The notes below the pieces were generated by a model that made no database searches, was not told where the DNA came from, and worked only from the letters and a program-made list of their open reading frames with translations. Below are positions 1-64,000 of a DNA stretch of 64,000 bases, one piece after another (position 1 is the stretch's first letter; each line of letters begins with the position of its first letter). The stretch is from Diacronema lutheri (taxonomy: Eukaryota; Haptophyta; Pavlovophyceae; Pavlovales; Pavlovaceae): assembly GCA_019448385.1 (NCBI GenBank), contig JAGTXO010000002.1, positions 930,001-994,000 of the forward strand, read 5' to 3'. The translations under genes and the position numbers were made by a program.

Positions 1-1
1 G

Positions 2-3000
2 TTCCGCAAGACGCGCGACGAGGAGAAGCGGCGCGCGGGCGGATCGGGCAGCGGCAGCGGCGGCGCGGGCGCGGCGTCGGCATTGGCGTCGGCGCCGCTT
101 CGCGCGCACGGCGAGTCGGGCGCCGCGGGCAAGCGCGCCGCGGCGGGTGCCGCCGCGAGCGCGCGCGACGCCGCGGGCGCGCGCGCGCCGAGCGTTCCCC
201 GCGCGCGCGGCGTCGAGCGCGCGCGCGTGGACGAGCCCGCTGCGCCGAGCGCGCGCGCCGCCGGCGGCGCGACGGCGCGCACGCGCGGCAGCGTGCTCCC
301 GGGCTTCGTGGTCAAGCGCTCGACGCTCAACGCGGGGCCGCAGGCGGTGACGGCGCAGCCCGGTGCGCGGAAGGAGCTGCGGCGCATCGCGGCGGCCGTG
401 CACAGGCTCACGACACAGGCGTACCGCGTCATCAACAAGGTGGTGCGCGACGAGGCTGCGGTGGCGAGCGCGCAGGCCGTCGGCGCGGCGTCGGGCGGCC
501 CGTCGACCAGCGTGCACACGTCGACCACGATGGACAAGGGATCCGTCCGTGCGATCTTCTCGGCCATCGGCTGGCACAAGGACGAGAGCACGTACGGTGC
601 AGCGCCGCGAGGCAAGCCCGCCGAGCAAGCCGCCGCGCAGACCAAGGCGGCGACGGCGCGCGCCGTCGGCGAGATGGCCGAGGGCGTCCAGCCCGTCTGC
701 GCGGTGGGCCTCACGGAGATCCTCGAGGCGGAGGCGACGCAGGTGTCCACCGCGTGCCTGATGCACCCATCGCGCGTCGTGAACGGGCTGCTCCGCGACG
801 TCGTCCGCGCGGCAGTCGAGCGCGACGAGGCGCTCGTCGCGCTGCCCGAGATGCAGCGAAACGCGCGCGTGCGCGAGCTGTGCGAGCGGCTGCTGCGCGG
901 CGACGTGGAGGGCGCGCGCGTCGGCTGCCCCGCCGCGCTCGACCGCCACCTGCCCGACATGGTCCTCCACAAGATCGACTACAAGTGCACGCCCACGAAA
1001 AGGTGGAACTACGACCGGCACACGACGCGCTACTTCCTCGTGCAGATCCGCACCCTGCAGCACGTGGCCGAGGGGCAGGCGCTGCTCTGCCGGCTCGCGC
1101 ACATCCACACGCAGCTGACCGGACGGCCGCCGCGGTACAATGTGGCGCCGCTGCGCACGCACAATGTGCGCGCGAGGCGTGGCTGCCGCTGCCGCCGCCG
1201 AGCGCCCAAGCGCGCGCGCCGCCGCCGTGCGCGCCGCCCCGCGGCCAGGTTGGTCACGCGCCCGCGCGCTCGCGCGCCGCGCGCTGCGCGCAGGTGCCGC
1301 GCAACGTGCGCCTCGCCGCGAGCGCCATCTGGGTGACGCTTTCGGATGACGAGCGCAAGGAGCTGCGCGCGCGGCTCAAGGCGCTGGACCTGCGCGACCA
1401 CGATGGCGAGCCGATCAAGTGGACAGGCACAAACGGCAACACCCCGCCGATGTCGGACGTGCGCGTCAGGTACGCGGTCTTTGCGACGCGCTTCGACATC
1501 TCCAACCGCGTCTTCGACTACGCCGGGCGCGAGCGGCCGCCGGCCGATCTGCCGTGGCACGCGCGGCGCTCGTGGGTTGGCCTCGCGCCGCTGCCGCGCG
1601 TGCCGCTCCCGGGCCGGCAGCCCGTCAAGTCGGTGGTGACAGATGGCGTCGCCGTGCACGCCGTCGGGACCGTCCTCGTGCCGAAGGCGCAGGCGCCGGC
1701 CGGCGGCTCGGGCGTCCTGCACCGCTGGCGCCGGCCGGACGGGCGCATCGCCGTCGCGCTCGGCTCCGAGCTGCGGCGGGCGATCGACGTCGAGGCGGCG
1801 GTCGTCGTCGCGGCCGACCCGAACATGGGCAACATCACCACCTACTCTGCGCACGTCGGGCGGGCGGCCGTCTGGCGGCAGTTCACGCAGCGCGCGCGCG
1901 CGCGCGCCGCGGGCTTTGCGCGCGAGACGGCCAAGACCAACGCGGCGCGGCGGCGCGTGCGCACCGACGGGCGCGGCGAGGAGTTCAGCGTGGAGGCGGA
2001 CGAGGCGCGGCTTGGCGAGGCGCACAGCGCCAAGGTGCTCGACGCGGGCAAATACATCGCCTTCCACCGCGAGAGCGCGCGGGTGCGCGAGCGCGCCGCC
2101 GAGCACGTGTACGACGCGCCGGCGCGCCGGAAGGAGCGCTGGCGGCGCGACAGCGGCGGGCGGTCCAACGCGGCGCGCGTCGCCGAGGCGCTCATCGCGG
2201 CGCACTGTGTCGACGGCGTGACGCGCGACCGGCTGCTCGTGTGCGTGGGCAAGTGGCTGCGCGACCACAAGGGCGCGCAGCCCAAGGGCGCGCCGCCCGC
2301 CTTCCAGGTGGGGCTGCTGCGCGAGCTGCGGCGGCGCGGCGTCGCGGCCGTCTTCGTGCCCGAGCCGTACACGTCGATGCACTGCTCGATGCCGCGGCTC
2401 GCCAAGGGCGGCAGGCTGCAGCGCTGCGGCGCGGAGCTCGCGCAGAACCCGCGCCTGCCCGTGGCAAAGGGCGGCACGCGCACGGTGCACGCGCTCGTCA
2501 TCTGCCCGGCGTGCAACGGCGGCAAGAAGCCCGTGCACCGCGACTACAACGCCGCGCGCAACATCTTCTACGACGTGCACGACATGGCGGCGCACGCGGC
2601 CGGGCGCGACACCACGTCGACGCCTGAGCGCTTTGCCCTCGTGCTCGCCTGGTGGGCGCGCGGCGAGGTGTGGGAGCGTGAGGAGCGCATGGTGCACGGC
2701 GAGGGCGACGACTGCGACGACGAGTGCGACGGCGACGACGAGGGCGACGACGAGGGCGACGACGACGACGACGACGATGGCAGCGGCGACGGCGGCGGCG
2801 GCGAGGGCGACGGCGACGGCGACGGCGACGGAGGCGGCGGCGGCGACGACGACGATGACGGCGGGGGAGGCGGCGGCGGCGACGGCGGTGGCGACGACGG
2901 CGGCGGGCGCGGCGGCGGTGGCGGCGGCGGCTCTCGCGCCCGCACCCCCGCCCGCGGAGCTGCCAGCGCCAGTGCCGGCGGCGGCAGCGCGCGCGGGCCG

Positions 3001-3018
3001 AAGCGCGGCCGGCGTTGA
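2..3018 (+). CDS. Fanzor-type (eukaryotic TnpB-like) RuvC nuclease, 5' partial
   Basis: Proposed exons are <2-1165 and 1294-3018, joined by a phase-0 GTGCG...GCAG intron; the 5' end lies outside the window. The protein carries the split RuvC site of TnpB/Fanzor proteins. RuvC-I is AADPNMGN near visible residue 561, the Glu is in VPEPYTS near 742, and the last Asp is in HRDYNAARN near 802. Between the last two is a Cys-rich zinc-ribbon-like stretch with HCSM, RCG and CPAC. A helical N-terminal part with CLMHPSRVVNGLLRD and TTRYFLVQIRT matches the same region of the large gene at 27-37 kb. Known Fanzors are RNA-guided DNA endonucleases carried by eukaryotic transposons; activity here is inferred. 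The C-terminus is an Asp/Gly-rich low-complexity tail ending in a basic GPKRGRR. No transposase is visible beside it. Confidence 0.8.
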   Translation, partial: PQDARRGEAARGRIGQRQRRRGRGVGIGVGAASRARRVGRRGQARRGGCRRERARRRGRARAERSPRARRRARARGRARCAERARRRRRDGAHARQRAPGLRGQALDAQRGAAGGDGAARCAEGAAAHRGGRAQAHDTGVPRHQQGGARRGCGGERAGRRRGVGRPVDQRAHVDHDGQGIRPCDLLGHRLAQGREHVRCSAARQARRASRRADQGGDGARRRRDGRGRPARLRGGPHGDPRGGGDAGVHRVPDAPIARRERAAPRRRPRGSRARRGARRAARDAAKRARARAVRAAAARRRGGRARRLPRRARPPPARHGPPQDRLQVHAHEKVELRPAHDALLPRADPHPAARGRGAGAALPARAHPHAADRTAAAVQCGAAAHAQCAREAWLPLPPPSAQARAPPPCAPPRGQVGHAPARSRAARCAQVPRNVRLAASAIWVTLSDDERKELRARLKALDLRDHDGEPIKWTGTNGNTPPMSDVRVRYAVFATRFDISNRVFDYAGRERPPADLPWHARRSWVGLAPLPRVPLPGRQPVKSVVTDGVAVHAVGTVLVPKAQAPAGGSGVLHRWRRPDGRIAVALGSELRRAIDVEAAVVVAADPNMGNITTYSAHVGRAAVWRQFTQRARARAAGFARETAKTNAARRRVRTDGRGEEFSVEADEARLGEAHSAKVLDAGKYIAFHRESARVRERAAEHVYDAPARRKERWRRDSGGRSNAARVAEALIAAHCVDGVTRDRLLVCVGKWLRDHKGAQPKGAPPAFQVGLLRELRRRGVAAVFVPEPYTSMHCSMPRLAKGGRLQRCGAELAQNPRLPVAKGGTRTVHALVICPACNGGKKPVHRDYNAARNIFYDVHDMAAHAAGRDTTSTPERFALVLAWWARGEVWEREERMVHGEGDDCDDECDGDDEGDDEGDDDDDDDGSGDGGGGEGDGDGDGDGGGGGDDDDDGGGGGGGDGGGDDGGGRGGGGGGGSRARTPARGAASASAGGGSARGPKRGRR
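2701..2935 (+). repeat. GGC/GAC trinucleotide-type low-complexity tract in Fanzor tail
   Basis: Imperfect GGC-GAC repeats encode the Asp/Gly-rich tail of the first Fanzor-like protein. Purity is interrupted by GAG and GCG codons, so it is likely prone to length variation. The tract is in frame and does not break the ORF. Confidence 0.8.
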
Positions 3019-3558
3019 CGCACGGCCGAGCCGCGCAGCGGTCGACGCTTTGCGGGCTCTGCCCAGGTCGCGCGCGGCTGGCGACGCGTGCCGCGCGCGG
3101 CACGACCGTGCACGCCGCCACCCGTGGCCGAGCGCGCCGCACCAGCCGGCCCGCTCCAACCGCCGTGCGGATCACGGACGCTCGCTACGGCTCGTCGGCG
3201 CGCGTCACCTGCGCCGGCGGCCACGGCGCCGTCTGCTCCGGCCTCGTCGCGAGCAGCCCGACCGCTGCTCGCCGCCCGCACGCCGCCGCAGCAACGCTGC
3301 GCGTCGTGCTCCCCCGCTCGCCAAACGCGAAGAGCTCCCTCACAAGGACGTCCTTCCGAACGGCCCGCGCTGCACTCGGGGCGCGATCGTGCCCCTGATC
3401 GGATTTGGCTTGACCATCTATACGCTCGTCCCACCATCCTCCATTCTCCAGCGGTGTGCAACCGGACCGGTCCTGGAATCCGACCTATAGGAAGGGCGGG
3501 TCTTCCGGGAGGACGCGCGCGGCCTCCAGGTGAAACAGACCAGTTCCTCCCCCCTGGC
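3019..3558. other. Intergenic 3' flank of the Fanzor-like gene
   Basis: No gene recognised. Open frames here are Arg/Ala-rich shadows of GC-rich DNA. As the 3' flank of a Fanzor ORF it is the place where a guide (omega-type) RNA would be looked for, but I can identify no such RNA from sequence alone. The last ~100 bp also serve as the upstream region of the MYB gene. Confidence 0.5.
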
Positions 3559-4563
3559 ATGAGCCACGCCCAGACGGCGGCCCGCGGGCTGCGCATCGTC
3601 GCGCCCGGCAAGCTGGGCGGCGTGCTGGACGACGAGGTGTTCCTTGCCACGCCCGCCAGCTGCGAGGAGGTCACGCCCACCGAGACGCTCCCGCCGTCGC
3701 CACTCGTCGCGTTCACGCCGGGTGACGGTCTCACGCCGTGCGCATCTGACAAGGCGGGCGAGGGCGAGGAGGGCGACGAGGACGAGGAGGCGCAGGCGGC
3801 GGCGAAGCCCGGTGACCAGAATGGCGACGACGCGCTCGACGGCCGCAAGCATTCAAAGAAGCACCCGTGGACGCCTGACGAGGACGAGCGCCTGTGCAAG
3901 CTTGTGGCGGAGCACGGCGCGTCGCGGTGGTCGTCGATCGCCGCACAGCTCGGGTCGAACCGGCTCGGCAAGCAATGTCGGGAGCGCTGGCATAACCACC
4001 TTTCGCCCGACCTGCAGAAGGCGCCGTGGAGCGAGCAGGAGGACCAGACGATCGTCGACGCGGTCGCGCGGCTCGGCACGAAATGGTCGGAGATCGTGCG
4101 GCTCCTGCCCGGCCGCACGGACAACGCGATCAAGAACCGGTGGAACAGCCACCAACGCAAGCTACAGCGGCGCGAGCGCAAGGCCGTCCAGCTTCTTGCC
4201 GAGCCCGCGCCCAAGCCGCTCAAGGCCGATGGCAAGGCGGCCGGCGCGCCCAAGCTCGCGCGCGACCTTTTTGGCGCTCCGCTTCACGGCCGTGCGGGCG
4301 CCAAGCGCAGGCTCGACATCGACATGCTCCTCGAGGTGGTGCAGCACGCGAAGGACCTCAAGGCGGAGGACGGTTCGGACGAGAACGACGTGGAGATGGG
4401 CGTCGGCCACCAGCCGGCCATCCACGCGTCGCTGCTGCTCGAGGCCGCAAATGCATGCGACTCAACCGCCCCGGCGGGCACCGCGCCTGCGGCAGGCGCC
4501 GCCGTGCGGGGCACGCACTCGCAGGAGATTGCGATGGCGATGCTTGCGATGGGCACCGCTTGA
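3559..4563 (+). CDS. R2R3-MYB transcription factor
   Basis: Single-exon gene of 334 residues. Two consecutive MYB repeats lie at about residues 95-200: the first starts KHPWTPDEDERLCKLV and ends CRERWHNHLSP, the second starts APWSEQEDQTIVDAV and ends IKNRWNSHQRK. The regularly spaced Trp residues and the CRERWHNHL / NAIKNRWN recognition helices are diagnostic of nuclear R2R3-MYB DNA-binding proteins. An acidic Glu/Asp stretch precedes the repeats; the C-terminal half has no recognised domain and may be regulatory. The ATG is chosen because it opens a protein-like N-terminus after Arg-rich, noncoding-looking sequence. The target genes cannot be predicted. Confidence 0.9.
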   Translation: MSHAQTAARGLRIVAPGKLGGVLDDEVFLATPASCEEVTPTETLPPSPLVAFTPGDGLTPCASDKAGEGEEGDEDEEAQAAAKPGDQNGDDALDGRKHSKKHPWTPDEDERLCKLVAEHGASRWSSIAAQLGSNRLGKQCRERWHNHLSPDLQKAPWSEQEDQTIVDAVARLGTKWSEIVRLLPGRTDNAIKNRWNSHQRKLQRRERKAVQLLAEPAPKPLKADGKAAGAPKLARDLFGAPLHGRAGAKRRLDIDMLLEVVQHAKDLKAEDGSDENDVEMGVGHQPAIHASLLLEAANACDSTAPAGTAPAAGAAVRGTHSQEIAMAMLAMGTA

Positions 4564-4713
4564 TGAGGGGCACGGGCTGGCACACGCGCCCCGCCGCCCG
4601 CGCCGGCCGCCGCCCGCGCCGACCGCCGCCGTCGCTGCGCAGCACGGCGTGGCCCGCGCGAGGAACGTGCCGCACGCGGACAAGTAAATAATTGGCCGCC
4701 GGCCATGGCATGC

Positions 4714-6258
4714 TTACGCGATGCTGAAGCGCCGCTGGGTGCCGTCACCAAAGCTGCTCGCCCGTGAGCCCGACATGCGTTTGCTCGCACGCTGCTCAGT
4801 AGTGTCGGAGAAGGATGTGTGCAGCATCGCGTTGCCAAAGCCGAAGACCTCGAGCAAGCCCTTCTTCGAGCCCTTCACGACGCCCTTCAGCACGTTTTGC
4901 GCCCCGTCTGTGCGCCACGCCGCCAGCTCGGTCGCCACTTCTGAGAACTCGGGGCGCTTTGACGGCTCGTGCGCCCAGCAGCGCGAGTGCAGCGATTTGG
5001 CCTCAGGCGGCCACACGCTCGGCAGCGCCGGGCGCAGCTCGTTGGCGCCCGCGCGCTTGGCAATCTCCTCGGTGGACATGAAGAGACCCTCGTAGGCGCG
5101 CTGCCGCAGCAGCAGCTCGTAGCAAATGATGGCTGCGGGTGGGATGGGGGTGTGGGTGCGTGCGGCCGGGGGCGCGCGGGGGGGGGAGGGGGGGGGGGGA
5201 GGGGGGGGGGGGGGGGGGGGGGGGAAGGGGCTGAGCTGACTGACAGGCGCGCGCAAGCTCGGCAGCCGACGTGCGCGGCACGCGCGGCTTGCACCAAACG
5301 AGTAGACGTCGTTTTTGCGCGAGTAATTCTCGCCGCGAAAGTTCTCGGGGCTCATATAGCGCATGCTGCCGACGATGCCCGTCACCTTGAAGTTGTCGCC
5401 GCGCATGTCGCGCTTCTCAAAGGTGACGAGGCCAAAGTCAGCAATCTTTGCTGTCGCGCGATCGCCGCACAGCAAAATGTTCTCCGGTTTGAGGTCGCGG
5501 TGGATAATTGGCGGCCGGCAGTCGTGCAAGAAGGCCATGCCCGATGCGATGTGGTGCGCCCAGCGTAGGCCGTCGGCGGTGGTGTACTTGCGCCTGAGCA
5601 CGCTTGTCTCGGCGGTGAGAAGCGGCTTGAGCGTGCCGTGCGCCGCGTATTCTTGCACGATCGCGAGCTGATCGTTGCCATCCGCGTCCTTCTGGAGCGT
5701 GCACCCAATGTAGCCGATCACGTTTGGGTGCTTGAGTGCCTTGAGCATCAGCAGCTCGGACGCAAAGTCTGCGAGCTCGCGATCGTCGGCCATGCGCTGT
5801 TCCACGACGCTTAGCACGACCGGCGTGGCCATCGGGTTCCCGTCGCTGACGGGCGGCAGCTTCACCTTGAGCTTCTTCATTGCGACAAACCCGCCCGCCG
5901 CGTGCACAAGCTCCTCCGTGCTCGAGCCGATGCGCGGTATGTACTCGCACATGAAGACGATGCCAAACGCACCCTCGCCGAGCACTTTCACTGGCTTGAG
6001 CAAGCGCGGCTCGATCACCGACTCGGCGTCGAGGTGCTTCTCGCGCAGCAGCTGAATGTTGGGTCGCTTTCCTGTGTTGACTTCGCCGACAAGCGACTGC
6101 AAATTGTTCCCGGGCATCAGCCCCTGGAACGTCACACCCCTCAATAGCTTCAGCGGCTGCCGCTGCAACCCGTCGTTGCGCGTCTCGATCCGCGCCGTCC
6201 CGAGCCTGGGCGTCTTTGTCGCCGCGTGGAAGAGCGACATAAGGCTTGAAGTTTTCAA
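4714..6258 (-). CDS. TKL-like serine/threonine protein kinase
   Basis: Exons 6258-5295 and 5132-4714; the intron 5294-5133 starts GTGCAAG, ends CGCAG and contains a long C-run on the coding strand. Splicing restores the kinase motif VYSFAIICYELL, which the unspliced frame disrupts with polyproline. Kinase landmarks in order: glycine loop GEGAFGIVF, VAMKKLK lysine, HRDLKPENILL catalytic loop, DFG, a SPE-containing activation segment (RYMSPENF), and the subdomain XI Arg in KRPEFSEV. The overall pattern resembles tyrosine-kinase-like (MLK/RAF-type) cytosolic kinases. The C-terminal 80 residues are Ser/Arg-rich with no domain. Divergently arranged with the Kelch gene. Substrate unknown. Confidence 0.88.
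   Translation of the reverse strand: MKTSSLMSLFHAATKTPRLGTARIETRNDGLQRQPLKLLRGVTFQGLMPGNNLQSLVGEVNTGKRPNIQLLREKHLDAESVIEPRLLKPVKVLGEGAFGIVFMCEYIPRIGSSTEELVHAAGGFVAMKKLKVKLPPVSDGNPMATPVVLSVVEQRMADDRELADFASELLMLKALKHPNVIGYIGCTLQKDADGNDQLAIVQEYAAHGTLKPLLTAETSVLRRKYTTADGLRWAHHIASGMAFLHDCRPPIIHRDLKPENILLCGDRATAKIADFGLVTFEKRDMRGDNFKVTGIVGSMRYMSPENFRGENYSRKNDVYSFGASRACRARRLPSLRAPVSQLSPFPPPPPPPPPPPPSPPRAPPAARTHTPIPPAAIICYELLLRQRAYEGLFMSTEEIAKRAGANELRPALPSVWPPEAKSLHSRCWAHEPSKRPEFSEVATELAAWRTDGAQNVLKGVVKGSKKGLLEVFGFGNAMLHTSFSDTTEQRASKRMSGSRASSFGDGTQRRFSIA
5175..5224. repeat. Near-homopolymer G tract (C on coding strand) in kinase intron
   Basis: G-runs interrupted by single A bases, lying inside the kinase intron. 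On the coding strand this is a poly-C polypyrimidine stretch about 40-90 nt upstream of the 3' splice site. Similar C tracts occur in other introns of the window. Confidence 0.9.
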
Positions 6259-6365
6259 CCCTGAAAGAGTGAATGACTACTGCAGCTTTCACATATTTAA
6301 ATTTCAACTCCTGGCGGTAGGACAGTAGTTTGAAGGTACGACCGAAATCGGCACAAATCCGTTAC
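6259..6365. promoter_or_regulatory. Divergent promoter region, kinase / Kelch genes
   Basis: Only 107 bp separate the two divergent ATGs, so both promoters must overlap here. It holds an unusually AT-rich patch (acatatttaaatttcaact, about 6290-6308) in an otherwise GC-rich neighbourhood, a plausible core-promoter element. No experimental evidence. Confidence 0.5.
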
Positions 6366-8441
6366 ATGGCGGCCGTCGCGGCGCACGCGGATGACCCCTT
6401 CAAAAAGCGCGTGGGTGCGGCATGCTGCGCGCTTGGGCCGTCGGTCGTCGCGATGGGAGGGCTCACGGACGGCGACGCAAACGGGCGCAGTACGCTGACA
6501 AACGACGTGTCCACGTGGAGCGCCGACTACGGGTGGCGGCACCACCGGCTGGCGTTCGACGCGCCAGCGCCCAAGCCGCGCGCCGGGCACACATGCTGCG
6601 CGCGAGACGACGGAGTGCTCGTCTTTGGCGGATATGACGCGAGCGCGGCCAAGCTGGCCGACCTGTGGGAGCTCCGCACCACCGGCACCGCCACAGCGTA
6701 CGAGCTCGAGCTCGGCGTGCTCGCGGTGCTCTCGGTCGAAGACCAGGAGGCCGACATTGCGGCGCGCCAAAAGGCGGCGGGCAAGCAAAAGGGCACGCTC
6801 GAAGAGCTCGAGCCGCTGCCGCTTTTTGAGCCTGCTCGTTTTCGCGCGGCGCTCGAGGCCGCGCTTCAGCTGCCGACCGAGGCGGTCGACGTCTCCGAGC
6901 CGAGCGCACAGCCCGACAGACCGAGCCGGGTGAGCGTCAAGGTGACTATCCGGCCGCTGCTCGCGGTCGGCATGCGAGTGTACGGCGTGGATGGTGACGG
7001 GCTTCCGTGCGCAGCGCTGACGGTTCTGCGCGACCAGCTCGCCGCTGCGGGCGTGCCCGAGGGCATGGTCGAGGTGGCCTCCGACCCGAAGGACAAGACC
7101 AAGGCCAAGGCGGCCGCGCCGGCCAAGGGTGGCGTGAAGGCAGCGGTCGAGGCCGAGCCGCCCGTCGGCAACGATCGGCCGGCCGCGCCAGATGTTGGCT
7201 ACGCGCTCAAGTGCTGGGCGCTCCACGAGACTCACAAGCCCGTGTCCGACGTGCTCTCGTGGCAGCCATGCACGCCAATGGGCGGTGTGTGCGCGCGCGC
7301 GCCAAGCGCACGGACTGCGCCAGCCAAGCTGCCCGCCGCCGCGTGAGGCGCGCCTACGCCAGCTTTGCTCCGCCCCCACCCTACCCCCACAATCCCCGTG
7401 CGCTCCCGCGCTCGCGCGCCTCACGGCGCCGCATGGGGCGTGTGCCACTGCCTCCGCGCGCAGACGCAAGCAAGCCAATCGTCGCGCGCAGCGGGCACAG
7501 CGCGAGCGTGTGGGGTGGCATGATGTGGGTCTTTGGCGGCTCCGCATCGACTGGCGCGCTGGCCACGCTCAGCACGCTCGAGCTCGCCTCGCTCGAGTGG
7601 GTGACGCTCGAAACGACGGGTGAGCGACCGGGCTTCTGCCACAGCAGCCAGCGGCAAGCCTCCGCTCGCCCTTCCCGCCATTTGTGCCCTTTTGCGAGCG
7701 TGCACTTACCCACCGCGCGCATGTGCACTACTGTCGCACAGTCAGTGCTCCGGACTTCTGTCCTTCTCCCTTTCTCCCCCCCTTCCCCCCTCCAAGCGCA
7801 CACGCTCGCCTCGACGCGCGCGCGCCGCATCCACGCCGTGCGCTGTACTCGCGCCACCCTGCCCTGCCACAGGCCGCGCACCAGCCGCGCGCTTTTCGCA
7901 CTCGGCGTGCGTGCTCGACGCGGCCGATGGCGCGGCGCCGCTGCTCGTCATTTGCGGCGGGCTCGATGGCAGGAAACGGCTGGGCGACTGCTGCCTCCTC
8001 GACCTCGCGAAGAAGACGTGGTGCGCCGTCGAGATGGGCGCGGCCGTGGCGTCGTCGTTCCCGCTGAGCGCGGCGTGGCACACGCTGAGCGCGTGCGGCC
8101 GGCGCGCGCTCGCGTTTGGCGGCATCGACGCCCACGTGGATGCCCTGCGCGCCACCGCCCTTCTCGACTTTGAGCTCGATGCCGAGCCCGCCGCGACCCC
8201 GCCCGCCGGGCCTGCCGGTGGTGCCGCCGCGGCGAGCGGCAAGTACCGGATGCGCATCACGGCCGCCAGCTCTGGTGACGAGCGGTGCGGGCCACCACCA
8301 CGCTTCAGTCATTGCGCTGCTGCTGCGCCTGTGCCCGCGTCGCTGGGCCACGCAGACTCGGCCGTTGCCGTGCTCATCTTCGGGGGCACGACGGCGGCGC
8401 ACATGCTCGACGACTGTTGGCTCATAACGGTGAGGGGATAG
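6366..8441 (+). CDS. Kelch-repeat protein
   Basis: Proposed exons 6366-7284, 7464-7619 and 7873-8441 keep one reading frame through two GT-AG introns (547 residues). Kelch signatures recur: RAGHTCCARDDGVLVFGGYD, RSGHSASVWGGMMWVFGG, RFSHSACVL...VICGGLDG, WHTLSACGRRALAFGGID, and a last RFSHCAAAAPV...LIFGG. These GG-containing beta-blade repeats form a beta-propeller, generally a protein-interaction scaffold in the cytosol or nucleus. A non-Kelch insert between blades (about residues 95-290) is charged and Ala-rich with a KAKAAAPAKGG stretch. The in-frame TTG at 6330 is not used because ATG 6366 opens a normal N-terminus. The exact partner is unknown. Confidence 0.8.
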
Positions 8442-8478
8442 ACAACGTTTCACCGGATGAGCGACGGTGACGGGAGTG

Positions 8479-8921
8479 TCAAATATTTTGTCGCAGCACG
8501 AGCGTGGCCGTCGGTGGTGACATCGGTGCGTTGTGACAACCCCGCGTCTTGTCTTTGCGAGCTCGAGCGCCGCCGCGTTCGTCCACAGGCAAGAACGGCT
8601 CGTACGGGCTCCACGGGTCGTGGGAACACGCCACTTCGCCGTAGGCTCTCGCCTCAGCCAGCGTAGCCTCCAAGAAGCCGATCAGCTCGACCACGCGCTC
8701 GCCCTGCATTGCTTGGCTCTTGTGCGGAGACAGCGCGATTCGGCGTCGAGCGCTGTGCCGCACCGCCTTGGGCGGTCGCGTGCTCTGCGAGAGCATTTCG
8801 ACGAGGTCGTCGTCGCCAAGGCCGAGCACGGGCTGGCAGCTTGGGCTGCCATGCGATCACCTCTATCATCATTGAGATGGCTCTCGCACATTTTTGCCTC
8901 GTCGAGCGGCGCGAGGGGCAT
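8479..8921 (-). CDS. Small hypothetical protein, uncertain exon structure
   Basis: A minus-strand segment reads as plausible protein: GLGDDDLVEMLSQS, a basic KAVRHSARRRIAL stretch, QGERVVELIGFLEATLAEA, and HDPWSPYEPFLPVD. An ATG at 8921 in another frame begins MPLAPLDEAKMCESHLNDD and could be a first exon, but the two can be joined only by an improbably short intron (about 28 bp) or a frameshift. No domain recognised. It may be a real small gene with an unrecognised splice, or the remnant of one. Confidence 0.3.
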
Positions 8922-9146
8922 CGACTTGGACGTGGCCGTTTCGGGAGAAATCAGAAAATAATACGATATGGGTAGTGACTTCCCAGTCACAGTGTCTGCG
9001 CCTGTTATGAGTCATGACTCATGGTCATCGATCAGTCCGAGTCCCGCTCCGAATTGCGACCTTCGTGTGGGCGCTGTGCGCACGTGAGCGTGCCGGAAGA
9101 CGCAGCGCACGAGGCACCCGGCGCGACTGACGGCGACGCGGCGTTT

Positions 9147-9425
9147 GCAATCACCGGCGCTTGCAATCGCAGGCGTTTGCAATCGCCGGCGATTGCACGT
9201 CGCGTACGTCGCACGTCGCACGTCGCGCATCCGCGCCCGCGCCCGCTCCACCGCCCGCGCCCGCGCCCGCGCCTGCGCCCGCGCCCGCCATCGCGCCGCC
9301 ATGCGAGTCAGCAGGCAGAGCGGCACGCGCCATGCTGGCGCGGATGGCGCGACGTGCCACGATGGACAAGGGACGAGACAGCAGGCAGAGCGGCACGCAT
9401 GCTGGCGCGGATGGCGCGTCCGGCT
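9147..9425. repeat. Cluster of short repeats between genes
   Basis: Three kinds of repeat sit side by side. A TTGCAATC-type unit with GGCG spacers occurs about five times at 9147-9197. A CGCGCCCGC / GCGCCC run lies at 9235-9295. A direct repeat containing GCAGGCAGAGCGGCACGC and CATGCTGGCGCGGATGGCGC occurs twice (about 9310-9345 and 9380-9418). No coding potential is evident. Possibly a degenerate minisatellite. Confidence 0.7.
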
Positions 9426-9533
9426 GAGCACGTGCCATGCCGGAGTAGCATACGAGCGGGAGTGGCGCGGCGGAAGCGCCGCGCGAGCTGAGCGGAGCGA
9501 CCGCAGCGATGGGCGCTCGGTTTCTCGGCCTCC

Positions 9534-9776
9534 TCACTCCTTCATCTTCTTCTTGTCGGTCGAAAGCGCCTTTATCCTTATGTGGTGTTTGCGCACCTTG
9601 ATCTTCCTGCGCTTCACCTTGGCATCGCCCATCTTCGCGTCGTCGCCGCCGCTCGTCGCCATCGCTTTCCTCGCCTCCAGCTTGCGCGCCTTCTTGATGG
9701 CGCGCTCCTTGTCGGCCGCGGCGATGCGCGCGAGCTCCGCCGCTTTCACCTTGATCCGGCGCTCGCGCTTGGACAT
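9534..9776 (-). CDS. Small lysine/arginine-rich protein
   Basis: An 80-residue ORF starting MSKRERRIKVKAAELARIAA and ending KALSTDKKKMKE. It is strongly basic at both ends (KARKLEARKA, VKRRKIKVRKHH), as expected for a nuclear or ribosome-biogenesis protein, but I cannot assign it to a family. Codon use and composition are unlike the Arg/Ala shadows around it, which argues that it is real. The start is the internal ATG; the upstream extension needs a TTG start. It is divergent from the bestrophin-like gene, with 143 bp between them. Confidence 0.6.
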   Translation of the reverse strand: MSKRERRIKVKAAELARIAAADKERAIKKARKLEARKAMATSGGDDAKMGDAKVKRRKIKVRKHHIRIKALSTDKKKMKE

Positions 9777-9919
9777 GCCACCCGCGCACCACAACGCGCA
9801 ACCTCACGGCCGGCTGCCGCTCGTACTGCCCGACCACGAGGTTTTGAAGACGAGTGTGCAGCAGGGTAGGAAAAAAAAAAAATCGACGCGGAAGTGCCAT
9901 CGGCTTGTCATCAGCGGCG

Positions 9920-11219
9920 ATGGGCGGCGACGGCAAGGCCGGCGCTCGGTCGGGCGCCGGCAGTGTGGGCTCGCCAGCGCGCCCTACGCTCGTGTCTGGC
10001 GGCTTCCTCGCGCTGGTCGACGCGGTGGCGCCTGTCGCCAGCCTGTCGGTCGCCGTTGCGTGCGTCGCGTGCACGATGATAGAGTCGGCGCAGAGGCCGA
10101 GCGTGCAGCTGACGATGGCATTCGCGGCGTGCGAGAAGATCTTCCCGCTGTGCACGACCTGCGTAACCTTCTCCCTCGGCTTCTTTCTCTCCACTTCGTA
10201 CGCGCGCTGGTGGAAGCTGCGCGACCTCGCCGGCTCGGTGCTCGGCCGAACGATCGACACGATGGTGATGATCTGCACGTACCTCAACGGCGTCGGCGAG
10301 CACGAGCGCGAGGGGCGGCGGAAGCTCGCGCGCTACCTGCTGCTCGCACACGCGATCAGCCTGCAGGCGGGCCACCAGTCGGGCTATCGCTTCGAGAAGC
10401 TTGTCGAGCTCGGGCTGCTCGATAAGGACAGCTCGGAGCATCGCGCGCTCGAACAGGCGACAACCGCGCGCTACAACATCGTGCGCACCGTGCCGCCCGC
10501 CGCCGCGCCGGCCGCGCCGGTGGTAGCGCGCGCACGCGCGCCCCGCGCGCACGGCCGGCCCCAGCCGACGCGCCCGTCCGCCGGCTCGCGCGCGCGGCGC
10601 AGCGCAGGCGTACCAATGGTTTCTCTCCTCCTTCTATTCGCAGCTCACGAGCGGTGTGGACATCGTCGCGCGCGGCAACATCATGTTCCTCGTGCAGGCG
10701 AACGTTTCGCACATGCGCGGCGGCTCGGCCGACATCATGATGTACCTAGGCGAGAAGATTCCGCACCCAATCACATTCAGCGCGCACGCGATCACCACCC
10801 TCTACTGCGCGCTGCTCATGCCCGTCGCGCTCGCGTCGCAGATGCGCTGGCACGCGGCGCCGCTCGCATTCGTCGTCGCATCCTTCTTCTACGGGCTCCT
10901 CTCCGCAGCGGTTGCGATGCAGGACCCGTTCCACGGCCCGCTGTGCACCTTTGACCCTGCCGCGTTCCTCCGGACGACGCAGACGGCGTGCGACGACCTG
11001 CTCGTCTTTCGCGCGGACATAAAGCCGCTACCCGACGGCGCCGAGGCCAGGCTGCCCGACGTGCGCGAGCGGTGGGACGACAACCTGCACTGGTCCAACG
11101 TGACCTTCTCTGCACCACCCACGCCGAGCGACAGCGTGCGCGCGGGCAAGAGCGGGCACGCCCTGGGCAACGCCGCCGCCGGGCTCGGCCGAGCGCACGC
11201 GCATGCAAAGGACGACTGA
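9920..11219 (+). CDS. Bestrophin-like anion channel
   Basis: Exons 9920-10480 and 10608-11219, phase-0 GTGCG...GCAG intron; about 390 residues. Hydrophobic segments near residues 35-60 and 70-95 are followed by ARWWKLRDLAGSVLGR, matching the RWW-R signature after TM2 of bestrophin/UPF0187 proteins. The second exon begins AYQWFLSSFYSQLTSG and carries IPHPITFSAHAITTLYCALL, matching the Pro-containing TM region of the family, then two more hydrophobic stretches and DPFHGPLCTFDPAAF. Bestrophins are membrane chloride/bicarbonate channels, in algae often thylakoid or plasma membrane; the location here is not determinable. The acidic, Ser/Pro-rich C-terminus has no domain. Confidence 0.75.
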
Positions 11220-11438
11220 AATTGGCGTTTGCTTTCAACTTTTGAGGCCAGCGCACGCTCTGCGTGGGCGGTGCGGTGGCAGCAAGAAGCGGGGTGGAGG
11301 CGGGTGACGCGCGCGTTGGTTGCTGAGTTACGCACGTCCGTGGCCTGTGACACCAGACTCGGAAGGTGAGCGCGGCCCGGAGTCGGTCTCCGACGCGGCC
11401 ACTCAGTCAACTTCTCTCGCGCAACGCCGCTTGGAGAA

Positions 11439-12124
11439 ATGGCGGCCGCGGTCTTCTGGCTATGGTTGTTCGTCTTCATCGTGGGGTGCCTGCTGGTCTT
11501 TGCGAGTGTGGTGCACGTGCGTGCGCACGCGCTCGCTGGTAAGTGTTTGCTGCGTACGCGCTGGCCGCGATCTGCTCAGCCCCGTGTGTCCGCCGGGCCT
11601 GCGCGCGCTGTCTTTCCGCGCGCGCGCGCATCCAGATCATAACCTACTCCGATCTTGAATCCGACTACATCAACCCGGTGGATGCCTCCGAGCGGCTCAA
11701 CCGCTTTTTGATACCCGAGTATGTGGCACACGCTGGGATCACGCTGCTCTTCCTGCTCACGCTCAATTTTGTGCCGCTCGTCGCAAACGGCGTTCTCGTC
11801 GCGTGGAATACGAAGCGCTTCTTGGAAGGCGAGCACCTCGTGGACGCGACAAAAATCTACCCGACGCTGGCCGAGCGCAAAAAGCAGAGCCTCGTCAAAC
11901 TTGGCTTCTACGTGGTGAGTGGCCGAAAGGCCTGTGGGGAGGCCGAGCGCTGCGGCCTGCGGCGCACTGCCAACCTCGGCTTCGGCGCTTATCCCGCCCC
12001 ATGGCCTCGTCCGCGCCGTCGCGCCGCGCAGATCATGTTCTTTTATTACCTGTATCGCATGGTCTTTGCCCTCGTCTGGGGGCGAATCGCAGCGCAGCAA
12101 GCCGCCGCGCCGACGGGCAGATGA
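11439..12124 (+). CDS. CNIH: Cornichon family ER cargo receptor
   Basis: Three exons (11439-11516, 11636-11914, 12032-12124) give a 149-residue protein of normal cornichon length. The first exon is a hydrophobic TM helix. The GTGCG donor at 11517 is preferred over the GTAAGT at 11539 because only it keeps the frame and yields VVHIITYSDLESDYINP, the hallmark SDLE-DYINP motif. Next come NRFLIPEYVAHAGITLLFLL, the D-T-K/I-P region (VDATKIYPTL), KLGFYV and FFYYLYRMVFALV. Cornichons are ER/Golgi three- or four-TM proteins that load membrane cargo into COPII vesicles. Confidence 0.92.
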
Positions 12125-12592
12125 GTTCCGAACTCCCTCGGTGCTCCTCAGTCCTGTGCAGTCCTGCCCCCGGCTTTGCGCCGCCGCGCTGCGCGCCGCC
12201 GCGGGGGTGCGTGACATCCTGATCCCCGCCTGACGGCCAGGAGTCGAGCTTGGCCGCCGTGGCATGGTCACGTCCTGTGAAGCACCCAGGCCCCACTCAG
12301 CCCATGCCAGAGCCCAGACCACGGGCGATCAAATAACGTCGCCATCGTTGATAGAAATCCGATCAACCCGATCCGCCGCGTTCTTCGAGGTCGGTTGTCG
12401 GCTCCGCTTGGGAGCCTCGCGCGTCCCGGAGGTGCGTCGCCACGCGTGCCGCGCGCGCCGCGCGCTATGGATTGGCGCGTGCCACGTCACAATTCTCACG
12501 CGCGCCGCCCGCCGTGCCAGCGTGCGTTCCCGCTCGTCGTGTTGGCGCGCAGCTCGGGTGCCGGCGGGTAAGGGGTTTGGCGGACGCGCCAG
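12125..12592. other. Intergenic, nothing recognised
   Basis: 468 bp between cornichon and the next small ORF. I see no conserved coding segment, RNA gene or repeat in it. Confidence 0.6.
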
Positions 12593-12982
12593 ATGGCGGA
12601 CCGGAGCCACGGCTTCTTGCATGATTACGTGGACCAGGCGAAAGACTGGAACAAGAAGAACGGTAGCACACCCGACTTGCCAAAGTGCCACGGGCCCGAC
12701 GGCCTCTTCGCAAAATACGGCTGCAACGTGCAGGTGCGCGCGGACGAGAACGTGACCATCAACGTACTGCAAGAATTCGCAACGGAGATGGGAGTCGGGC
12801 AGAGCTGCACCGACGGCCGGCTGCCGAGCTCACAGCAGGTCTTCTCAACAGTGGCGCACTCCTCGCTCGACGACGTGTTCGACCGCGTCTACGGCCTCGC
12901 ACCCGAGACGTGGATGTGCACCATCTCGCAGGGGACCGGCAGGGACGCGAACGTGTACTCCCTGCATTGGGATCAGCTCTAG
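12593..12982 (+). CDS. Hypothetical 129-residue protein
   Basis: Uninterrupted ORF with balanced amino-acid composition, unlike the Arg/Ala shadows of GC-rich DNA. Notable segments: HDYVDQAKDWNKKNGS, CHGPDGLFAKYGCNVQV, NVLQEFATEMGVGQSC, PETWMCTISQGTG. Four cysteines (in PKC, YGC, QSC, WMC) could form two disulfides, but there is no signal peptide. No family recognised. It stands alone between cornichon and the EngB-like GTPase; the reading frame and composition are the only support. Confidence 0.55.
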   Translation: MADRSHGFLHDYVDQAKDWNKKNGSTPDLPKCHGPDGLFAKYGCNVQVRADENVTINVLQEFATEMGVGQSCTDGRLPSSQQVFSTVAHSSLDDVFDRVYGLAPETWMCTISQGTGRDANVYSLHWDQL

Positions 12983-13239
12983 TCAGCTCTGAGAATGACG
13001 GCACCCAAAAGGTTGCTGCCCATCAGCCCATGGGAACGACGCCAAGCTCAGACTGCAGGTGGACGGCGGGCCCGAGAGACTGACCTCATGTGATTGAGGT
13101 TTGGTGGCGTTGCCCGGCTGCCCGTTGACACGCACGCCAATTGAGTTGGAGCCCTCGGGCCTGGTGATTCTTCGCTTCGAATGCCCCTCGAGCGGCCACG
13201 CCCGCTGGCTGACACGCGCCCGACGGCAACGGCGCGGGC

Positions 13240-14118
13240 CTACGCCGCGCTTGCGGGCGACACGCTCGCTGCTGCCCGGCGCGCCGCGCGCTCGGCCGCA
13301 AGCTCCTCGAGCTTCGCGGCGCACTCCTCGCGCGACCCGAGCTCGGCAAAGGTCTCGATGTACCGGAGCACCTGCCGGCGAGACTTTCGACCGTTGGGCG
13401 TCTCATTGGTGGCCGAGTAGTGGATGTGCATGCCGGTCCAGTCGAGCCGCTTTGTGACCTTGCTCAAGTGCACATTGCGCATCGCCGGCTCCTCGACCTG
13501 GTCATCCTTGGTCAAGACGAGCACGGTCGGCAGTTCGACCCGGCGCATCTCGTCGACGAACGCACGGATCGGCGTCGACACGCGCCACCGGCAATCGTGC
13601 AAAAAGAACATGGCGCGCAGGTCGATGGGGCTGTCGAGGTATGCGTGAAAGAGAGGCTCAAAGAGCGTGTCCCACAGCTGCGTCGTCTGCCCGTCGCGCG
13701 CGGGCAGGCCGGGCAGGTCGGTGAGCACAACGCGGTCGTTGACGACGATGAAGTCGATCGAGCGCGTCTTGCCCGCGACTGACGACGAGCGTGACACGCG
13801 CTGGCCGATGAGGTGATTGAGCATCGATGACTTGCCCGCGTTACTCTCGCCCGCGAAACACACCTGCGGCAAGTGCCCGTACCGCTCAGCCGCCGCGTCA
13901 AGCTCGGCGAGCGACGTGCAGCGCTCGATGTGCACGCGATTGCCCGAGTTGCGGACGAGATGCTTCGCGTCAGGGCGCTCGGCAGGCGACTCGGCCGGAC
14001 GTGAATCGTCAGATAAGCTCACCGCGGCCCGCAGCGCCGCGCTCGACACCCCGCGGCGCATGGCCGCGAGCCGCGAGCCCGCCCCGACGCCGCTTGCGAT
14101 GAGCAGCAAGCCGCGCAT
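13240..14118 (-). CDS. engB: EngB/YihA-type GTP-binding protein, probably organellar
   Basis: Single-exon, 292 residues. G motifs in order: G1 GESNAGKSSML (about residue 90), G2 region SVAGKTRSIDF, G3 DLPGLPARDGQTTQLWD, G4 TKDDQV, and a G5-like YSATNET. This arrangement, including the G-K-T-R-x-I/L switch, is typical of the EngB (YsxC/YihA) branch of TRAFAC GTPases, which assists late ribosomal large-subunit assembly. The Ala/Arg/Ser-rich N-terminus (MRGLLLIASGVGAGSRLAAM) looks like an organelle-targeting peptide, so a mitochondrial or plastid role is likely. The C-terminal tail is Ala/Glu-rich. Confidence 0.88.
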   Translation of the reverse strand: MRGLLLIASGVGAGSRLAAMRRGVSSAALRAAVSLSDDSRPAESPAERPDAKHLVRNSGNRVHIERCTSLAELDAAAERYGHLPQVCFAGESNAGKSSMLNHLIGQRVSRSSSVAGKTRSIDFIVVNDRVVLTDLPGLPARDGQTTQLWDTLFEPLFHAYLDSPIDLRAMFFLHDCRWRVSTPIRAFVDEMRRVELPTVLVLTKDDQVEEPAMRNVHLSKVTKRLDWTGMHIHYSATNETPNGRKSRRQVLRYIETFAELGSREECAAKLEELAAERAARRAAASVSPASAA

Positions 14119-14215
14119 TTTTCCTCGTGGGTCTGACGGACCTCACACTGACCACAGTGACCACTCACCTCGGCTTCAGTGGTCGACGGGCCTCTCTCAG
14201 AGCGTGCGTCACAAG

Positions 14216-15310
14216 TCACGAGCGCCGCGCGCGCGCGAGCGTGGCGAGCCCGACGCACGCCGCGGACGAGACGGCGAGCCCGAGCGCCCATGCGCGCGCC
14301 TGCGCGTGGCGCGATCGCGACGACACGGCGGTGCCGAGGAATCCGCGCGGGGGAGGCGCGCTGAACGCAAACTCGAAGAGGGACGGGGCGCCGAGCGGCT
14401 TGCCGTCACGCATCTGCCGCTCGGTGAGCATCGCGCGGCCGTCGCGGCCGACGAGGAGCACGCTCTGCGCCACCGTGCCGTAGCCAGCGCCGCGCCGCTC
14501 CTCGGCTCGCTGGGAGACACAGATGGAGGAGAAGAGGGCCTCTTCCTCGAGCGTGTGGCCAGTCGTTCGCGGCAGCTCCGACGCGGGCGGCCGACACACG
14601 TCGCTCAGCACTGTGGCAAGCAGCTCGACCGCGAGCCGGCGGCGCGACTGTGCGCTCGCCGGCCCGCCGCGCGCCGCGTCCGCTTCGAGCACGCTGCGGA
14701 AGAGCGCGCGGCCGCGGGTGACCTTGGGCCACGGCGTGTCGAGCAGCGCGTTCGAGACGACGTGCACGCCCGGCCCAAGGCGCTCGGCGCGGCACTCGCG
14801 GCCGAGCTCGACGTGCGGCGTGCCCGCGACATGCGGCGCGTCCGGGTCGAAGCCGGCGCGAAGCGCGCGGTTGGTCAGCCAGAAGAGCTCGCCGCCGCCA
14901 CCGACGAGCGCGTTGAGCCCGCCGTACGACGGCGCGGTCGCGAGCGCCTGCGCGACCATGCTGCGCGCGCCGGCCGACGTGCACGCCACGCCGGGCGCGC
15001 CTCGGCCGACTTCGCCAATGCCGCCCCCCGCGAGCAGCTGGAGGACCAGATGGCCGCGGCTGAGACTTTCATCGTCGGAACCCGCCTCGCGCACGTTTGT
15101 GACGGTCGCCCACACGCCGTTGCGCGCGTGCACGCCGAGCCAGGTGCCGCCCTTCCGGTGGTCGCGTCCTGCCAGGATGCCATTGTGCGGACCATTCGCG
15201 TCCCACCAACCGCACGGCGAGGCCGGACGATCGTACTCCTCGTCGCGGTTGGAGGCGACGATAAGCGAATAGAGCGGGTGCTCCTCAAACGCGACGAACA
15301 CGATGCACAT
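14216..15310 (-). CDS. TANGO2: TANGO2 / NRDE family protein
   Basis: 364-residue single-exon ORF starting MCIVFVAFEEHPLYSLIVAS, with the NRDE signature (SNRDEEYDRP) that names the family. It continues with NGILAGRDHRKGGTWLGV and WATVTNVRE, also diagnostic, and ends the domain with HVVSNALLDTPWPKVTRGR and TVAQSVLLVGRDG. The Cys at position 2, potentially the N-terminal nucleophile of the Ntn-like fold, is present. TANGO2 proteins affect haem/lipid handling and ER-Golgi organisation; the biochemical activity is unsettled. A hydrophobic segment close to the C-terminus (AWALGLAVSSAACVGLA) is an unusual extra and may anchor the protein in a membrane. Divergent from PP2C. Confidence 0.9.
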   Translation of the reverse strand: MCIVFVAFEEHPLYSLIVASNRDEEYDRPASPCGWWDANGPHNGILAGRDHRKGGTWLGVHARNGVWATVTNVREAGSDDESLSRGHLVLQLLAGGGIGEVGRGAPGVACTSAGARSMVAQALATAPSYGGLNALVGGGGELFWLTNRALRAGFDPDAPHVAGTPHVELGRECRAERLGPGVHVVSNALLDTPWPKVTRGRALFRSVLEADAARGGPASAQSRRRLAVELLATVLSDVCRPPASELPRTTGHTLEEEALFSSICVSQRAEERRGAGYGTVAQSVLLVGRDGRAMLTERQMRDGKPLGAPSLFEFAFSAPPPRGFLGTAVSSRSRHAQARAWALGLAVSSAACVGLATLARARRS

Positions 15311-15496
15311 CGTCCGCCGCTCTACTCCATCGCGCAAGGGGCAACTTTTCTGTTCGCGGAGAATAAAAAGGCCAAGAAAAAGGATCGAGGACAGTAGAGG
15401 CGCCACCCGCCTGCGGAAGCCCTCGGAGCGCCGCCTCGAGCCTCGTCCCAGGCAAGCCAGGGGGCGCAGGCTCTCACAGTCGAAGCTGCGCGTGTC

Positions 15497-17153
15497 ATGG
15501 GCAACTTCCTCGAGGCGCCGATCACGGAAAAGACGACCGAAGTGGGCGAGGACGAGGGCAAGAACGCATGGGTCGGGATGTCGTGCATGCAGGGCTGGCG
15601 CGCGCAGATGGAGGATGACCACCTCATCACCCTCTCGCTGCCCGAGGTACATGACGAGCGCGCGCGAGCGGCTTCGTTCGCTCTTCTCCGCTGCGCGCCA
15701 CGCGCGCTCTCGTCGCGCGCGCGCTACGCCGGCCGCGGCGCGCGCGCGCGCGTGGCGAGATCGCGCATAGTGCACGGGCGCGAGACGCGAGACCACACGC
15801 GCGCTGTCGGTGTAACGGTCGCTAAGCACGCGTGAGTGCACACGCGCCGACCGCGCGCGCAGGCGAGGGACGTATCCCTCTTTGGCGTCTTTGACGGGCA
15901 CGGCGGAGACCACGTTGCACACTACACGGCAAAGCACGGTAAGCCGCAAAGCGCCTGTGCTGCGCGCCGTGCGCGGGCTCACCGCGCACTGCCCGCAATC
16001 CACGGCTGCGCGCCCGGTGTGGCTGTCGTCGTCTCGCGCGGCGCGCAGTGCAACGCCATTTCACTTCAGCTCAGGAGTTTGCGCCGCCATACACCACTCA
16101 GATTGTCGGCGCCGCGTTCACTCGCGCCATCCTCGGCCTCGACGCCGAGCTCAGACAGCAGCCCGAGCACATGTCGGGCCACGACCAATCGGGCAGCACG
16201 CTCACGATGGTCGCGATCACTCCGACCGACATTGTCTGCGCAAACACGGGCGACTCGCGCTCGGTCCTCTCGCGCGCCGGCAGAGCGATTGATTTGTCAA
16301 ACGATCACAAGCCGTTTCTTGAGGAGGAGAAGACGCGCATTGAGCGCGCGGGTGGGCACGTCAAGTTCAACCGCGTGAACGGCGACCTCGCCGTGTCGCG
16401 CGCACTCGGTGACTTCGCGTACAAACAGGTGCGCGAGCGCGACGGGCGTGCGCACGTCCGCACGCGCGCGGCTCGGCGGCTCGCGCCCGGGCGCGCGCGC
16501 GTGCGTCGCAGGACGCGCAAGCGCGCGCTCGAGCAGACGCGCGTGCGAGTGACAACCGTGTCGCTCACGCCTCGCGCACGGCGCCGCGCGCGCCCACGCC
16601 CGCGCCCGCGCCCGCGCGCGCGCAGCGCGACGATCTGCCTGCGGAGGTACAGGCCGTCACGGCCGCGCCCGAGTTGATGAGCGAGGCGCGCCATCCGGAC
16701 GACGAGTTCGTCATCCTCGCATGCGACGGCATCTGGGACGTGATGTCATCGCAGGAGTGTGTCAACTTTGTCGCCGGGCTGCTGCGCGCGACCGAGCGGC
16801 CAGCTCCTGAGCAGCGCGGGGCCTCGGGCACCGAGCAGGAGCATGGCGGCGGCAGGCAACGGGCGGCTTGGGACCTGGGCGCGGTTTGCGAGGCGCTGCT
16901 CGACAAATGCCTCGACAAGGGCTCGCGCGACAACATGTCCGTCGTGATCGTCTCGCTCAAGCCAGAGTTTGCGCCGGGCACGGCGGCGCGGAGACGGACG
17001 CCTGCGAGCGCAGCTGCGGCAGCTCCGCCGCAGCTGCGCGAGCTGGTCGTCAAGGACCCGGCGTCGCCCAGCCCGGCCGCGCCCAGCCCGGCCGTACCAT
17101 CGCCTGTGCAGAGCGGCGCGCCAAGCCCCAAGCCGCCAACCCCGACCTCGTGA
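15497..17153 (+). CDS. PP2C-type Ser/Thr protein phosphatase
   Basis: Four exons (15497-15646, 15863-15938, 16070-16428, 16626-17153) rebuild a continuous PP2C domain. N-terminal MGNFLEAPITEKTTE is followed by GMSCMQGWRAQMEDDHL, the protist/algal PP2C start with the metal-binding Glu-Asp. Next come FGVFDGHGGDHV (metal-binding Asp), QSGSTLTMVAIT, CANTGDSRSVL, NDHKP, VNGDLAVSRALGDFAYK, FVILACDGIWDVMSSQE and GSRDNMSVVIV with the last metal-binding Asp. All catalytic Asp positions are present. Gly2 makes N-myristoylation possible. The C-terminal tail is Ala/Pro-rich. These are Mg/Mn-dependent phosphatases in signalling; the substrate is unknown. Confidence 0.92.
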
Positions 17154-17776
17154 GCTGTCGCACCGCTGTGCTTCGTCATGTGCGAGCGTCGACCGCCCTC
17201 GCTCGACGGGCGCGTGGCGAGGTGCGAGCGCCTGCGGCACGCGTTGGTGCTCCCGCAGGCTTGCGCGCGCACCGCCGCGAGCCGAGCGGGCCCGCCGTCG
17301 CATCGCTTCCGCGTGTCTACGCGCGGCGACGGCGCAGCGAGCACGGTGGCCCACACGCGAGCAATTGGAGCGGGTTCGGCCTTGGCCGGCGGATTACTTT
17401 CGGCAGGGCGCGCGACGCTGTAGAGTCGTGAGATCTGAACGGCCAGCCTACAAACCCCGAAGGCCGTTGAAGGGTTGCCAGCGAAGCACCCCGCGCTTGA
17501 TGCTGACCAAGGTTGGGAGGAAGGCGCGTGGCTCGTTCCCAGCTGCATGCTCAGAGCGCCTGCGCTCAGCGGCTGTTCAAGCCACGGGTTGGACCAATCC
17601 CGGTGTCTCGCCATTGAATCGGAGCGGTGCAAGGCGTCGCGGACGAGCTTTGGACAAGCGCAGCTGCTCGTGGGCAGCGCGCGCGGATTGGGCACGATGA
17701 AAACGCCCGAGCGGAGAAGGAGGGGCCCGTGGACGAGAGCACGGCGGGTCAGCTCGCCGCCGGGCTCCGCGCACAC
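17154..17776. other. Intergenic region between convergent genes
   Basis: About 620 bp between the 3' ends of PP2C and the COQ10-like gene. No protein-like frame, RNA gene or obvious terminator signal. It contains a short inverted pair, ACGGCC...GGCCGT, near 17431-17467. Confidence 0.5.
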
Positions 17777-18890
17777 TCACGGCAGCCGCGAAGTGTACAG
17801 CGCTTCCTCCTCCGCGAGCAACTCCTCGACGGGCCGCAGCGGCAGCCGCTCGACCGCCGCCTTGACGGCGCGCAGGTTGACGGGCACGTCCTCGCGCACG
17901 CGCCACTCGATCGCGGGCACGGGCACCATGCCACGGGGCGTCACGTTGACCGAGTAGATGAGCTTCGTCGAGTACTGCGTGATTGGCTTGAGAGGCGGCT
18001 CGCCTCGGGCCGCCGCCGCTTCAATCGCCGCGCGCGTCGGCTGCGCGAGGTGGCGCGAGTGCGGCTGAATGGCCCACTCGCCGTCAAATCGTGCGAGCAT
18101 CATCGACTCGACGAGCTTGAAGCGAATCTTGCGCTGCAGGCGGCGGCGCTCCTGCTCGGGACCGAAGAATTCCTCCATGTCCATCACGAGCGAGGCCGAA
18201 AAGTCAAACCCCCAGATTTTCTGCGCGCCCTCCTGGAAGAGGCGGATCTTTGGGCCGCCGCCCGGGTGCTCGAGGCGCTTTGACACGACCAGGTTGGGCA
18301 CGTGCTGCGCGAGGTTGTCGTAGTCGGTGAGGATGCGCCACACGTCCTCCGGTGGGCGCGCGATGACGATGCTCGCCGAGATCCGCCGGCTGCGCGCGGC
18401 GACGGGTACCGTGGGCGATGGCGAGGGCGCGCGTGCGCCTCCGTGACGAATGCCGTGGTATGCGCGCGCGCGCGCGCGCGCGCGCATGGCGCGCGAGGAT
18501 GGCCGACAGTGTGCGGCAGGGTATGCGAGCATCGCACGCTCACCTGTTGATGCCAGTGGCCTCGATGACGGGCGTCTCGCCGAGGATCATCGAGCGAACG
18601 GACGTCGCGCCCGCACGGACCTGCGCCGCACCGCGCTTGGGCATCTGGCGCGCGATAGGCCCGCTGGCGAGTTGGGTTGCGGCGGCGCGGAGAGTGTGCA
18701 CGCCGCAACATCGCGGTCGGACGCCGAGCCAGCCCGACGCGCCCTGCGCGAGGAAGAGAACGAACAAGCGACTCCGAGATTCGAGCCGCCTCGTCCGGGC
18801 GTCTGCCATCGCGCTGCGGGGCCTTCGAGCACGTTCGGCAAAAGGGGTCGTTGTCATTTCGCGCGTCACGATCGTAATGAGTGGCGACAT
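17777..18890 (-). CDS. COQ10/START-like polyketide cyclase family protein, organelle-targeted
   Basis: Exons 18890-18544 and 18389-17777 join with the frame intact (319 residues). The 105-residue Arg/Ala/Ser-rich first exon resembles an organelle presequence. The second exon carries the SRPBCC/COQ10 fold: ISASIVIARPPEDVWRILTD, YDNLAQHVPNLVVSKRLE, KIRLFQEGAQKIWGFDFSAS, a basic helix region, TKLIYSVNVTPRGMVPV and a C-terminal helix. The pattern is closest to plastid/cyanobacterial polyketide-cyclase/lipid-transport proteins. These bind hydrophobic ligands; the ligand here is unknown. The ATG at 18857 is an alternative start. The intron contains a long GC-alternating run. Confidence 0.75.
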
Positions 18891-19050
18891 CGAGTTGACA
18901 GTTGACACTGGCGGTGCAGAGAGACCCCCCCCCCCCTTCCCCGCCTTCACGCCCTTGAACAAGCCTATGCGAGCAGACCACAGGCGCTCAGAAGGGCGCG
19001 CTCTCGCTCGGCCGAGCAGCTCCTGGTGCTTTCTTTCCTGGGCTCGGCGC

Positions 19051-21751
19051 TCATGGGATGTAGTTGTTCACTTGCTGCGAGCGAGCAAGGGTGCGAGCAC
19101 GGCGGCAGGTGCGCATGTGAGCGCCGACGCGCTGCGCGCTGCCCGACATCCTCGCGCGCGCGCCCTGCTCCGCTGCACGCACCTTATCGGCCATGTTGTC
19201 GCGGAGCGTGACGCCCATCGCGTGCGCGACCGTGTGCATGTCCTTGTCGCCACGTCCGCACAAGTTGATGAGCACAACCTGCTCCGGCCGCATGCCCTTG
19301 GCGAGCTGCATCGCGTGGTAGAGCGCGTGCGACGGCTCGAGCGCGGGGATGATGCCCTCGGTGCGGCAGAGCGCCTTGAAGCCCTCGAGCGCCTCCTTGT
19401 CCGTGACGGCGACGTACTCGGCGCGCATCGAGTCCTGTGTTCGGCGGCGCGCGCGCGCGCGCAATCAGCGCGCGCGCAGGGGCGCTGCAGCACGCACGCG
19501 CCAGGCGCTCGCCGCACGGCCACGCGCGGCAGAGCGCGCGCGCGCACCTTGAGGAAGGCGTGCTCGGGGCCGACCCCCGGGTAGTCGAGGCCGGCGGAGA
19601 TGGAGTGTGTCTCGGTGATCTGGCCCACCTTGTTCTGCAGCAAGTAGGTGCGCGTGCCGTGCAGCACGCCGGGCGTGCCGAGCGCGAGCGTCGCCGAGTG
19701 GCGCGCCGTGCCGACGCCGTCGCCGCCCGCCTCGACGCCAACGAGCTTGACCGCCGTGTCGGGCACAAAGGCGTGGAACATGCCGATCGCGTTCGAGCCG
19801 CCGCCCACGCACGCGACGACGACGTCGGGCAGCTTGCCCGTGTCACGCTGGATCTGCTCACGCGCCTCAAGGCCGATGACGGACTGGAAGTCGCGCACGA
19901 TCGTCGGGAAGGGGTGCGGCCCAATCGCCGAGCCGATGAGGTAGTGCGTTGTGCTCACGTTCGTCACCCAGTCGCGCATCGCCTCGTTGATCGCGTCCTT
20001 GAGCGTCTTCGAGCCGGACTCGACGGCGTGCACGGTGGCACCAAGCACCTTCATCCGGAAGACGTTGAGCGACTGGCGGCGCACATCCTCGGCGCCCTGC
20101 GCCGCGCGACGCGAGCGGGTGCGCGCGCGCGCGTGAGCGGCGAGGCCCCAAGCAGCGGCGCACGATCCCGCGCTGCGCGGCGCAGGGCGCAGAGCCTCGA
20201 TGGAGCTCCGCTGCCGCCAGTCTTGCGCCGCGCCGGCGGTGCGCTGCGCCGACGGCGCGCCTCACCATGTAGACGACGCACTCGATGCCGAGCAGCGCGC
20301 ACACGGTCGCAGTCGCGACGCCATGCTGGCCAGCGCCGGTCTCGGCAATGATGCGCTTCTTGCCCAGCCGCTTGGCGAGCAGCGCCTGCCCGACCGCGTT
20401 GTTGATCTTGTGCGCGCCCGTGTGCGCGAGCTCTTCGCGCTTGAGCCAGATCTGCGCGCCGCCCATTTCGGCAGAAAGGCGCTTCGCGTGGTACATGGGC
20501 GTCGGCCCGCCGATGTACCGCGCGCGGTACTCCGCGACCTCGGCGTGAAAGGCGGGGTCCTTCTTCGCCTTGTCGTACGCCTCCTCCAGCTCGCGGTGCG
20601 CCTCGACCAGCGTCTCTGGGATGTACCTGCGGACCGCGTGGCGCGCGGCGCGCAGCGGCGCGTGAGCGCTGCGGCGGCGCCGCACGGCGAGCGGGTGCTG
20701 CACCCGGGACGCGCAGACCCGAATGCATGGGCCGCGCAAAAGCTCGCGGTGCACGCCTCGCCCGCGAGTCCATCGCGCAGCGCGGCGCAAGCCACCGCGC
20801 GGCGCGGCGCCGCGCGGACCGGCCTCCAAACTCGCCGAAGTGGGCGGCAGCCTTAACAGACTCATCAATCTTTGCATTCTGCTGCGCGAGCGCGCCCTCC
20901 TCGTTCTCGGCGCCCGGGCGCGCGGCCTTGGCCGTGGCCGTCTGCGCTGAGTCGGGCAGCAGCGACTGCACGAACGCGGCGAGCGTCGGCCGGATGTCGG
21001 CAACGTCCTTCACATTCTCGACCGCCTTGCACACGGCCGAGCCGACAACGACGCCGTCGGCAAACGTGGCGATCTCGGCGACGTGGGCGCGCGTGGCGAT
21101 GCCGAAGCCGACGGCAAGCGGCACGTTCGAGTTGGCGCGCACGCGCTTGATGAACTGCGGCAGCTCCTTCGGCAGCTCGGCGCGCGCGCCGGTCACGCCG
21201 GTGAGCGAGACGCAGTAGAGAAAGCCGTCGGCGACCGTCGCGAGCTGCGCGATGCGCTCGTCGGTCGAGGCGGGCGTGACAAGCGGCACGAAGCAGAGCT
21301 TGTGCTTTCGGCACTCCGCCACAAACGGCGCGCCCTCCTCAGGCGGCAGATCGACGACGATGAAGCCATCGACACCCGCGTCCGCGCAGTCCTTCATCAG
21401 CGCCGCGCTGCCGTACGCGAGCAGCGGGTTGTAGTAGCCCATCAGCACGACGGGTGTGGTGAGGCCCGCGGCGCGCGCCTTCTTGACGAACCCGATGCAG
21501 TCCGCGAGCGTGACCGGCGGCGCGTGCGCGAGCGCCACCTCATTGGCGCGCTGGATGGTCGCGCCATCCGCCATCGGGTCGGTGAACGGCACGCCGAGCT
21601 CGATCACGTCCGCGCCGCCGTCCTGCAGACCAAGGAGCAGCGGCACGGTCGCCTCCATCGACGGGTAGCCGGCCGTCACGAAGGCGACGAAGCCTGGCCG
21701 GCCCGTGCCCTTGTGCTTGTCAAACGCCTCTCGCAGCCTAAGCGGTGCCAT
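19051..21751 (-). CDS. Bifunctional tryptophan synthase, alpha-beta fusion
   Basis: Five exons: 21751-20820, 20626-20266, 20096-19548, 19434-19183, 19074-19051; 705 residues. The alpha half has [15 protein letters not shown] (catalytic Asp; the Glu is just before), [13 protein letters not shown], and [10 protein letters not shown] phosphate-binding. After an Ala-rich linker the beta half starts [15 protein letters not shown]. It has [16 protein letters not shown] with the PLP lysine, [25 protein letters not shown] phosphate loop and [13 protein letters not shown]. The last exon encodes only seven residues. It converts indole-3-glycerol phosphate and serine to tryptophan. Alpha-before-beta fusion is the order known in fungi and several algae/protists. 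Every exon junction restores conserved sequence. Confidence 0.95.
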
Positions 21752-21814
21752 CGCCTGTCGTCAGCCACGTTCACGTGAGGACACACGCCCGGCCTTCAAC
21801 GCCGGACCGGCACA
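21752..21814. promoter_or_regulatory. Short divergent promoter, tryptophan synthase / MAPR-like gene
   Basis: Only 63 bp lie between the two divergent ATGs. No TATA box visible. The transcription starts must overlap or lie within the neighbouring gene. Confidence 0.4.
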
Positions 21815-23093
21815 ATGGCGAGGCCGGACCGAACGGTACCCCGCCGTGACGCGCTTATCGCCGTCGCGATCGTCGCGGCGAGCGCGGTGCTCGTGCTGCC
21901 CGACGACGCGCTGAGCGATGCGTCGGCGGCGTTCAACTTTTATGTCATGCGTGTGCGTGCGCGCGAGCGCGCCGCCGTGCGGCGGCAGCGCGCTGGCGTG
22001 CACCTGACTTGCGCGCTCCGCGTCCTCGGCGCGCGCGCACGCGTCGCTCCAGCTCTTCCGCGACGTGGCGCGCCACCGTGCGCGCCGGCGTCTTGCAGAC
22101 GGCGCCGACCGCGCGCTTGCGATCCGGCTGCTGTTCGGAATAGAGCCCGAGCTTGCGCGCCCCGATGAGAGCAGCGCGCTCGCCTTGGACGAGGGCCAGC
22201 TGGCGGCGATGGGCGGCGCCGCGGAGGGTAATGTGGCCGGCGCGTCCCTGCTGCTCGGGGTGCAGGGCCGGGTTTATGACGTCGCGGCAGGCGAGCGCTT
22301 CTACGCCAGGGGCCGAGCCTACCACGCGTTCACCGGGCGTGACGCGAGCGCGCTGCTGTGCACGGGCTGCGTGACGATGCGCTGTCTCATCCGCTCGGTA
22401 CGGCGCGCGTCCGCGGCGCTCGCGCTCGGCGGCGCTCGCGCCGCACGTGCGTCGAGCACGTGCGCGCGCGAGGCGCAGCGGTGGCTCGAGTTCTTCGAGT
22501 CGCACGACAAGTATCCATTCGTTGGCGTCGTGCCCGCGCAGCGCGCGCTCGCGCGGGCGCTTTCGCCCGTCGCGGCCGAGCCGGATGCAGATGCCGATGG
22601 CGCGGCAGCGCGCACGGCCGCCGCCTTCGTGCGGCTAGGCGTGCACGCGTTGCTCGGCCCTCGGGTGCCGACGCGCAGCCGCGAGCTGCTCGTCGAGCTC
22701 TCGCTCAGCTTGGACGAGCGAGTCGGCGTGCACGATGCGCCGGTGCACGTGGCCGTGGCGGCAGGCAGCAGCGCACAACTTGTTATGCCGGTGGATGCCG
22801 TCGTAACGCCCGAGCGGGAAATGGAGGCGCGCGACGACCTGCGCGACGCGCTGATCGACGCGGAGGCGGGCGCGGACGACGATGAGATGGCCGGCGTGCG
22901 CGCCGTCGCGCATCTTCTCGAGCTTGCCGACGCGGAGCGCGCTGCTGACGCGGCTGCCAGCGGCGTGCAGAGCGAGGGCCCGATTACTCGCGCCGAGCGC
23001 GCCAGGCGGCTCGCAGCGCGCCTCGGACGAGTGGGCGCCGAATTTGAGCGCAGCGGTCGGGGCCATCAGAATCGACGCTTCCGCCCACGATAA
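21815..23093 (+). CDS. MAPR-type (cytochrome b5-like haem-binding) membrane protein
   Basis: Exon 1 (21815-about 21952) encodes a basic N-terminus and a TM helix (ALIAVAIVAASAVLVLP). Exon 2 (22053-23093) carries the cytochrome-b5-like core: LLLGVQGRVYDVAAGERFY, ARGRAYHAFTGRDASALLC. The xxVYDV, FY-G-Y and F-GRDAS pattern is that of membrane-associated progesterone receptor/neudesin proteins, which bind haem through Tyr rather than His. The C-terminal 200 residues are Ala/Asp/Glu-rich with no domain recognised. The donor site is uncertain (several GTGTG options near 21951). The family acts in ER-linked sterol and cytochrome P450 metabolism; the function here is inferred. Confidence 0.7.
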
Positions 23094-23208
23094 GGCGCTT
23101 TGCGCGTTGTGTTGCTGGGCCACCGTCAGCATTCTTTATTCCCGCTCGGCAGTGCCGGCAGCGACTGCGCTCGCGCTCTCGCAGCCCTGAGAGCGTCATG
23201 GGTCGAGC

Positions 23209-24612
23209 CTACTCCTCTCCAGCAGCCTCACCACCGTCGGCAACCGGTTCGTTTTCGGCTGCGCACGCGCGGTACGGCGCGGTCGTGCATGGCGCGGATC
23301 GGGATGCGACGGTGAGATGGGGCGACGTGCGCGCGTGTGCGGCGGCGGCGGCGGCGCGCGCGTGCGCGCGCGCGTGGTGGGGACGCGCGGCGACGCACCA
23401 GCACGGGCGGCGGCCTCGGCCGCGGCGGCCGCAGCAGCCGCAGTGGCGGCGGCCTTCTCCTCGGCCTCCTTCCGCGCAATCTCGGCCAGCTGCCCTTGCA
23501 CCGCGCCATGCAGGCTCGCCGCCTCGTCCACGAGCGCCTGCTGCCTCGCCACCGCCGCCTCGATGAGAGAGTCCGCAAGCGCCCGCCCGACCGCGACGCG
23601 CTGCACGCGCGCCTGTACCTCCGCGACGAGCCACGGGAGGAAGTCGGTGGTGACCTCGCGCTCGAGCGGATTGTAGAAGAAGCCCGTCTCGCGCAGGTTG
23701 TGAAAGACCGCCGAGTGCAGCTCTTGCAGGTAGCCCTTTGAGAACTTGTGCGCTGCCACCTTTTCGCGGATCTGCGCCTCGCGCTGCACGCGCGCCTGCT
23801 CCTGCGCGACGCGCCGCTCCTTCTCCTCGAAGCGGCGCTTCTCCGCCTCCTCCACTCGCTGCGTCTCGGCCAGCTCGACGTTCCGGATCTGCTCGAAATG
23901 GTCCTGGTGCTCCTTCATCGCCGCAAGCTCCTCCTCCTCCATCACCTCGAGCATCGACTGCTCGAGCGTCTTGCCGACGAGCACCTCGAGGATCGGGTCG
24001 ACTTCGACGTCAAAGTCGAATAGGTCGCCCTCGTAGATCTGAGTGTCCCTGTCCACGCCCGTCTTCATCGGCACAAAGATCGGCGCGCTCGGCCGGTCGA
24101 GGAAGGCGTCGGTTTGCGTGTCAATGTCGGCCTCGACCACGCGGTCGCTCAGCTCCTCCAAGTAAGCCTCCGTCTGGATGTCCATATGCTTGCGGTTGTC
24201 GACGGGCGGCACCTCGTTGCGTGCGAATTCGCGCTCTGTCGGCATCTTACTCTTCTTCGCCGGCTTTGCCAGCTCCATCCGCGCCTGCATCTCCGCTTGC
24301 ATGGCCTGTGCGCGTGTCGCGGGTGCGGCGCGTAGCGTGCGTGAGCGGCGCCCGGACAGGGCGAGCAGCCGCAAGTGCCGCGGCCACGCGCCCCTCGCCG
24401 AACACGGGGGCCGCGCGCACAGGCGGGATGATCTGCGCCGCGTATGTGTTTCCGCGCACGACGCGCCGGTCGAACATGATGTTCGACGGCCCAACCAAGC
24501 TGTTGCCAAACTGCTCCTGCTGCGGCGGCGGGCGGTACTTTGACTTGGTGCCACGGCTCGCCGCAACCGAGCGTGGCGCCTCCGCATGCTGGTAGGCGAC
24601 CTCGGCAGACAT
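23209..24612 (-). CDS. RSP3: Radial spoke protein 3
   Basis: Proposed exons 24612-24388, 24305-23399 and 23258-23209 (393 residues). The first exon has SKYRPPPQQEQFGNS and NIMFDRRVVRGNTYAAQ, the RSP3 hallmark. The second has HMDIQTEAYLEELSDRV, DTQTDAFLDRPSAPIFVP, GDLFDFDVEVDPILEVLVGK, a long Glu/Arg coiled coil (about 190-260), RETGFFYNPLERE and DFLPWLVAEV. An acidic last exon (ENEPVADGGEAAGEE) is preferred over reading through the GC-rich intron. RSP3 anchors radial spokes on outer doublet microtubules and is an AKAP, so the organism builds motile 9+2 flagella. Divergent from the DM10-like gene. Confidence 0.92.
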
Positions 24613-24730
24613 CGCGGGCCGGCTCTTCTTCGCCTCGACGGGCACCAACCGCAGCTCGAGGAAACCACCTGCCAGGGGCTTGGCTCGCGAGCAAAAGAAA
24701 CTGAACCACGGTAGCCCGTTACGCGCAGCG
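24613..24730. promoter_or_regulatory. Shared divergent promoter of two flagellar-type genes
   Basis: 118 bp separate the ATGs of RSP3 (minus) and the DM10-like gene (plus). Head-to-head placement suggests coordinated expression of axonemal genes. No specific motif identified. Confidence 0.45.
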
Positions 24731-26770
24731 ATGGAAGGCGCCGAGCGTGCGGCCGTCGAGTTGGACGATGGCAATCAGCACGGCGCGGAGGAGGCGGGCA
24801 AGAGCGAGCCACGCAAGGAGGAGGCGCTCGGAGCGGAGGACGCGGGCGAGCGCGCGCCACACGGCGAGGGGGCGCTCGGCGCGGAGGAGGCGGGCGAGCG
24901 CACGCCACACGGCGAGTGGGCAATCGGCGCGGAGGAAACGGGCGAGCGCGAGCCACAAGAGAAGGAGGCGCTCGGCGCGGAGGAGGCAGGCGAGCGCGAG
25001 TCACAAGAGAAGGAGGCGCTCGGCGCGGAGGAGGCGGGCGAGCGCGTGCCACACGGCGAGAGGGCCCTCGGCGCGGCCGAGGCGAGCGAGCGCGAGCTAC
25101 AAGAGGCGCTCGGCGCGGAGGAGGTGGGCGAGCGCGCACCACACGGCGAGGGGGCGCTCGGCGCGGAGGAGGCGGGCGAGCGCGAGCCACAAGAGAAGGG
25201 GGCGCTCGGCGCGGAGGAGGCGGGCGAGCGCGAGCCACAAGAGAAGGAGGCGCTCGGCGCGGAGGAGGCGGGCGAGCGCGAGTCACAAGAGAAGGAGGCG
25301 CTCGGCGCGGAGGAGGCGGGCGAGCGCGAGCCACAAGAGAAGGGGGCGCTCGGCGCGGAGGAGGCGGGCGAGCGCGAGCCACAAGAGAAGGAGGCGCTCG
25401 GCGCGGAGGAGGCGGGCGAGCGCGAGTCACAAGAGAAGGAGGCGCTCGGCGCGGAGGAGGCGGGCGAGCGCGAGCCACAAGAGAAGGAGGCGCTCGGCGC
25501 GGAGGCGGCGGGCGAGCGCGCGCCACACGGCGAGGGGGCGCTTGGCGCGGACGAGGCGGGCGAAGAGGACGGCAAGGACGACCTGCACAGCGAGGACAAG
25601 GCGAGATCTGGCCCGTGGTTGCCGCAGCGCGCAAGCAACCGTGCGCCGGACGAGGCCGCCGAGGCGGCGCCCAAGTCGCGCGCTGTGGCACTCGTTGCGC
25701 TCGCGCGCAAGCTGAAGGTTGCGCTGCCCAAGAAGCAGCCTGACCAAGCGGAGTACCTCACCTTCCAATCGTGGTGGGTGGAGAAGAGCACGAAGCGCGT
25801 CGTCGAGGTCGCGCTCGAGCTCGCCACAGAGCGCTTCCGTGTGACCCTCGACAAGGAGGTACATTTCCTCTCGTCCGAGCTTCTGTACACGCACCGCACC
25901 GAGAGCTTTCTGCCCACTGTGCTCAAGGACACGAAAATCCTCGAGTGCCACCTGCACGAGAAGTTCTCGGATAACCAGCACGCGCTTTCGCTCGAGTTGC
26001 CCCACCTCCAGGTGCGCGCCCGTGTCGCGCCTATCCCGGCCCGCTCGCCCTCCTCGCCGGCCCGCCCGCCCTCCTCCGCCGCTCGCGCCCATGTGCGCAC
26101 GCAGTGCCGCGCGCGCAGCGCTGCGCCGACGCAATCCCACCGCGCCGTCTGCCGCGCAGTGCTGGGACCTGCACGTGGGCGCGAAGATCAACCTGTTTGG
26201 CAGGCCGACGACGCTCATGGCGTGCGACCTGCGTACTGGCGCGTGGCTCGAGTATCACGCGCAGGGGCTGCGCGCGATCAAAGAGGCGATAGAGCTCGCG
26301 CTGCGCAAATACGAGCAGGTGCCCTTCAAGAGCTCGCTCCGGGACACGCGTGGCGTGAACAAGGTGCGTGCGGTCGGAGCCGCGTCTCGCGAGGCAGCCG
26401 ATGCCCAACCGAGGGCCGTTCCATCCGCCCACTCGTGCACGGCCGCCCTGACCAAAGCCGCAACCTACGCGCGCGCCGCTTCCATCTTGCCCAGGTGAAG
26501 CGCGAGTGGGAGCAGGGCGCGACTTTGCCGTCGCAATTCCGCGCGCGCGGGCCGTTCCTACCGGCGACGACCGACCGCGGCGCTCGAGGCGCGCCGGGCC
26601 ACATCCTCGGCGGCGACGACCTGCGCACCATGTTGCGACAAGCGCACACGCTCCGCGAGCGGCTTGCTGCCTACCGGCCCAAGCTGGGCGCCGAGTTCAC
26701 GCAGCTGATCAGCCAGTTCTCAGCGCAGTTCGCGCCTGCAGACTCTGTGTCACTGGGGCACGTGCACTGA
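24731..26770 (+). CDS. DM10-like axonemal protein with Glu-rich tandem repeats
   Basis: Exons 24731-26011, 26160-26363 and 26495-26770 (586 residues). The N-terminal half is about 16 copies of a 16-residue acidic repeat (ALGAEEAGEREPQEKE). The conserved part begins YLTFQSWWVEKSTKR and contains FLSSELLYTHRTESF. Exon 2 has WDLHVGAKINLFGRPTTLM and ACDLRTGAWLEYHA, resembling the DM10 core (dLxVG-x-inVyGR-x-DCD-xTR) of EFHC1/Rib72- and NDK7-type microtubule inner proteins. The C-terminus is helical. Head-to-head placement with RSP3 supports a flagellar role. Family assignment is moderate; the flanking parts do not match a standard DM10 protein. Confidence 0.6.
   Translation: MEGAERAAVELDDGNQHGAEEAGKSEPRKEEALGAEDAGERAPHGEGALGAEEAGERTPHGEWAIGAEETGEREPQEKEALGAEEAGERESQEKEALGAEEAGERVPHGERALGAAEASERELQEALGAEEVGERAPHGEGALGAEEAGEREPQEKGALGAEEAGEREPQEKEALGAEEAGERESQEKEALGAEEAGEREPQEKGALGAEEAGEREPQEKEALGAEEAGERESQEKEALGAEEAGEREPQEKEALGAEAAGERAPHGEGALGADEAGEEDGKDDLHSEDKARSGPWLPQRASNRAPDEAAEAAPKSRAVALVALARKLKVALPKKQPDQAEYLTFQSWWVEKSTKRVVEVALELATERFRVTLDKEVHFLSSELLYTHRTESFLPTVLKDTKILECHLHEKFSDNQHALSLELPHLQVRARVAPIPARSPSSPARPPSSAARAHVRTQCRARSAAPTQSHRAVCRAVLGPARGREDQPVWQADDAHGVRPAYWRVARVSRAGAARDQRGDRARAAQIRAGALQELAPGHAWREQGACGRSRVSRGSRCPTEGRSIRPLVHGRPDQSRNLRARRFHLAQVKREWEQGATLPSQFRARGPFLPATTDRGARGAPGHILGGDDLRTMLRQAHTLRERLAAYRPKLGAEFTQLISQFSAQFAPADSVSLGHVH
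24824..25566 (+). repeat. 48-bp coding tandem repeat (about 16 units)
   Basis: In-frame minisatellite encoding ALGAEEAGER followed by either EPQEKE/ESQEKE or APHGEG endings. The endings alternate in a higher-order pattern (about 144-bp supra-repeat around 25150-25480), indicating recent duplication of blocks of three units. One unit is short by two codons (near 25100). Confidence 0.92.
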
Positions 26771-26856
26771 TGCGCACCGGTACAAAGTGCGCCAGGATGG
26801 CAATCTGATTCCGCAAGAGTGATTGCGCCAAAGTGAGTCTTTCGGCGGGTTCGGCC

Positions 26857-27110
26857 TCAGCCGCGCAGGTCGGATTCGGAGACGCCCGCGCACGCGTAGA
26901 AGCCACGCTTCTCAAAGCTGCGCCGCACGGTCGGCAGCCAGCCAGCGCGCGGATTGGCGAGGAGCGGCGCGTCGTAAAAACGCGGCGCAAGGTCGCGCAG
27001 CTCGCGCAGCCGAAAGAGCGGCACGTCGCTGAAGTCGTGGTGCTCTGGAGAATACCAAGCGCCGGTATATACGACCCTTACGGGGCGTGCGAAGCCGCAA
27101 GCGGCTCGTG
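26857..27110 (-). other. Protein-like exon of unknown gene, 3' of the large Fanzor gene
   Basis: A minus-strand frame ending at a stop at 26857 reads RVVYTGAWYSPEHHDFSDVP, FRLRELRDLAPRFYDAPLL, GWLPTVRRSFEKRGFYAC. It is rich in aromatic and acidic residues and so clearly unlike shadow translation. Upstream in frame there is no nearby ATG, and the segment overlaps the last codons of the large gene in another frame. It may be a terminal exon of an alternative transcript, or a remnant of an older gene. No family recognised. Confidence 0.35.
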
Positions 27111-30100
27111 CTGAGGCTGAAGATCGCCATGAAGCGTTGTTCTCAGCAGGGTGTGGCAGGCGCGCTTCGTCGCGCCACCGGCTGCGCCGCCGCGCGGCGC
27201 CGCCACGCGCGGCGCCGCGTGCGCGCGCGCGCGCACGGCGGCGGCCGCGTCCTGTGCGCCACTGCGGCTCGCCCGTGCCCGCTTCGGGCCCGGGGGCGTG
27301 GCGCGCGTGCTCGGGCTGGCCGAGCCGCCCCGCCGCAAGGTCGCCGCCGACCGGCGAGGGGCTGCGCCGTTCGCGGCTGCCGTGCTGACGCGACGCTGGC
27401 GCTTCGCCTCCGGCGCCGCGTCGCGTGCGGACGCGAGCGAACCTCGCGCGTTGCCGCCGGTCGTGCCGGTGCCGGCAGCGGCAGCGGCAGCGGCGGCGGC
27501 GGCGGCGGCGGTGGCGGCGGCGTGTGCGGCAGCGGCTGCGGCACGACCGGCGGCGCCGGCAGCACCAGCACTGCCGCTGCGGCCGCGGCCGCGGCCGCCG
27601 CTGCGTCCGCCGCCGCGTCCGCCGCCGCGGCCGCCGCCGAGGACGCCAACGCCGCTGCCGCCGCCGCCGGCGCCGGCGCCGGCGCCGCCGCCGCCGCCGC
27701 GGCTGCCGGCACCGCCGCCGCCGGCACCGCCGCCGCCGGCACCGCCGCCGGCACCGCCGCCGCCGGCACCGCCGCCGGCACCGCCGCCGCCGCCGCCCGC
27801 CTCGTCTTCGTCCACCTGCAGCTCGCCCTTGTCGTGCTCTCTCTCGCGACCGAGGGCGCGCTGCCAAAAGGCCTTGACGCGCTTGAAGCGGCCGGGCTCG
27901 GACGTGATGCGCTCATGCCTGCCGAGGTGGTCGGCGACCATGTCGAGCACATCGTGGTAGATGCAGCGCGCCGCCGTCCAGTCGCGGTGGTAGATGATGC
28001 CGCACGCGTCGCACCGCGTCGCCCGCCACGCGCCGCGGCCGCTCGGCGAGCTGCGCGCGTACGGGTGCAGCGTGCCTCCGCATCGCTGCTGCGGCGGCGG
28101 CTGCCCCGCCGCCTCGTCCGCCGTCGTCGGCGCGCCGTCGTCGGCGGGAGCGCCTGCGCCGGCGTCGGCGGCCGGCGCCGCGCTCGCAGCGGGCGCGCCC
28201 CGCACCTCGCGCAGCTGCGAACAGCACTTGGAGCTGAGCGGCTCGGGCACGAGCGTCGCCGCGACGCCGCGCCGGCGCAGCGCGCACAGCACGCCGACGC
28301 CGAGCGCCGGCGCCTTGCCGCGCACGCAGCCGCCGCCGCGCGACCGGTGGAGCCAATCGCCGAAGAGCACGAGCAGCTGGTCTGGCCGCAGCCCTCGGTC
28401 GGTCGCGTGCGCGCGCACGATCCGCGCCGCCGCGCGCGCGCACTCGCGCCGGCCCGCGCCGCCGCGCCGCTTGCGCGCGCGCAGCCGCGCGCGCGCGCCG
28501 TACACGGGCAGCGTAGCCCGTCGCACGCGCTCGTGCGCGCGCGCGTAGGCGGCCTGGTCGTTCGCGCCGAGCGCGGTGCGCCCGCCGTGCGCCGCGCCGA
28601 GCTCCGCCTCGAGCGCGGCCGCCGTCGGCGGAGCACGCGGCGCGCGCGGCCGCGCGCCGCCCGGCCCCGACGGGCCGGCGCGCGCGCCCGGCTCGACGAG
28701 CGGCCGTTGCCGCGCGCCCTCGAGCTTGCTGCGCTCGCGCGCGTGCCCCGCGCGCGCGGCGCGCTCGCGCTGCGTGAGGCGAACCGAGGTGGGCTCGAGC
28801 CCGTGGCCGTTCGGCGCGTACGTCACGAAGCCGTCGGAGCCGGGGTCCACCGTGGCCGTCTTGAGGCCGTGCACCTCGATCGCCTCGGCCAGCTGCTCGG
28901 GCGTCGCGTCGTCGAACGTGCCGTTGGGATCGCGCCAATTGTCGAGGAAGGACTTGCTGCCGCCGGGCGGCGGCGGCTTGAACACCGGCACGACCACCTG
29001 CCAGGCGTGGCCGTTGTGGCGCATGTACACCGCCGGCTGCGGTCCGGCGGACGCGGTCGCGGGTGGGACGGCGGTGCCGACATACGTGGGCCGCTGCTCC
29101 GCCGTCACGTCGCTGCCGGGCAGCTGCTGGCCTGTCCACCGCATCGCCCGCTCGTCGAGGCTGACGAAGTGGGAGAAGATCATGTCCCTGACGCGCGGGT
29201 CGCTGGTCGCGGTGCGCGGGTCGTCGTGCGGCACGCCGTCGGCCGTCGGCAGCTTGCGCACCCAATCGCGGACGAAGGCCGTGTCGTCCTCGTCGAGCAG
29301 GAGGTACAGGTCCTGCGCGGACAGGTCGACAAAGCGCTTCTGCATGCTCCCGCGCCGGGGGCAGAGCGCGTACGGCGGCGGCTCGCCGGTGACGTGCGTG
29401 TAGAGCATCGCGAGGCGCGCGAGCAGCGACGCGCCCATCGCCGCCTTATCCGGCTGCGCGGCGCACGCAAGGGAAGGAAGGGGGGAGGGGGGGGGGGGGG
29501 GGGTGGAGGTCGGGGAGCACGCCATCAGCGCCGTCGAGCGCTCCGCGCGCCGTGGCCCTGCTGCGCGCGCGCGCGGCACGTCGTCCGCGCGGCGCGCGCC
29601 CGGCCATGCCTGGCCGCGGCGCCGCGCCGCGGAGCGCGCGCGCGCGGGGCGCGCCGCGGCACGCGCGCGGCGCCGCGCGGACGGCGCGGCCACCGTCGCG
29701 CGGCCGGCCCGTGCGTAGCCCCCTCCGTCCCCGCGCGCGCCGCGCGGCGCGCGCGCGCGCGCGCGCGCGCGCGCGCACCGTCAGGAAGTAGTTGGTCGTG
29801 TGCCTGACCTTGGGGTCAGGCGTGCTGTAGTCGCATGGGAGCACGAGCCAGTCGGCGTGCTGCGCGAGCGCGGGCGGCAGCCGCGGCGCCGCGCCGGCCG
29901 TGTCGCCGGACCACAGCAGCTTGAGCAGCGTCGCGACGTCCGCGTCGCGCTGCTCATTCGACGCGCGCGCGCCGCGCGGCTTGGCGGCCTCGCCCGCGTC
30001 GATCGCCGCGCGCAGCAGCTTGCGCAGCAGCTTGTACGCGACGCGGCGCGGGTGCATCTTGTACGCGGTGAAGATCTTCTGCGCCTCGGCGTCGACGCAG

Positions 30101-33100
30101 CCTTGTAGCGAAGGGTGCGAGCGCGCCGTCGGCGCGTCGCCCTGCGACAGCCGGTCAATGTGCCGCTGGTTGCGCGCCCGCTGCGCCGCGTTGGCCTCGC
30201 CGAGCGGATGGCCGCGCTTCTGGTCGGGCGGCAGCTCGATCTGGCGGATCAGGTTCTCCACGTCGTCCTCGCCCTTGGGGTAGCCCTTCAGCTCGTCGTC
30301 TGGGCGCTGCAGCTCGTCGCCGGGCGAGCACTGCCCGGCGTTCGGCAGCGATGTGTGCGCGCGGTCGTTGAGCACGTTGTACGTCATGCGCGTGCTGGCG
30401 TTCGCCTCGTCCACGACGTGCATCAGCTTGACGCCGTACTTTGCCCGCCCGCGAAAGGCGCCGTCGGTGAGCTCCAGGGTCCGGTACTCCGTGTGCCAGC
30501 CCTTCGGCTTCTGCAGGCAAGCGATGCGCTCGCCCGTCGCGTCCGGCGGCTCGGCCGGCGGCTCGGCGCTCGCGCAGCACGCGCAGGCGGACGCGTTGGC
30601 CGCGCCGGCCGCCGGCGCGGCCGTCCGCGCGGCGCGGCGCGGCGTCGCGGCCGGCTCCGCGCACTCGCCGCACGCGAGCACGCCCCCGCCGACCGCGCCG
30701 CCCGCGCGCGGCCGCGCCGCCGCCGCGCCGCGCCCGGACGCCGGCGCGGTGCTCACCGGCGACTTGCGGAGAGCGGCCTCGCGCTTGGCCTCCGCGCGCA
30801 GCCACGCCTCGAGCAGCCAGCCGGCCGCCTGCGCGTCGCGCTGGCGCGGCCACACGCGCCCGGCGTTGCCCAGCAGGCCGCCGCGCTCCACGCGCAGCAC
30901 GCACAGCGCGAGCGCGAGCGCCCACACGCCCGCGCGGCCGGCGGGCGGCACGTACGCACGCGAGCGCTCCGACCGGCGCAGCTGCTCGAGCGTCGCGTCG
31001 CGGCCGAACACACGCGTGACGAACCCGCCCGCCCAGCTTGTCGCCGCCGCGCCCGCCGCGCCATCGCGCGGCGCGCGCTCGAGCAGGAGGAACCGGCGCC
31101 AGCGGCCGCTCGGACCTGCGCCGTGCTCGTCGGCGGCGAGCAGGAGGAGGAGCTGCGGGTCGGCGCCGTCGCTCGGCGAGTGGACGAGCAGCAGCGCGTC
31201 GCAGTCGGTATCGTCGAGACGCTCGCGCAGCCGCTCTTGCGCGGCCGCGTGCCGTGCGTCGCGCGCGTCGAGCAGCGCGCGCGTCTCGCCAGGGCCGAAG
31301 AAGGCGCGGAACCCGCGCGCCGGGTCGCGCACCTGGGCGAGCACGCCGTCAATGGCGGCGGGCGCCACGACCGCATGCTTGCCGCCCGATGCCTTGAGCT
31401 CGTCCAGGCACCGCGCACGAGCCTCCCCCGGCGTCGGCGCCGCCGACGCCGGCGCGGACGCGACCGGCTGCTGCGTCACCGCCGCGTCGCGCGCTCGCAG
31501 CTGCGCTGCCGTCTCGCGCAGGATGAGCGCAAACACCGCCGCGCGGTACTCGGCGAGCTGCGCCGTCGCGTGCACGTTGAGCGCAAGCACGCTCGCCGCG
31601 GCAGCGAGCGCGCTCTGGTCGCCGCCGCCATCGCCGCCGCCGACGCCGCCGCCGCCGCCGCCGACGTTGGCGGCGGCGTCACGCGCGCCGAGCGCGAGCC
31701 AGGACATGACCACGACGCAGGCGGCGCGCGAATCCGCCTTGCGCTCGACGCGCCAGCGGCCGCCGACCGCGCGCCCGTGCGCCGTCGGCTGCGCCGACCG
31801 CGCGGTCGCCGGCGCAGCGCCGTCGACGGGCGGAAGCGCGCGCAGGCGGAGCGCGCGCGCGAGCCCGCGGACGAGCTGCTCCGCCTGGCGCTCGATCTCC
31901 TTGGCGCGCTCGCGCACGGCGATCGGCTTGGCCCCCGTGGCGCGCTCCGGCGCGGCGGTCGGGTTGTAGTGCTGCACCCAGCCGCCCTCGCCGTCGCGCA
32001 CGACGACCACGACGGCCGCGCCGACCCGCCGATTGGTGCTGGCGAAGAGCAGCGCGAGGTGCGTGCACTTGCCGAGGCCGTGCTCGTCCAGCGCGGCCTG
32101 CGCGCGATTGGGCTCGCCGCCGCCGTCGGCGACGGCGGCGAGCAGCGCGCGCGCGACGGCCGGTCCGGCCGTCCTCCACGGCCGGCCGGCTTTGTCCGCG
32201 GCGCGGTTGATCGCGCCGAGCTCGGCCTCGACGACGATCGAAGGCACCTCGGTGTACTTGCCCTGGAGCGCGCGCACGTCGTGCGTCGACAGCGGCCGCC
32301 CGCCACACGTGTACGTGAGCGGCGGACCGCCGAGTCGCGCCGCCGCGTCGACGCGCGCGGTGTCGGCCGCGAGCCGCGCGCGCGCCTCGGCATCGCGCTT
32401 GCGCTTGCGCGGCAGCGGCGGCAGGTGCGGCGCGACGCGGCGGCCGCGCGACTCGCCGGCCGGCTCCGCGCTCGGCGCGCCGGGCGCGCCGGCCGGCGCG
32501 CCCGCCGCGCGCGCGCTCGCGCCGCCGCCGCGCGCGCGCGCGCCGTCCGGCTCGGCCGCGTACACGAGCAGCAGCGCGCGGCCCTCGAGCGCGACCCTCG
32601 CGGTGCACGCGCGCCGGCTCGCGGCGGCAACGCGCATCCAGTCGCGATCGCCGGGCGCGAGGGCAGCGCAGGCGACGAGCCGCTCCTTGTCGTCGCACGC
32701 GTCGCGCAGCACGACGGCGACCAGCCTGAGCACGGCGGCGGGCTCGGCGTCGGCGTCGGCGTCGGCCCCGTCCGCGGTCGGCTCGGCCGGCTCGGCGCCG
32801 CGCGCGACGCGCAGCGCGAGCCGCTCGGGCATCTCGAGCAGCGACTCGGTCGCGTCCGCGACGTGCACGACGACGAGCCGCGGCGGGTTGCGCACCCCGT
32901 GCGCGCCGAGCGCGCGCGACACGGCGGCGCTGGCGCTCGCGCCGCGCGCGTCGGCGGCGCGCAGCGCGACGAGCGGCCACGCGGCCGACGCGCCGCGCGC
33001 CGAGGGCGCGCCCGGCGCCGGCGGCTCGCCGCCGCGCAGCGCGCGCTCGAGCTCGTCGCTCGCGCCGCACGCGCGCAGCACGTCGAGCAGCGCGCGCAGC

Positions 33101-36100
33101 GCGCCGTCGGCCGACAAGCCGCGCGCCGTGCCCGCCGGCCAGCCCGCCGACTGCTCGAGCGCGGCGGCGAGCGGCGCGACGCGCGCCGACTCGGGCGCGC
33201 TCTCGTCATCGGGCTCGAGCGCGTTGTGCAGGCGCGCGAGCGCGCGCGCGACGGCCGCGGCGCCACTGTCGGGGGCGCGGCTCGCCGCGCGCACCGCGCG
33301 CCGCCAGGCCGGCACGAACATGAGCGCCGACACGAGCGCCGCGAGCGCGCGCGCCTCGCGCGCGTCGCTCGCGCCGAGGCGCGGCGGCACGCGCGCGGCG
33401 CCGCGCGGCGCGGTGCCTCGGAAGCGTGGGCTTAGCGTGTAGGCGAGGTGCTGCGGCACGCCGCGCGCCTCCGCGAGCGCGCGTCCGTCCTCGACCTCGC
33501 GCCACGCCTCCTCGATCGCCGGCGTGGCGCGCGCGAGCCAGTCGGGGTCGGCGGGCAGGTGGATCACGACGAGAATCGGCGCCCAGTCCAGCCGCGGGTT
33601 CTTGTGACGGTCGGGCACGACCCACACGAGCAGCACCGTGCCCTCCGCGCCGCACGCCGCCTCGTAGATCCTGGGCTGCGAGCGCCAATCGGGCTTGACG
33701 CGCAGCGCCTGCGCGTGGACGATGGCAGCGGCGCGGTCGCCATCGAAGTGAACCGTCTTCACCTCGCCGATGACGGACCGGCCGGACCGCCAGCAGAACA
33801 CCGCGTCCGCCGACCCGCCGGCGATGGCCGCGAGCGGTTCGGGCGCGGCGAGCCGCGGCAAGCCCTCGAAGACGGCAAAGTCCTCGTCCGCATCGTACAC
33901 GCCGCCCCAGCCGTCGAGCGCGTACGCGCGCGCGGCCGCTCGTACCGCGTGCAACTGGTTCTCCACGCCCGACGTCATGTGCCATGTCGTCCCCGCGAAG
34001 CCGGGCTCGCCCAGCTTGGCCAGCACGACGTTACCGTACCCCGCGCCCTGCGTCAGGGCGGCGAGGCGGTGCATCTCCGCGCCGGTCATGACCTCCGGGC
34101 GCTGCTGCGTGACGATCGTGCCCGTCGCGTGCGCGTCGAGCGTGTCGACCACGGCGGGCGCGCGCCCGCTGTTCGCCTCAAGCCGCGCCCTGCCCGCTTT
34201 TAGCTTCTCGGGGTCCTTGGCGTCGTACACGCGCGCGTCCGCGTCGCCCTGTCCAGGCGCAGTGTAGACGCAGCGGCGTTCGCGTTCGAGCGGCGCCGAG
34301 CCACCGCCGTCCGCCGCCGCCGGCGAGGTTGGCGCCGCGCCCTCTGCCACCGCGCTCGTCGCCGCCGTGCCCGTCACCACCACCGCCGCAGCCGTCGCGC
34401 CCGCGCGTGGCGCGCACGGCGCCCTCGGTGCCGCGACGGCCGCCGCCGCCGCCACGACGAGCGCGCCCGCCGCCGCGTTCGCCGCCACGTGCGCCACCGG
34501 CGCGCCGAGCGGCGCCGAGCCACCGCCGCCCGGCGCCGCCGGCGGGGTTGGCGCCGCGGCCGTGGACGCGGCGGCGGAGGGCGCCGCGAGCGGCACGTCC
34601 CACCGCCAGCGATGCGCCGCAACGGCCACGGCCGCGCGCTCGACACCGTCGCGCGCGTCGGGCAGGCCGGCGATGTGCGCGTTCGCACTGCGGCACATCT
34701 CGTCTGCGCTCGTGCAGCGCGCCCACGCGTCGCCGAGGTCGTGGCACACGACCGCACGCGCGAGCAGCGCGAGCTCGAGCGCAAGGACGTGCGGCTTCGC
34801 GCGCGCGACGCCGCCGATCGCGACGTGCGTCGGCTCCGTGCTGAGCAGCTCCGCGCTGCGCAGCTCGCCGACGTGCGCGCGCGCGATGCGCCAGTCGTCG
34901 TCGCCGCCGACGCGCGGCGCGACGAGCAGCGGCCTCGCGGGGGCGCCCGCCGCGCGCGGCGGCAGCAAGACGAGCAGCGCCACGACCCTTCCGCCTGTGC
35001 CATCGCGCAGCGCGACGACGAGCCTGGGGCGGAGTGACGGCGTCGACCGGCGCGTGCGTTTGCGGACGCCGTCGGCGTCGGCCGCGCTGCGCGCCTCCGC
35101 GAGCACAACGTCGCCGTCGCGCGCCGCCCACGCGCCGTCGACGTGCGCGCGCGCGAAGAGCGGCGCGAGCTCGGCGGCCGCGAGCGCGGCGCACGCCGAC
35201 GGCGCGTCCGCCCCGACGCGCAGCACGTCGAGCGCGTCGCGGAGCAGCGGCGCCGTGTCCGTCGCCCACCGCCACACCTGCTCGCCGTGCGCGTCGAGCG
35301 CGCGCGCGACGGCGCACAGGCGCGCCTCGTCGGCCGCGCCGACCACTCGGCGCGCCGGCGCGTGCGGCTCGACGCGCTCGTACAGCGCGACCACGGCGAG
35401 CTCGCGCGCCTCGGCTGCCGCGCTGCCAGCGTTGTCTCGCTGCTTGCCGCCGCCGTCGACGCGCCACCAGCCGCCGTCGGGCGCGGGCGCGAGCACGGCG
35501 CACGCGTCGCGCTTGCGGCCGCGGCGCTGGACGAGCACGCTCGCCAGCGCGAACGTCGCGTCGGGGCCGCCGACGGTGCCGAGCACGAGCGCGCCGCCAC
35601 CGCCGCCGCCCGGCCCGCCGAGCTCGACCGGCTCCCTGTCGGTCGACGGGCGGTCGATCGCGACCAGCAGCGCACGCGGCGCGCTCGAGAGCCGCACTCC
35701 GCCGAGCAGCTGGGCGACGTCGCGCACGCCCGGCGCGCCGCGCTGCCCCGGCCGCGGCGCGACGCGCAGCATCGTGAACGGCGCGTCGGCCGAGCCGTCT
35801 TCGCCGGCGCAGACGCCGGAGAAGAGCTGCCAGTCGGGCAGGGCCACGTGCAGCTCGGCGACGAGCCGCTCGGCGACGCGGCGCGCGTCGCGCAGCTCGT
35901 CCGTGCGCCGCCGCGAGCGCTTGGCAGCGCAACGCGGATCGCGCAGCGCGAGCAGCAGCTGGCGGAGGCGCAGCCGCGCGCGCACGTCCGACAGCCGCGC
36001 GACGCGCACCAGCAGCGAGCGCAGCACCTCAAAGGGCGCGCGCTTCGCGTCCAGCGCGTCGCCGCGCGCGCCGCCGGACGGCGCAAAGGCGAGCGCCAGC

Positions 36101-36239
36101 TGCTCGCGCACAGTCGCGGCGGCCGCGAGCAGCTCGAGCACCGCCTCGGGGCTGGCCAGCGCGAAGTCCTCTGGGGCTGCCGACGGCGAGCCTTGGCCGC
36201 CGCCGCCGCCGCCGCCGTCGCCTCCGTCGCCGCCTCCGC

Positions 36240-36270
<31 letters not shown>

Positions 36271-37455
36271 GCCGCCGTCGGCGGAGTCGTCGTCGGTGTC
36301 GTGACCCGCATCGTCGTTGGAGAGGTCGTCGTCCCCGTCCTCCGCGTCCTCCCCGTCGTCAGCGGTGGTGGCGTCGCCATCGCCCCCGTCGCCCTCGCCC
36401 ACGCCGAGGCTGCTGAATGGTCGGTGCCCCCACGCCGAGGCGGCGCGCCGCTGCGGCGCACGCGGCGGTGGCGCTCGCGACGGCGGCCTTGGCGCCGCCG
36501 CGCCGCGCGGCCTGGCCGCCGTCGACAGCGCGCGGCCTGCAGCGCCCGTGAGCGCGTCGAGCGCGGCCGTGCGTGCGATGCGGTCGTCGGGCGCGCGCAG
36601 CGCCGCCTCGACGGCCTGCAGCAGCCCGTCGGGCGCGGATCCGCCGATACTGGCACCGCACGCCTCGGCGAGCCGCGCGGCCTCGGCGAGCCGCGCGGCC
36701 TCGTCGGTGAATGCGCCGCAGCGCCTGGCGCCGTCGTCGAGCAGAGCGCCGACGGCGGCGTGGAGCGTGCGCTTGCGGGTCTCCTCGTACGCGGCCGTCG
36801 TGAGTCGCGTGAGGCGCGCGTTCAAAGCCTTCTTGATCCCGACAAGGACATTCGCGCGGCGGCCCGCCGTCGGCGCTGCGCTCGCCGCGACCTCGGCCGC
36901 GAGTGTTGCCGCGGCGAAGCAACACTCGTTCCCACTCTGCGCGGGCGCCTTCAAGGCATCGATGGGCGGCGCTGGGATGCCGATGCGCTGGGCGAGCGTC
37001 GTGATGAGCTTGCCGGCCGCCGTGGCGTGCGCCGACTCGCCATTGCCCAAGCTGAGCGAATCGGCGTGCAGGGCGAGCGCGGCGCCGGGCGGCGCGCCGC
37101 GCTGCGCGGGCGGCGCGAGGAGCAGGTACGCCGCCGTCCAGTGATCGAGGCCGCTGGACGCGCGGAGGCAGAGCGGTAGCACGACCACGAGCACCTGCCC
37201 AAGCCGGTCCGCATCCGCGCATGCTTTGCCCAGGTTGCGCAGCGCCACCTTGAGCGCATGCTTCGAGCACGCCTTGAACTCCACCTTGACCACGCTCGGG
37301 CCGAGACTCTCGCCATGCAGCAGGGCGAGGACGCACTCGGGTGGGACCACGTGGGGGTGGCGCACACTGTTCGCCACGGTGGTGCTGAGGGCCAGCGAGA
37401 AACTGTCCGAGCTGCCCAGCCCGCCGCGCAAAGCGTCCTTCACGGAGTCCTCCAT
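27078..37455 (-). CDS. Giant multidomain protein: Ulp1-like protease, PD-(D/E)XK nuclease, protease-like modules, Fanzor nuclease
   Basis: Exon 1 (37455-29779, one 7.7-kb open frame) and exon 2 (29453-27078) encode 3,350 residues. Residues ~40-200 resemble a C48 Ulp1 protease (GLDHW, LHADSL, AQSGNECCF supply His, Asp, Gln, Cys). Residues 430-700 and 1340-1630 look like degenerate USP folds (FALASVLVQRR...WWRVDG...VALYER). Residues 1150-1320 hold a PD-(D/E)XK core (GVENQLHAVRAAA, GSADAVF, IGEVKTV). Residues 1690-2180 contain further degraded Ulp1-like modules. From about 2450 it is a Fanzor: HPRRVAYKLLRKLL, then TVDPGSDG (~2760), VPEPLSSKC (~2960), RCDACGIIYHRDWTAARC (~3050). The intron falls directly after TTNYFLT. 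Splicing as one protein is inferred from the open frame; proteolytic processing or two genes are possible. Confidence 0.7.
29454..29778 (-). other. Intron of the giant gene with C tract and GC-alternating donor side
   Basis: GTGCGCGCGCG donor at 29778 and CCGCGCAG acceptor at 29454, phase 0. Removing it joins TTNYFLT to PDKAAMGASLLARLAMLY, which aligns with the homologous stretch of the Fanzor at the window start. It contains a C-run on the coding strand (about 29486-29504 on plus as G) shortly before the acceptor. Confidence 0.8.
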
Positions 37456-39770
37456 CTGCAGACTGTGGACACGTCAGTGTCCGGATGGCAGCCCGGATGA
37501 TACTTGGGGAGAATTTACATGATGCCCTGGAGAATGCCCCGCTCTCCCACAACCAGGACCCGCCAGCGCGCCGAGCCTACTCGTTTGCCCGCGCCGCCTC
37601 TCTTTGCGCGCCCGAGCGCGGCCTCCGAGCGCGGCCAACGTCCTCCGGGGGCGTGCATCGTGGCTGCTCGGAGGGGCTGCGACGCGGCGAAAGCTCGCTG
37701 CGCGGCCGCAACGTGAGCGCGCGCGCGCGGCCGCGCGCCGGCCTGCGCTGCTCTGCACGGCCGCGCGCCGGCCTGCGCAGCCTCGTCGCGCAGCGTGAGC
37801 GCGAGCGCGCGCGCGGTGAGCTCGGCGGATGGGTGCGCGGCGGCGTTGGCGGCGGGTGCGGCGGCAGGCTGGGCGGCGGGTTTGGACGGAGAGTGTCGGG
37901 GAAGAACGGGGCGCATCCTGGTTGGGAGTTGGACGGCGCCCACCACGCGCTGGCGGATCCTGGTTGCCACCACCACCACTCCCCCCCCCCCCCCCCCCCC
38001 CCCCCGGAGACGAGGACCAGGGGCATGGCCGACTCGCTGCGCCGCACAGCGCGCGGCGCGCGGCATGCTGCGCGACCTCAAGCACATCCAGCCGCGCTCC
38101 GCGCACGCAACGCGCGCAATGCCGCGTTGCACTGCGGGTGTGCACGTGCGGCTCTCACGCGCACTGTGTTGCACGAACGGCATCACGCCACCCAGCTGCG
38201 TCCGGACCACGCGCCGCGCGCAGGCGACCACACAGGGGCGCGCCGCGCCGCGCGTGCGCGCCCTCGCAACCGTTGCAGCACGCTCTGCCTTGCACTGCGC
38301 CGAGCCGCCGCGCGCTGTGCGCGTGCATGCAGGGCGCACGCGTGCGACGAAGCGCGCGCGCGGCGAGGCGCGCGGGCGGCTCGCTGCGCGGGCGGCAACG
38401 CGCCCAGCTGCGCCCAGGCCAGGCGCGCGCCCGCGAGTGCCACCGGGACGCACTGCCCCCGCCGGGGTCGCCGCGCGCTCTGTGTGTGCGCTCGCGCGCT
38501 GCGAGCGCGGCGGAACGTTCGTGCATGGCGCGAAGAGCGCGGCACCCGAAGACGTCTGCACCGAGCCCGCGCCGGGTGGCAGCGAGCGGCGGCACCTCCT
38601 CGGCGAGCCCGCCCCGCGCCTTCCCCTCCACGTGGCGTTTTGAGGCAGACGGACACGCGCCCGAACTGCGACTGGGCACGCTGCTCAAGGCAGACACGCA
38701 CCCAACGCGCGCGCATCACGCGCCCGCGTCGGCGGGCCGGTGTGAACGAGCGAGAGCTCGGTGTCGCCAACGGGGGCACGGGCGCGAGTTCGGTCCGCCT
38801 CTCGACGGACGCAGGCGACGCTGCCGGGAACTTCCCCGACGCCTGCACATCCAGGGCTTCGAGGTACAGAGCTGGGCAACAGTGCCGCTCGTCACCGATG
38901 AGGCGGCCAAGCTCGCTATCCTTGCTGCCCTCAGCTCCACCAAACAGCCGGGCGACCCAACGGTTCGTGATCGCCTGGCCGCCAGTTGCGAACCGCGCCC
39001 ATGCAGGCGCTTCACCCGCATTCTCCGCCCCGCTGCGGACGTCCGCCTGCCGGCCGCGAACACGGCCGGTGCGCGCTGCCGCCTGGCCCAACACGAAAAC
39101 CCGCACGCCCTCGAGGCCGCAGGTCCTACCTGCCCAAGCGCAGCCCAACGGCACGCAGACAGCCCGCCTTGGCAACCGACTCGTGCGCGAGCGCTCCGCC
39201 CTCCACAAGAGCCTGCCCCACGCCACCGCCGACGCGGAGCCAGCGCAGCCGACGCCCCTCCGCGACGCTCGCGCCGCAAGGCGCAAGGGCCCCGGCAAGA
39301 CGGCGTCAACCAAGCCCGCCGCTGGCACAGCGCCGGCACCCGGAGCCCACCCCAAGCCCCCGCGCACGCCTCGCACCCCCGATCGGCGGACCGATTGCGT
39401 TTTGGTGCGCCGGGCTCAAAGCGCCATCGCAGTGGCGGGCCCGCAGACGCAGACGCTGACATGCCCAACGCTGGGCACTGAGGCCGCAGGCCGGCCCTCC
39501 TGGACCTGGCGGGCAGCGGGCCACGCGAGCCTCGCACTGACCGTGGCGGTCGCTGCCGCCGTGATAGCTGCGGGTGCGGCGGCCTTGGCCCCAACCCCAT
39601 CATCCGTCTTCATCCCCGCCCTGCTCGCGCTCGCGGCCTACGTCGGCAATCCCTGCACCGGGATCCGCCCCGCGAAGTCCACATAAGACCCATCCGTGCT
39701 GCACGCCAGCCGCGCGCGCCGACGCGCGCCGCTCCCACACGCTCACCTCAGTTTCCGCGGGCGGCCCAAC
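37456..39770. other. Region without a recognisable gene; possible degraded retroelement 5' part
   Basis: Long frames exist on both strands but are Arg/Ala/Pro-rich. The most protein-like piece on plus is FEVQSWATVPLVTDEAAKLA with AILAALSSTKQPGDPTVRDR (about 38860-38980), and a hydrophobic Ala/Val stretch at 39520-39640. These could be remains of a LINE first ORF upstream of the endonuclease fragment, but no diagnostic motif is present. A C homopolymer lies at about 37981-38005. Confidence 0.4.
37981..38005. repeat. C homopolymer tract
   Basis: About 25 consecutive C on the plus strand, following CACCACCACCACT. No gene assigned around it. By analogy with the other tracts it may mark a plus-strand intron. 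Confidence 0.9.
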
Positions 39771-39842
39771 GCCCCCCCCCCCCCCCCCCCCCCCCCCCAC
39801 CCAACCCACCCCAGCCCCCCCCCCCCCCCCCCCCCCCCCCCC
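39771..39842. repeat. Two adjacent C homopolymer tracts
   Basis: Two runs of about 25 C separated by ACCCAACCCACCCCAG. They lie about 100 bp upstream of the LINE endonuclease-like fragment on the same strand. Assembly accuracy in such runs is doubtful. Confidence 0.9.
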
Positions 39843-39884
39843 GGCATGCGGCCATCGAGCCGCATTAGCACACCCGCCCGGGGC

Positions 39885-40090
39885 CTCCCGCCGCACCCGC
39901 AGCGGCTCGGCGCCTTGAATCCTCCCGTCCCCCGGGGTGAGGCCTCCAACCCGGGCCCAGCGCGCTCCGACTGCCTCACGCTCGCCAGCGCCAACCTCGG
40001 CGGCATGGTAGGCCCCGAGCGAAAAGCCGCACTTCTCGCCGTTCTCGTCAGGCGCAAGTACGATGTCCTCCTCCTACTGCCGACGCGGCT
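39885..40090 (+). mobile_element. Fragment of a non-LTR (LINE) endonuclease N-terminus
   Basis: A plus-strand frame reads LNPPVPRGEASNPGPARSD, then SANLGGMVGPERKAALLAVL and RKYDVLLL. The GEASNPGP box followed by a NLGG...K...YDVLLLQET-type beginning is the usual start of the apurinic-like endonuclease of LINE retrotransposons from algae and protists. The expected QETRL appears degraded to LPTRLS, and homology stops shortly after, with no downstream endonuclease or reverse transcriptase. It is therefore a 5' remnant or a truncated copy, not an active element. Confidence 0.6.
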
Positions 40091-40215
40091 CTCTCGCGCG
40101 CGGACTACCGCGCCGGGCAGATCGCCGCAGACGCACGTGAGTGCACACGTGCGGACAAGGCGCACACGCTCGACGTCCAGCCAGCGCACGTGCACGTGCA
40201 CGCCACTGGTCACAT

Positions 40216-41840
40216 TTAAGCGTCCGTGCTCGCCCACAGCGTCGCCATCCACAAGATGCGCGCTGGAGCCATCCAAGCAGGGCTCTGCCTGCTCGGCTTC
40301 CGCAAGGCAACTTGGGCCGCGGACAGCGGACAGCGGACGGCGTGCGCGTGCGAGGTGCGAAAGGAGGAAGGAGGTAGGGAGAGTGGTGTGTGTGTGGGGG
40401 GGGGGGGGGGGGGGGGGGAGGGCACAGCGGCCGCCGGAGACGAGGACGCACTCACCGCTGTTGGCAATGCGCGCGTCACGGAGACAACTTGGCGGGCCTC
40501 GCGCGCAGCTGGGCCGATCGCCGCCGTAGAGATGTCTGCAGCCGTCTCCGCGATGCCGATCGTCGCATCTGTTGGCACCGCTGCCATCTGCCGCACCCGC
40601 GGCCAGGCTGCCGGCAAGGTCGGCGCGTCGGGCTCCGAGCTCGGCCACGCAGACGATGCGGCCGACGGCGGTGACGCTAAGCCCAGCGCCGGGTCCAACG
40701 GCTCCACGTCGAGCCGGCTGTAAAAGAGCATGCTCGCACCACTTGCCCACGCCAGCGCGTCGGACTCTGGCACGTTGTAGATCTGCGCGGGCAACGCGCG
40801 TGCGTGCGGCAGGCGCGCGCGCGAGCTTTCAGGCCACGCGCGCGTGCCGCGCGGGAGGACGGGGCGGTTGCGGCTGCGCTCGACCGCCGGTCGCGGCACC
40901 GAGCGACCGTGCGCGCCGCCGCACGTTGTAGTCGTCGCACGGAAGCCAAGCCTCGTTGCGGAGCACGATGGCGACAAGGTGCCCGCTCATCGGCCCCTCG
41001 CCCACGTGCACCACGCCGGCGACGAGGAGGTGGTCGCGCCCGCCGAGTAGCAGCCGCGGCGCGCACACGAGCGCGCGGTTTTTCTTGCACTGCGGGCCAT
41101 TGCCGCGCGTCGTGCGCGGCGCCTCGACAGCAATGCTGGCTGGCGTGAGCACGCCCGAGTGGCACGCGTTCGTGTGGCCATCCCGCGGCGGCCCAGCGGC
41201 GCCCCCCAGAGCGTGTGCAAGCGCGCGCGCCGCATCGCCGCCGACGCTGACGAGTACGGCGATGCCCTCGCCGGACTCTGAAGGCACGGCGATCTGCTCG
41301 AGCACTGGCCCGACGCGTGTGTCGGCTTCGAAGGCCGCAGCGAGCCCGGGCACTCGGCCGAGCAGCAACCGGAAGAACTCAGCGGCATCCTGCGGCGTCC
41401 TTCGCGCGCCACGGCCCGAGATGACGTCGATGACGGACACAAGACACAGCCGTGTCGGCGCCTTGGTGTCCTCGATCAGCGTGCCAAAGTCCCGAAAACG
41501 CGCCCTCTCGACGCTGTTGGCACGGCGCGAAGCGGAGCGAAGCATCGCACGGAGCACGTTCAGGGCGAAGAGCGATTGCATAAGGACGTCGTGTAGCACG
41601 CGTTGCCCTCGTTCTTCGCGCCTGCGCCGCGCCGCGCAGCGCCGGGTGTGCGGGGTGCGCACGCACGGTTTGCGGCGGGATGGAGGGAGGCTGGCTGGGC
41701 GCGCGCCGAGCCCGGCAAGCCGTGCAGGCGCTCACCACGCGGCACGCCGGGCACTCTCACCGGCCACATCGGGCCGTCAAACGCGTCTTCCACAGGCTGC
41801 CGACCGACGACGTAAAACTTGCTCAAGGCGCTGCGCCGTG
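40216..41840 (-). pseudogene. USP-type (C19) deubiquitinase-like gene with one frameshift
   Basis: The Cys box is KNEGNACYTTSL near 41600. Right after it the frame changes (about 41585) and continues MQSLFALNVLRAML. Further motifs: RRTPQDAAEFFRLLLGR, then VAGVVHVGEGPMSGHLVAIV, AWLPCDDYN, then across an intron (40924-40783) IYNVPESDALAWASGASMLF and YSR. A second intron 40455-40285 has a GTGAGTGCG donor and a C tract; the last exon ends at 40216. Catalytic Cys, His and Asp are all visible, so the domain was functional recently. A single base change restores the frame; it could be an assembly error. The N-terminal exon includes FYVVGRQPVEDAFDGPMWP (about 41765-41830). USPs remove ubiquitin; a protease in a mobile-element neighbourhood is notable. 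Confidence 0.72.
40396..40420. repeat. G homopolymer tract (C on coding strand) in USP-like intron
   Basis: About 22 G after GTGTGTGTGT on plus. It lies inside the second intron of the USP-like gene, thus a C tract on its coding strand. Confidence 0.9.
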
Positions 41841-42324
41841 CACGCGCCATGCGCGCGCTGTTGCGGGCTACGCAGAAGGGACGACGGGGGAATTGGCGAG
41901 CGAGGGTTGGGCGCAGATCAGCGTGGTGGCGCGGCAAGACGAGCGCGCGCCGGGCGTCTGGCGCGGAGGCGCCCCGCGCGAGGACGCGAGCCGCTTCTCG
42001 CACCGGACGGGCGCCCACGCGCAAGCCGGCTTTCGAGGGCTGGTGGATGGTGGCAGATGCCGAAACGGACACATGGAATGATGCGTCGGCGGCGCGAGCG
42101 CGGGACGATCTTGCCCGGGCAATTGTGCGCACGCTGCCAGCGCGCGTATGCGTGCGCATGCAGCGGGCGGCGCGCACGTTGCGCGTGACGGGGCGCCGAG
42201 CGGCACACCGGCGGGGACGCGCTCGCCGCTGCCGTGGCATCGTACGCTGCCTGCGTGCTGGCCCGCACGCACGTTGCCGGCGCGAGGGGACGGCGAGTGC
42301 GCCTCGGCCGAACAGGCGCGAGCG

Positions 42325-42744
42325 TTACGCCCGAGCGCGTGGCCGGGCCCCGCCGACTGCACGCAGCGCCGGCCCAGGCGCGCACCCGCCCGACGCGGAT
42401 TTGGACGACGCATCGAACGGCACGCCGAGCGTCTGCGCCCGCCTCGCGGCCGGTCGCGCCGGCCCCTCTTCGGCTCGAGGCCGCACGTCCGCCGCGCGCC
42501 GCTTCGGCGCGCGGCGCGGCGCTCCCGGAACGCGCATGGCACACGCGCGGTGCGCGGGCACGCCCGCAACGCGCCATTCCAGCGCGAGCAGTTCGGCAAG
42601 CTTGCAGCGCGCGAGCAGCCGGGCATGTGCCGCGGAAACACAGTTCGCTGTGTGCGCCGGCCGCGACGACACGGCGTAGCGGCGCGAGGCTGGCCGCCGG
42701 GGCCACGGGCGTACTGCCGTGGCGCGACGCCATGGTATGAGCAT
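42325..42744 (-). CDS. Hypothetical ORF upstream of the USP-like gene
   Basis: 139 residues from ATG 42744. The segment ARLLARCKLAELLALEWRVA followed by GVPAHRACAMRVPGAP and TLGVPFDASSKSASGG is more protein-like than its surroundings. It could be the N-terminal exon of the USP-like gene or the distal, decayed tail of the helicase gene. No domain recognised. Confidence 0.25.
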   Translation of the reverse strand: MLIPWRRATAVRPWPRRPASRRYAVSSRPAHTANCVSAAHARLLARCKLAELLALEWRVAGVPAHRACAMRVPGAPRRAPKRRAADVRPRAEEGPARPAARRAQTLGVPFDASSKSASGGCAPGPALRAVGGARPRARA

Positions 42745-43379
42745 TAAATTCATCGGGGGGTGGGGTGGGGGGGGGGGGGGGCGCGTTGTGCGCGCTCGGC
42801 GCGCGAGTGGTGCCAGTGGCGGGCGAGCCTCGTCGCCCACGGAGCCCGCCCCCGGCTCGGCGGCGCGCCGCCTGCTCGCCGGGTCGCGCACCGCCGTCGC
42901 CGCCGCTGCGCGCTTGCCCAGCTTGCCGGCAGGCGGCAGGCGGCGGCGACGGCGGCGGCGGCGGCTGCGGCGCGAGCGCGACGCCGGGCGGCGGCAGCGC
43001 CGACGGCACGCGCGTGGCGGCGACCCACGCGGCGGCGGGCGGCGCGCCGGCTTGAGGCCCCTGCACGCCGGCCGCATTGGCGCCGCCCTGCGCGCCCGCG
43101 AAGGGCGCGCAGGTACGCGGGCCGGTCGCGCGGCGCGCGGTGCTGGCGAGCATCCGCCGGCTGCGCGTCGGCGCGAGCGGCGCGGCGGGCGTCGCGCCGG
43201 CGGGTGCTGGCCAGCACCGCGCGCCGGCGGCGCGCCCGCCGCCAGCGCGCCGCCCGCCGCCGGCGCCGCGCGCGCCGTCCGCGCCGCGCCCGCCGCGCTC
43301 GCCGCCACCGCGCGCCGCCGCCGCGCATTCGCGCGCGGCGGCGACGGCGGCCGCGGCGAGCGCCGCCGCCGCCGCCTCG
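42745..43379. other. Low-complexity Ala/Pro/Arg-coding DNA with a G tract
   Basis: Follows the last helicase motif on the minus strand. Frames on both strands are Ala-, Pro- or Arg-rich. A run of about 20 G interrupted by a T is at 42756-42781. No gene can be supported. Confidence 0.5.
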
Positions 43380-45758
43380 CCACCGCTGACCGCGCGGAGC
43401 ACCTCTTTGAAGACGACGCTGCGCGTCACGAGGTCCGCGCCGAGCGCAAAGCGGACGCGCGACGTGTGCCCGACGCGCGAAGCGGCCACGTGGAGCTGGC
43501 CGTGCGTGAAGCACGGCTCGGCGAGCCACACGCCCGCGCACCCGAGCGCTTGCCCCTGCGCCTCGTTACGCCGGCCGCACCGGGGAACTGGCGGCGCATC
43601 CGCACAAGCGCGAACGTGCCGTCGTCGGGCGAGTGGTGGTCGACACGCGCGACGAGCACGGTGCTGTCGCGCCCGGCGGCCGCGCCGGGGCGTGCGCACT
43701 CGAGCAGCCGGCCGCCGGCGCGCACGCCGCGCACGATCAGCCGCGTGCCGCCGCACAGCCCCTCGCCGGGCGAGAGGTTGCGCGGCAGCATCACCACCAT
43801 CCCGGGCTTCAGGTCGAGGACGCGGTGCGGCATCTGCGCGTGCTCGAGCGAGTAAGGGAACTCGACCGACGCCAGCGCAATCTGCCCGCCCGCCATGTCG
43901 TCGCGCCAGCTCGTCCGCCGACGCGCACCTCGCCGCCGCGCCCGGGAAGCGGCCGATCACCAGCCAGTTGATCCGCGCCACGTCCGTCTGCTTGGCGCAG
44001 AGCACCGCGCGGTCGCACAGCGAGCCGTCGTCGGTCCAACACGTCGCGCCGTGGACAAAGTCGTCACGAGCTCCGTCGGGTAGGCCGAGCCCACGCGGAT
44101 GGGGACGCCGCCGACGGCCTCGGGCAGCTGCACGGGATCGAGCGGGAATGCGCCGGGCATGGCCCCGGCCGCCGGCACCGCCGCGGGAACGGCGCCGTCG
44201 CCGGGGCTGCGCAGCAGCTCCGCCCACTCGCCCGCGCCGAGCGCGTCGCCCGTGTCGCGCGCCGCGCTCGAGGCGCGAACGTTCTCGACCAAGGCGTGCT
44301 GCCGATCGTGCTGCCACGGCGCCGAGTACTTGAGGCAGGAGCGCACGATCTGCGCGCGCGAGCCGCGCCGCACCACCGGCAAGCACTGGCGAAAGTCGCC
44401 GGCGAGCAGCAGCGTCTCGCCGCCGAAGCGCTCGTCGACGCCCGTCACGTCGCGCAAACACCGATCAGGCGAGTCGAGGTGGCACCGCGTCTGCATCGGC
44501 GCCTCGTCCCACACGACCAGCCGCCGCGGCGGCCAGGGAGCGCCCGCGCTCGGAGCGCGGCACGCCATTGAACGGCTTGCCCGTCGGAGTCGGCACCGCC
44601 GGGCACCTTGAAGGTCAAGTGGAAGGTGCGGCCGTCGGGCAGCAGCGTGGCGGCGACGCCCGAGGACGCGCCCACGACGACCGCGTGCCCATCCGCGCGC
44701 ACGGCGGCGATAATGGCGCGCTCGACGAACGTCTTGCCCGTTCCGCCCGGCGCGTCGCAAAGATGCAGCCGGTTGCCCACGCCGCGCAGCGCCGATTTGA
44801 CGACCGCGCCGTGGAGCGCGCACTGCTGGCCGCCCTCGGCCATCGCCGCGCGCGCCGCCGCCGCGCTCGCAGCCCGCTCGGCGCGATGGTAGCCCTGCGC
44901 GCGCGCGAGCTCGCGCCCGCCCGGCCCGGCCGGCGCGCGCGCCGTGCGCAGACCGGCCACCGCCGCGAGCGCCGCCGCGCGCTCGCGCTCGTCGGGCACG
45001 TACAGCCCCGTGGAGTCGAACGTGTCGGCCCAGGCGGGCACGCCGTACGAGGCGAAGGCGTCCGAGCCGGGCTGCGGCCGCTGCTCGGCGCGCTTCAGGA
45101 GCATGACCCCGCACACGTTCCACTTGGTGCCAAACATCGAGCCCGTGAGCCCCGTGTAGACGCGGTCGAGCTGCGTGGCGATGGCGCAGACGTCCTCGTG
45201 CCGGATCTCGTCGACCGGTTCGCGCCGCGCGTCGACGAGCGGCACGACGCGCTCGGAGCCCGCCCACGTGAACGTGCGCGTCGACATGTTCAGCCGCGTG
45301 TGCGCGAGCGTGTCGTCCTCGTACTTGGGCTTGACGGCGGGCGAGAGCTTGCCGCGCACCTCCTCCTTCGAGAGGCCGCGCGTGTTGAGCAGCTCCTTCT
45401 GGCGCGCGTGCACCGTCTCGACGCGCTGATCGTCGATGGCGCGCAGGGCGCCAAAGTAGGCGTCCATCTGCGCGAGCGGCGCGCCTTCAATCGGCAGCTC
45501 CTTGTCGGTCACGCCGGCCGTGTACGCCGCCTTGTCGACGTCCGTCGGCCCGTACATGGTGCCAAAGTTGCCGTCGCCCGTGAGCTCGGGCCAGTCGACG
45601 ACGCAGGGCGGCGAGACGAAGGCGAGCGCGCGGCGCGACGGCCCGTAGCTCAGCTTGTCGACCGTGCGCGCCTGCTCGCTCGGCTTGACCGGCCGCGTGC
45701 TCACGATCTCGCAGTTGGCGAGCGCCGCGTCGAAGGCGCGCAGGTCGATGGCGGCCAT
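43380..45758 (-). pseudogene. Helitron-type PIF1 helicase with ssDNA-binding-like N-terminus, frame-broken
   Basis: Starts MAAIDLRAFDAALANCEIVS at 45758. Residues ~25-220 (KLSYGPSRRALAF, VDWPELTGDGNFGTMYGPTD, GLTGSMFGTKWNVCGVML) resemble the ssDNA-binding proteins of large algal DNA viruses (DUF5871-like). The helicase follows: LCDAPGGTGKTFV (Walker A), VVWDEAPMQT, PDRCLRDVTG, FGGETLLLAGDFRQCLPVV, DRAVLCAKQTDVARIN, LPRNLSPGEGLCGGTRLIV, NEAQGQALG, HGQLHVAASRV. These match the PIF1-like helicase of Helitrons. The motifs lie in different frames; changes are needed near 44530, 44050, 43905 and 43590. No HUH/Rep nuclease is seen. The TTG-started extension to 45830 is not used. Confidence 0.78.
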
Positions 45759-46233
45759 GGTCGTTGTGCGCGGGAGATCACGCTGCAGGCGGCTCCACAG
45801 TAGGTTCGAGAAAAAAAAAAGCTGGGCCAACGGTCAGTCGAGCGCCACAAGCAATCCTCGGGAGCCGGTGGCCCAACCCAACCCAACGATCTTCGTCGCC
45901 ACCCTTCGCGCGTTTTCCGTTCGCGCCCAAGCAGACAATGAGACCACAATCTCGGTGCTGCTCGGCGCGATGATGGGCCTCAGCGGCTCGGTGGCGATCG
46001 TGCTCTACGTGCGCGCGCGACGTCGCGAGGTGCAGCACGGGCGCGTGGCGACGCCGCGCATCATCCAGCGCCAGCTCGAGCTGCAGCTGCCGTGGGGCCG
46101 GCCGGACGAGGCATCCGTCGCCTCGCGTGCCGAAACGCCGGGCGTCGAGGCCGCGTCGCGCTCGGTGCGCGACGCGGCGCCCGAGCCGGACCCGGACGAG
46201 GGCTACGTGCGCGTGGCGAGCGCGGCGTTCTGA
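45747..46233 (+). CDS. Hypothetical single-TM protein
   Basis: The C-terminal 100 residues look real: NETTISVLLGAMMGLSGSVA then IVLYVRARRREVQHGRV, RQLELQLPWGRPDEAS and an acidic end PEPDPDEGYVRVASAAF. One TM helix is followed by a basic stop-transfer sequence. The start is uncertain: ATG 45747 would overlap the antisense start of the helicase gene by 12 bp and give a basic, possibly organelle-targeting N-terminus; ATG 45970 lies within the TM. No family recognised. The unbroken frame contrasts with the decayed helicase beside it. Confidence 0.4.
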
Positions 46234-46317
46234 GGCGCGCACGACGTCGCCCAGCCAGAGCAGCCCGGGGCGGGGCGAGTCCGGCTGCGCGGAGGTCCGG
46301 CTCGAGCGGGCGGGCGC

Positions 46318-46662
46318 CATGCTCTGAGGCGCCGCCGCTTTCTAAAAGGGTGTAGGGTGTAGGGTGTAGGATGCAAAACAAGCCCTCCCCACATTTGGGC
46401 CCGACGTCATTCCTTCTTCGAAGCCGTGACGTTACTCACATACGAGTACCTTTACTTAGTGTAGGATGTATCTATTCTCTAGGTATTTGCATAGTGTAGG
46501 GTGTAGGATAAGTACGGTTATGAAAGTCCCATAGGGGGGAGAAGGAATGACGCTGTGACGAAAGAAGGAATGACGTCGGGCCCAGATGTGGGGAGGGCTT
46601 GTTTTGCATCCTACACCCTACACCCTACACCCTTTTGAAAAGCGGCGGCGCCTCAGAGCATG
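46318..46662. mobile_element. MITE-like element, copy 1
   Basis: About 345 bp with long terminal inverted repeats: TCTAAAAGGGTGTAGGGTGT at the left is mirrored by CACCCTACACCCTTTTGAAA at the right. The TIR extends inward through GCAAAACAAGCCCTCCCCAC and GGGCCCGACGTCATTCCTTC (about 80 bp). The AT-rich core contains TACTCACATACGAGTACC and further TGTAGGG/TGTAGGAT heptamers. There is no ORF, so it is a nonautonomous element. The base composition is far more AT-rich than the window. Confidence 0.85.
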
Positions 46663-46869
46663 GCGGCTCGACAGCATGGCGCCTATACAGCATGGCGTCG
46701 TCCAGCGTCACGCCGCGTCGTGGTCCTGCCGCTCCTCCGTGGCGCACGGATGGCGCTCCTCCGTGACGCAGCCGAACGACGTCGCGGCGTCACGGCCCGG
46801 GCGCATTCGCCATCCTGGACGCCACGCTGGACGACGCCATGCTGTCGAGGCGCCATGCTGTCGAGCCGC

Positions 46870-47200
46870 CATGCTCCGAGGCGCCGCCGCTTTCTAAAAG
46901 GGTGTAGGGTGTAGGGTGTAGGATGCAAAACAAGCCCTCCCCACATTTGGGCCCGACGTCATTCCTTCTTTCGTCACAGCGTCATTCCTTCTCCCCCCTA
47001 TGGGACTTTCATAACCGTACTTATCCTACACCCTACACTATGCAAATACCTAGAGAATAGATACATCCTACACTAAGTAAAGGTACTCGTATGTGAGTAA
47101 CGTCACGGCTTCGAAGAGGAATGACGTCGGGCCCAAATGTGGGGAGGGCTTGTTTTGCATCCTACACCCTACACCCTACACCCTTTTAGAAAGCGGCGCC
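46870..47200. mobile_element. MITE-like element, copy 2, inverted relative to copy 1
   Basis: Near-identical reverse complement of copy 1, including the core (GTAACGTCACGGCTTCGAAG side now at the right). It differs by small indels, for example CTTCTTTCGTCACAGCG against the copy 1 complement. With copy 1 it makes a palindrome of about 880 bp. The spacer 46663-46869 also ends in inverted GACAGCATGGC / GCCATGCTGTC motifs. Confidence 0.85.
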
Positions 47201-47615
47201 GAAGGTGGGAGGATGCCACCCGTATGCGCGCGTTTGAACGTGCGCGGACGGCCGTTGGCTTCGCGCCCTTTCGCCCACGGTTTGCGCGCCAACGGACCAG
47301 TCCTCCGCGGGCGCCGCGCATCGTCTCAGGGGCGGTCGGTGTGGTACGCCGCGCGCATCGTCAGCGCCGCGGCGTCGAGCTCGGCGAGCGAGGGCGCGTA
47401 CGTGACGCCGCTCAGCACCTCGTCCGCGCCCGCCCTCGTCGCGCTCGCCGCCTCCGCAGTGCGCGCAGGCGGCTTCGTGACGGCACGCGAGGCCACGCCG
47501 CGCGCCGCAGGTGCCTTCGCGCGCTGCATCGTCTGTCTGCCGGTCCGACGCGCTCTGCTCTGAACGAACGGACGGCACGCCCGACGAGATCTCGTCGCGT
47601 GCACGCTCGCACAGC

Positions 47616-48448
47616 ATGTACCCCCAGAACGTCTCCGAGCTGCTGCCCGACGAGATCTTCGGCGACGAGCTGCTCGTCGACCGGCACTACCGCGTGCGCA
47701 TCCTTCAGCGCGTCGCCCGCCGCCGCGATGCGGCCGAGGCCAACTTTTGGCTCGACGGCGGGCCCGCCGACTCGGTCGTCGGCGCGTGCATGTGCGGCCG
47801 AATCTACGCGCTCAAGTGCATGGGCCGGCTCGTCCGCGGCGCCCGGATCCTCGCGCTGCTGCGCAAAAATGTGGCGCTCGCCACGTGCCGCGCACACCTC
47901 ATGGGCCACATGCTCCAGCGCATCGTCGGCGACAGCGGCGTCGCGCGGCTGCTGCAGCTGGTTGCAGCTCGTTCGCGAGGATCACGACACGCTCAACGCC
48001 GAGCACCAGGCCTTGGAAGCACAGCATGACACCGGCCAAGTCATGCGACGGCATGTGCGCGCGCGCCGACGCGCTCTCCAAGGACCTCGCACGGGCGCAC
48101 GAGCACGCTCACAAGCTCGATGGCTATCTGGTGTGGTGCAGCGAGCGCCTCGGTGAGAGTGACTCTTTCAACGGAGCGCTCGAGAACCTGAACACGCGGT
48201 GCAGCATGAGATGTGCTGGCTCCACGCCGAGATGTCGTCGCTCGTTGCGAGTTCGCCCGAGGCTTACGCGAACGACAGCGAGGCCACCGACTTCAAGGAC
48301 CACGGCGTGTGCGTCGAGTTCGATGTCTTCAACCGCGACGGGGTCGAGGGCGCGCCCGTGCCCGCGACCGCGCCCACGAAGGCAGAGCCGGGCATCGAGT
48401 CCGAGTGCATCGCGCCCGCACAGGCAGAGCCGGGCAGCGAGTCCGAAG

Positions 48449-48481
<33 letters not shown>

Positions 48482-48790
48482 GGCAGAGCCGCGCACCGAG
48501 CCCAAGTGAGCCAACGTGCCGCCGAACTCGCCCAAGCTCTCGTCGGTCGACAGTCAGGCCACCGAGTACAAGACCTCCTACGCGAACTCACGTGCTCGCC
48601 ACCTGCAACGCCTCGAGTTTACGCACGCGTTCGAGTCTGTGCAGGCCGAGGTCGCTTAGCCAAAGCGCGCCAAGGTTCCGGCCACCGGCGCATCCAGCCG
48701 CTGGCTGCGCAACACGGCGGTGCGCAACACCCGCAGCTCGGCCAACGGCAAGTAGCGCGCCGGCGCAGCGCACGGTATGCCGCGGCGAGC
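47616..48790 (+). pseudogene. Frame-broken gene for an unknown coiled-coil protein
   Basis: Protein-like sequence changes frame at least twice. The first part starts MYPQNVSELLPDEIFGDELL and continues RHYRVRILQRVARRR, FWLDGGPADSVVGACMCGRI, then LRKNVALATCRAHLMGHMLQ (to about 47970). The second reads CDGMCARADALSKDLARAHE and SDSFNGALENLN (about 48035-48190). The third reads HEMCWLHAEMSSLVASSPEA and KDHGVCVEFDVFNRDGVEG (48200-48350), followed by a Glu/Pro-rich tail. The helical heptad-like segments suggest a coiled coil. The family is not recognised. Introns could explain one change, but no convincing splice pair was found. Confidence 0.5.
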
Positions 48791-49454
48791 TCAGTCGCGA
48801 AGAGTGTCCGACTGGCCGCGCCCTCCACGGGGTGCACGCGCACTCGGCGCGGTCCGGTCAGTCAGGGGGCCTCAGCTTGCGCGATGCTAGTTGCGAGCCC
48901 CCCCGGAATCCGCCATTCTATTCTACTAGGCGTAAATCACCCAAGCCCTTCCGGTCGCCCGCATTCCGGGGTCGGACCCTCCGTCGGCCCGGCTCGGGCC
49001 CTCCGTCCGCCGCGCCCGCTCGACCCCGAATTCTACTCCAAATCGGCCGGTCAGGAGGGTGTCTCGGTCCTAGGCTCGTCATAAGCCTCGCCCCGACCCC
49101 TCGAGCGCTCATTGGCTGGCTTTTAACCCTTGATTGTACGACCCGGGTCGTACTCTCAGCCTTACACTGGCCGGACCAGCCCGGACCGCGCCCTATATAG
49201 GGTGACCCAAATCTGCTGTTGGCCGATGCCCACGCGGAGGCAACGTCCGGGCGGCCCGAGCCCAAACGAGGACCGCGGCGCAACACTCTCACAAACACCG
49301 CCCGCGCATCCGACGTTTTTGCAGGACGAGCGCATGACACTGCCTTGGCTCACTGACGGCAAGGTGCAAAGGAACCCCCATGAGCCCCGCGTCCGCCTGC
49401 CGCCGAGGCGCTCCGTGCCGCCGCAGAAGTCGCGAGCTCGCCCGGCCCGCGCAG
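48791..49454. other. Intergenic region with a TATA-like palindrome
   Basis: No gene recognised. It contains CCCTATATAGGG at about 49191-49202, the only clear TATA-box-like element in the window, 250 bp from the 3' end of CCT8. No obvious gene starts downstream of it on plus, and upstream on minus lies only the broken region. It may be a promoter left from a mobile element. Confidence 0.4.
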
Positions 49455-51365
49455 CTAATCGTCGCCGCCGCCGCCCTGCGGCGGCGCCTTGGCCCCGCCC
49501 GCCTGTTTGGCCATGATGATCTGGTCGACGCGCAGCACGGTGATTGCGGCGTCGGCCGCCAGCTTGAACGCCTGCTGCTTGGTCGCGTAGAGGTCGAGTA
49601 CGCCCTTTTGCACCATGTCGCCCGCAGCGCCCGCGTCAATGTCGATGCCGGTCGCGCGCTTGCCCTCGTGCTGCCCGGCGTAGAGGTTGGCGATCATGTT
49701 GGTCGCGTCGAGGCCCGCGTTGTCCGCGAGCGTGCGCGGCACGACCTCCATCGCCTCCGCAAACTTGTGGATCGCGTACTGGTCGAGGCCCGGCTGCTGC
49801 GCGCCAAACTTGTGCAGTGCATCCGCGACCGCCATCTCGCACGCGCCGCCGCCCGGCACGAAGCGCGCGTCCGCGCACATGGCCTTGACGACCGAGATGC
49901 CGTCCTCAATCGTGCGCTCCAGGTCGTCGAGGATGTTGCCCGTCGAGCCGCGCACGACGATTGTCGTCACCTGCGTACGGCGCCACGCGGCGCGGCGCGG
50001 CTCAGCGCGGCGCGTGGCACGCGGCGGGCGGCGCGCGCGCGTGGCGCACCTTGGCGCCAATCGCGTCGCCACGGTCGAGTACGGTGCACTTGGTTGAGCC
50101 GATCTCTCGAATGACCACCTCCTGGCACGAGCCGAGCTCGGACAGCTGCGGCGGCTCGAGCCGGACGAGCGAGGTCGCGCCGACGGTGCGACAGATGCGG
50201 CGGAGTTCGAACTTGCTCGGCGTTTTGAGCGCGAGGATGTTGTACCGGTTGAGGAAGTGCATCGCAATCTCGCCAATCGTCTGGCCGCACACGACCACGT
50301 TGACGCCCGCGTCGGCGATCGCCTTGATCGTCGCCTCCATCTGCGCCTCCTCCGACTTGGTGTAGTTCATCAGCTCGTCGGCGGACTTGATGAGCACCGT
50401 GCCCTTCGTCTCGGTCGCCGTCGAGTCGATCGGGCAGCCGTACACCGCGATCCGCGCGCCGCTCACGCGCCTGACGGTGCCGAGCGGCTCGCGCAGCAGC
50501 ACCATGCCGCGCACAATGTCAGTTGCGCCAGAGACGCCACCGAGAATCTTGGCGACGCGCACGTTGTCGATGTTGAACTTGCTCGTGTCGTCGGGCATGA
50601 CGCTCACGCACGCCTTGGCAATCATCGGCGCGACAAAGTCCTCGAGGCCGTACTGCTTCGCGGCGATCACAGAGCGGAGCACGTGCCCGACCTGCGTCGC
50701 GTCGCGCATGTCGTCGACTGTGAGCGCGACCTGCTCCTCGAGCGCCTTGAGCGCAACCTCGGCGGCCTTGTTGTACCCAGAGATGATCTCCGAGCAGTGC
50801 ACCCCCGTGTGCAGCAGCTCCTCCGCCTTGACGAGCAGCTCGCCCGCAAGGATGACGACGAGGTTGGTACCGTCACCCATCTCCTCCTCCTGCATCTTGG
50901 AAGCGAGCACAAGGAGGCGCGCGGCGGGATGCTGAACCTCGAGCTCCTTAAGGATCGTCGCCGAGTCGCTCGTTACGAAGAGCTTCTCCAGGTGGTTGAT
51001 GACCATCTTGTTCATGCCTGCGCGGCACCACGATCGGACGGCGCGCGGCGGTGGGAGGCGGGGCTAGCGCGCGTGAGCCGAGCGTGGCCGAACGGGGCCG
51101 GCGGAAAAGGGGCGCGCGCCGCCGTGCACCGTGCCGCCGGCGCCGTGCCGCTGCGACCGACGCCCGGGCCGCGCGCGCGCGCGCCGTGCGAGGTGCGCAG
51201 CGGACCGTTCGGGCCGAGCGACGTCCGCACGGTCGCAGCGAGCTGCTTGCACGCGTCAATGTTCTTTAGCGTGGCCTCCTCGACGCCGGAGAAGTGCTTG
51301 GACCCCTCCTTCAACATGCTGCTCATCCCCATTCCGCCGGTGTACGACCCGGGGCGGCGAGCCAT
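49455..51365 (-). CDS. CCT8: T-complex protein 1 (CCT) subunit theta
   Basis: Exons 51365-51206, 51017-50050 and 49970-49455 give 547 residues, the usual CCT length. The N-terminus has MLKEGSKHFSGVEEATLKNI and TSLGPNG|MNKMVINHLEKLF across the first junction. ATPase motifs follow: GDGTNLVVILAGELL, IKSADELMNYTKSEE, then VTTIVVRGSTGNILDDLER and PGGGACEMAVADAL across the second junction, and DIDAGAAGDMVQKGVLDLYA. LEPPQLSELGSCQEV and KTPSKFELRRICRTVGAT mark the theta subunit. Part of the hetero-oligomeric TRiC chaperonin that folds actin and tubulin in the cytosol. Both junctions restore conserved sequence exactly. Divergent from the chromodomain gene. Confidence 0.96.
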
Positions 51366-51505
51366 GGCGCCCACGAGGTGCCGAGCGCGCGCAACTGCCG
51401 CGACGCACGCGCTGAAAGTGAGGGCGGTTGGGAGAACGATGGCCGCCCCCGGGGTGGCGCTCCATTTGAAAACGGAGGCGCAACTTGCGGCCGACCGGCA
51501 GCGCG
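51366..51505. promoter_or_regulatory. Divergent promoter, CCT8 / chromodomain gene
   Basis: 140 bp between the two start codons. No TATA box. Contains GGGAGAACGATGGCC-type sequence but no motif I can name. Confidence 0.4.
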
Positions 51506-54500
51506 ATGTCGGAGGGCGAAGGGGAGGATGCGGTTCGCGCGGGGTACGTCGAGGAGATGGACGAGTGGGTGGTGGAGCGGATCGTGGGCAAGAGAGGCAC
51601 GGGCCGCGCCCTCAAGTACCTCGTCAAGTGGAAGGATTGGGCCGCCGAGCACAACTCGTGGGAGCCGATCGCGCACCTCGCGCACTGTACGGCGCTGATC
51701 AAGCAGTACGAGGAGAGCGCCGAGACGCCCGCCGCACCGCCGCTCGCGGGCGCCACGCGCGCTCCGCCGCTCGCGCACGAGCCCGGTCGACCGGCGGCGG
51801 ACGATGCTCGGGCGGGCGGCGGCGGAGCCGCGACGGGCAGCGCGCGCACGTCGCGCAAACGCGCGGCTGTCGCGATGCGCGGCGCAGCGGGCACGCAGGC
51901 CGAGGAGTCCAAGGGCGGCTGTGGTCAGCTCGCAGGCGGGACGGGCGGTGCCGAGGCTGCGGCCACGCGTTTGGACACGCCCGCCGCCGCGAGCCGCAAG
52001 GCGATGCGAGGGGCGCGGCCGAACGCCGAGGTGCGTCGACGGGCTGCTGGTGCGGACGCGGCCGCGGCTGTGGCCACCGAGCCGACGACGGCCACGGTCG
52101 CGGTCGCAGCGGTCGCAATGGACGCAACGCCAGACGCGCGCACGGGCGTTTGCGCCGGCGCGTTCGCGGGGCGGGCGGAGGCGGAGGCGGAGGCGGAGGC
52201 GGAGGCGGAGGCGGAGGCGGAGGCGGAGGCGGATGCAGACGGCGAGGCAGAGCGCGAGGGCGAGTACGAGGTGGAGCAGATCGTGGGCAAGAGGGGTACG
52301 GGCCGCGCACTTAAGTATCTCGTCAAATGGAAGGGCTGGGCTGCCGAGCACAACTCGTGGGAGCCGATCGCGCATCTCGTGAACTCACACCTCCTCATCG
52401 CAGACTATGAAAAAAGGCGGCATGACGGCGGCGGTGCGGCGGTGCGAGGCACGGCACGCGGCGCGGCGGCGACGGCGCCTGCTTTGCGCGATGGCCGCAG
52501 CGCGACCGGTGCGCACGAGCCGCGCGAGTTTGGCGCGCCCGCCGGCAGCAACGGGACGGCGGCTGCCGCCAGCAACGGGACGGGCGGCAGGGCGCCGCGC
52601 CTGCGCGCGAATACTCCGGCGGACGCCGGCGCGTTCGTGGCGCTGTGCGACGCTGCGCCCGCCGGCGACTGCGCGCGCGGCGTGGAGGCGCGCATCGCGT
52701 CGCGCGCCTTCGACGAGGCGCAGGTCGAGCGGTGGGGCGCGGGCCAGGCAGCAGATGTGGCGCGCATCGGCCTTAATGCGCGCATCGGCCTTGGAGAACC
52801 GGAGGAGGCCGGGACCGAGGGCGCGGCAAGGGAGGGCGCGGCGGGGGAGGGCGCGACTGCGGGCGCAGCGCGCGACGGCAGCGAGGCGGTGGTGGTGGCG
52901 GACGGCACGGATGATGCGGACGCGACGGGCGACGCCGACGAGGGGAAGGCGGAGGACGAGGAGGGCGCGATTGCAGTCGTGGCGCGCGGCGAGGACGATG
53001 CGAAGGCGGCCGCGACGGCGCACGTCGTGGCGCTCGGCGCGCGCGCGACGGGTGCGAGCGGCGGCACCGACGGCGGCATGGACGGCGGCATGGACGGCGG
53101 CACCGACGGCGGCATGGACGGCGGCATGTTTGATCCATCGGCGCTGCTCGGCTCGGTCGCAGCCGCGCCTGGCCGGCCGCGGCTGTGCGAGAAGACCGAC
53201 GGTTGTCAACGGCAGTACAGACATGGCGGGAAATGCCTGCGCCCGCGCCCGCCGCTCCGTGCGGCATCGGCGGAGGCGCTGCCATGCCAGAAGCTCACGG
53301 GCTGCTCGCGGCCCAACCGGCACATTGGCAAATGCAAGCCGCCGCCTGGCCCGCCCAAGCCGCCCAAGCAGCCGAGCCGGCGCGCGCACGCGCGGGGGCT
53401 CAAAGTCGAGCATGGCGGAGAGGGCGGCACGGCGGGAAACGGTGCGCGCGCTGCATCTGCGCGCCGGTCGCGCGGCCACGCAGTGCGCGCCGTCGAGCGG
53501 CGTAACGGGTCGGACGCCCGCGACGTCGACGACGACGACGGTGACGACGGCGACGATGGCGACGGCAAATACGCACACAATGGCGTGGGCGGGACGGACG
53601 CGTGCATGCCGTGGGACACGGACGATGCGCTCTCCGCCGACGAGTCGGACGCGGAGGACGAGGCGGGAGGCGGCGCGCGCGTGCCGCTCTTCAGCTGCTG
53701 GGCGCCGCCGTCGGGGCCGGCGTTGCGCGCGCTCGCCGCAGCGGGCTGCGCCGGCGCGGGCGCGGACGCGGCGGCTTGTTGGCGTGCGGCGTGCGGCCTT
53801 GCGCCTGGCTGCGAGCTGGCCGCGATCGCGCCCGGCGGCGCAGATGACGCGGCCGCGCTCGGTGTGGACGGCGCGGCGGCTGTGGACGGCGCGGCGGCCG
53901 GACCGGCCGGACCGGCCGCGCGCCGCGCCGACGAGCAGCCGGCGCCATTTTATGTATTTGCCCACGCGCGGCCACGCGCGCCAGCGTCGGATGGCGGCGC
54001 GGCCGGCGCGCTGTCATCCGGCGCGCCGTTGCGGCTGCGGCCCTTCGGTGCCACCGAGCTGCGCACGCCTGCGGGCGTGAGCCTTGGCGTCGCGTTCAAC
54101 GCGGCGGGGCCAGTGCGTGCGATCGCGTGGGCGCCGCTCGGCGCGCGCGCAGCGCGGCGGCGCGGCGCGGCGCGCGGCGAGGCGGGTGGCGACGCGGTGG
54201 ACGAGCTTGCGCAGGAGCAGCACGTGGCGGTGAGCGCGCTGTGCGGCGCGGTGCGGTGGCAGACCGCTTCGGAGACCGTGCGCGGCCGCCACGCGCTCCA
54301 ATTGTGGGCGCTGCGTGCACCGCACCGCCCGCCAAGGCACCGCGCGGACTGCACGGCGCGCGTGGGCGGCGTTGGCGCCAATGCCGACGGGGTGGCGGAC
54401 GCGGCTCCAAGCGCCGAGGGCGAGGCAGACAGCACCGCGCGCTCCGCGCAGCTGGTCATGTGCATCACACACGATGGCGGCTGCGCATGGCAGCTCGACT

Positions 54501-55980
54501 GGTGCCCGCGCGGCGAGAGCGCTGAACTGGGCAGGCTCGGGCTGCTCGCTGCTGCACTCGGCAGCGGTTCTGTGCACATCTTCGCCGTGCCGCACCCGCG
54601 CACGCTGCCGCCGTGCGATGGCGGCCTCCCGCCCGCGCTCGCGCTCGCGCCGTGTGCGGTATTCATGCCGCCATCGGGCAGCGGGCTTCGTGTCTCGTGG
54701 TGCGGTGCTGGTGGCTGCCGGCTGCTCGCGGCGGGGAGCACGACGGGCGACGTGAGCCTGTGGGATCTCGCTGCCGCGCACGACGCCGCCCGCGACGCGG
54801 GCGAAAGCGGCGCAAGCAGCACCAGCGCGCGCGAGGACGAGCGACTGGCGAGCCATGCCCCCATCCGATCTTTCGTCTGGCACGACGCGGCCGTGCGCGT
54901 TGTGTGCTGGTCGCGCGCGCCGCGCGGCGGGGGCACACCGCTGCTCGCGAGTGGCGACGACCAGGGCCGAATCGGCGTCTGGGTGCGCGCGCGCCGCGCC
55001 GCGCGCCCAGCGCCGCGCCACGCCGGCGTGCCGTGCGCAGCGCGGGCAGCGCGGCGCGCACGACCGGGCGCCCGCGCCACGCGCCGCCGCTCGTCCGGCG
55101 CGCGCAGGACGTGCGCGAGCCATGGGCGCCCGTTGCGTGCTGGCCGACGCGCGGCGCACCGCTGCTCGCCGCTGCGTGGCGTCCGTCGCGTCGCGGCGTG
55201 GCGCTCATCGCCTCGCGCGACCAGGCGAGCGTGCCCGCTGAGGTCGTGCAGCTGCGCGGCCGTTGCGTCGTGCGCGCGCACACGCTGCCCGTCCGCTCGA
55301 CCGGAAGCGCAGCGTACGCGATGGCCGTGTGCGCGCGCACGGCGCGTCTCGCGCAGGCGTGGAGCGACGGCTCCACTGATGTCATCAGCACGGCCGAGGC
55401 GTGTGGCGTCACGCGCAGGATGGCGGCGATCTCGGCGGTCGAGCTCGCGGCGTGCGTGCCGGTCGACGGCGCGGGCGTTGCGTTTGCGATCGCGGACAAC
55501 ATGCCCGCCGCCGAGCGCGTGGCCGCGCGCGCCGCGATGGCGCGCGCGAGCAGCCAGCTTGCCGGCGGCCTCGCGCTCTACGCGGCGTGCTGGAACCCGA
55601 ACACGGAAGGCGTACGCGCGGACGCGTGGGACGGTTGGCTCGCGTGCGGCGGCGAGCTCGGCGTTGTCATCTGCGCCACGCCCGAGCGGCGCGGCGCCGC
55701 GAGACGAACGCTCGCGCTCGGGCGCGTGCGCGTGAGCACAGGCAGGCCGCGCGGCCGGCCGCGCAAGGCGAGGGCGCCGTCGGAATCGGAGGAGGAGGAC
55801 GAAGAGGACGAAGAGAACGAGGACGAGGATGAGGGGTCGTGCTCGCAGGTTGAGTCTGACGGCTCGGGCTCGGACGTCGAGGAGCCCGAGCTGGGCACCG
55901 CCACGGCCCACAGCGACGGTGACGGTGACGGCGACGGTGAGGCTGGGGGCGAGCGCCGCGTCCTTCAAGGAGCGCTCTGA
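51506..55980 (+). CDS. Double-chromodomain / WD40-like nuclear protein with AT-hook
   Basis: Exons 51506-54982 and 55108-55980 (1,449 residues). Two chromodomains share VGKRGTGRALKYLVKWK followed by WAAEHNSWEPIAHL, at about residues 15-70 and 250-310; the second is preceded by a (GluAla)n run. An Ala/Gly-rich middle follows, with a GGTDGGMDGGM repeat, then two Cys/His units, CEKTDGCQRQYRHGGKC and CQKLTGCSRPNRHIGKC, which look zinc-binding. The C-terminal half resembles a WD40 propeller (VRAIAWAPLG, CAWQLDWCPRG, AAGSTTGDVSLWDL, ASGDDQGRIGVW, LACGGELGVVIC), distantly like TFIIIC WD40 subunits. GRPRGRPRKAR is an AT-hook, followed by a Glu/Asp tail. All parts suggest chromatin binding. Single-gene status rests on the unbroken frame. 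Confidence 0.7.
52178..52236 (+). repeat. GGAGGC hexanucleotide repeat coding (Glu-Ala)n
   Basis: About nine GCGGAG units just before the second chromodomain. In frame, so length changes alter only the (EA)n linker. Confidence 0.9.
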
Positions 55981-56100
55981 GCGACGCTCACAGCGGCGCT
56001 CCTTGCAGCTCGTTCGCGATCATTGAGAAAAGCCGTGAGCGACAGTCAGACTGTGATGAGGGGGTCACTCTCTCTGGGTGCGACTGCAGCCCACGAGGCG

Positions 56101-57636
56101 ATGTTCCGAGTGCGCGGCCGGCTGTTGTGCGCGGTGCGCTCGGGCCTGCTTGCGCGCTCGGCGGCCCTCTCATGCGCGCGGGGCACGCGTAACCGCGCCG
56201 TGCGCACGTTCGCATCGGCCGCGTCCGCGCTGCCCGCGCGCGGCGCGCCGCCGCTCGATGGCGCCGAGCGGTCGCCGGCCGAGCGCGAGCTGCCGCCGCA
56301 GCTCTCGGCCGAGGAGCTCGAGGCGGAGCTACGCGGTGCGGCGGACGCGGGCGCTGCTGACGCGCTGCGCGAGCACGCTCTGGCGATGGTCGCCGAGCTC
56401 GGCGACTGTGAATCCGCGCGCACGCTCTCGGAGGCCGTCGTGACGTCGCTCGTGCGCGAGCGGCGTGCGGGCGAGGCGTGGGCGGCCTTTGACGCCGCGC
56501 GCGCGCGCGGGGTGCAGCCGACGGCGGGCACGTTCGCCGCGGTGGTGCAGGCGTGCGCGCTCACGGACGAGGTCGAACGCGCCGAGAGCGCGATCGATGC
56601 GATGGCGCACACCGCGCACTGGCCGCCGCCGAGCGCGTGCTGGGAGAATTTGCTCTTCGCGTACGCCGCGCGCGCCGACGCGCTCGGCCGGCTGACGCGC
56701 GAGGAGAAGGCGGCGCTGCGCAGGCACAACGTGCCCACCGCGCGCGAGTCCGTCGTCGCCGGCGCGCTCTCCGCCCTCCGCCGCATGAGCGCCGAGGGCG
56801 TCGCAACGTCGCCGTCGACTCAGCTCGGGCTGCTGCGCGTGCTCGCGGCCGCCGGCCAGCCGCGGCGCGCGCAGGCGGTGCTCGCTGCGCTGCTGCACGC
56901 GCGCGCGCCGCTCAGCGAGTCGCACTTTGCGTGCGCGATCGACGCGTGCGGCGTTGCCGCGCGTGCAGCGTCCGGCGGGCTCGGCGCCGAGGAGCACCTT
57001 GCCGAGGCGCTCGGAATCGTCGACGCGCTGCCGTCCACGCTCGGCGCGCCGCCGGGCGAGCGCGCGCTGCGCGCGATGCTGCGCGCGTACGCATGCGCGG
57101 GCCGGCTCAACCGCGCACTCGAGTGGCTCGCGCGCGGCTACGCGGCGCACGGCGCGGCGCCGACGGCTGAATGCTATGGCGTCGCCGTGCGCATGTGCCG
57201 CGAAACGGCGCGGCCCGACGTCGCGCTTGAGGTCCTGCGCGCGGCGCGCGCGCGTGGCATCGTGCTCGGCGCGTCGGACGGTACGGCCGAGCAGCTCGCC
57301 GCGCTCGCCGCGCGCTGGCAGCTCGGCTCCGCTGTGTGCGGCAGCGCGACCAGCTCGACGCGCGCGCGCGCGGCGTCAAGCGTGCTGTACGAGCTCGTCG
57401 ACGAGATGCGCCATCACCCGCCGCTCTCGCGCGCGGCGGACCAGGTGCTCGCACGCGCGGAGCTCGGCGCGAGCGATCGGCCGCAGCCGCGGGTGCTTGC
57501 GCTGCGCGGCGCGGGCAGGCCGGTGCTCGGCACGCGCCGCACGCCGGGCCGCGCGCGTCCGCGGCTCAGGCTCGCTGGGCGGTCGGCGCCGCGGCCCGTC
57601 GGCTTGTTCGCGCGGCGCCGGCAACATCCAGGCTGA
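56101..57636 (+). CDS. PPR-like organellar RNA-binding protein
   Basis: 511 residues from ATG 56101 (an in-frame ATG at 56056 is possible). The N-terminus MFRVRGRLLCAVRSGLLARS ... RAVRTFASAA looks like a mitochondrial presequence. Helical-pair repeats follow: VVTSLVRERRAGEAWAAFDA, RGVQPTAGTFAAVVQACAL, ERAESAIDAM, PLSESHFACAIDACGVAA, RAMLRAYACAGRLNRALEWL, APTAECYGVAVRMCRE, PDVALEVLRAARARGI. The spacing and the x-P-x-x-TF/ECY starts resemble 35-residue PPR motifs, although several are degenerate. PPR proteins bind organellar RNA for processing or translation. The C-terminal 130 residues are Arg/Ala-rich without a domain. An ordinary TPR-type scaffold is the alternative. Confidence 0.6.
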   Translation: MFRVRGRLLCAVRSGLLARSAALSCARGTRNRAVRTFASAASALPARGAPPLDGAERSPAERELPPQLSAEELEAELRGAADAGAADALREHALAMVAELGDCESARTLSEAVVTSLVRERRAGEAWAAFDAARARGVQPTAGTFAAVVQACALTDEVERAESAIDAMAHTAHWPPPSACWENLLFAYAARADALGRLTREEKAALRRHNVPTARESVVAGALSALRRMSAEGVATSPSTQLGLLRVLAAAGQPRRAQAVLAALLHARAPLSESHFACAIDACGVAARAASGGLGAEEHLAEALGIVDALPSTLGAPPGERALRAMLRAYACAGRLNRALEWLARGYAAHGAAPTAECYGVAVRMCRETARPDVALEVLRAARARGIVLGASDGTAEQLAALAARWQLGSAVCGSATSSTRARAASSVLYELVDEMRHHPPLSRAADQVLARAELGASDRPQPRVLALRGAGRPVLGTRRTPGRARPRLRLAGRSAPRPVGLFARRRQHPG

Positions 57637-57763
57637 ATGATGAGTGAATGGGTTTTGACTTTTTGAGTTCTGAGTTCTCGACACTGCACAGTCGCCCGAG
57701 TCGCGACCATCGAAGCAAAACGCGCGGGAAGACCGCCGTTGCTCGTGGGCGAGCGCGGCCGCG

Positions 57764-60700
57764 ATGGCGCAGCTCGACGTGGACGACCTGATGCTGTGCG
57801 TGAGCGGGATCGGCTCGACGAACACGATCGAGGAGAAGCGCGTCTACGTGCCTGGCGAGGAGTGCCTCGCGTGCCTCAACGACCTGCAGCGCTACCTGCG
57901 GCGTGACAACCCGAAGGAGATGGCGGCGCACAAGCAGCTCGGCGAGTGGGCGGTGGCCAAGATGCACCTGCTGCCAATGCTGCTCTCGCAGGCGCACGAC
58001 GGGCGGCTTGTGTTCAACTTGCTCAAGATCCTTGTCAAGCTGACGATGCCCATCCCGCCCGAAGCCGCGGACGCGCGGCTGCAGGACGCGATCGACGCGC
58101 ACAAGGAGGCGTTCGCGGCGTGCCCCGACGCGGTGCGCGTAATCATGCGGCTGCTCGTCGACCCGCTGCGGCGCAGCGCGAGCGGCGGGGCGGAGGCGGA
58201 GAGCGAGAACGTCTTCATCGAGCTCGTCCTCACCCTCTTCCGCAACCTGATGCACACACCGCCGCCCGACTCGTCGCCGCCCGGCGCGGCGCAGGCGCAC
58301 GCCTTCCGGCAGTCGCTCGGCGCGCACGCGCGCATCCTCGCCGTGCTCGAGGCAGAGGACGTGCTCGAGGTGGTGCTATACGTGACGCAACTCCTCTCCG
58401 AATCGTCGGCCACGCGCTCGTGGAACCTGATGCTTCTCGAGGTGGTCTACTGCATCGTCTCCTTCACCGAGCCGGACGAGGTCCTCGCGAAGGCGCGCGC
58501 GCACGACGGCGCGCGCGCCGGCGGCGCGCGCGAGCGCGCGCCGGCGGGCACGCGCGCGCCAGAGGCGGCGCGCGCACCGGCGCGCGCCGGCGCGCCGCGC
58601 CTCGCCGAGCTGCTCAAGCGCGAGCAGGCCGCGCGCGTCGCGACGCTCGTCAGCAGCACGGTGCGCCACTCCAACTTTGGCGGCGCGTACGCCAACCAGA
58701 GCGCCTTCGGCGCGGAGGCGGTCGTGGGCAGGGTGCAACGCGACGGCGCGGCGGCGCTCGCGGAGGCGTCGAAGCGCAAGCGGCTGACCAAGGCGCGCGC
58801 GCCCCTCCTCGAGGGGCGCGGCCACGTGTCCGTCGGCGCGGCGCGCGCGAGCGGCCTGCTCAAGTTCGCGGCGCGGATGTTGGGCGGTCCGCTCGGCGCG
58901 CTCGCGCTCACCGTGCGCAAGGACCTGGTCGACGCGGCGTTCGGCTCGACCGCGGGGAACGCGCGGCGCGTGCTTCCCGCCGACTACGTCTACTTCGCCG
59001 CCGTCTCCGCCTGGTTCTGCGACGTCCATCGTGCGCTCGAGCTCTCGCGGCTCTCGCGCGCGCGCGCGGACGGCGCGGCCGCGCACTTCGAGGTCGCGCC
59101 CGTCGCGGCGAGCTGCGAGCTGCCATGCTGGCAGCTCGCGCTGCGCCTCGCGCGCGAGCACCTTGAAGCGAAGGCGTGGCTCAAGCTCGGCGTCATCATC
59201 CGTTATCTGCGCGCGCTCGTGCAAGTCGTCGACGAGATGGCGGCGCGCGGCGACGGCGAGGCGCGGCGCGTCGCGCGCGCGCTCTTCCAAAACGTCTTCT
59301 ACGAGGGCGAGATGGTCGCGCTGCTGCGTGAGGTGCTGCGCGCGTACGAGCCGTACCACATGGGCGTAAGCTACCTGCGCGACGCCATTGAGCTCACGCA
59401 CGTGACGCTCCGGCAGCTCGAGAGCTATGGCAAGGAGCAGGGCGGCATCGTGCTGCAGAAGAGGCGCGCGCGCCGCAAGCGGCGCGGCGAGGCCGCGGCA
59501 CGGGCGGCCGAGGCGGCGCGCGTCGAGGCGCGTCGCGCGGCGGTGGAGCGGGCGCGGCTCGACGCGGTGGAGGCCGGCGCGTCCGCCGACGAGACCGCGG
59601 CGATGGTCGCGCGCGCGGAGTTGGAGGCGGACATGGAGGCCGCCGCGGCCGCAGCCGCCGCGCTCGCCGACGCCGTCGCCGGCGTGGACGCGCCACGCGC
59701 CGACGGCGACGGCGATGGCGACGGCGACGACGACGAGGAGGGCGTCGACGTGGCGGTGCTCGAGGAGGTGGCGCTCGACTTTGAGCGCCAGCTCGCCGAG
59801 CTGACGACCAACCAGGTTGTGTGGAAGTACTGCCTCGCGCTCAAGGGCTGGCGGACGAACCCGCCCGCCGTCAACCACTGCGTCGCAAAGTTCCTGCACC
59901 GCGTGATGCGCCAGTGCAACCTCGAACCGGTGCTGTGGCAGCTGAGTGTGTTGCAGATTGCGCACGCCGTCCTCGAGCACCGCGACGCGCGCGAGCGCGC
60001 CGAGTTCAACGAGGTGCGCGCGCTGTGCGACCGGATCGCGCGGCGCTTCCTCGACGCCGCCGCGCGCTCGCCGCTGCTCGTCGTCGAGGCGCTCTTCTGG
60101 AAGCGGCACGCCGAGTGCGAGGAGTTGCGCGGCGGGTACGCGAACGCGCGGCAGCGCGCGGCCGACCGGCAGGCGTTCGAGCGTGCCGCGCAGCAGCGCG
60201 CGGTCTTTGGCGACGACGGCGACGATGGCGTCGCGCGCGACGGCGCGGGCGGCGCGCACGAGGCGGGCGGCGGCGGTGGCAGCGGCGAGGCGGGGGACGG
60301 GGACGACGACGACGATGGGGACAGGGACTGGAAGCCGGACCTGGCAAACTCGGCAGAGGACGGCGCGGCGGACGACGACGATGCGAGCGGCGACGACGCG
60401 CGCGCGCAGCCCGCCGATCGCGGGGCGCGCGCGCCGAAGGGCAGCGCACCACGCAACCGCGCGCCGTGGAGCGCGGATGAAGATGCGACCCTCGCGCTCG
60501 AGTACGAGCTGTGGGCGGAGCACGAGCACGCGTACGAGCTTGTCGCAGAGCGGCTGGACGAGCGCTCGGCGAAGGACGTGCGCCGGCGCGTGCGTAAGCT
60601 CGGGCTGCGCAAGGCCGCGCGCGCGCGCGCGCGCGCGCGCGGCGCGCACGCCGACGACGGCGTGCGCGTGCCGCTCGTGGTCGCGGGCGGCGAGGAGGGC

Positions 60701-61712
60701 TCGAGCGACGACGACGACGACGCCCCCGCGCCCAAGCGGCGCGCCGGCGGGCTGGACGGCGAGAGCGGCGCGCGCGAGGCCAACGCGGACGGTGGCGCTG
60801 AGGGCCACGGCGACCCTTTCGCCGCCCCGCACGATGGCGACCCTGCCGACGCGATCGATGCGCCGTCGTCGCCGTCCTCGCCGCGAGCGGCGGTCGGCGC
60901 CCGCCTGTCGGCCGCGCGCACGGAGCGCAAGTCGGCACCGGACCCGCGCATCGCAAGCGACGACGAGGAGCCGTTATACACCACGCGAGGGGAATGTGGA
61001 AGGTTGGACCCGGCCAAGCGCGACGCCACGCGCGCCGACAGCGGCGCGCCGCGCGTCGAGCCAATGATCGGCGCGCGCACGCCCGGCGCAACGAGGTCCG
61101 CCGCGCGCCGCCCGGCCGCCTGGCCTCGCGCCCGCACCGCGCGCCGCGCCGCGCGCCGCACCATCCCGCCCGCACCATCCCGCCCGCACCGGCGCCTTCA
61201 CGCACGCAGCCTCGTCTCACGCCCGCGCTCGTCGCGCCGCGCCCGCGTGCAGGCCGACTGCGCTGGGCTCAAATGATGATGACGACCACATGCCCGGCGA
61301 GCACGAGGCGGAGGACGCCGAGCGACGGGCGGTGCGTCGCGCTGCTCCGCCGCGCCGCGTGCAGCGTCTCGTCGCCTCCCCCCGCCTCCCCCGTCGCCTC
61401 CCCCCCCCCCCCCCCCCTCCCCCGCCTTCCCCCTCAACGCACACCACCAATACGCGCGCGCCGCGTGCCAAGCGGAGAGGTTTTGCGCTAGGCACGGTCG
61501 CGCGCCGCGCTGCGCGCGCTCTGCCATTCGACCCCATGCAAATCCCCCCCCCCCCCCCCCCCCCCCGCCCCCAACCACATCTTTCGCAGGCCGCGACGCC
61601 GGCCGTGCGCGAGCTCGGCGTCGCCGACGACGACTCGGACGACGATGCTGAGATGGACGCTTTGCTCGCGGCGGCGGCCGGCCTGCCCGCACCAGCGACC
61701 AGCGCCGCCTGA
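57764..61712 (+). CDS. TIMELESS: Timeless/Tof1/Swi1 replication fork protection protein
   Basis: Exons 57764-61002, 61253-61331 and 61590-61712 (1,146 residues) keep frame through two introns, the second with two C tracts. The TIMELESS domain is at residues ~20-340: EECLACLNDLQRYLRRDNP, LGEWAVAKMHLLPML, NLLKILVKLTMPIP, FIELVLTLFRNLMHTP. HSNFGGAYANQSAFG marks its end. The middle has FYEGEMVALLREVLRAYEPY and a Lys/Arg/Ala coiled coil. The C-terminal part has VVWKYCLALKGW, FLHRVMRQCNLEPVLWQLS and a Myb-like WSADEDATLALEYELW with KDVRRRVRKLGLRK near 900-950. The end is acidic (DDDSDDDAEMDALL). With Tipin it stabilises stalled replication forks in the nucleus. The first donor GTTGGA is weak but preserves the frame. 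Confidence 0.9.
61395..61570. repeat. C tracts in the last Timeless intron
   Basis: C-runs of about 17-22 at 61399-61417 and 61546-61566, both on the coding strand inside intron 61332-61589; the second is about 20 nt before the acceptor. Confidence 0.85.
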
Positions 61713-61744
61713 GCGCGAGGGCCAAGCCCCGGCTTGCGTGAACG

Positions 61745-62546
61745 CTACTGTTGACTGGGCTGTGACTGTCCTCCTGTGCAAGTTGCGCATGCCTGCACCT
61801 CGCGCCTCCAGCGCGCGTGGTAGATCTCATATTCGATCACCTCAAACTCGGCCGCCTCCATGTCTCGCACGTGTGCAGCTGCCGCGCGCGCGGCGAGCAC
61901 GAGCCAGCTGGGCACGCCGACGACTGTGCACTCAAAGTGCGCCGAGTTGAGCAGCAGTGCGCGCAGCTGGTCGACCGCGTGCCTGTGCACTGGCTTGGGA
62001 CAGACCATCAGGAAATCGCCATCGCGCGAGAGGTACCGCTCGAGCATCGCGTAGACCAGCTCGCTCAGCCCGGCCGCGTTCACCACGTCGGCGGCGAGCA
62101 CGACGTCGGCGCCGTCGGCAAGCACGCGCGCGGCGAGCGGCGAGCGCGCGTCGCCGCCCGCGTCGCCTGCGCCCTCGCCATCGCTCTCGCTGCCCTCGCC
62201 GCCAGCGCCGTCCGGTGGCCGCGCCCAATCGAGGAGCAGCGCGCCTGCCGGCGTGTGTACGCGCGGCGCGTTTGCCGCGATGTTTGCGCGCATGTGCCGG
62301 ACCGCCTTGGCGTCGAGGTCGGTGAGCAGCACCGACGCCGCCTCGCAGCGCATCGCCGCGAGTCCAACGAGGCCCATGCCCGCGCCGAGCTCAAGCACGC
62401 GCCGGCCGCGCACGATGCCCGGCCGACTCCACAGCCATTGCGCGAGGATGGCGGACGCAGGCCAAATCTTGGTCGGGATCTCCGAGCCGAAGCGCTCGCG
62501 GCGGGAGGGGTTCTGCAGGCAGAGCACCAGCTCGGCGTCGGCGTCA

Positions 62547-62594
<48 letters not shown>

Positions 62595-63208
62595 ATTTCC
62601 GCGCCAGATTCGGAGCCCGCGCGCCGCGCGTCGCGCAGCGCGGCCGCCAGCCACGCCGCCGGTGTGGCGCCGTCGGCGGCCGGCGCAGCGCCGACGGCAG
62701 CGGCGGCGGGCAAGTCGGCGGCATCGACAAGCGGTCGGCGTTTGAAGGCCAGGCGAGTGGGCGGGTACATGTCTGCGCGGTGCGCGTCCTCGAAGGCCAC
62801 ACGCCCGCCCAGGCCCGCTGCGTTCGCGCCGCCGCTCGTCGCACGCATCGCGGCGTCGACGAGCCTGCGGCATTCGTCGTCAAGCTCGAGGCTGCCCGCG
62901 AGCTTGACCAGGCGTCGGGCGCCCCAGAGCGTCTGTCCCCACACAATCGCACCCTCTGCGCGCTCAGTCGCACGCACGACGCAGCGCAGCACGTCCGCGA
63001 GCCGCGGGTGGCGAGCGGCGAGCGCCGCGAGCTCGGCGAGGAGGGGCACGGCGCGAACGAGCAGCTCGTCGCGTGCCGAGGTGAGGCAGTTCAAGTCTGA
63101 GGCGAGCATTGCGTCCCATAGCTCACCCGCCGCGGCGGCGCTGAGCGCCGCGCGCGACGAGGCGTGTAGGCGCTCGAGGAGGACGTCCTCCGCGGATTCA
63201 CGTGCCAT
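61745..63208 (-). CDS. METTL21/FAM86-type lysine methyltransferase-like protein
   Basis: 487 residues, single exon. The C-terminal half is a class I SAM fold: IWPASAILAQWLWSRPGIVR, motif I RVLELGAGMGLVGLAAMRC, acidic strand end VLLTDLDAKAVRHMRANIAA, DVVLAADVVNAAGLSELV, YLSRDGDFLMVCPKPVHRHA. The IWPA-x-LA-x-WL lead-in and LELGAG-x-GLVG are typical of the Methyltransf_16 group that methylates lysines of translation factors and chaperones. The N-terminal half is helical without a domain, reminiscent of FAM86. The two are separated by a (DA)n run coded by a hexanucleotide repeat. Its substrate is unknown. Convergent with Timeless, 32 bp apart. Confidence 0.8.
62541..62593 (-). repeat. GGCGTC hexanucleotide repeat coding (Asp-Ala)n
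   Basis: About eight to nine units on plus, read as alternating Asp and Ala in the methyltransferase gene. In frame. Confidence 0.92.
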
Positions 63209-63460
63209 GGAGACTTCAGATTTATTCGTTACGACGGCGGGCGTTTCAACTGTTATTTTTAAGATGGGTATGTTTCAATTTCCAACTCAGCAGGTCGTGC
63301 CGGCGGAGGCAGCCTTGGCAGGGCGCCGCGGCGACGGGTGCGCCCATGCGCGCCGCGGGCGAAGCCTGCGACAAAAACGGAGCTATCGGCGCGCACTCGT
63401 CCACCGACGGAGGAGCAGCGGCGAAAGTGCTCCGGTCGACAGCCGGCGTGCGGAGCGTTG
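63209..63460. other. Intergenic, tandem minus-strand genes
   Basis: About 250 bp upstream of the methyltransferase ATG. It contains an AT-rich patch (ttcagatttattcgttacga and ttgttatttttaagatggg, 63213-63270) likely to be its promoter. Nothing else seen. Confidence 0.45.
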
Positions 63461-63994
63461 CTAGCACCGCACGTCCGGCGCGTCGAGGGCGAAGCGCACG
63501 CGCGTGCCGGTCGCGGGCGCCGAGGAACCGCGACGCTGCAGCGCCACGAGGGTGTCTGCAATCACGCTGACCGGCTCGCCCGGCTCGTCGCGCGGCGGCC
63601 GCTCGGGCGTCGCCGGCGCGCCGACGGTGCCCGCGCGCCGCGTTGCGACCGCAGCGCTCTGCAGCTCGGCGTCCCCGGCTGAGGAAAGCAATGCGCCGGC
63701 CGCGTGGCCGTTCGTCGCGCGCGCGACGGCAAGCGGCCGCCCTTGCCGCTCGCGCGTGAGAGAGCGGCCGTGCGCCGCGTCCGGCATCGCGGCCGCGCGC
63801 GCCGCCTCTGCCGCGGCGAGCGCGTCCGTGGCGCGCGCGTCCTCCGGCGCGCAAACGCGGGCCCACTCGCCGGCGGGCGGCAGCGTGAACGCGCGCGCGT
63901 GGTGCCGCGGGCGCGTGAGAGCGCGTGCGGGCAGCGCGCCGGCGCCACCTTGCCGCTGAGCGCCGGGCGCGCATAGCGCGCGCTCTAGGGCCAC
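63461..63994 (-). CDS. C-terminal part of an unknown protein entering from the right edge
   Basis: Minus-strand frame open to the window edge and ending at TAG 63461. Protein-like parts are TLPPAGEWARVCAPEDARAT, SSAGDAELQSAAVATRRA, ERPPRDEPGEPVSVIADTLV and the final TRVRFALDAPDVRC. An intron may lie in the GC-rich portion beyond 63890. No domain recognised. The 5' part is outside the window. Confidence 0.4.
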   Translation of the reverse strand: MALERALCAPGAQRQGGAGALPARALTRPRHHARAFTLPPAGEWARVCAPEDARATDALAAAEAARAAAMPDAAHGRSLTRERQGRPLAVARATNGHAAGALLSSAGDAELQSAAVATRRAGTVGAPATPERPPRDEPGEPVSVIADTLVALQRRGSSAPATGTRVRFALDAPDVRC

Positions 63995-64000
63995 CGCCGC

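Follow-up and report, generated by a model that had tools for sequence, protein, structure and literature searches.

A 22-kb Fanzor-carrying repeat element in Diacronema lutheri encodes a candidate giant protein with a second, lambda-exonuclease-like nuclease core

The window (the whole 64,000-nucleotide stretch of Diacronema lutheri DNA analysed) contains a long repeat element in which a giant two-exon gene, a deubiquitinase-like domain and a helicase-like region lie on the same strand:

27065..49200, no strand assigned: whole mobile element, a repeat with fixed ends, 22,136 bp
27065..27110, plus strand: left terminus, GTATATACGACCC..., two predicted hairpins
27078..29453, minus strand: exon 2 of the giant gene
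27809..29453, minus strand: Fanzor C-terminal part, with RuvC motifs and zinc-ribbon-like cysteines, carried by exon 2
29454..29778, minus strand: GT-AG intron, 325 nt
29779..37473, minus strand: exon 1 of the giant gene, 2,565 codons counted from the upstream stop
29779..30534, minus strand: Fanzor N-terminal part, in exon 1 (approximate limits)
33574..34272, minus strand: lambda-exonuclease/YqaJ-like PD-(D/E)XK region, with MTGAEM, M-x2-G-x6-A, GSADAVF, GEVKT and DWRSQ
36844..37473, minus strand: Ulp1 (C48)-like set, motifs only
40925..41619, minus strand: USP/C19-like deubiquitinase domain, with Cys box NEGNACY, QDAAEF and His box SGHLVAIV...DDY
44386..45758, minus strand: Pif1-type helicase, with Walker A at 44730-44759 and a DEAP motif at 44497-44523
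49125..49200, plus strand: right terminus, palindrome TACGACCCGGGTCGTA, then ...GACCGCGCC(C/G)TATATAG

The left edge of the element was identical in all ten copies fetched, and the D. lutheri genome holds 27 copies of the left end and 225 of the right-end signature; nine left-right pairs, matched by hand, lie 21.3–27.0 kb apart. A mobile element, as an earlier note on this DNA had proposed, is thus borne out by a multi-copy repeat with fixed ends; the extent given there (27078..37455) does lie on the gene, but the feature is larger and spans 27065-49200. Terminal inverted repeats were ruled out, the first 13 or 20 bases having no second copy in the window. No transposase was matched by Pfam in the 14 window open reading frames scanned, 13 of them inside the element.

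The giant gene rests on an open frame of 2,675 codons (29446-37473, minus strand). In 200 dinucleotide shuffles of 27065-37473 the longest frame had a median of 665 and a maximum of 1,304 codons, which rules out a chance open frame. The first ATG of exon 1 is residue 7, and the start codon is not fixed. We placed the intron at ACG/GT...CAG/CCG (29778-29454) because this junction occurs in all five of the gene-model proteins recovered from D. lutheri and because the intron length varies among copies, from 304 to 325 nt with no constant remainder modulo 3 in 11 of 11 copies, the window's included. Exon 2 ends 13 bp short of the element edge, its stop codon sitting within the hairpin loop at the left terminus, and the spliced product has 3,356 residues. 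Both the predicted 3,350-codon gene, built from a long frame and a second exon, and its motif order therefore held up: DHW, HADSL and AQSGNECC at residues 110-185, GSADAVF...GEVKT at 1220-1240, and the RuvC D, E and D in exon 2. Overall, the earlier observation is real in outline and partly confirmed. Long low-complexity linkers separate the parts of the protein. Sister copies contain frames as long as 6,136 codons.

Fanzors are eukaryotic relatives of the CRISPR RNA-guided cutters. Exon 2 carries, on the minus strand, RuvC-I (TVDPGS, starting at 28853), the RuvC-II glutamate in VPEPLSSKCC (motif from 28250) and RuvC-III (HRDW, starting at 27989), that is, D, E and D in order with a zinc-ribbon region between the E and the last D, as in Fanzor and TnpB proteins. 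The triad aligns with that of L055, a canonical Fanzor family also present in the D. lutheri genome, the E column is common to all three aligned sequences, and the RuvC motifs are unbroken in 10 or more of the 11 copies. Against the PF07282 (TNB/OrfB zinc ribbon) cut-off of 26.3 bits, the window copy scored 17.4, a sister copy (C91) 15.0 and L055 39.6, and at least 148 other places in the genome exceeded the cut-off (150 of 306 candidates scored). The second cysteine pair is CDAC; the first, in SSKCCSQL, is not CxxC, and an extra cysteine lies at QRCGG. A sequence search of exon 2 against the PDB returned no Fanzor. From its sequence, a C-terminal Fanzor is credible; of the 'complete' Fanzor described earlier, the RuvC triad stands, but the zinc ribbon stays below the Pfam threshold.

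The motif order of the nuclease region is that of lambda exonuclease and YqaJ. Within its D...E-x-K core, D161 and E175 are present in five of five sequences and the lysine in four of five; this core recurs in paralogue families at 28–33% identity, so that the PD-(D/E)XK-type core noted earlier is retained in diverged relatives. Alignment with lambda-exonuclease relatives by hhalign scored 22.99 (maximum 18.21 in 150 column shuffles; 13.3 reversed), covering only 55 columns ahead of the catalytic core and with an hhalign probability of 1–3%. No Pfam, PHROG or PDB profile of the lambda-exonuclease/YqaJ family matched the region, and its AlphaFold2 model was of low confidence (pLDDT 44), with an uninformative fold comparison. 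Glu85 of lambda exonuclease has a role in metal binding. Counted from the shared glycine, the equivalent residue is Gln in the giant-gene family and in paralogue family L056, and Glu only in L057 and L058; because of this Gln, we call the nuclease lambda-exonuclease-like and not a member of the family.

At the N terminus, DHW (37146-37138), HADSL (from 37068) and AQSGNECC (from 36942) supply the His-Asp-Gln-Cys order of Ulp1/C48 proteases, with the exact motifs preserved in 8 of 11 copies for His, 11 of 11 for Asp and 10 of 11 for Gln-Cys. Profile searches gave no match at E up to 10; the protease module first proposed thus survives as a motif set but not as a profile match, and a SUMO-protease activity is putative. 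Ubiquitin-protease activity is better supported, through the separate upstream USP domain: with its break read as X this scored 30.8 bits against UCH PF00443 (cut-off 23.9), and 23.7 bits over the unbroken part alone. This support for the ubiquitin half of the proposed SUMO/ubiquitin-protease idea lies outside the giant frame. In the window copy the USP frame is interrupted by a one-base break right after the Cys box, and the break-point sequence is identical in the two copies judged (C36a and C12). The Pif1-type helicase is preceded by an N-terminal domain of 331 residues that matches no Pfam family, and the helicase motifs are spread over more than one frame, pointing to introns or breaks.

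The anatomy, the copies, the conserved residues and an order that is partly colinear in a paralogue are direct observations. We assign a probability of about 0.5 to the reading that this is a giant, approximately 22-kb Fanzor-carrying transposable element that joins an RNA-guided cutter and a lambda-exonuclease-like nuclease on one polypeptide and works as follows. One strand would encode a Pif1-type helicase, a USP-type deubiquitinase and the 3,356-residue protein, the latter running from the Ulp1-like region through the lambda-exonuclease/YqaJ-like nuclease to the C-terminal Fanzor. By analogy with TnpB, the Fanzor would take its RNA from the end of its own element; because the gene ends in the terminal hairpin, transcripts would enter the host flank and carry it as a guide. 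The Fanzor would then cleave element-free allelic or sister sites, the exonuclease of the same polypeptide would resect the break, and helicase-assisted recombination would copy the element in, while the protease and deubiquitinase modules might process the polyprotein or dampen the host damage response. A single mRNA, enzymatic activity, a guide RNA and copying are what we infer here. We hold as doubtful the stronger proposal of an all-in-one RNA-guided homing machine, with Fanzor and resecting nuclease in one polypeptide, helicase and deubiquitinase alongside, and a 22–31-kb eukaryotic element copying itself by cutting, resecting and recombining; if true, its homing logic would keep more than 100 sister copies nearly identical.

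Somewhat unlikely, in our judgement, is that two or more genes or isoforms are involved, with the Fanzor made separately or by a skipping splice, the nuclease and protease on other transcripts, and the fusion only apparent. P0006, the public model at the window locus, has the Ulp1-like and PD-(D/E)XK parts spliced out; it and the models for two other copies (P0004 and P0007) leave out everything between roughly residue 780 or 910 and residue 2,538, and P0005 fuses the Fanzor part to sequence that did not align with the giant protein. The low-complexity linkers would also suit separate products, as would the C91 sister copy, in which the nuclease frame stops well ahead of a Fanzor itself divided between two frames. 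However, the frame from nuclease to splice donor is stop-free at a length far above the shuffles, and discordant models for near-identical copies are expected of misprediction in repeats. Moreover, the paralogue model P0003 joins the nuclease (a weak match, E=0.002) colinearly to the Fanzor N-terminal part, although it lacks the RuvC part. Of the fusion order read earlier, the step from nuclease to Fanzor N-terminal part is thus found in P0003, whereas protease and nuclease are missing from P0006.

The Helitron2 question concerns the class of the element and is compatible with our main reading. We consider it unlikely that this is a rolling-circle Helitron2 with a captured Fanzor, comparable to the Chlamydomonas elements CRe-1 to CRe-3, and that the giant protein is incidental cargo. 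The part of PMC3627910 available describes both Helitron2 features and the capture of Fanzors, and the D. lutheri element encodes a Pif1 helicase, has a short inverted match (TACGACCC / GGGTCGTA) close to each end and showed no target duplication at the three insertions examined. Hairpins are predicted at both ends, on the left ACGaCCC-TTAC-GGGgCGT and a second around GCCGCAAGCGGC, but their energies are unexceptional, with z-scores of only -1.7 on the left (13 of 200 shuffles equally good) and -1.8 on the right (10 of 200). The right-hand inverted match also lies about 50 nt from the element end, as against 20–30. No HUH Rep was found: the sole PF14214 match in the genome, from a loose first scan with one candidate, lies on C63, outside the element, and no H-x-H...Y pattern occurs in 37474-49205, a search whose sensitivity a diverged or intron-split Rep could escape. 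At this sensitivity, the scan and the pattern search rule out a Helitron with a recognisable HUH Rep.

Quite unlikely is a decayed, non-autonomous passenger, whose frame was once functional and whose present copies, with an inactive protein, owe their movement or amplification to other elements. Indels disrupt the frame of exon 1 or exon 2 in six of the ten fetched copies (in five of these near 34150-34183), the C91 copy no longer has the Ulp1-like residues or the lysine of E-x-K, and the shared USP break and the lack of a transposase match fit such decay. So does the absence of visible purifying selection among copies, and we dropped the argument for function from recent purifying selection. 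NG86 dN/dS was approximately 2 in three comparisons of copies, which we do not take as positive selection, as G/C-rich third positions may lower apparent dS for compositional reasons. Against decay, the window and four of the ten copies retain the whole frame, all six RuvC and nuclease motifs, each taken in the frame that holds it, are unbroken in 9 of 11 copies, and drift after insertion is normal for any transposon.

A Fanzor and a recombination-type exonuclease in one protein would favour a recombination-based cut-and-copy mechanism and offer a route to testing it, in an alga with an established role in aquaculture (from the part of PMC8379373 available).

Among known systems, the upstream domain resembles USP (C19) enzymes in exceeding the UCH cut-off and differs in its broken frame in the window, and the N-terminal region has the H-D-Q-C order of Ulp1 (C48) without a profile match. 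The nuclease shares with lambda exonuclease and YqaJ the order and rough spacing of the TAS/TG, G...A, D, E-x-K and Q motifs, but differs in lacking a Pfam YqaJ match, in the Gln for Glu85 and in being embedded in a giant protein. CRe-1/2/3 of Chlamydomonas are Fanzor1-carrying Helitron2 elements (Bao and Jurka 2013, PMC3627910, available part) and likewise combine a RuvC and zinc-ribbon Fanzor with a multi-copy algal repeat and terminal hairpins. Their Fanzor1 genes have five or ten exons, with no fusion mentioned in that part of the source, whereas the D. lutheri Fanzor closes a 3,356-residue frame that also contains a nuclease core, and the surrounding 22-kb element adds helicase and USP domains but yielded no Rep. 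Compared with TnpB (IS605/IS607) and Fanzor proteins such as SpuFz1 (8gkh; L055 aligns weakly over the RuvC part, E=0.21), the D. lutheri protein is much longer (SPu-1-1p has 633 aa in the available part of PMC3627910) and its first cysteine pair is not CxxC. It shares with them the RuvC D-E-D order, a glutamate immediately ahead of the ribbon (VPEPLSSKCC; IDESYTSQDCSKC in L055) and a gene whose 3' end lies at the end of the element.

The minus strand carries two long open frames that an intron joins in frame, and a USP-type domain lies within the mobile element that holds them:

29446-37473, minus: long open frame, 2,675 codons
29778-29454, minus: GT-AG intron, joining both frames into 3,356 residues
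27078-29780, minus: second frame, 900 codons
40925-41619: USP-type domain (30.8 bits versus a cut-off of 23.9, with X placed at a one-base frame break)
49200: right edge of the element

The longest frame in 200 dinucleotide shuffles had a median length of 665 codons and never exceeded 1,304, short of the 2,675 observed. A gene-model protein, KFE25_006200 [Diacronema lutheri], maps to the window, which is 930001-994000 of contig C69. The intron is supported by the same junction, HTTNYFLT/PD(K/R), in all five D. lutheri proteins found and by its length, which varies from 304 to 325 with no constant remainder modulo 3 and without any shift of the exon junction (11 of 11 copies). The long frame and second exon proposed in the earlier note were thus borne out.

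The giant gene sits in a mobile element. All ten fetched copies share an identical left edge (window 27065), whereas their host flanks are unlike one another. Searching the genome (43,492,796 bp, 103 contigs), we found the left 336 bp in at least 27 places, counting the window; these are 93-100% identical across 263 or more of the 336 bases (40 of 110 candidates scored), and diverged forms occur elsewhere. The right-end signature occurred 225 times with up to 2 mismatches, compared with 0 for the reversed control. Right-end places were listed for contigs C1 to C71, those shown having no mismatch; on these contigs, 8 of 16 left ends had a listed right end at fitting distance and strand. With one more on C78, nine hand-matched pairs span 21.3 to 27.0 kb. 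The eight elements whose left ends have no partner may be truncated or have a variant right end. Target duplication was not seen at three insertions, beyond the terminal TATATA of all copies examined.

A sister family has the same right end and some of the same coding region as the element. The nuclease region has 145 genomic matches, 9 at 94-100% identity and 136 at 88-89%; the latter lie mostly in a 1,345-codon frame and sometimes in frames of up to 6,136 codons, and two of them (C78, 2,902 codons; C86, 2,899) belong by position to the window's own element. Judging from positions relative to contig ends, the sister element may be about 31 kb long and a place where contigs break. Contigs frequently terminate at the sister element, which is present on many contigs (for example, C91, and loci L041 and L054), in more than 100 places, near-identical over the 259 residues compared. 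Elements are also mosaic, because 11 of 21 scored places matched only the right-hand 6.4 kb (window 42781-49200; query 42500-50500) at 99-100%. The right part, in this and other copies, contains nested inverted repeats (window 46315-47201) with 294-nt arms, 98% complementary and 115 nt apart, and more arms of 85-104 nt. Beside the element lies a host gene for radial spoke protein 3 (window 23196-25757, minus; PF06098, 312 bits); this stretch also holds a 48-bp tandem repeat.

The second exon contains the Fanzor motifs TVDPGS, LFGDW, VPEPLSSKCC and RCDACG...HRDWTAARCI. The D, E and D of its split RuvC align with those of a canonical Fanzor family in the same genome (L055; PF07282, 39.6 bits), the E column being present in all three aligned sequences, which upholds this part of the earlier reading; L055 itself aligns weakly with SpuFz1 (8gkh) over the RuvC part (E=0.21). 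The zinc ribbon fared less well: ribbon-like cysteines are present, but exon 2 scores 17.4 bits against a PF07282 cut-off of 26.3, and one first-ribbon cysteine is off the usual CxxC position. PF07282 exceeded the cut-off in at least 148 places (150 of 306 candidates scored). Six such places (C1, C6, C8, C12, C26 and C29) lie 0.67-1.1 kb from the contig start, coinciding with the expected left end of the sister element; the window copy's ribbon is 0.9 kb from its left end. In the one sister copy read (C91), the Fanzor is in two frames and PF07282 reaches only 15.0.

The region around GSADAVF...GEVKT, claimed as a PD-(D/E)XK core, matches its counterpart in the gene-model protein of a paralogue, P0003 (26-30% identity, E-values 4e-5 to 1e-3), and in alignment A1 is 28, 33 and 32% identical to diverged families. 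Invariant columns include TG, M, G, A, D, E and SQ...Y, with the E-x-K lysine in four of five. Ten lambda-family phage exonucleases show the same order (TAS, G-x3-E-x2-A, SPDG, E-x-K, Q). Profile comparison with this family gave 22.99, versus at most 18.21 in 150 column shuffles and 13.3 for the reversed profile; the 55 aligned columns surround TG and G...A and end before the catalytic core, whose likeness is by motif order only. We call the region lambda-exo-like, since hhalign probability was only 1-3%, no match to the lambda-exonuclease family was found among Pfam, PHROG and PDB profiles, and the Glu85 equivalent is Gln in the window family and L056 (Glu only in L057 and L058). The claimed core is supported by its conservation in diverged paralogues. 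An AlphaFold2 model was too weak for use (pLDDT 44, pTM 0.49), and structural comparison was uninformative; in the model, D and E-x-K fall on strands followed by a helix and strand, the expected layout.

The uninterrupted frame and P0003 argue for a single fused product. P0003 is colinear with giant-protein residues 641-754, 1069-1245 (E=0.002), 1490-1554 and 2465-2685, and therefore holds the nuclease and the Fanzor N-terminal part; its model lacks the RuvC part. Its best genomic match is on C74 (99%), where the distance between nuclease and left end, about 6.6-7.2 kb, is like that in the window copy. Against one protein counts P0006, the public model of the window locus, which begins at the USP His box, takes in residues 442-908, skips from there to residue 2,539 within the Fanzor and finishes in host DNA. 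Comparable skips occur in P0004 and P0007, and in P0005 the Fanzor part is preceded by other sequence; these structures (P0004-P0007) look like mispredictions in a repeat. In P0004 (KFE25_007303), element exons are linked with a protein kinase domain, which reflects either a chimaeric transcript or a misprediction.

Ulp1 domains have a His-Asp-Gln-Cys pattern, and the proposed N-terminal set reads like one, with no profile or PDB match in support; in the C91 sister copy the corresponding motifs read VHW, LADSR and AACC. The stronger ubiquitin-protease signal is the USP-type domain, outside the coordinates given in the earlier note. The window, C36a and C12 are identical in sequence at its frame break (the search string had no match in the other eight copies). 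Further upstream lies a Pif1 helicase in two frames (87.8 and 53.3 bits). Ahead of it, a 331-residue domain (window 44766-45758, minus; no Pfam match) is reminiscent of the single-stranded-DNA-binding proteins of large DNA viruses. A second protease-like stretch in the C91 sister element (L041:1371-1841, minus; H...D...QRGATCG) is by eye nearer the Ulp1 pattern than the window's set, with no relevant Pfam or PDB match. On the plus strand, window 39687-40529 includes a short stretch resembling, by eye, an AP-type endonuclease start (ASNPGP...LTLASANLGG), with no Pfam match.

The frame is kept in the window and 4 of 10 copies (C36a, C6, C34 and C75b); frame-breaking indels occur in the other six (C1, C12, C28, C36b, C46a and C75a). 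Five of these six copies have indels at one spot in the nuclease region, window 34150-34183, either a hot spot or an unrecognised intron. Summed changes among copies in the long frame, intron part included, were 338 nonsynonymous and 109 synonymous, and NG86 dN/dS was 2.2, 2.1 and 2.0 in three comparisons. In this G/C-rich sequence we read these values as no visible purifying selection rather than as positive selection; conservation between families is the only sign of constraint.

In TnpB and Fanzor systems the flank acts as guide. In the window copy the Fanzor frame stops 13 bp short of the element edge, within the terminal hairpin. According to an excerpt of PMC10711439, the guide-RNA scaffolds of TnpB and Fanzor take in the transposon end, and recombination-based cut-and-copy is a mechanism put forward for TnpB and extended by analogy to Fanzor (PMC10432273, in excerpt). 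One minus-strand transcript could serve as both message and guide scaffold, a cut would be directed at sites without the element, and the lambda-exo-like domain and helicase might channel the break into recombination. No enzyme that would insert the element at new sites was found. No description of a giant Fanzor fusion element was found in the literature searched. Compared with the known Fanzor elements covered in the excerpt of PMC3627910, the core nuclease is alike, whereas the giant fusion and its setting are new.
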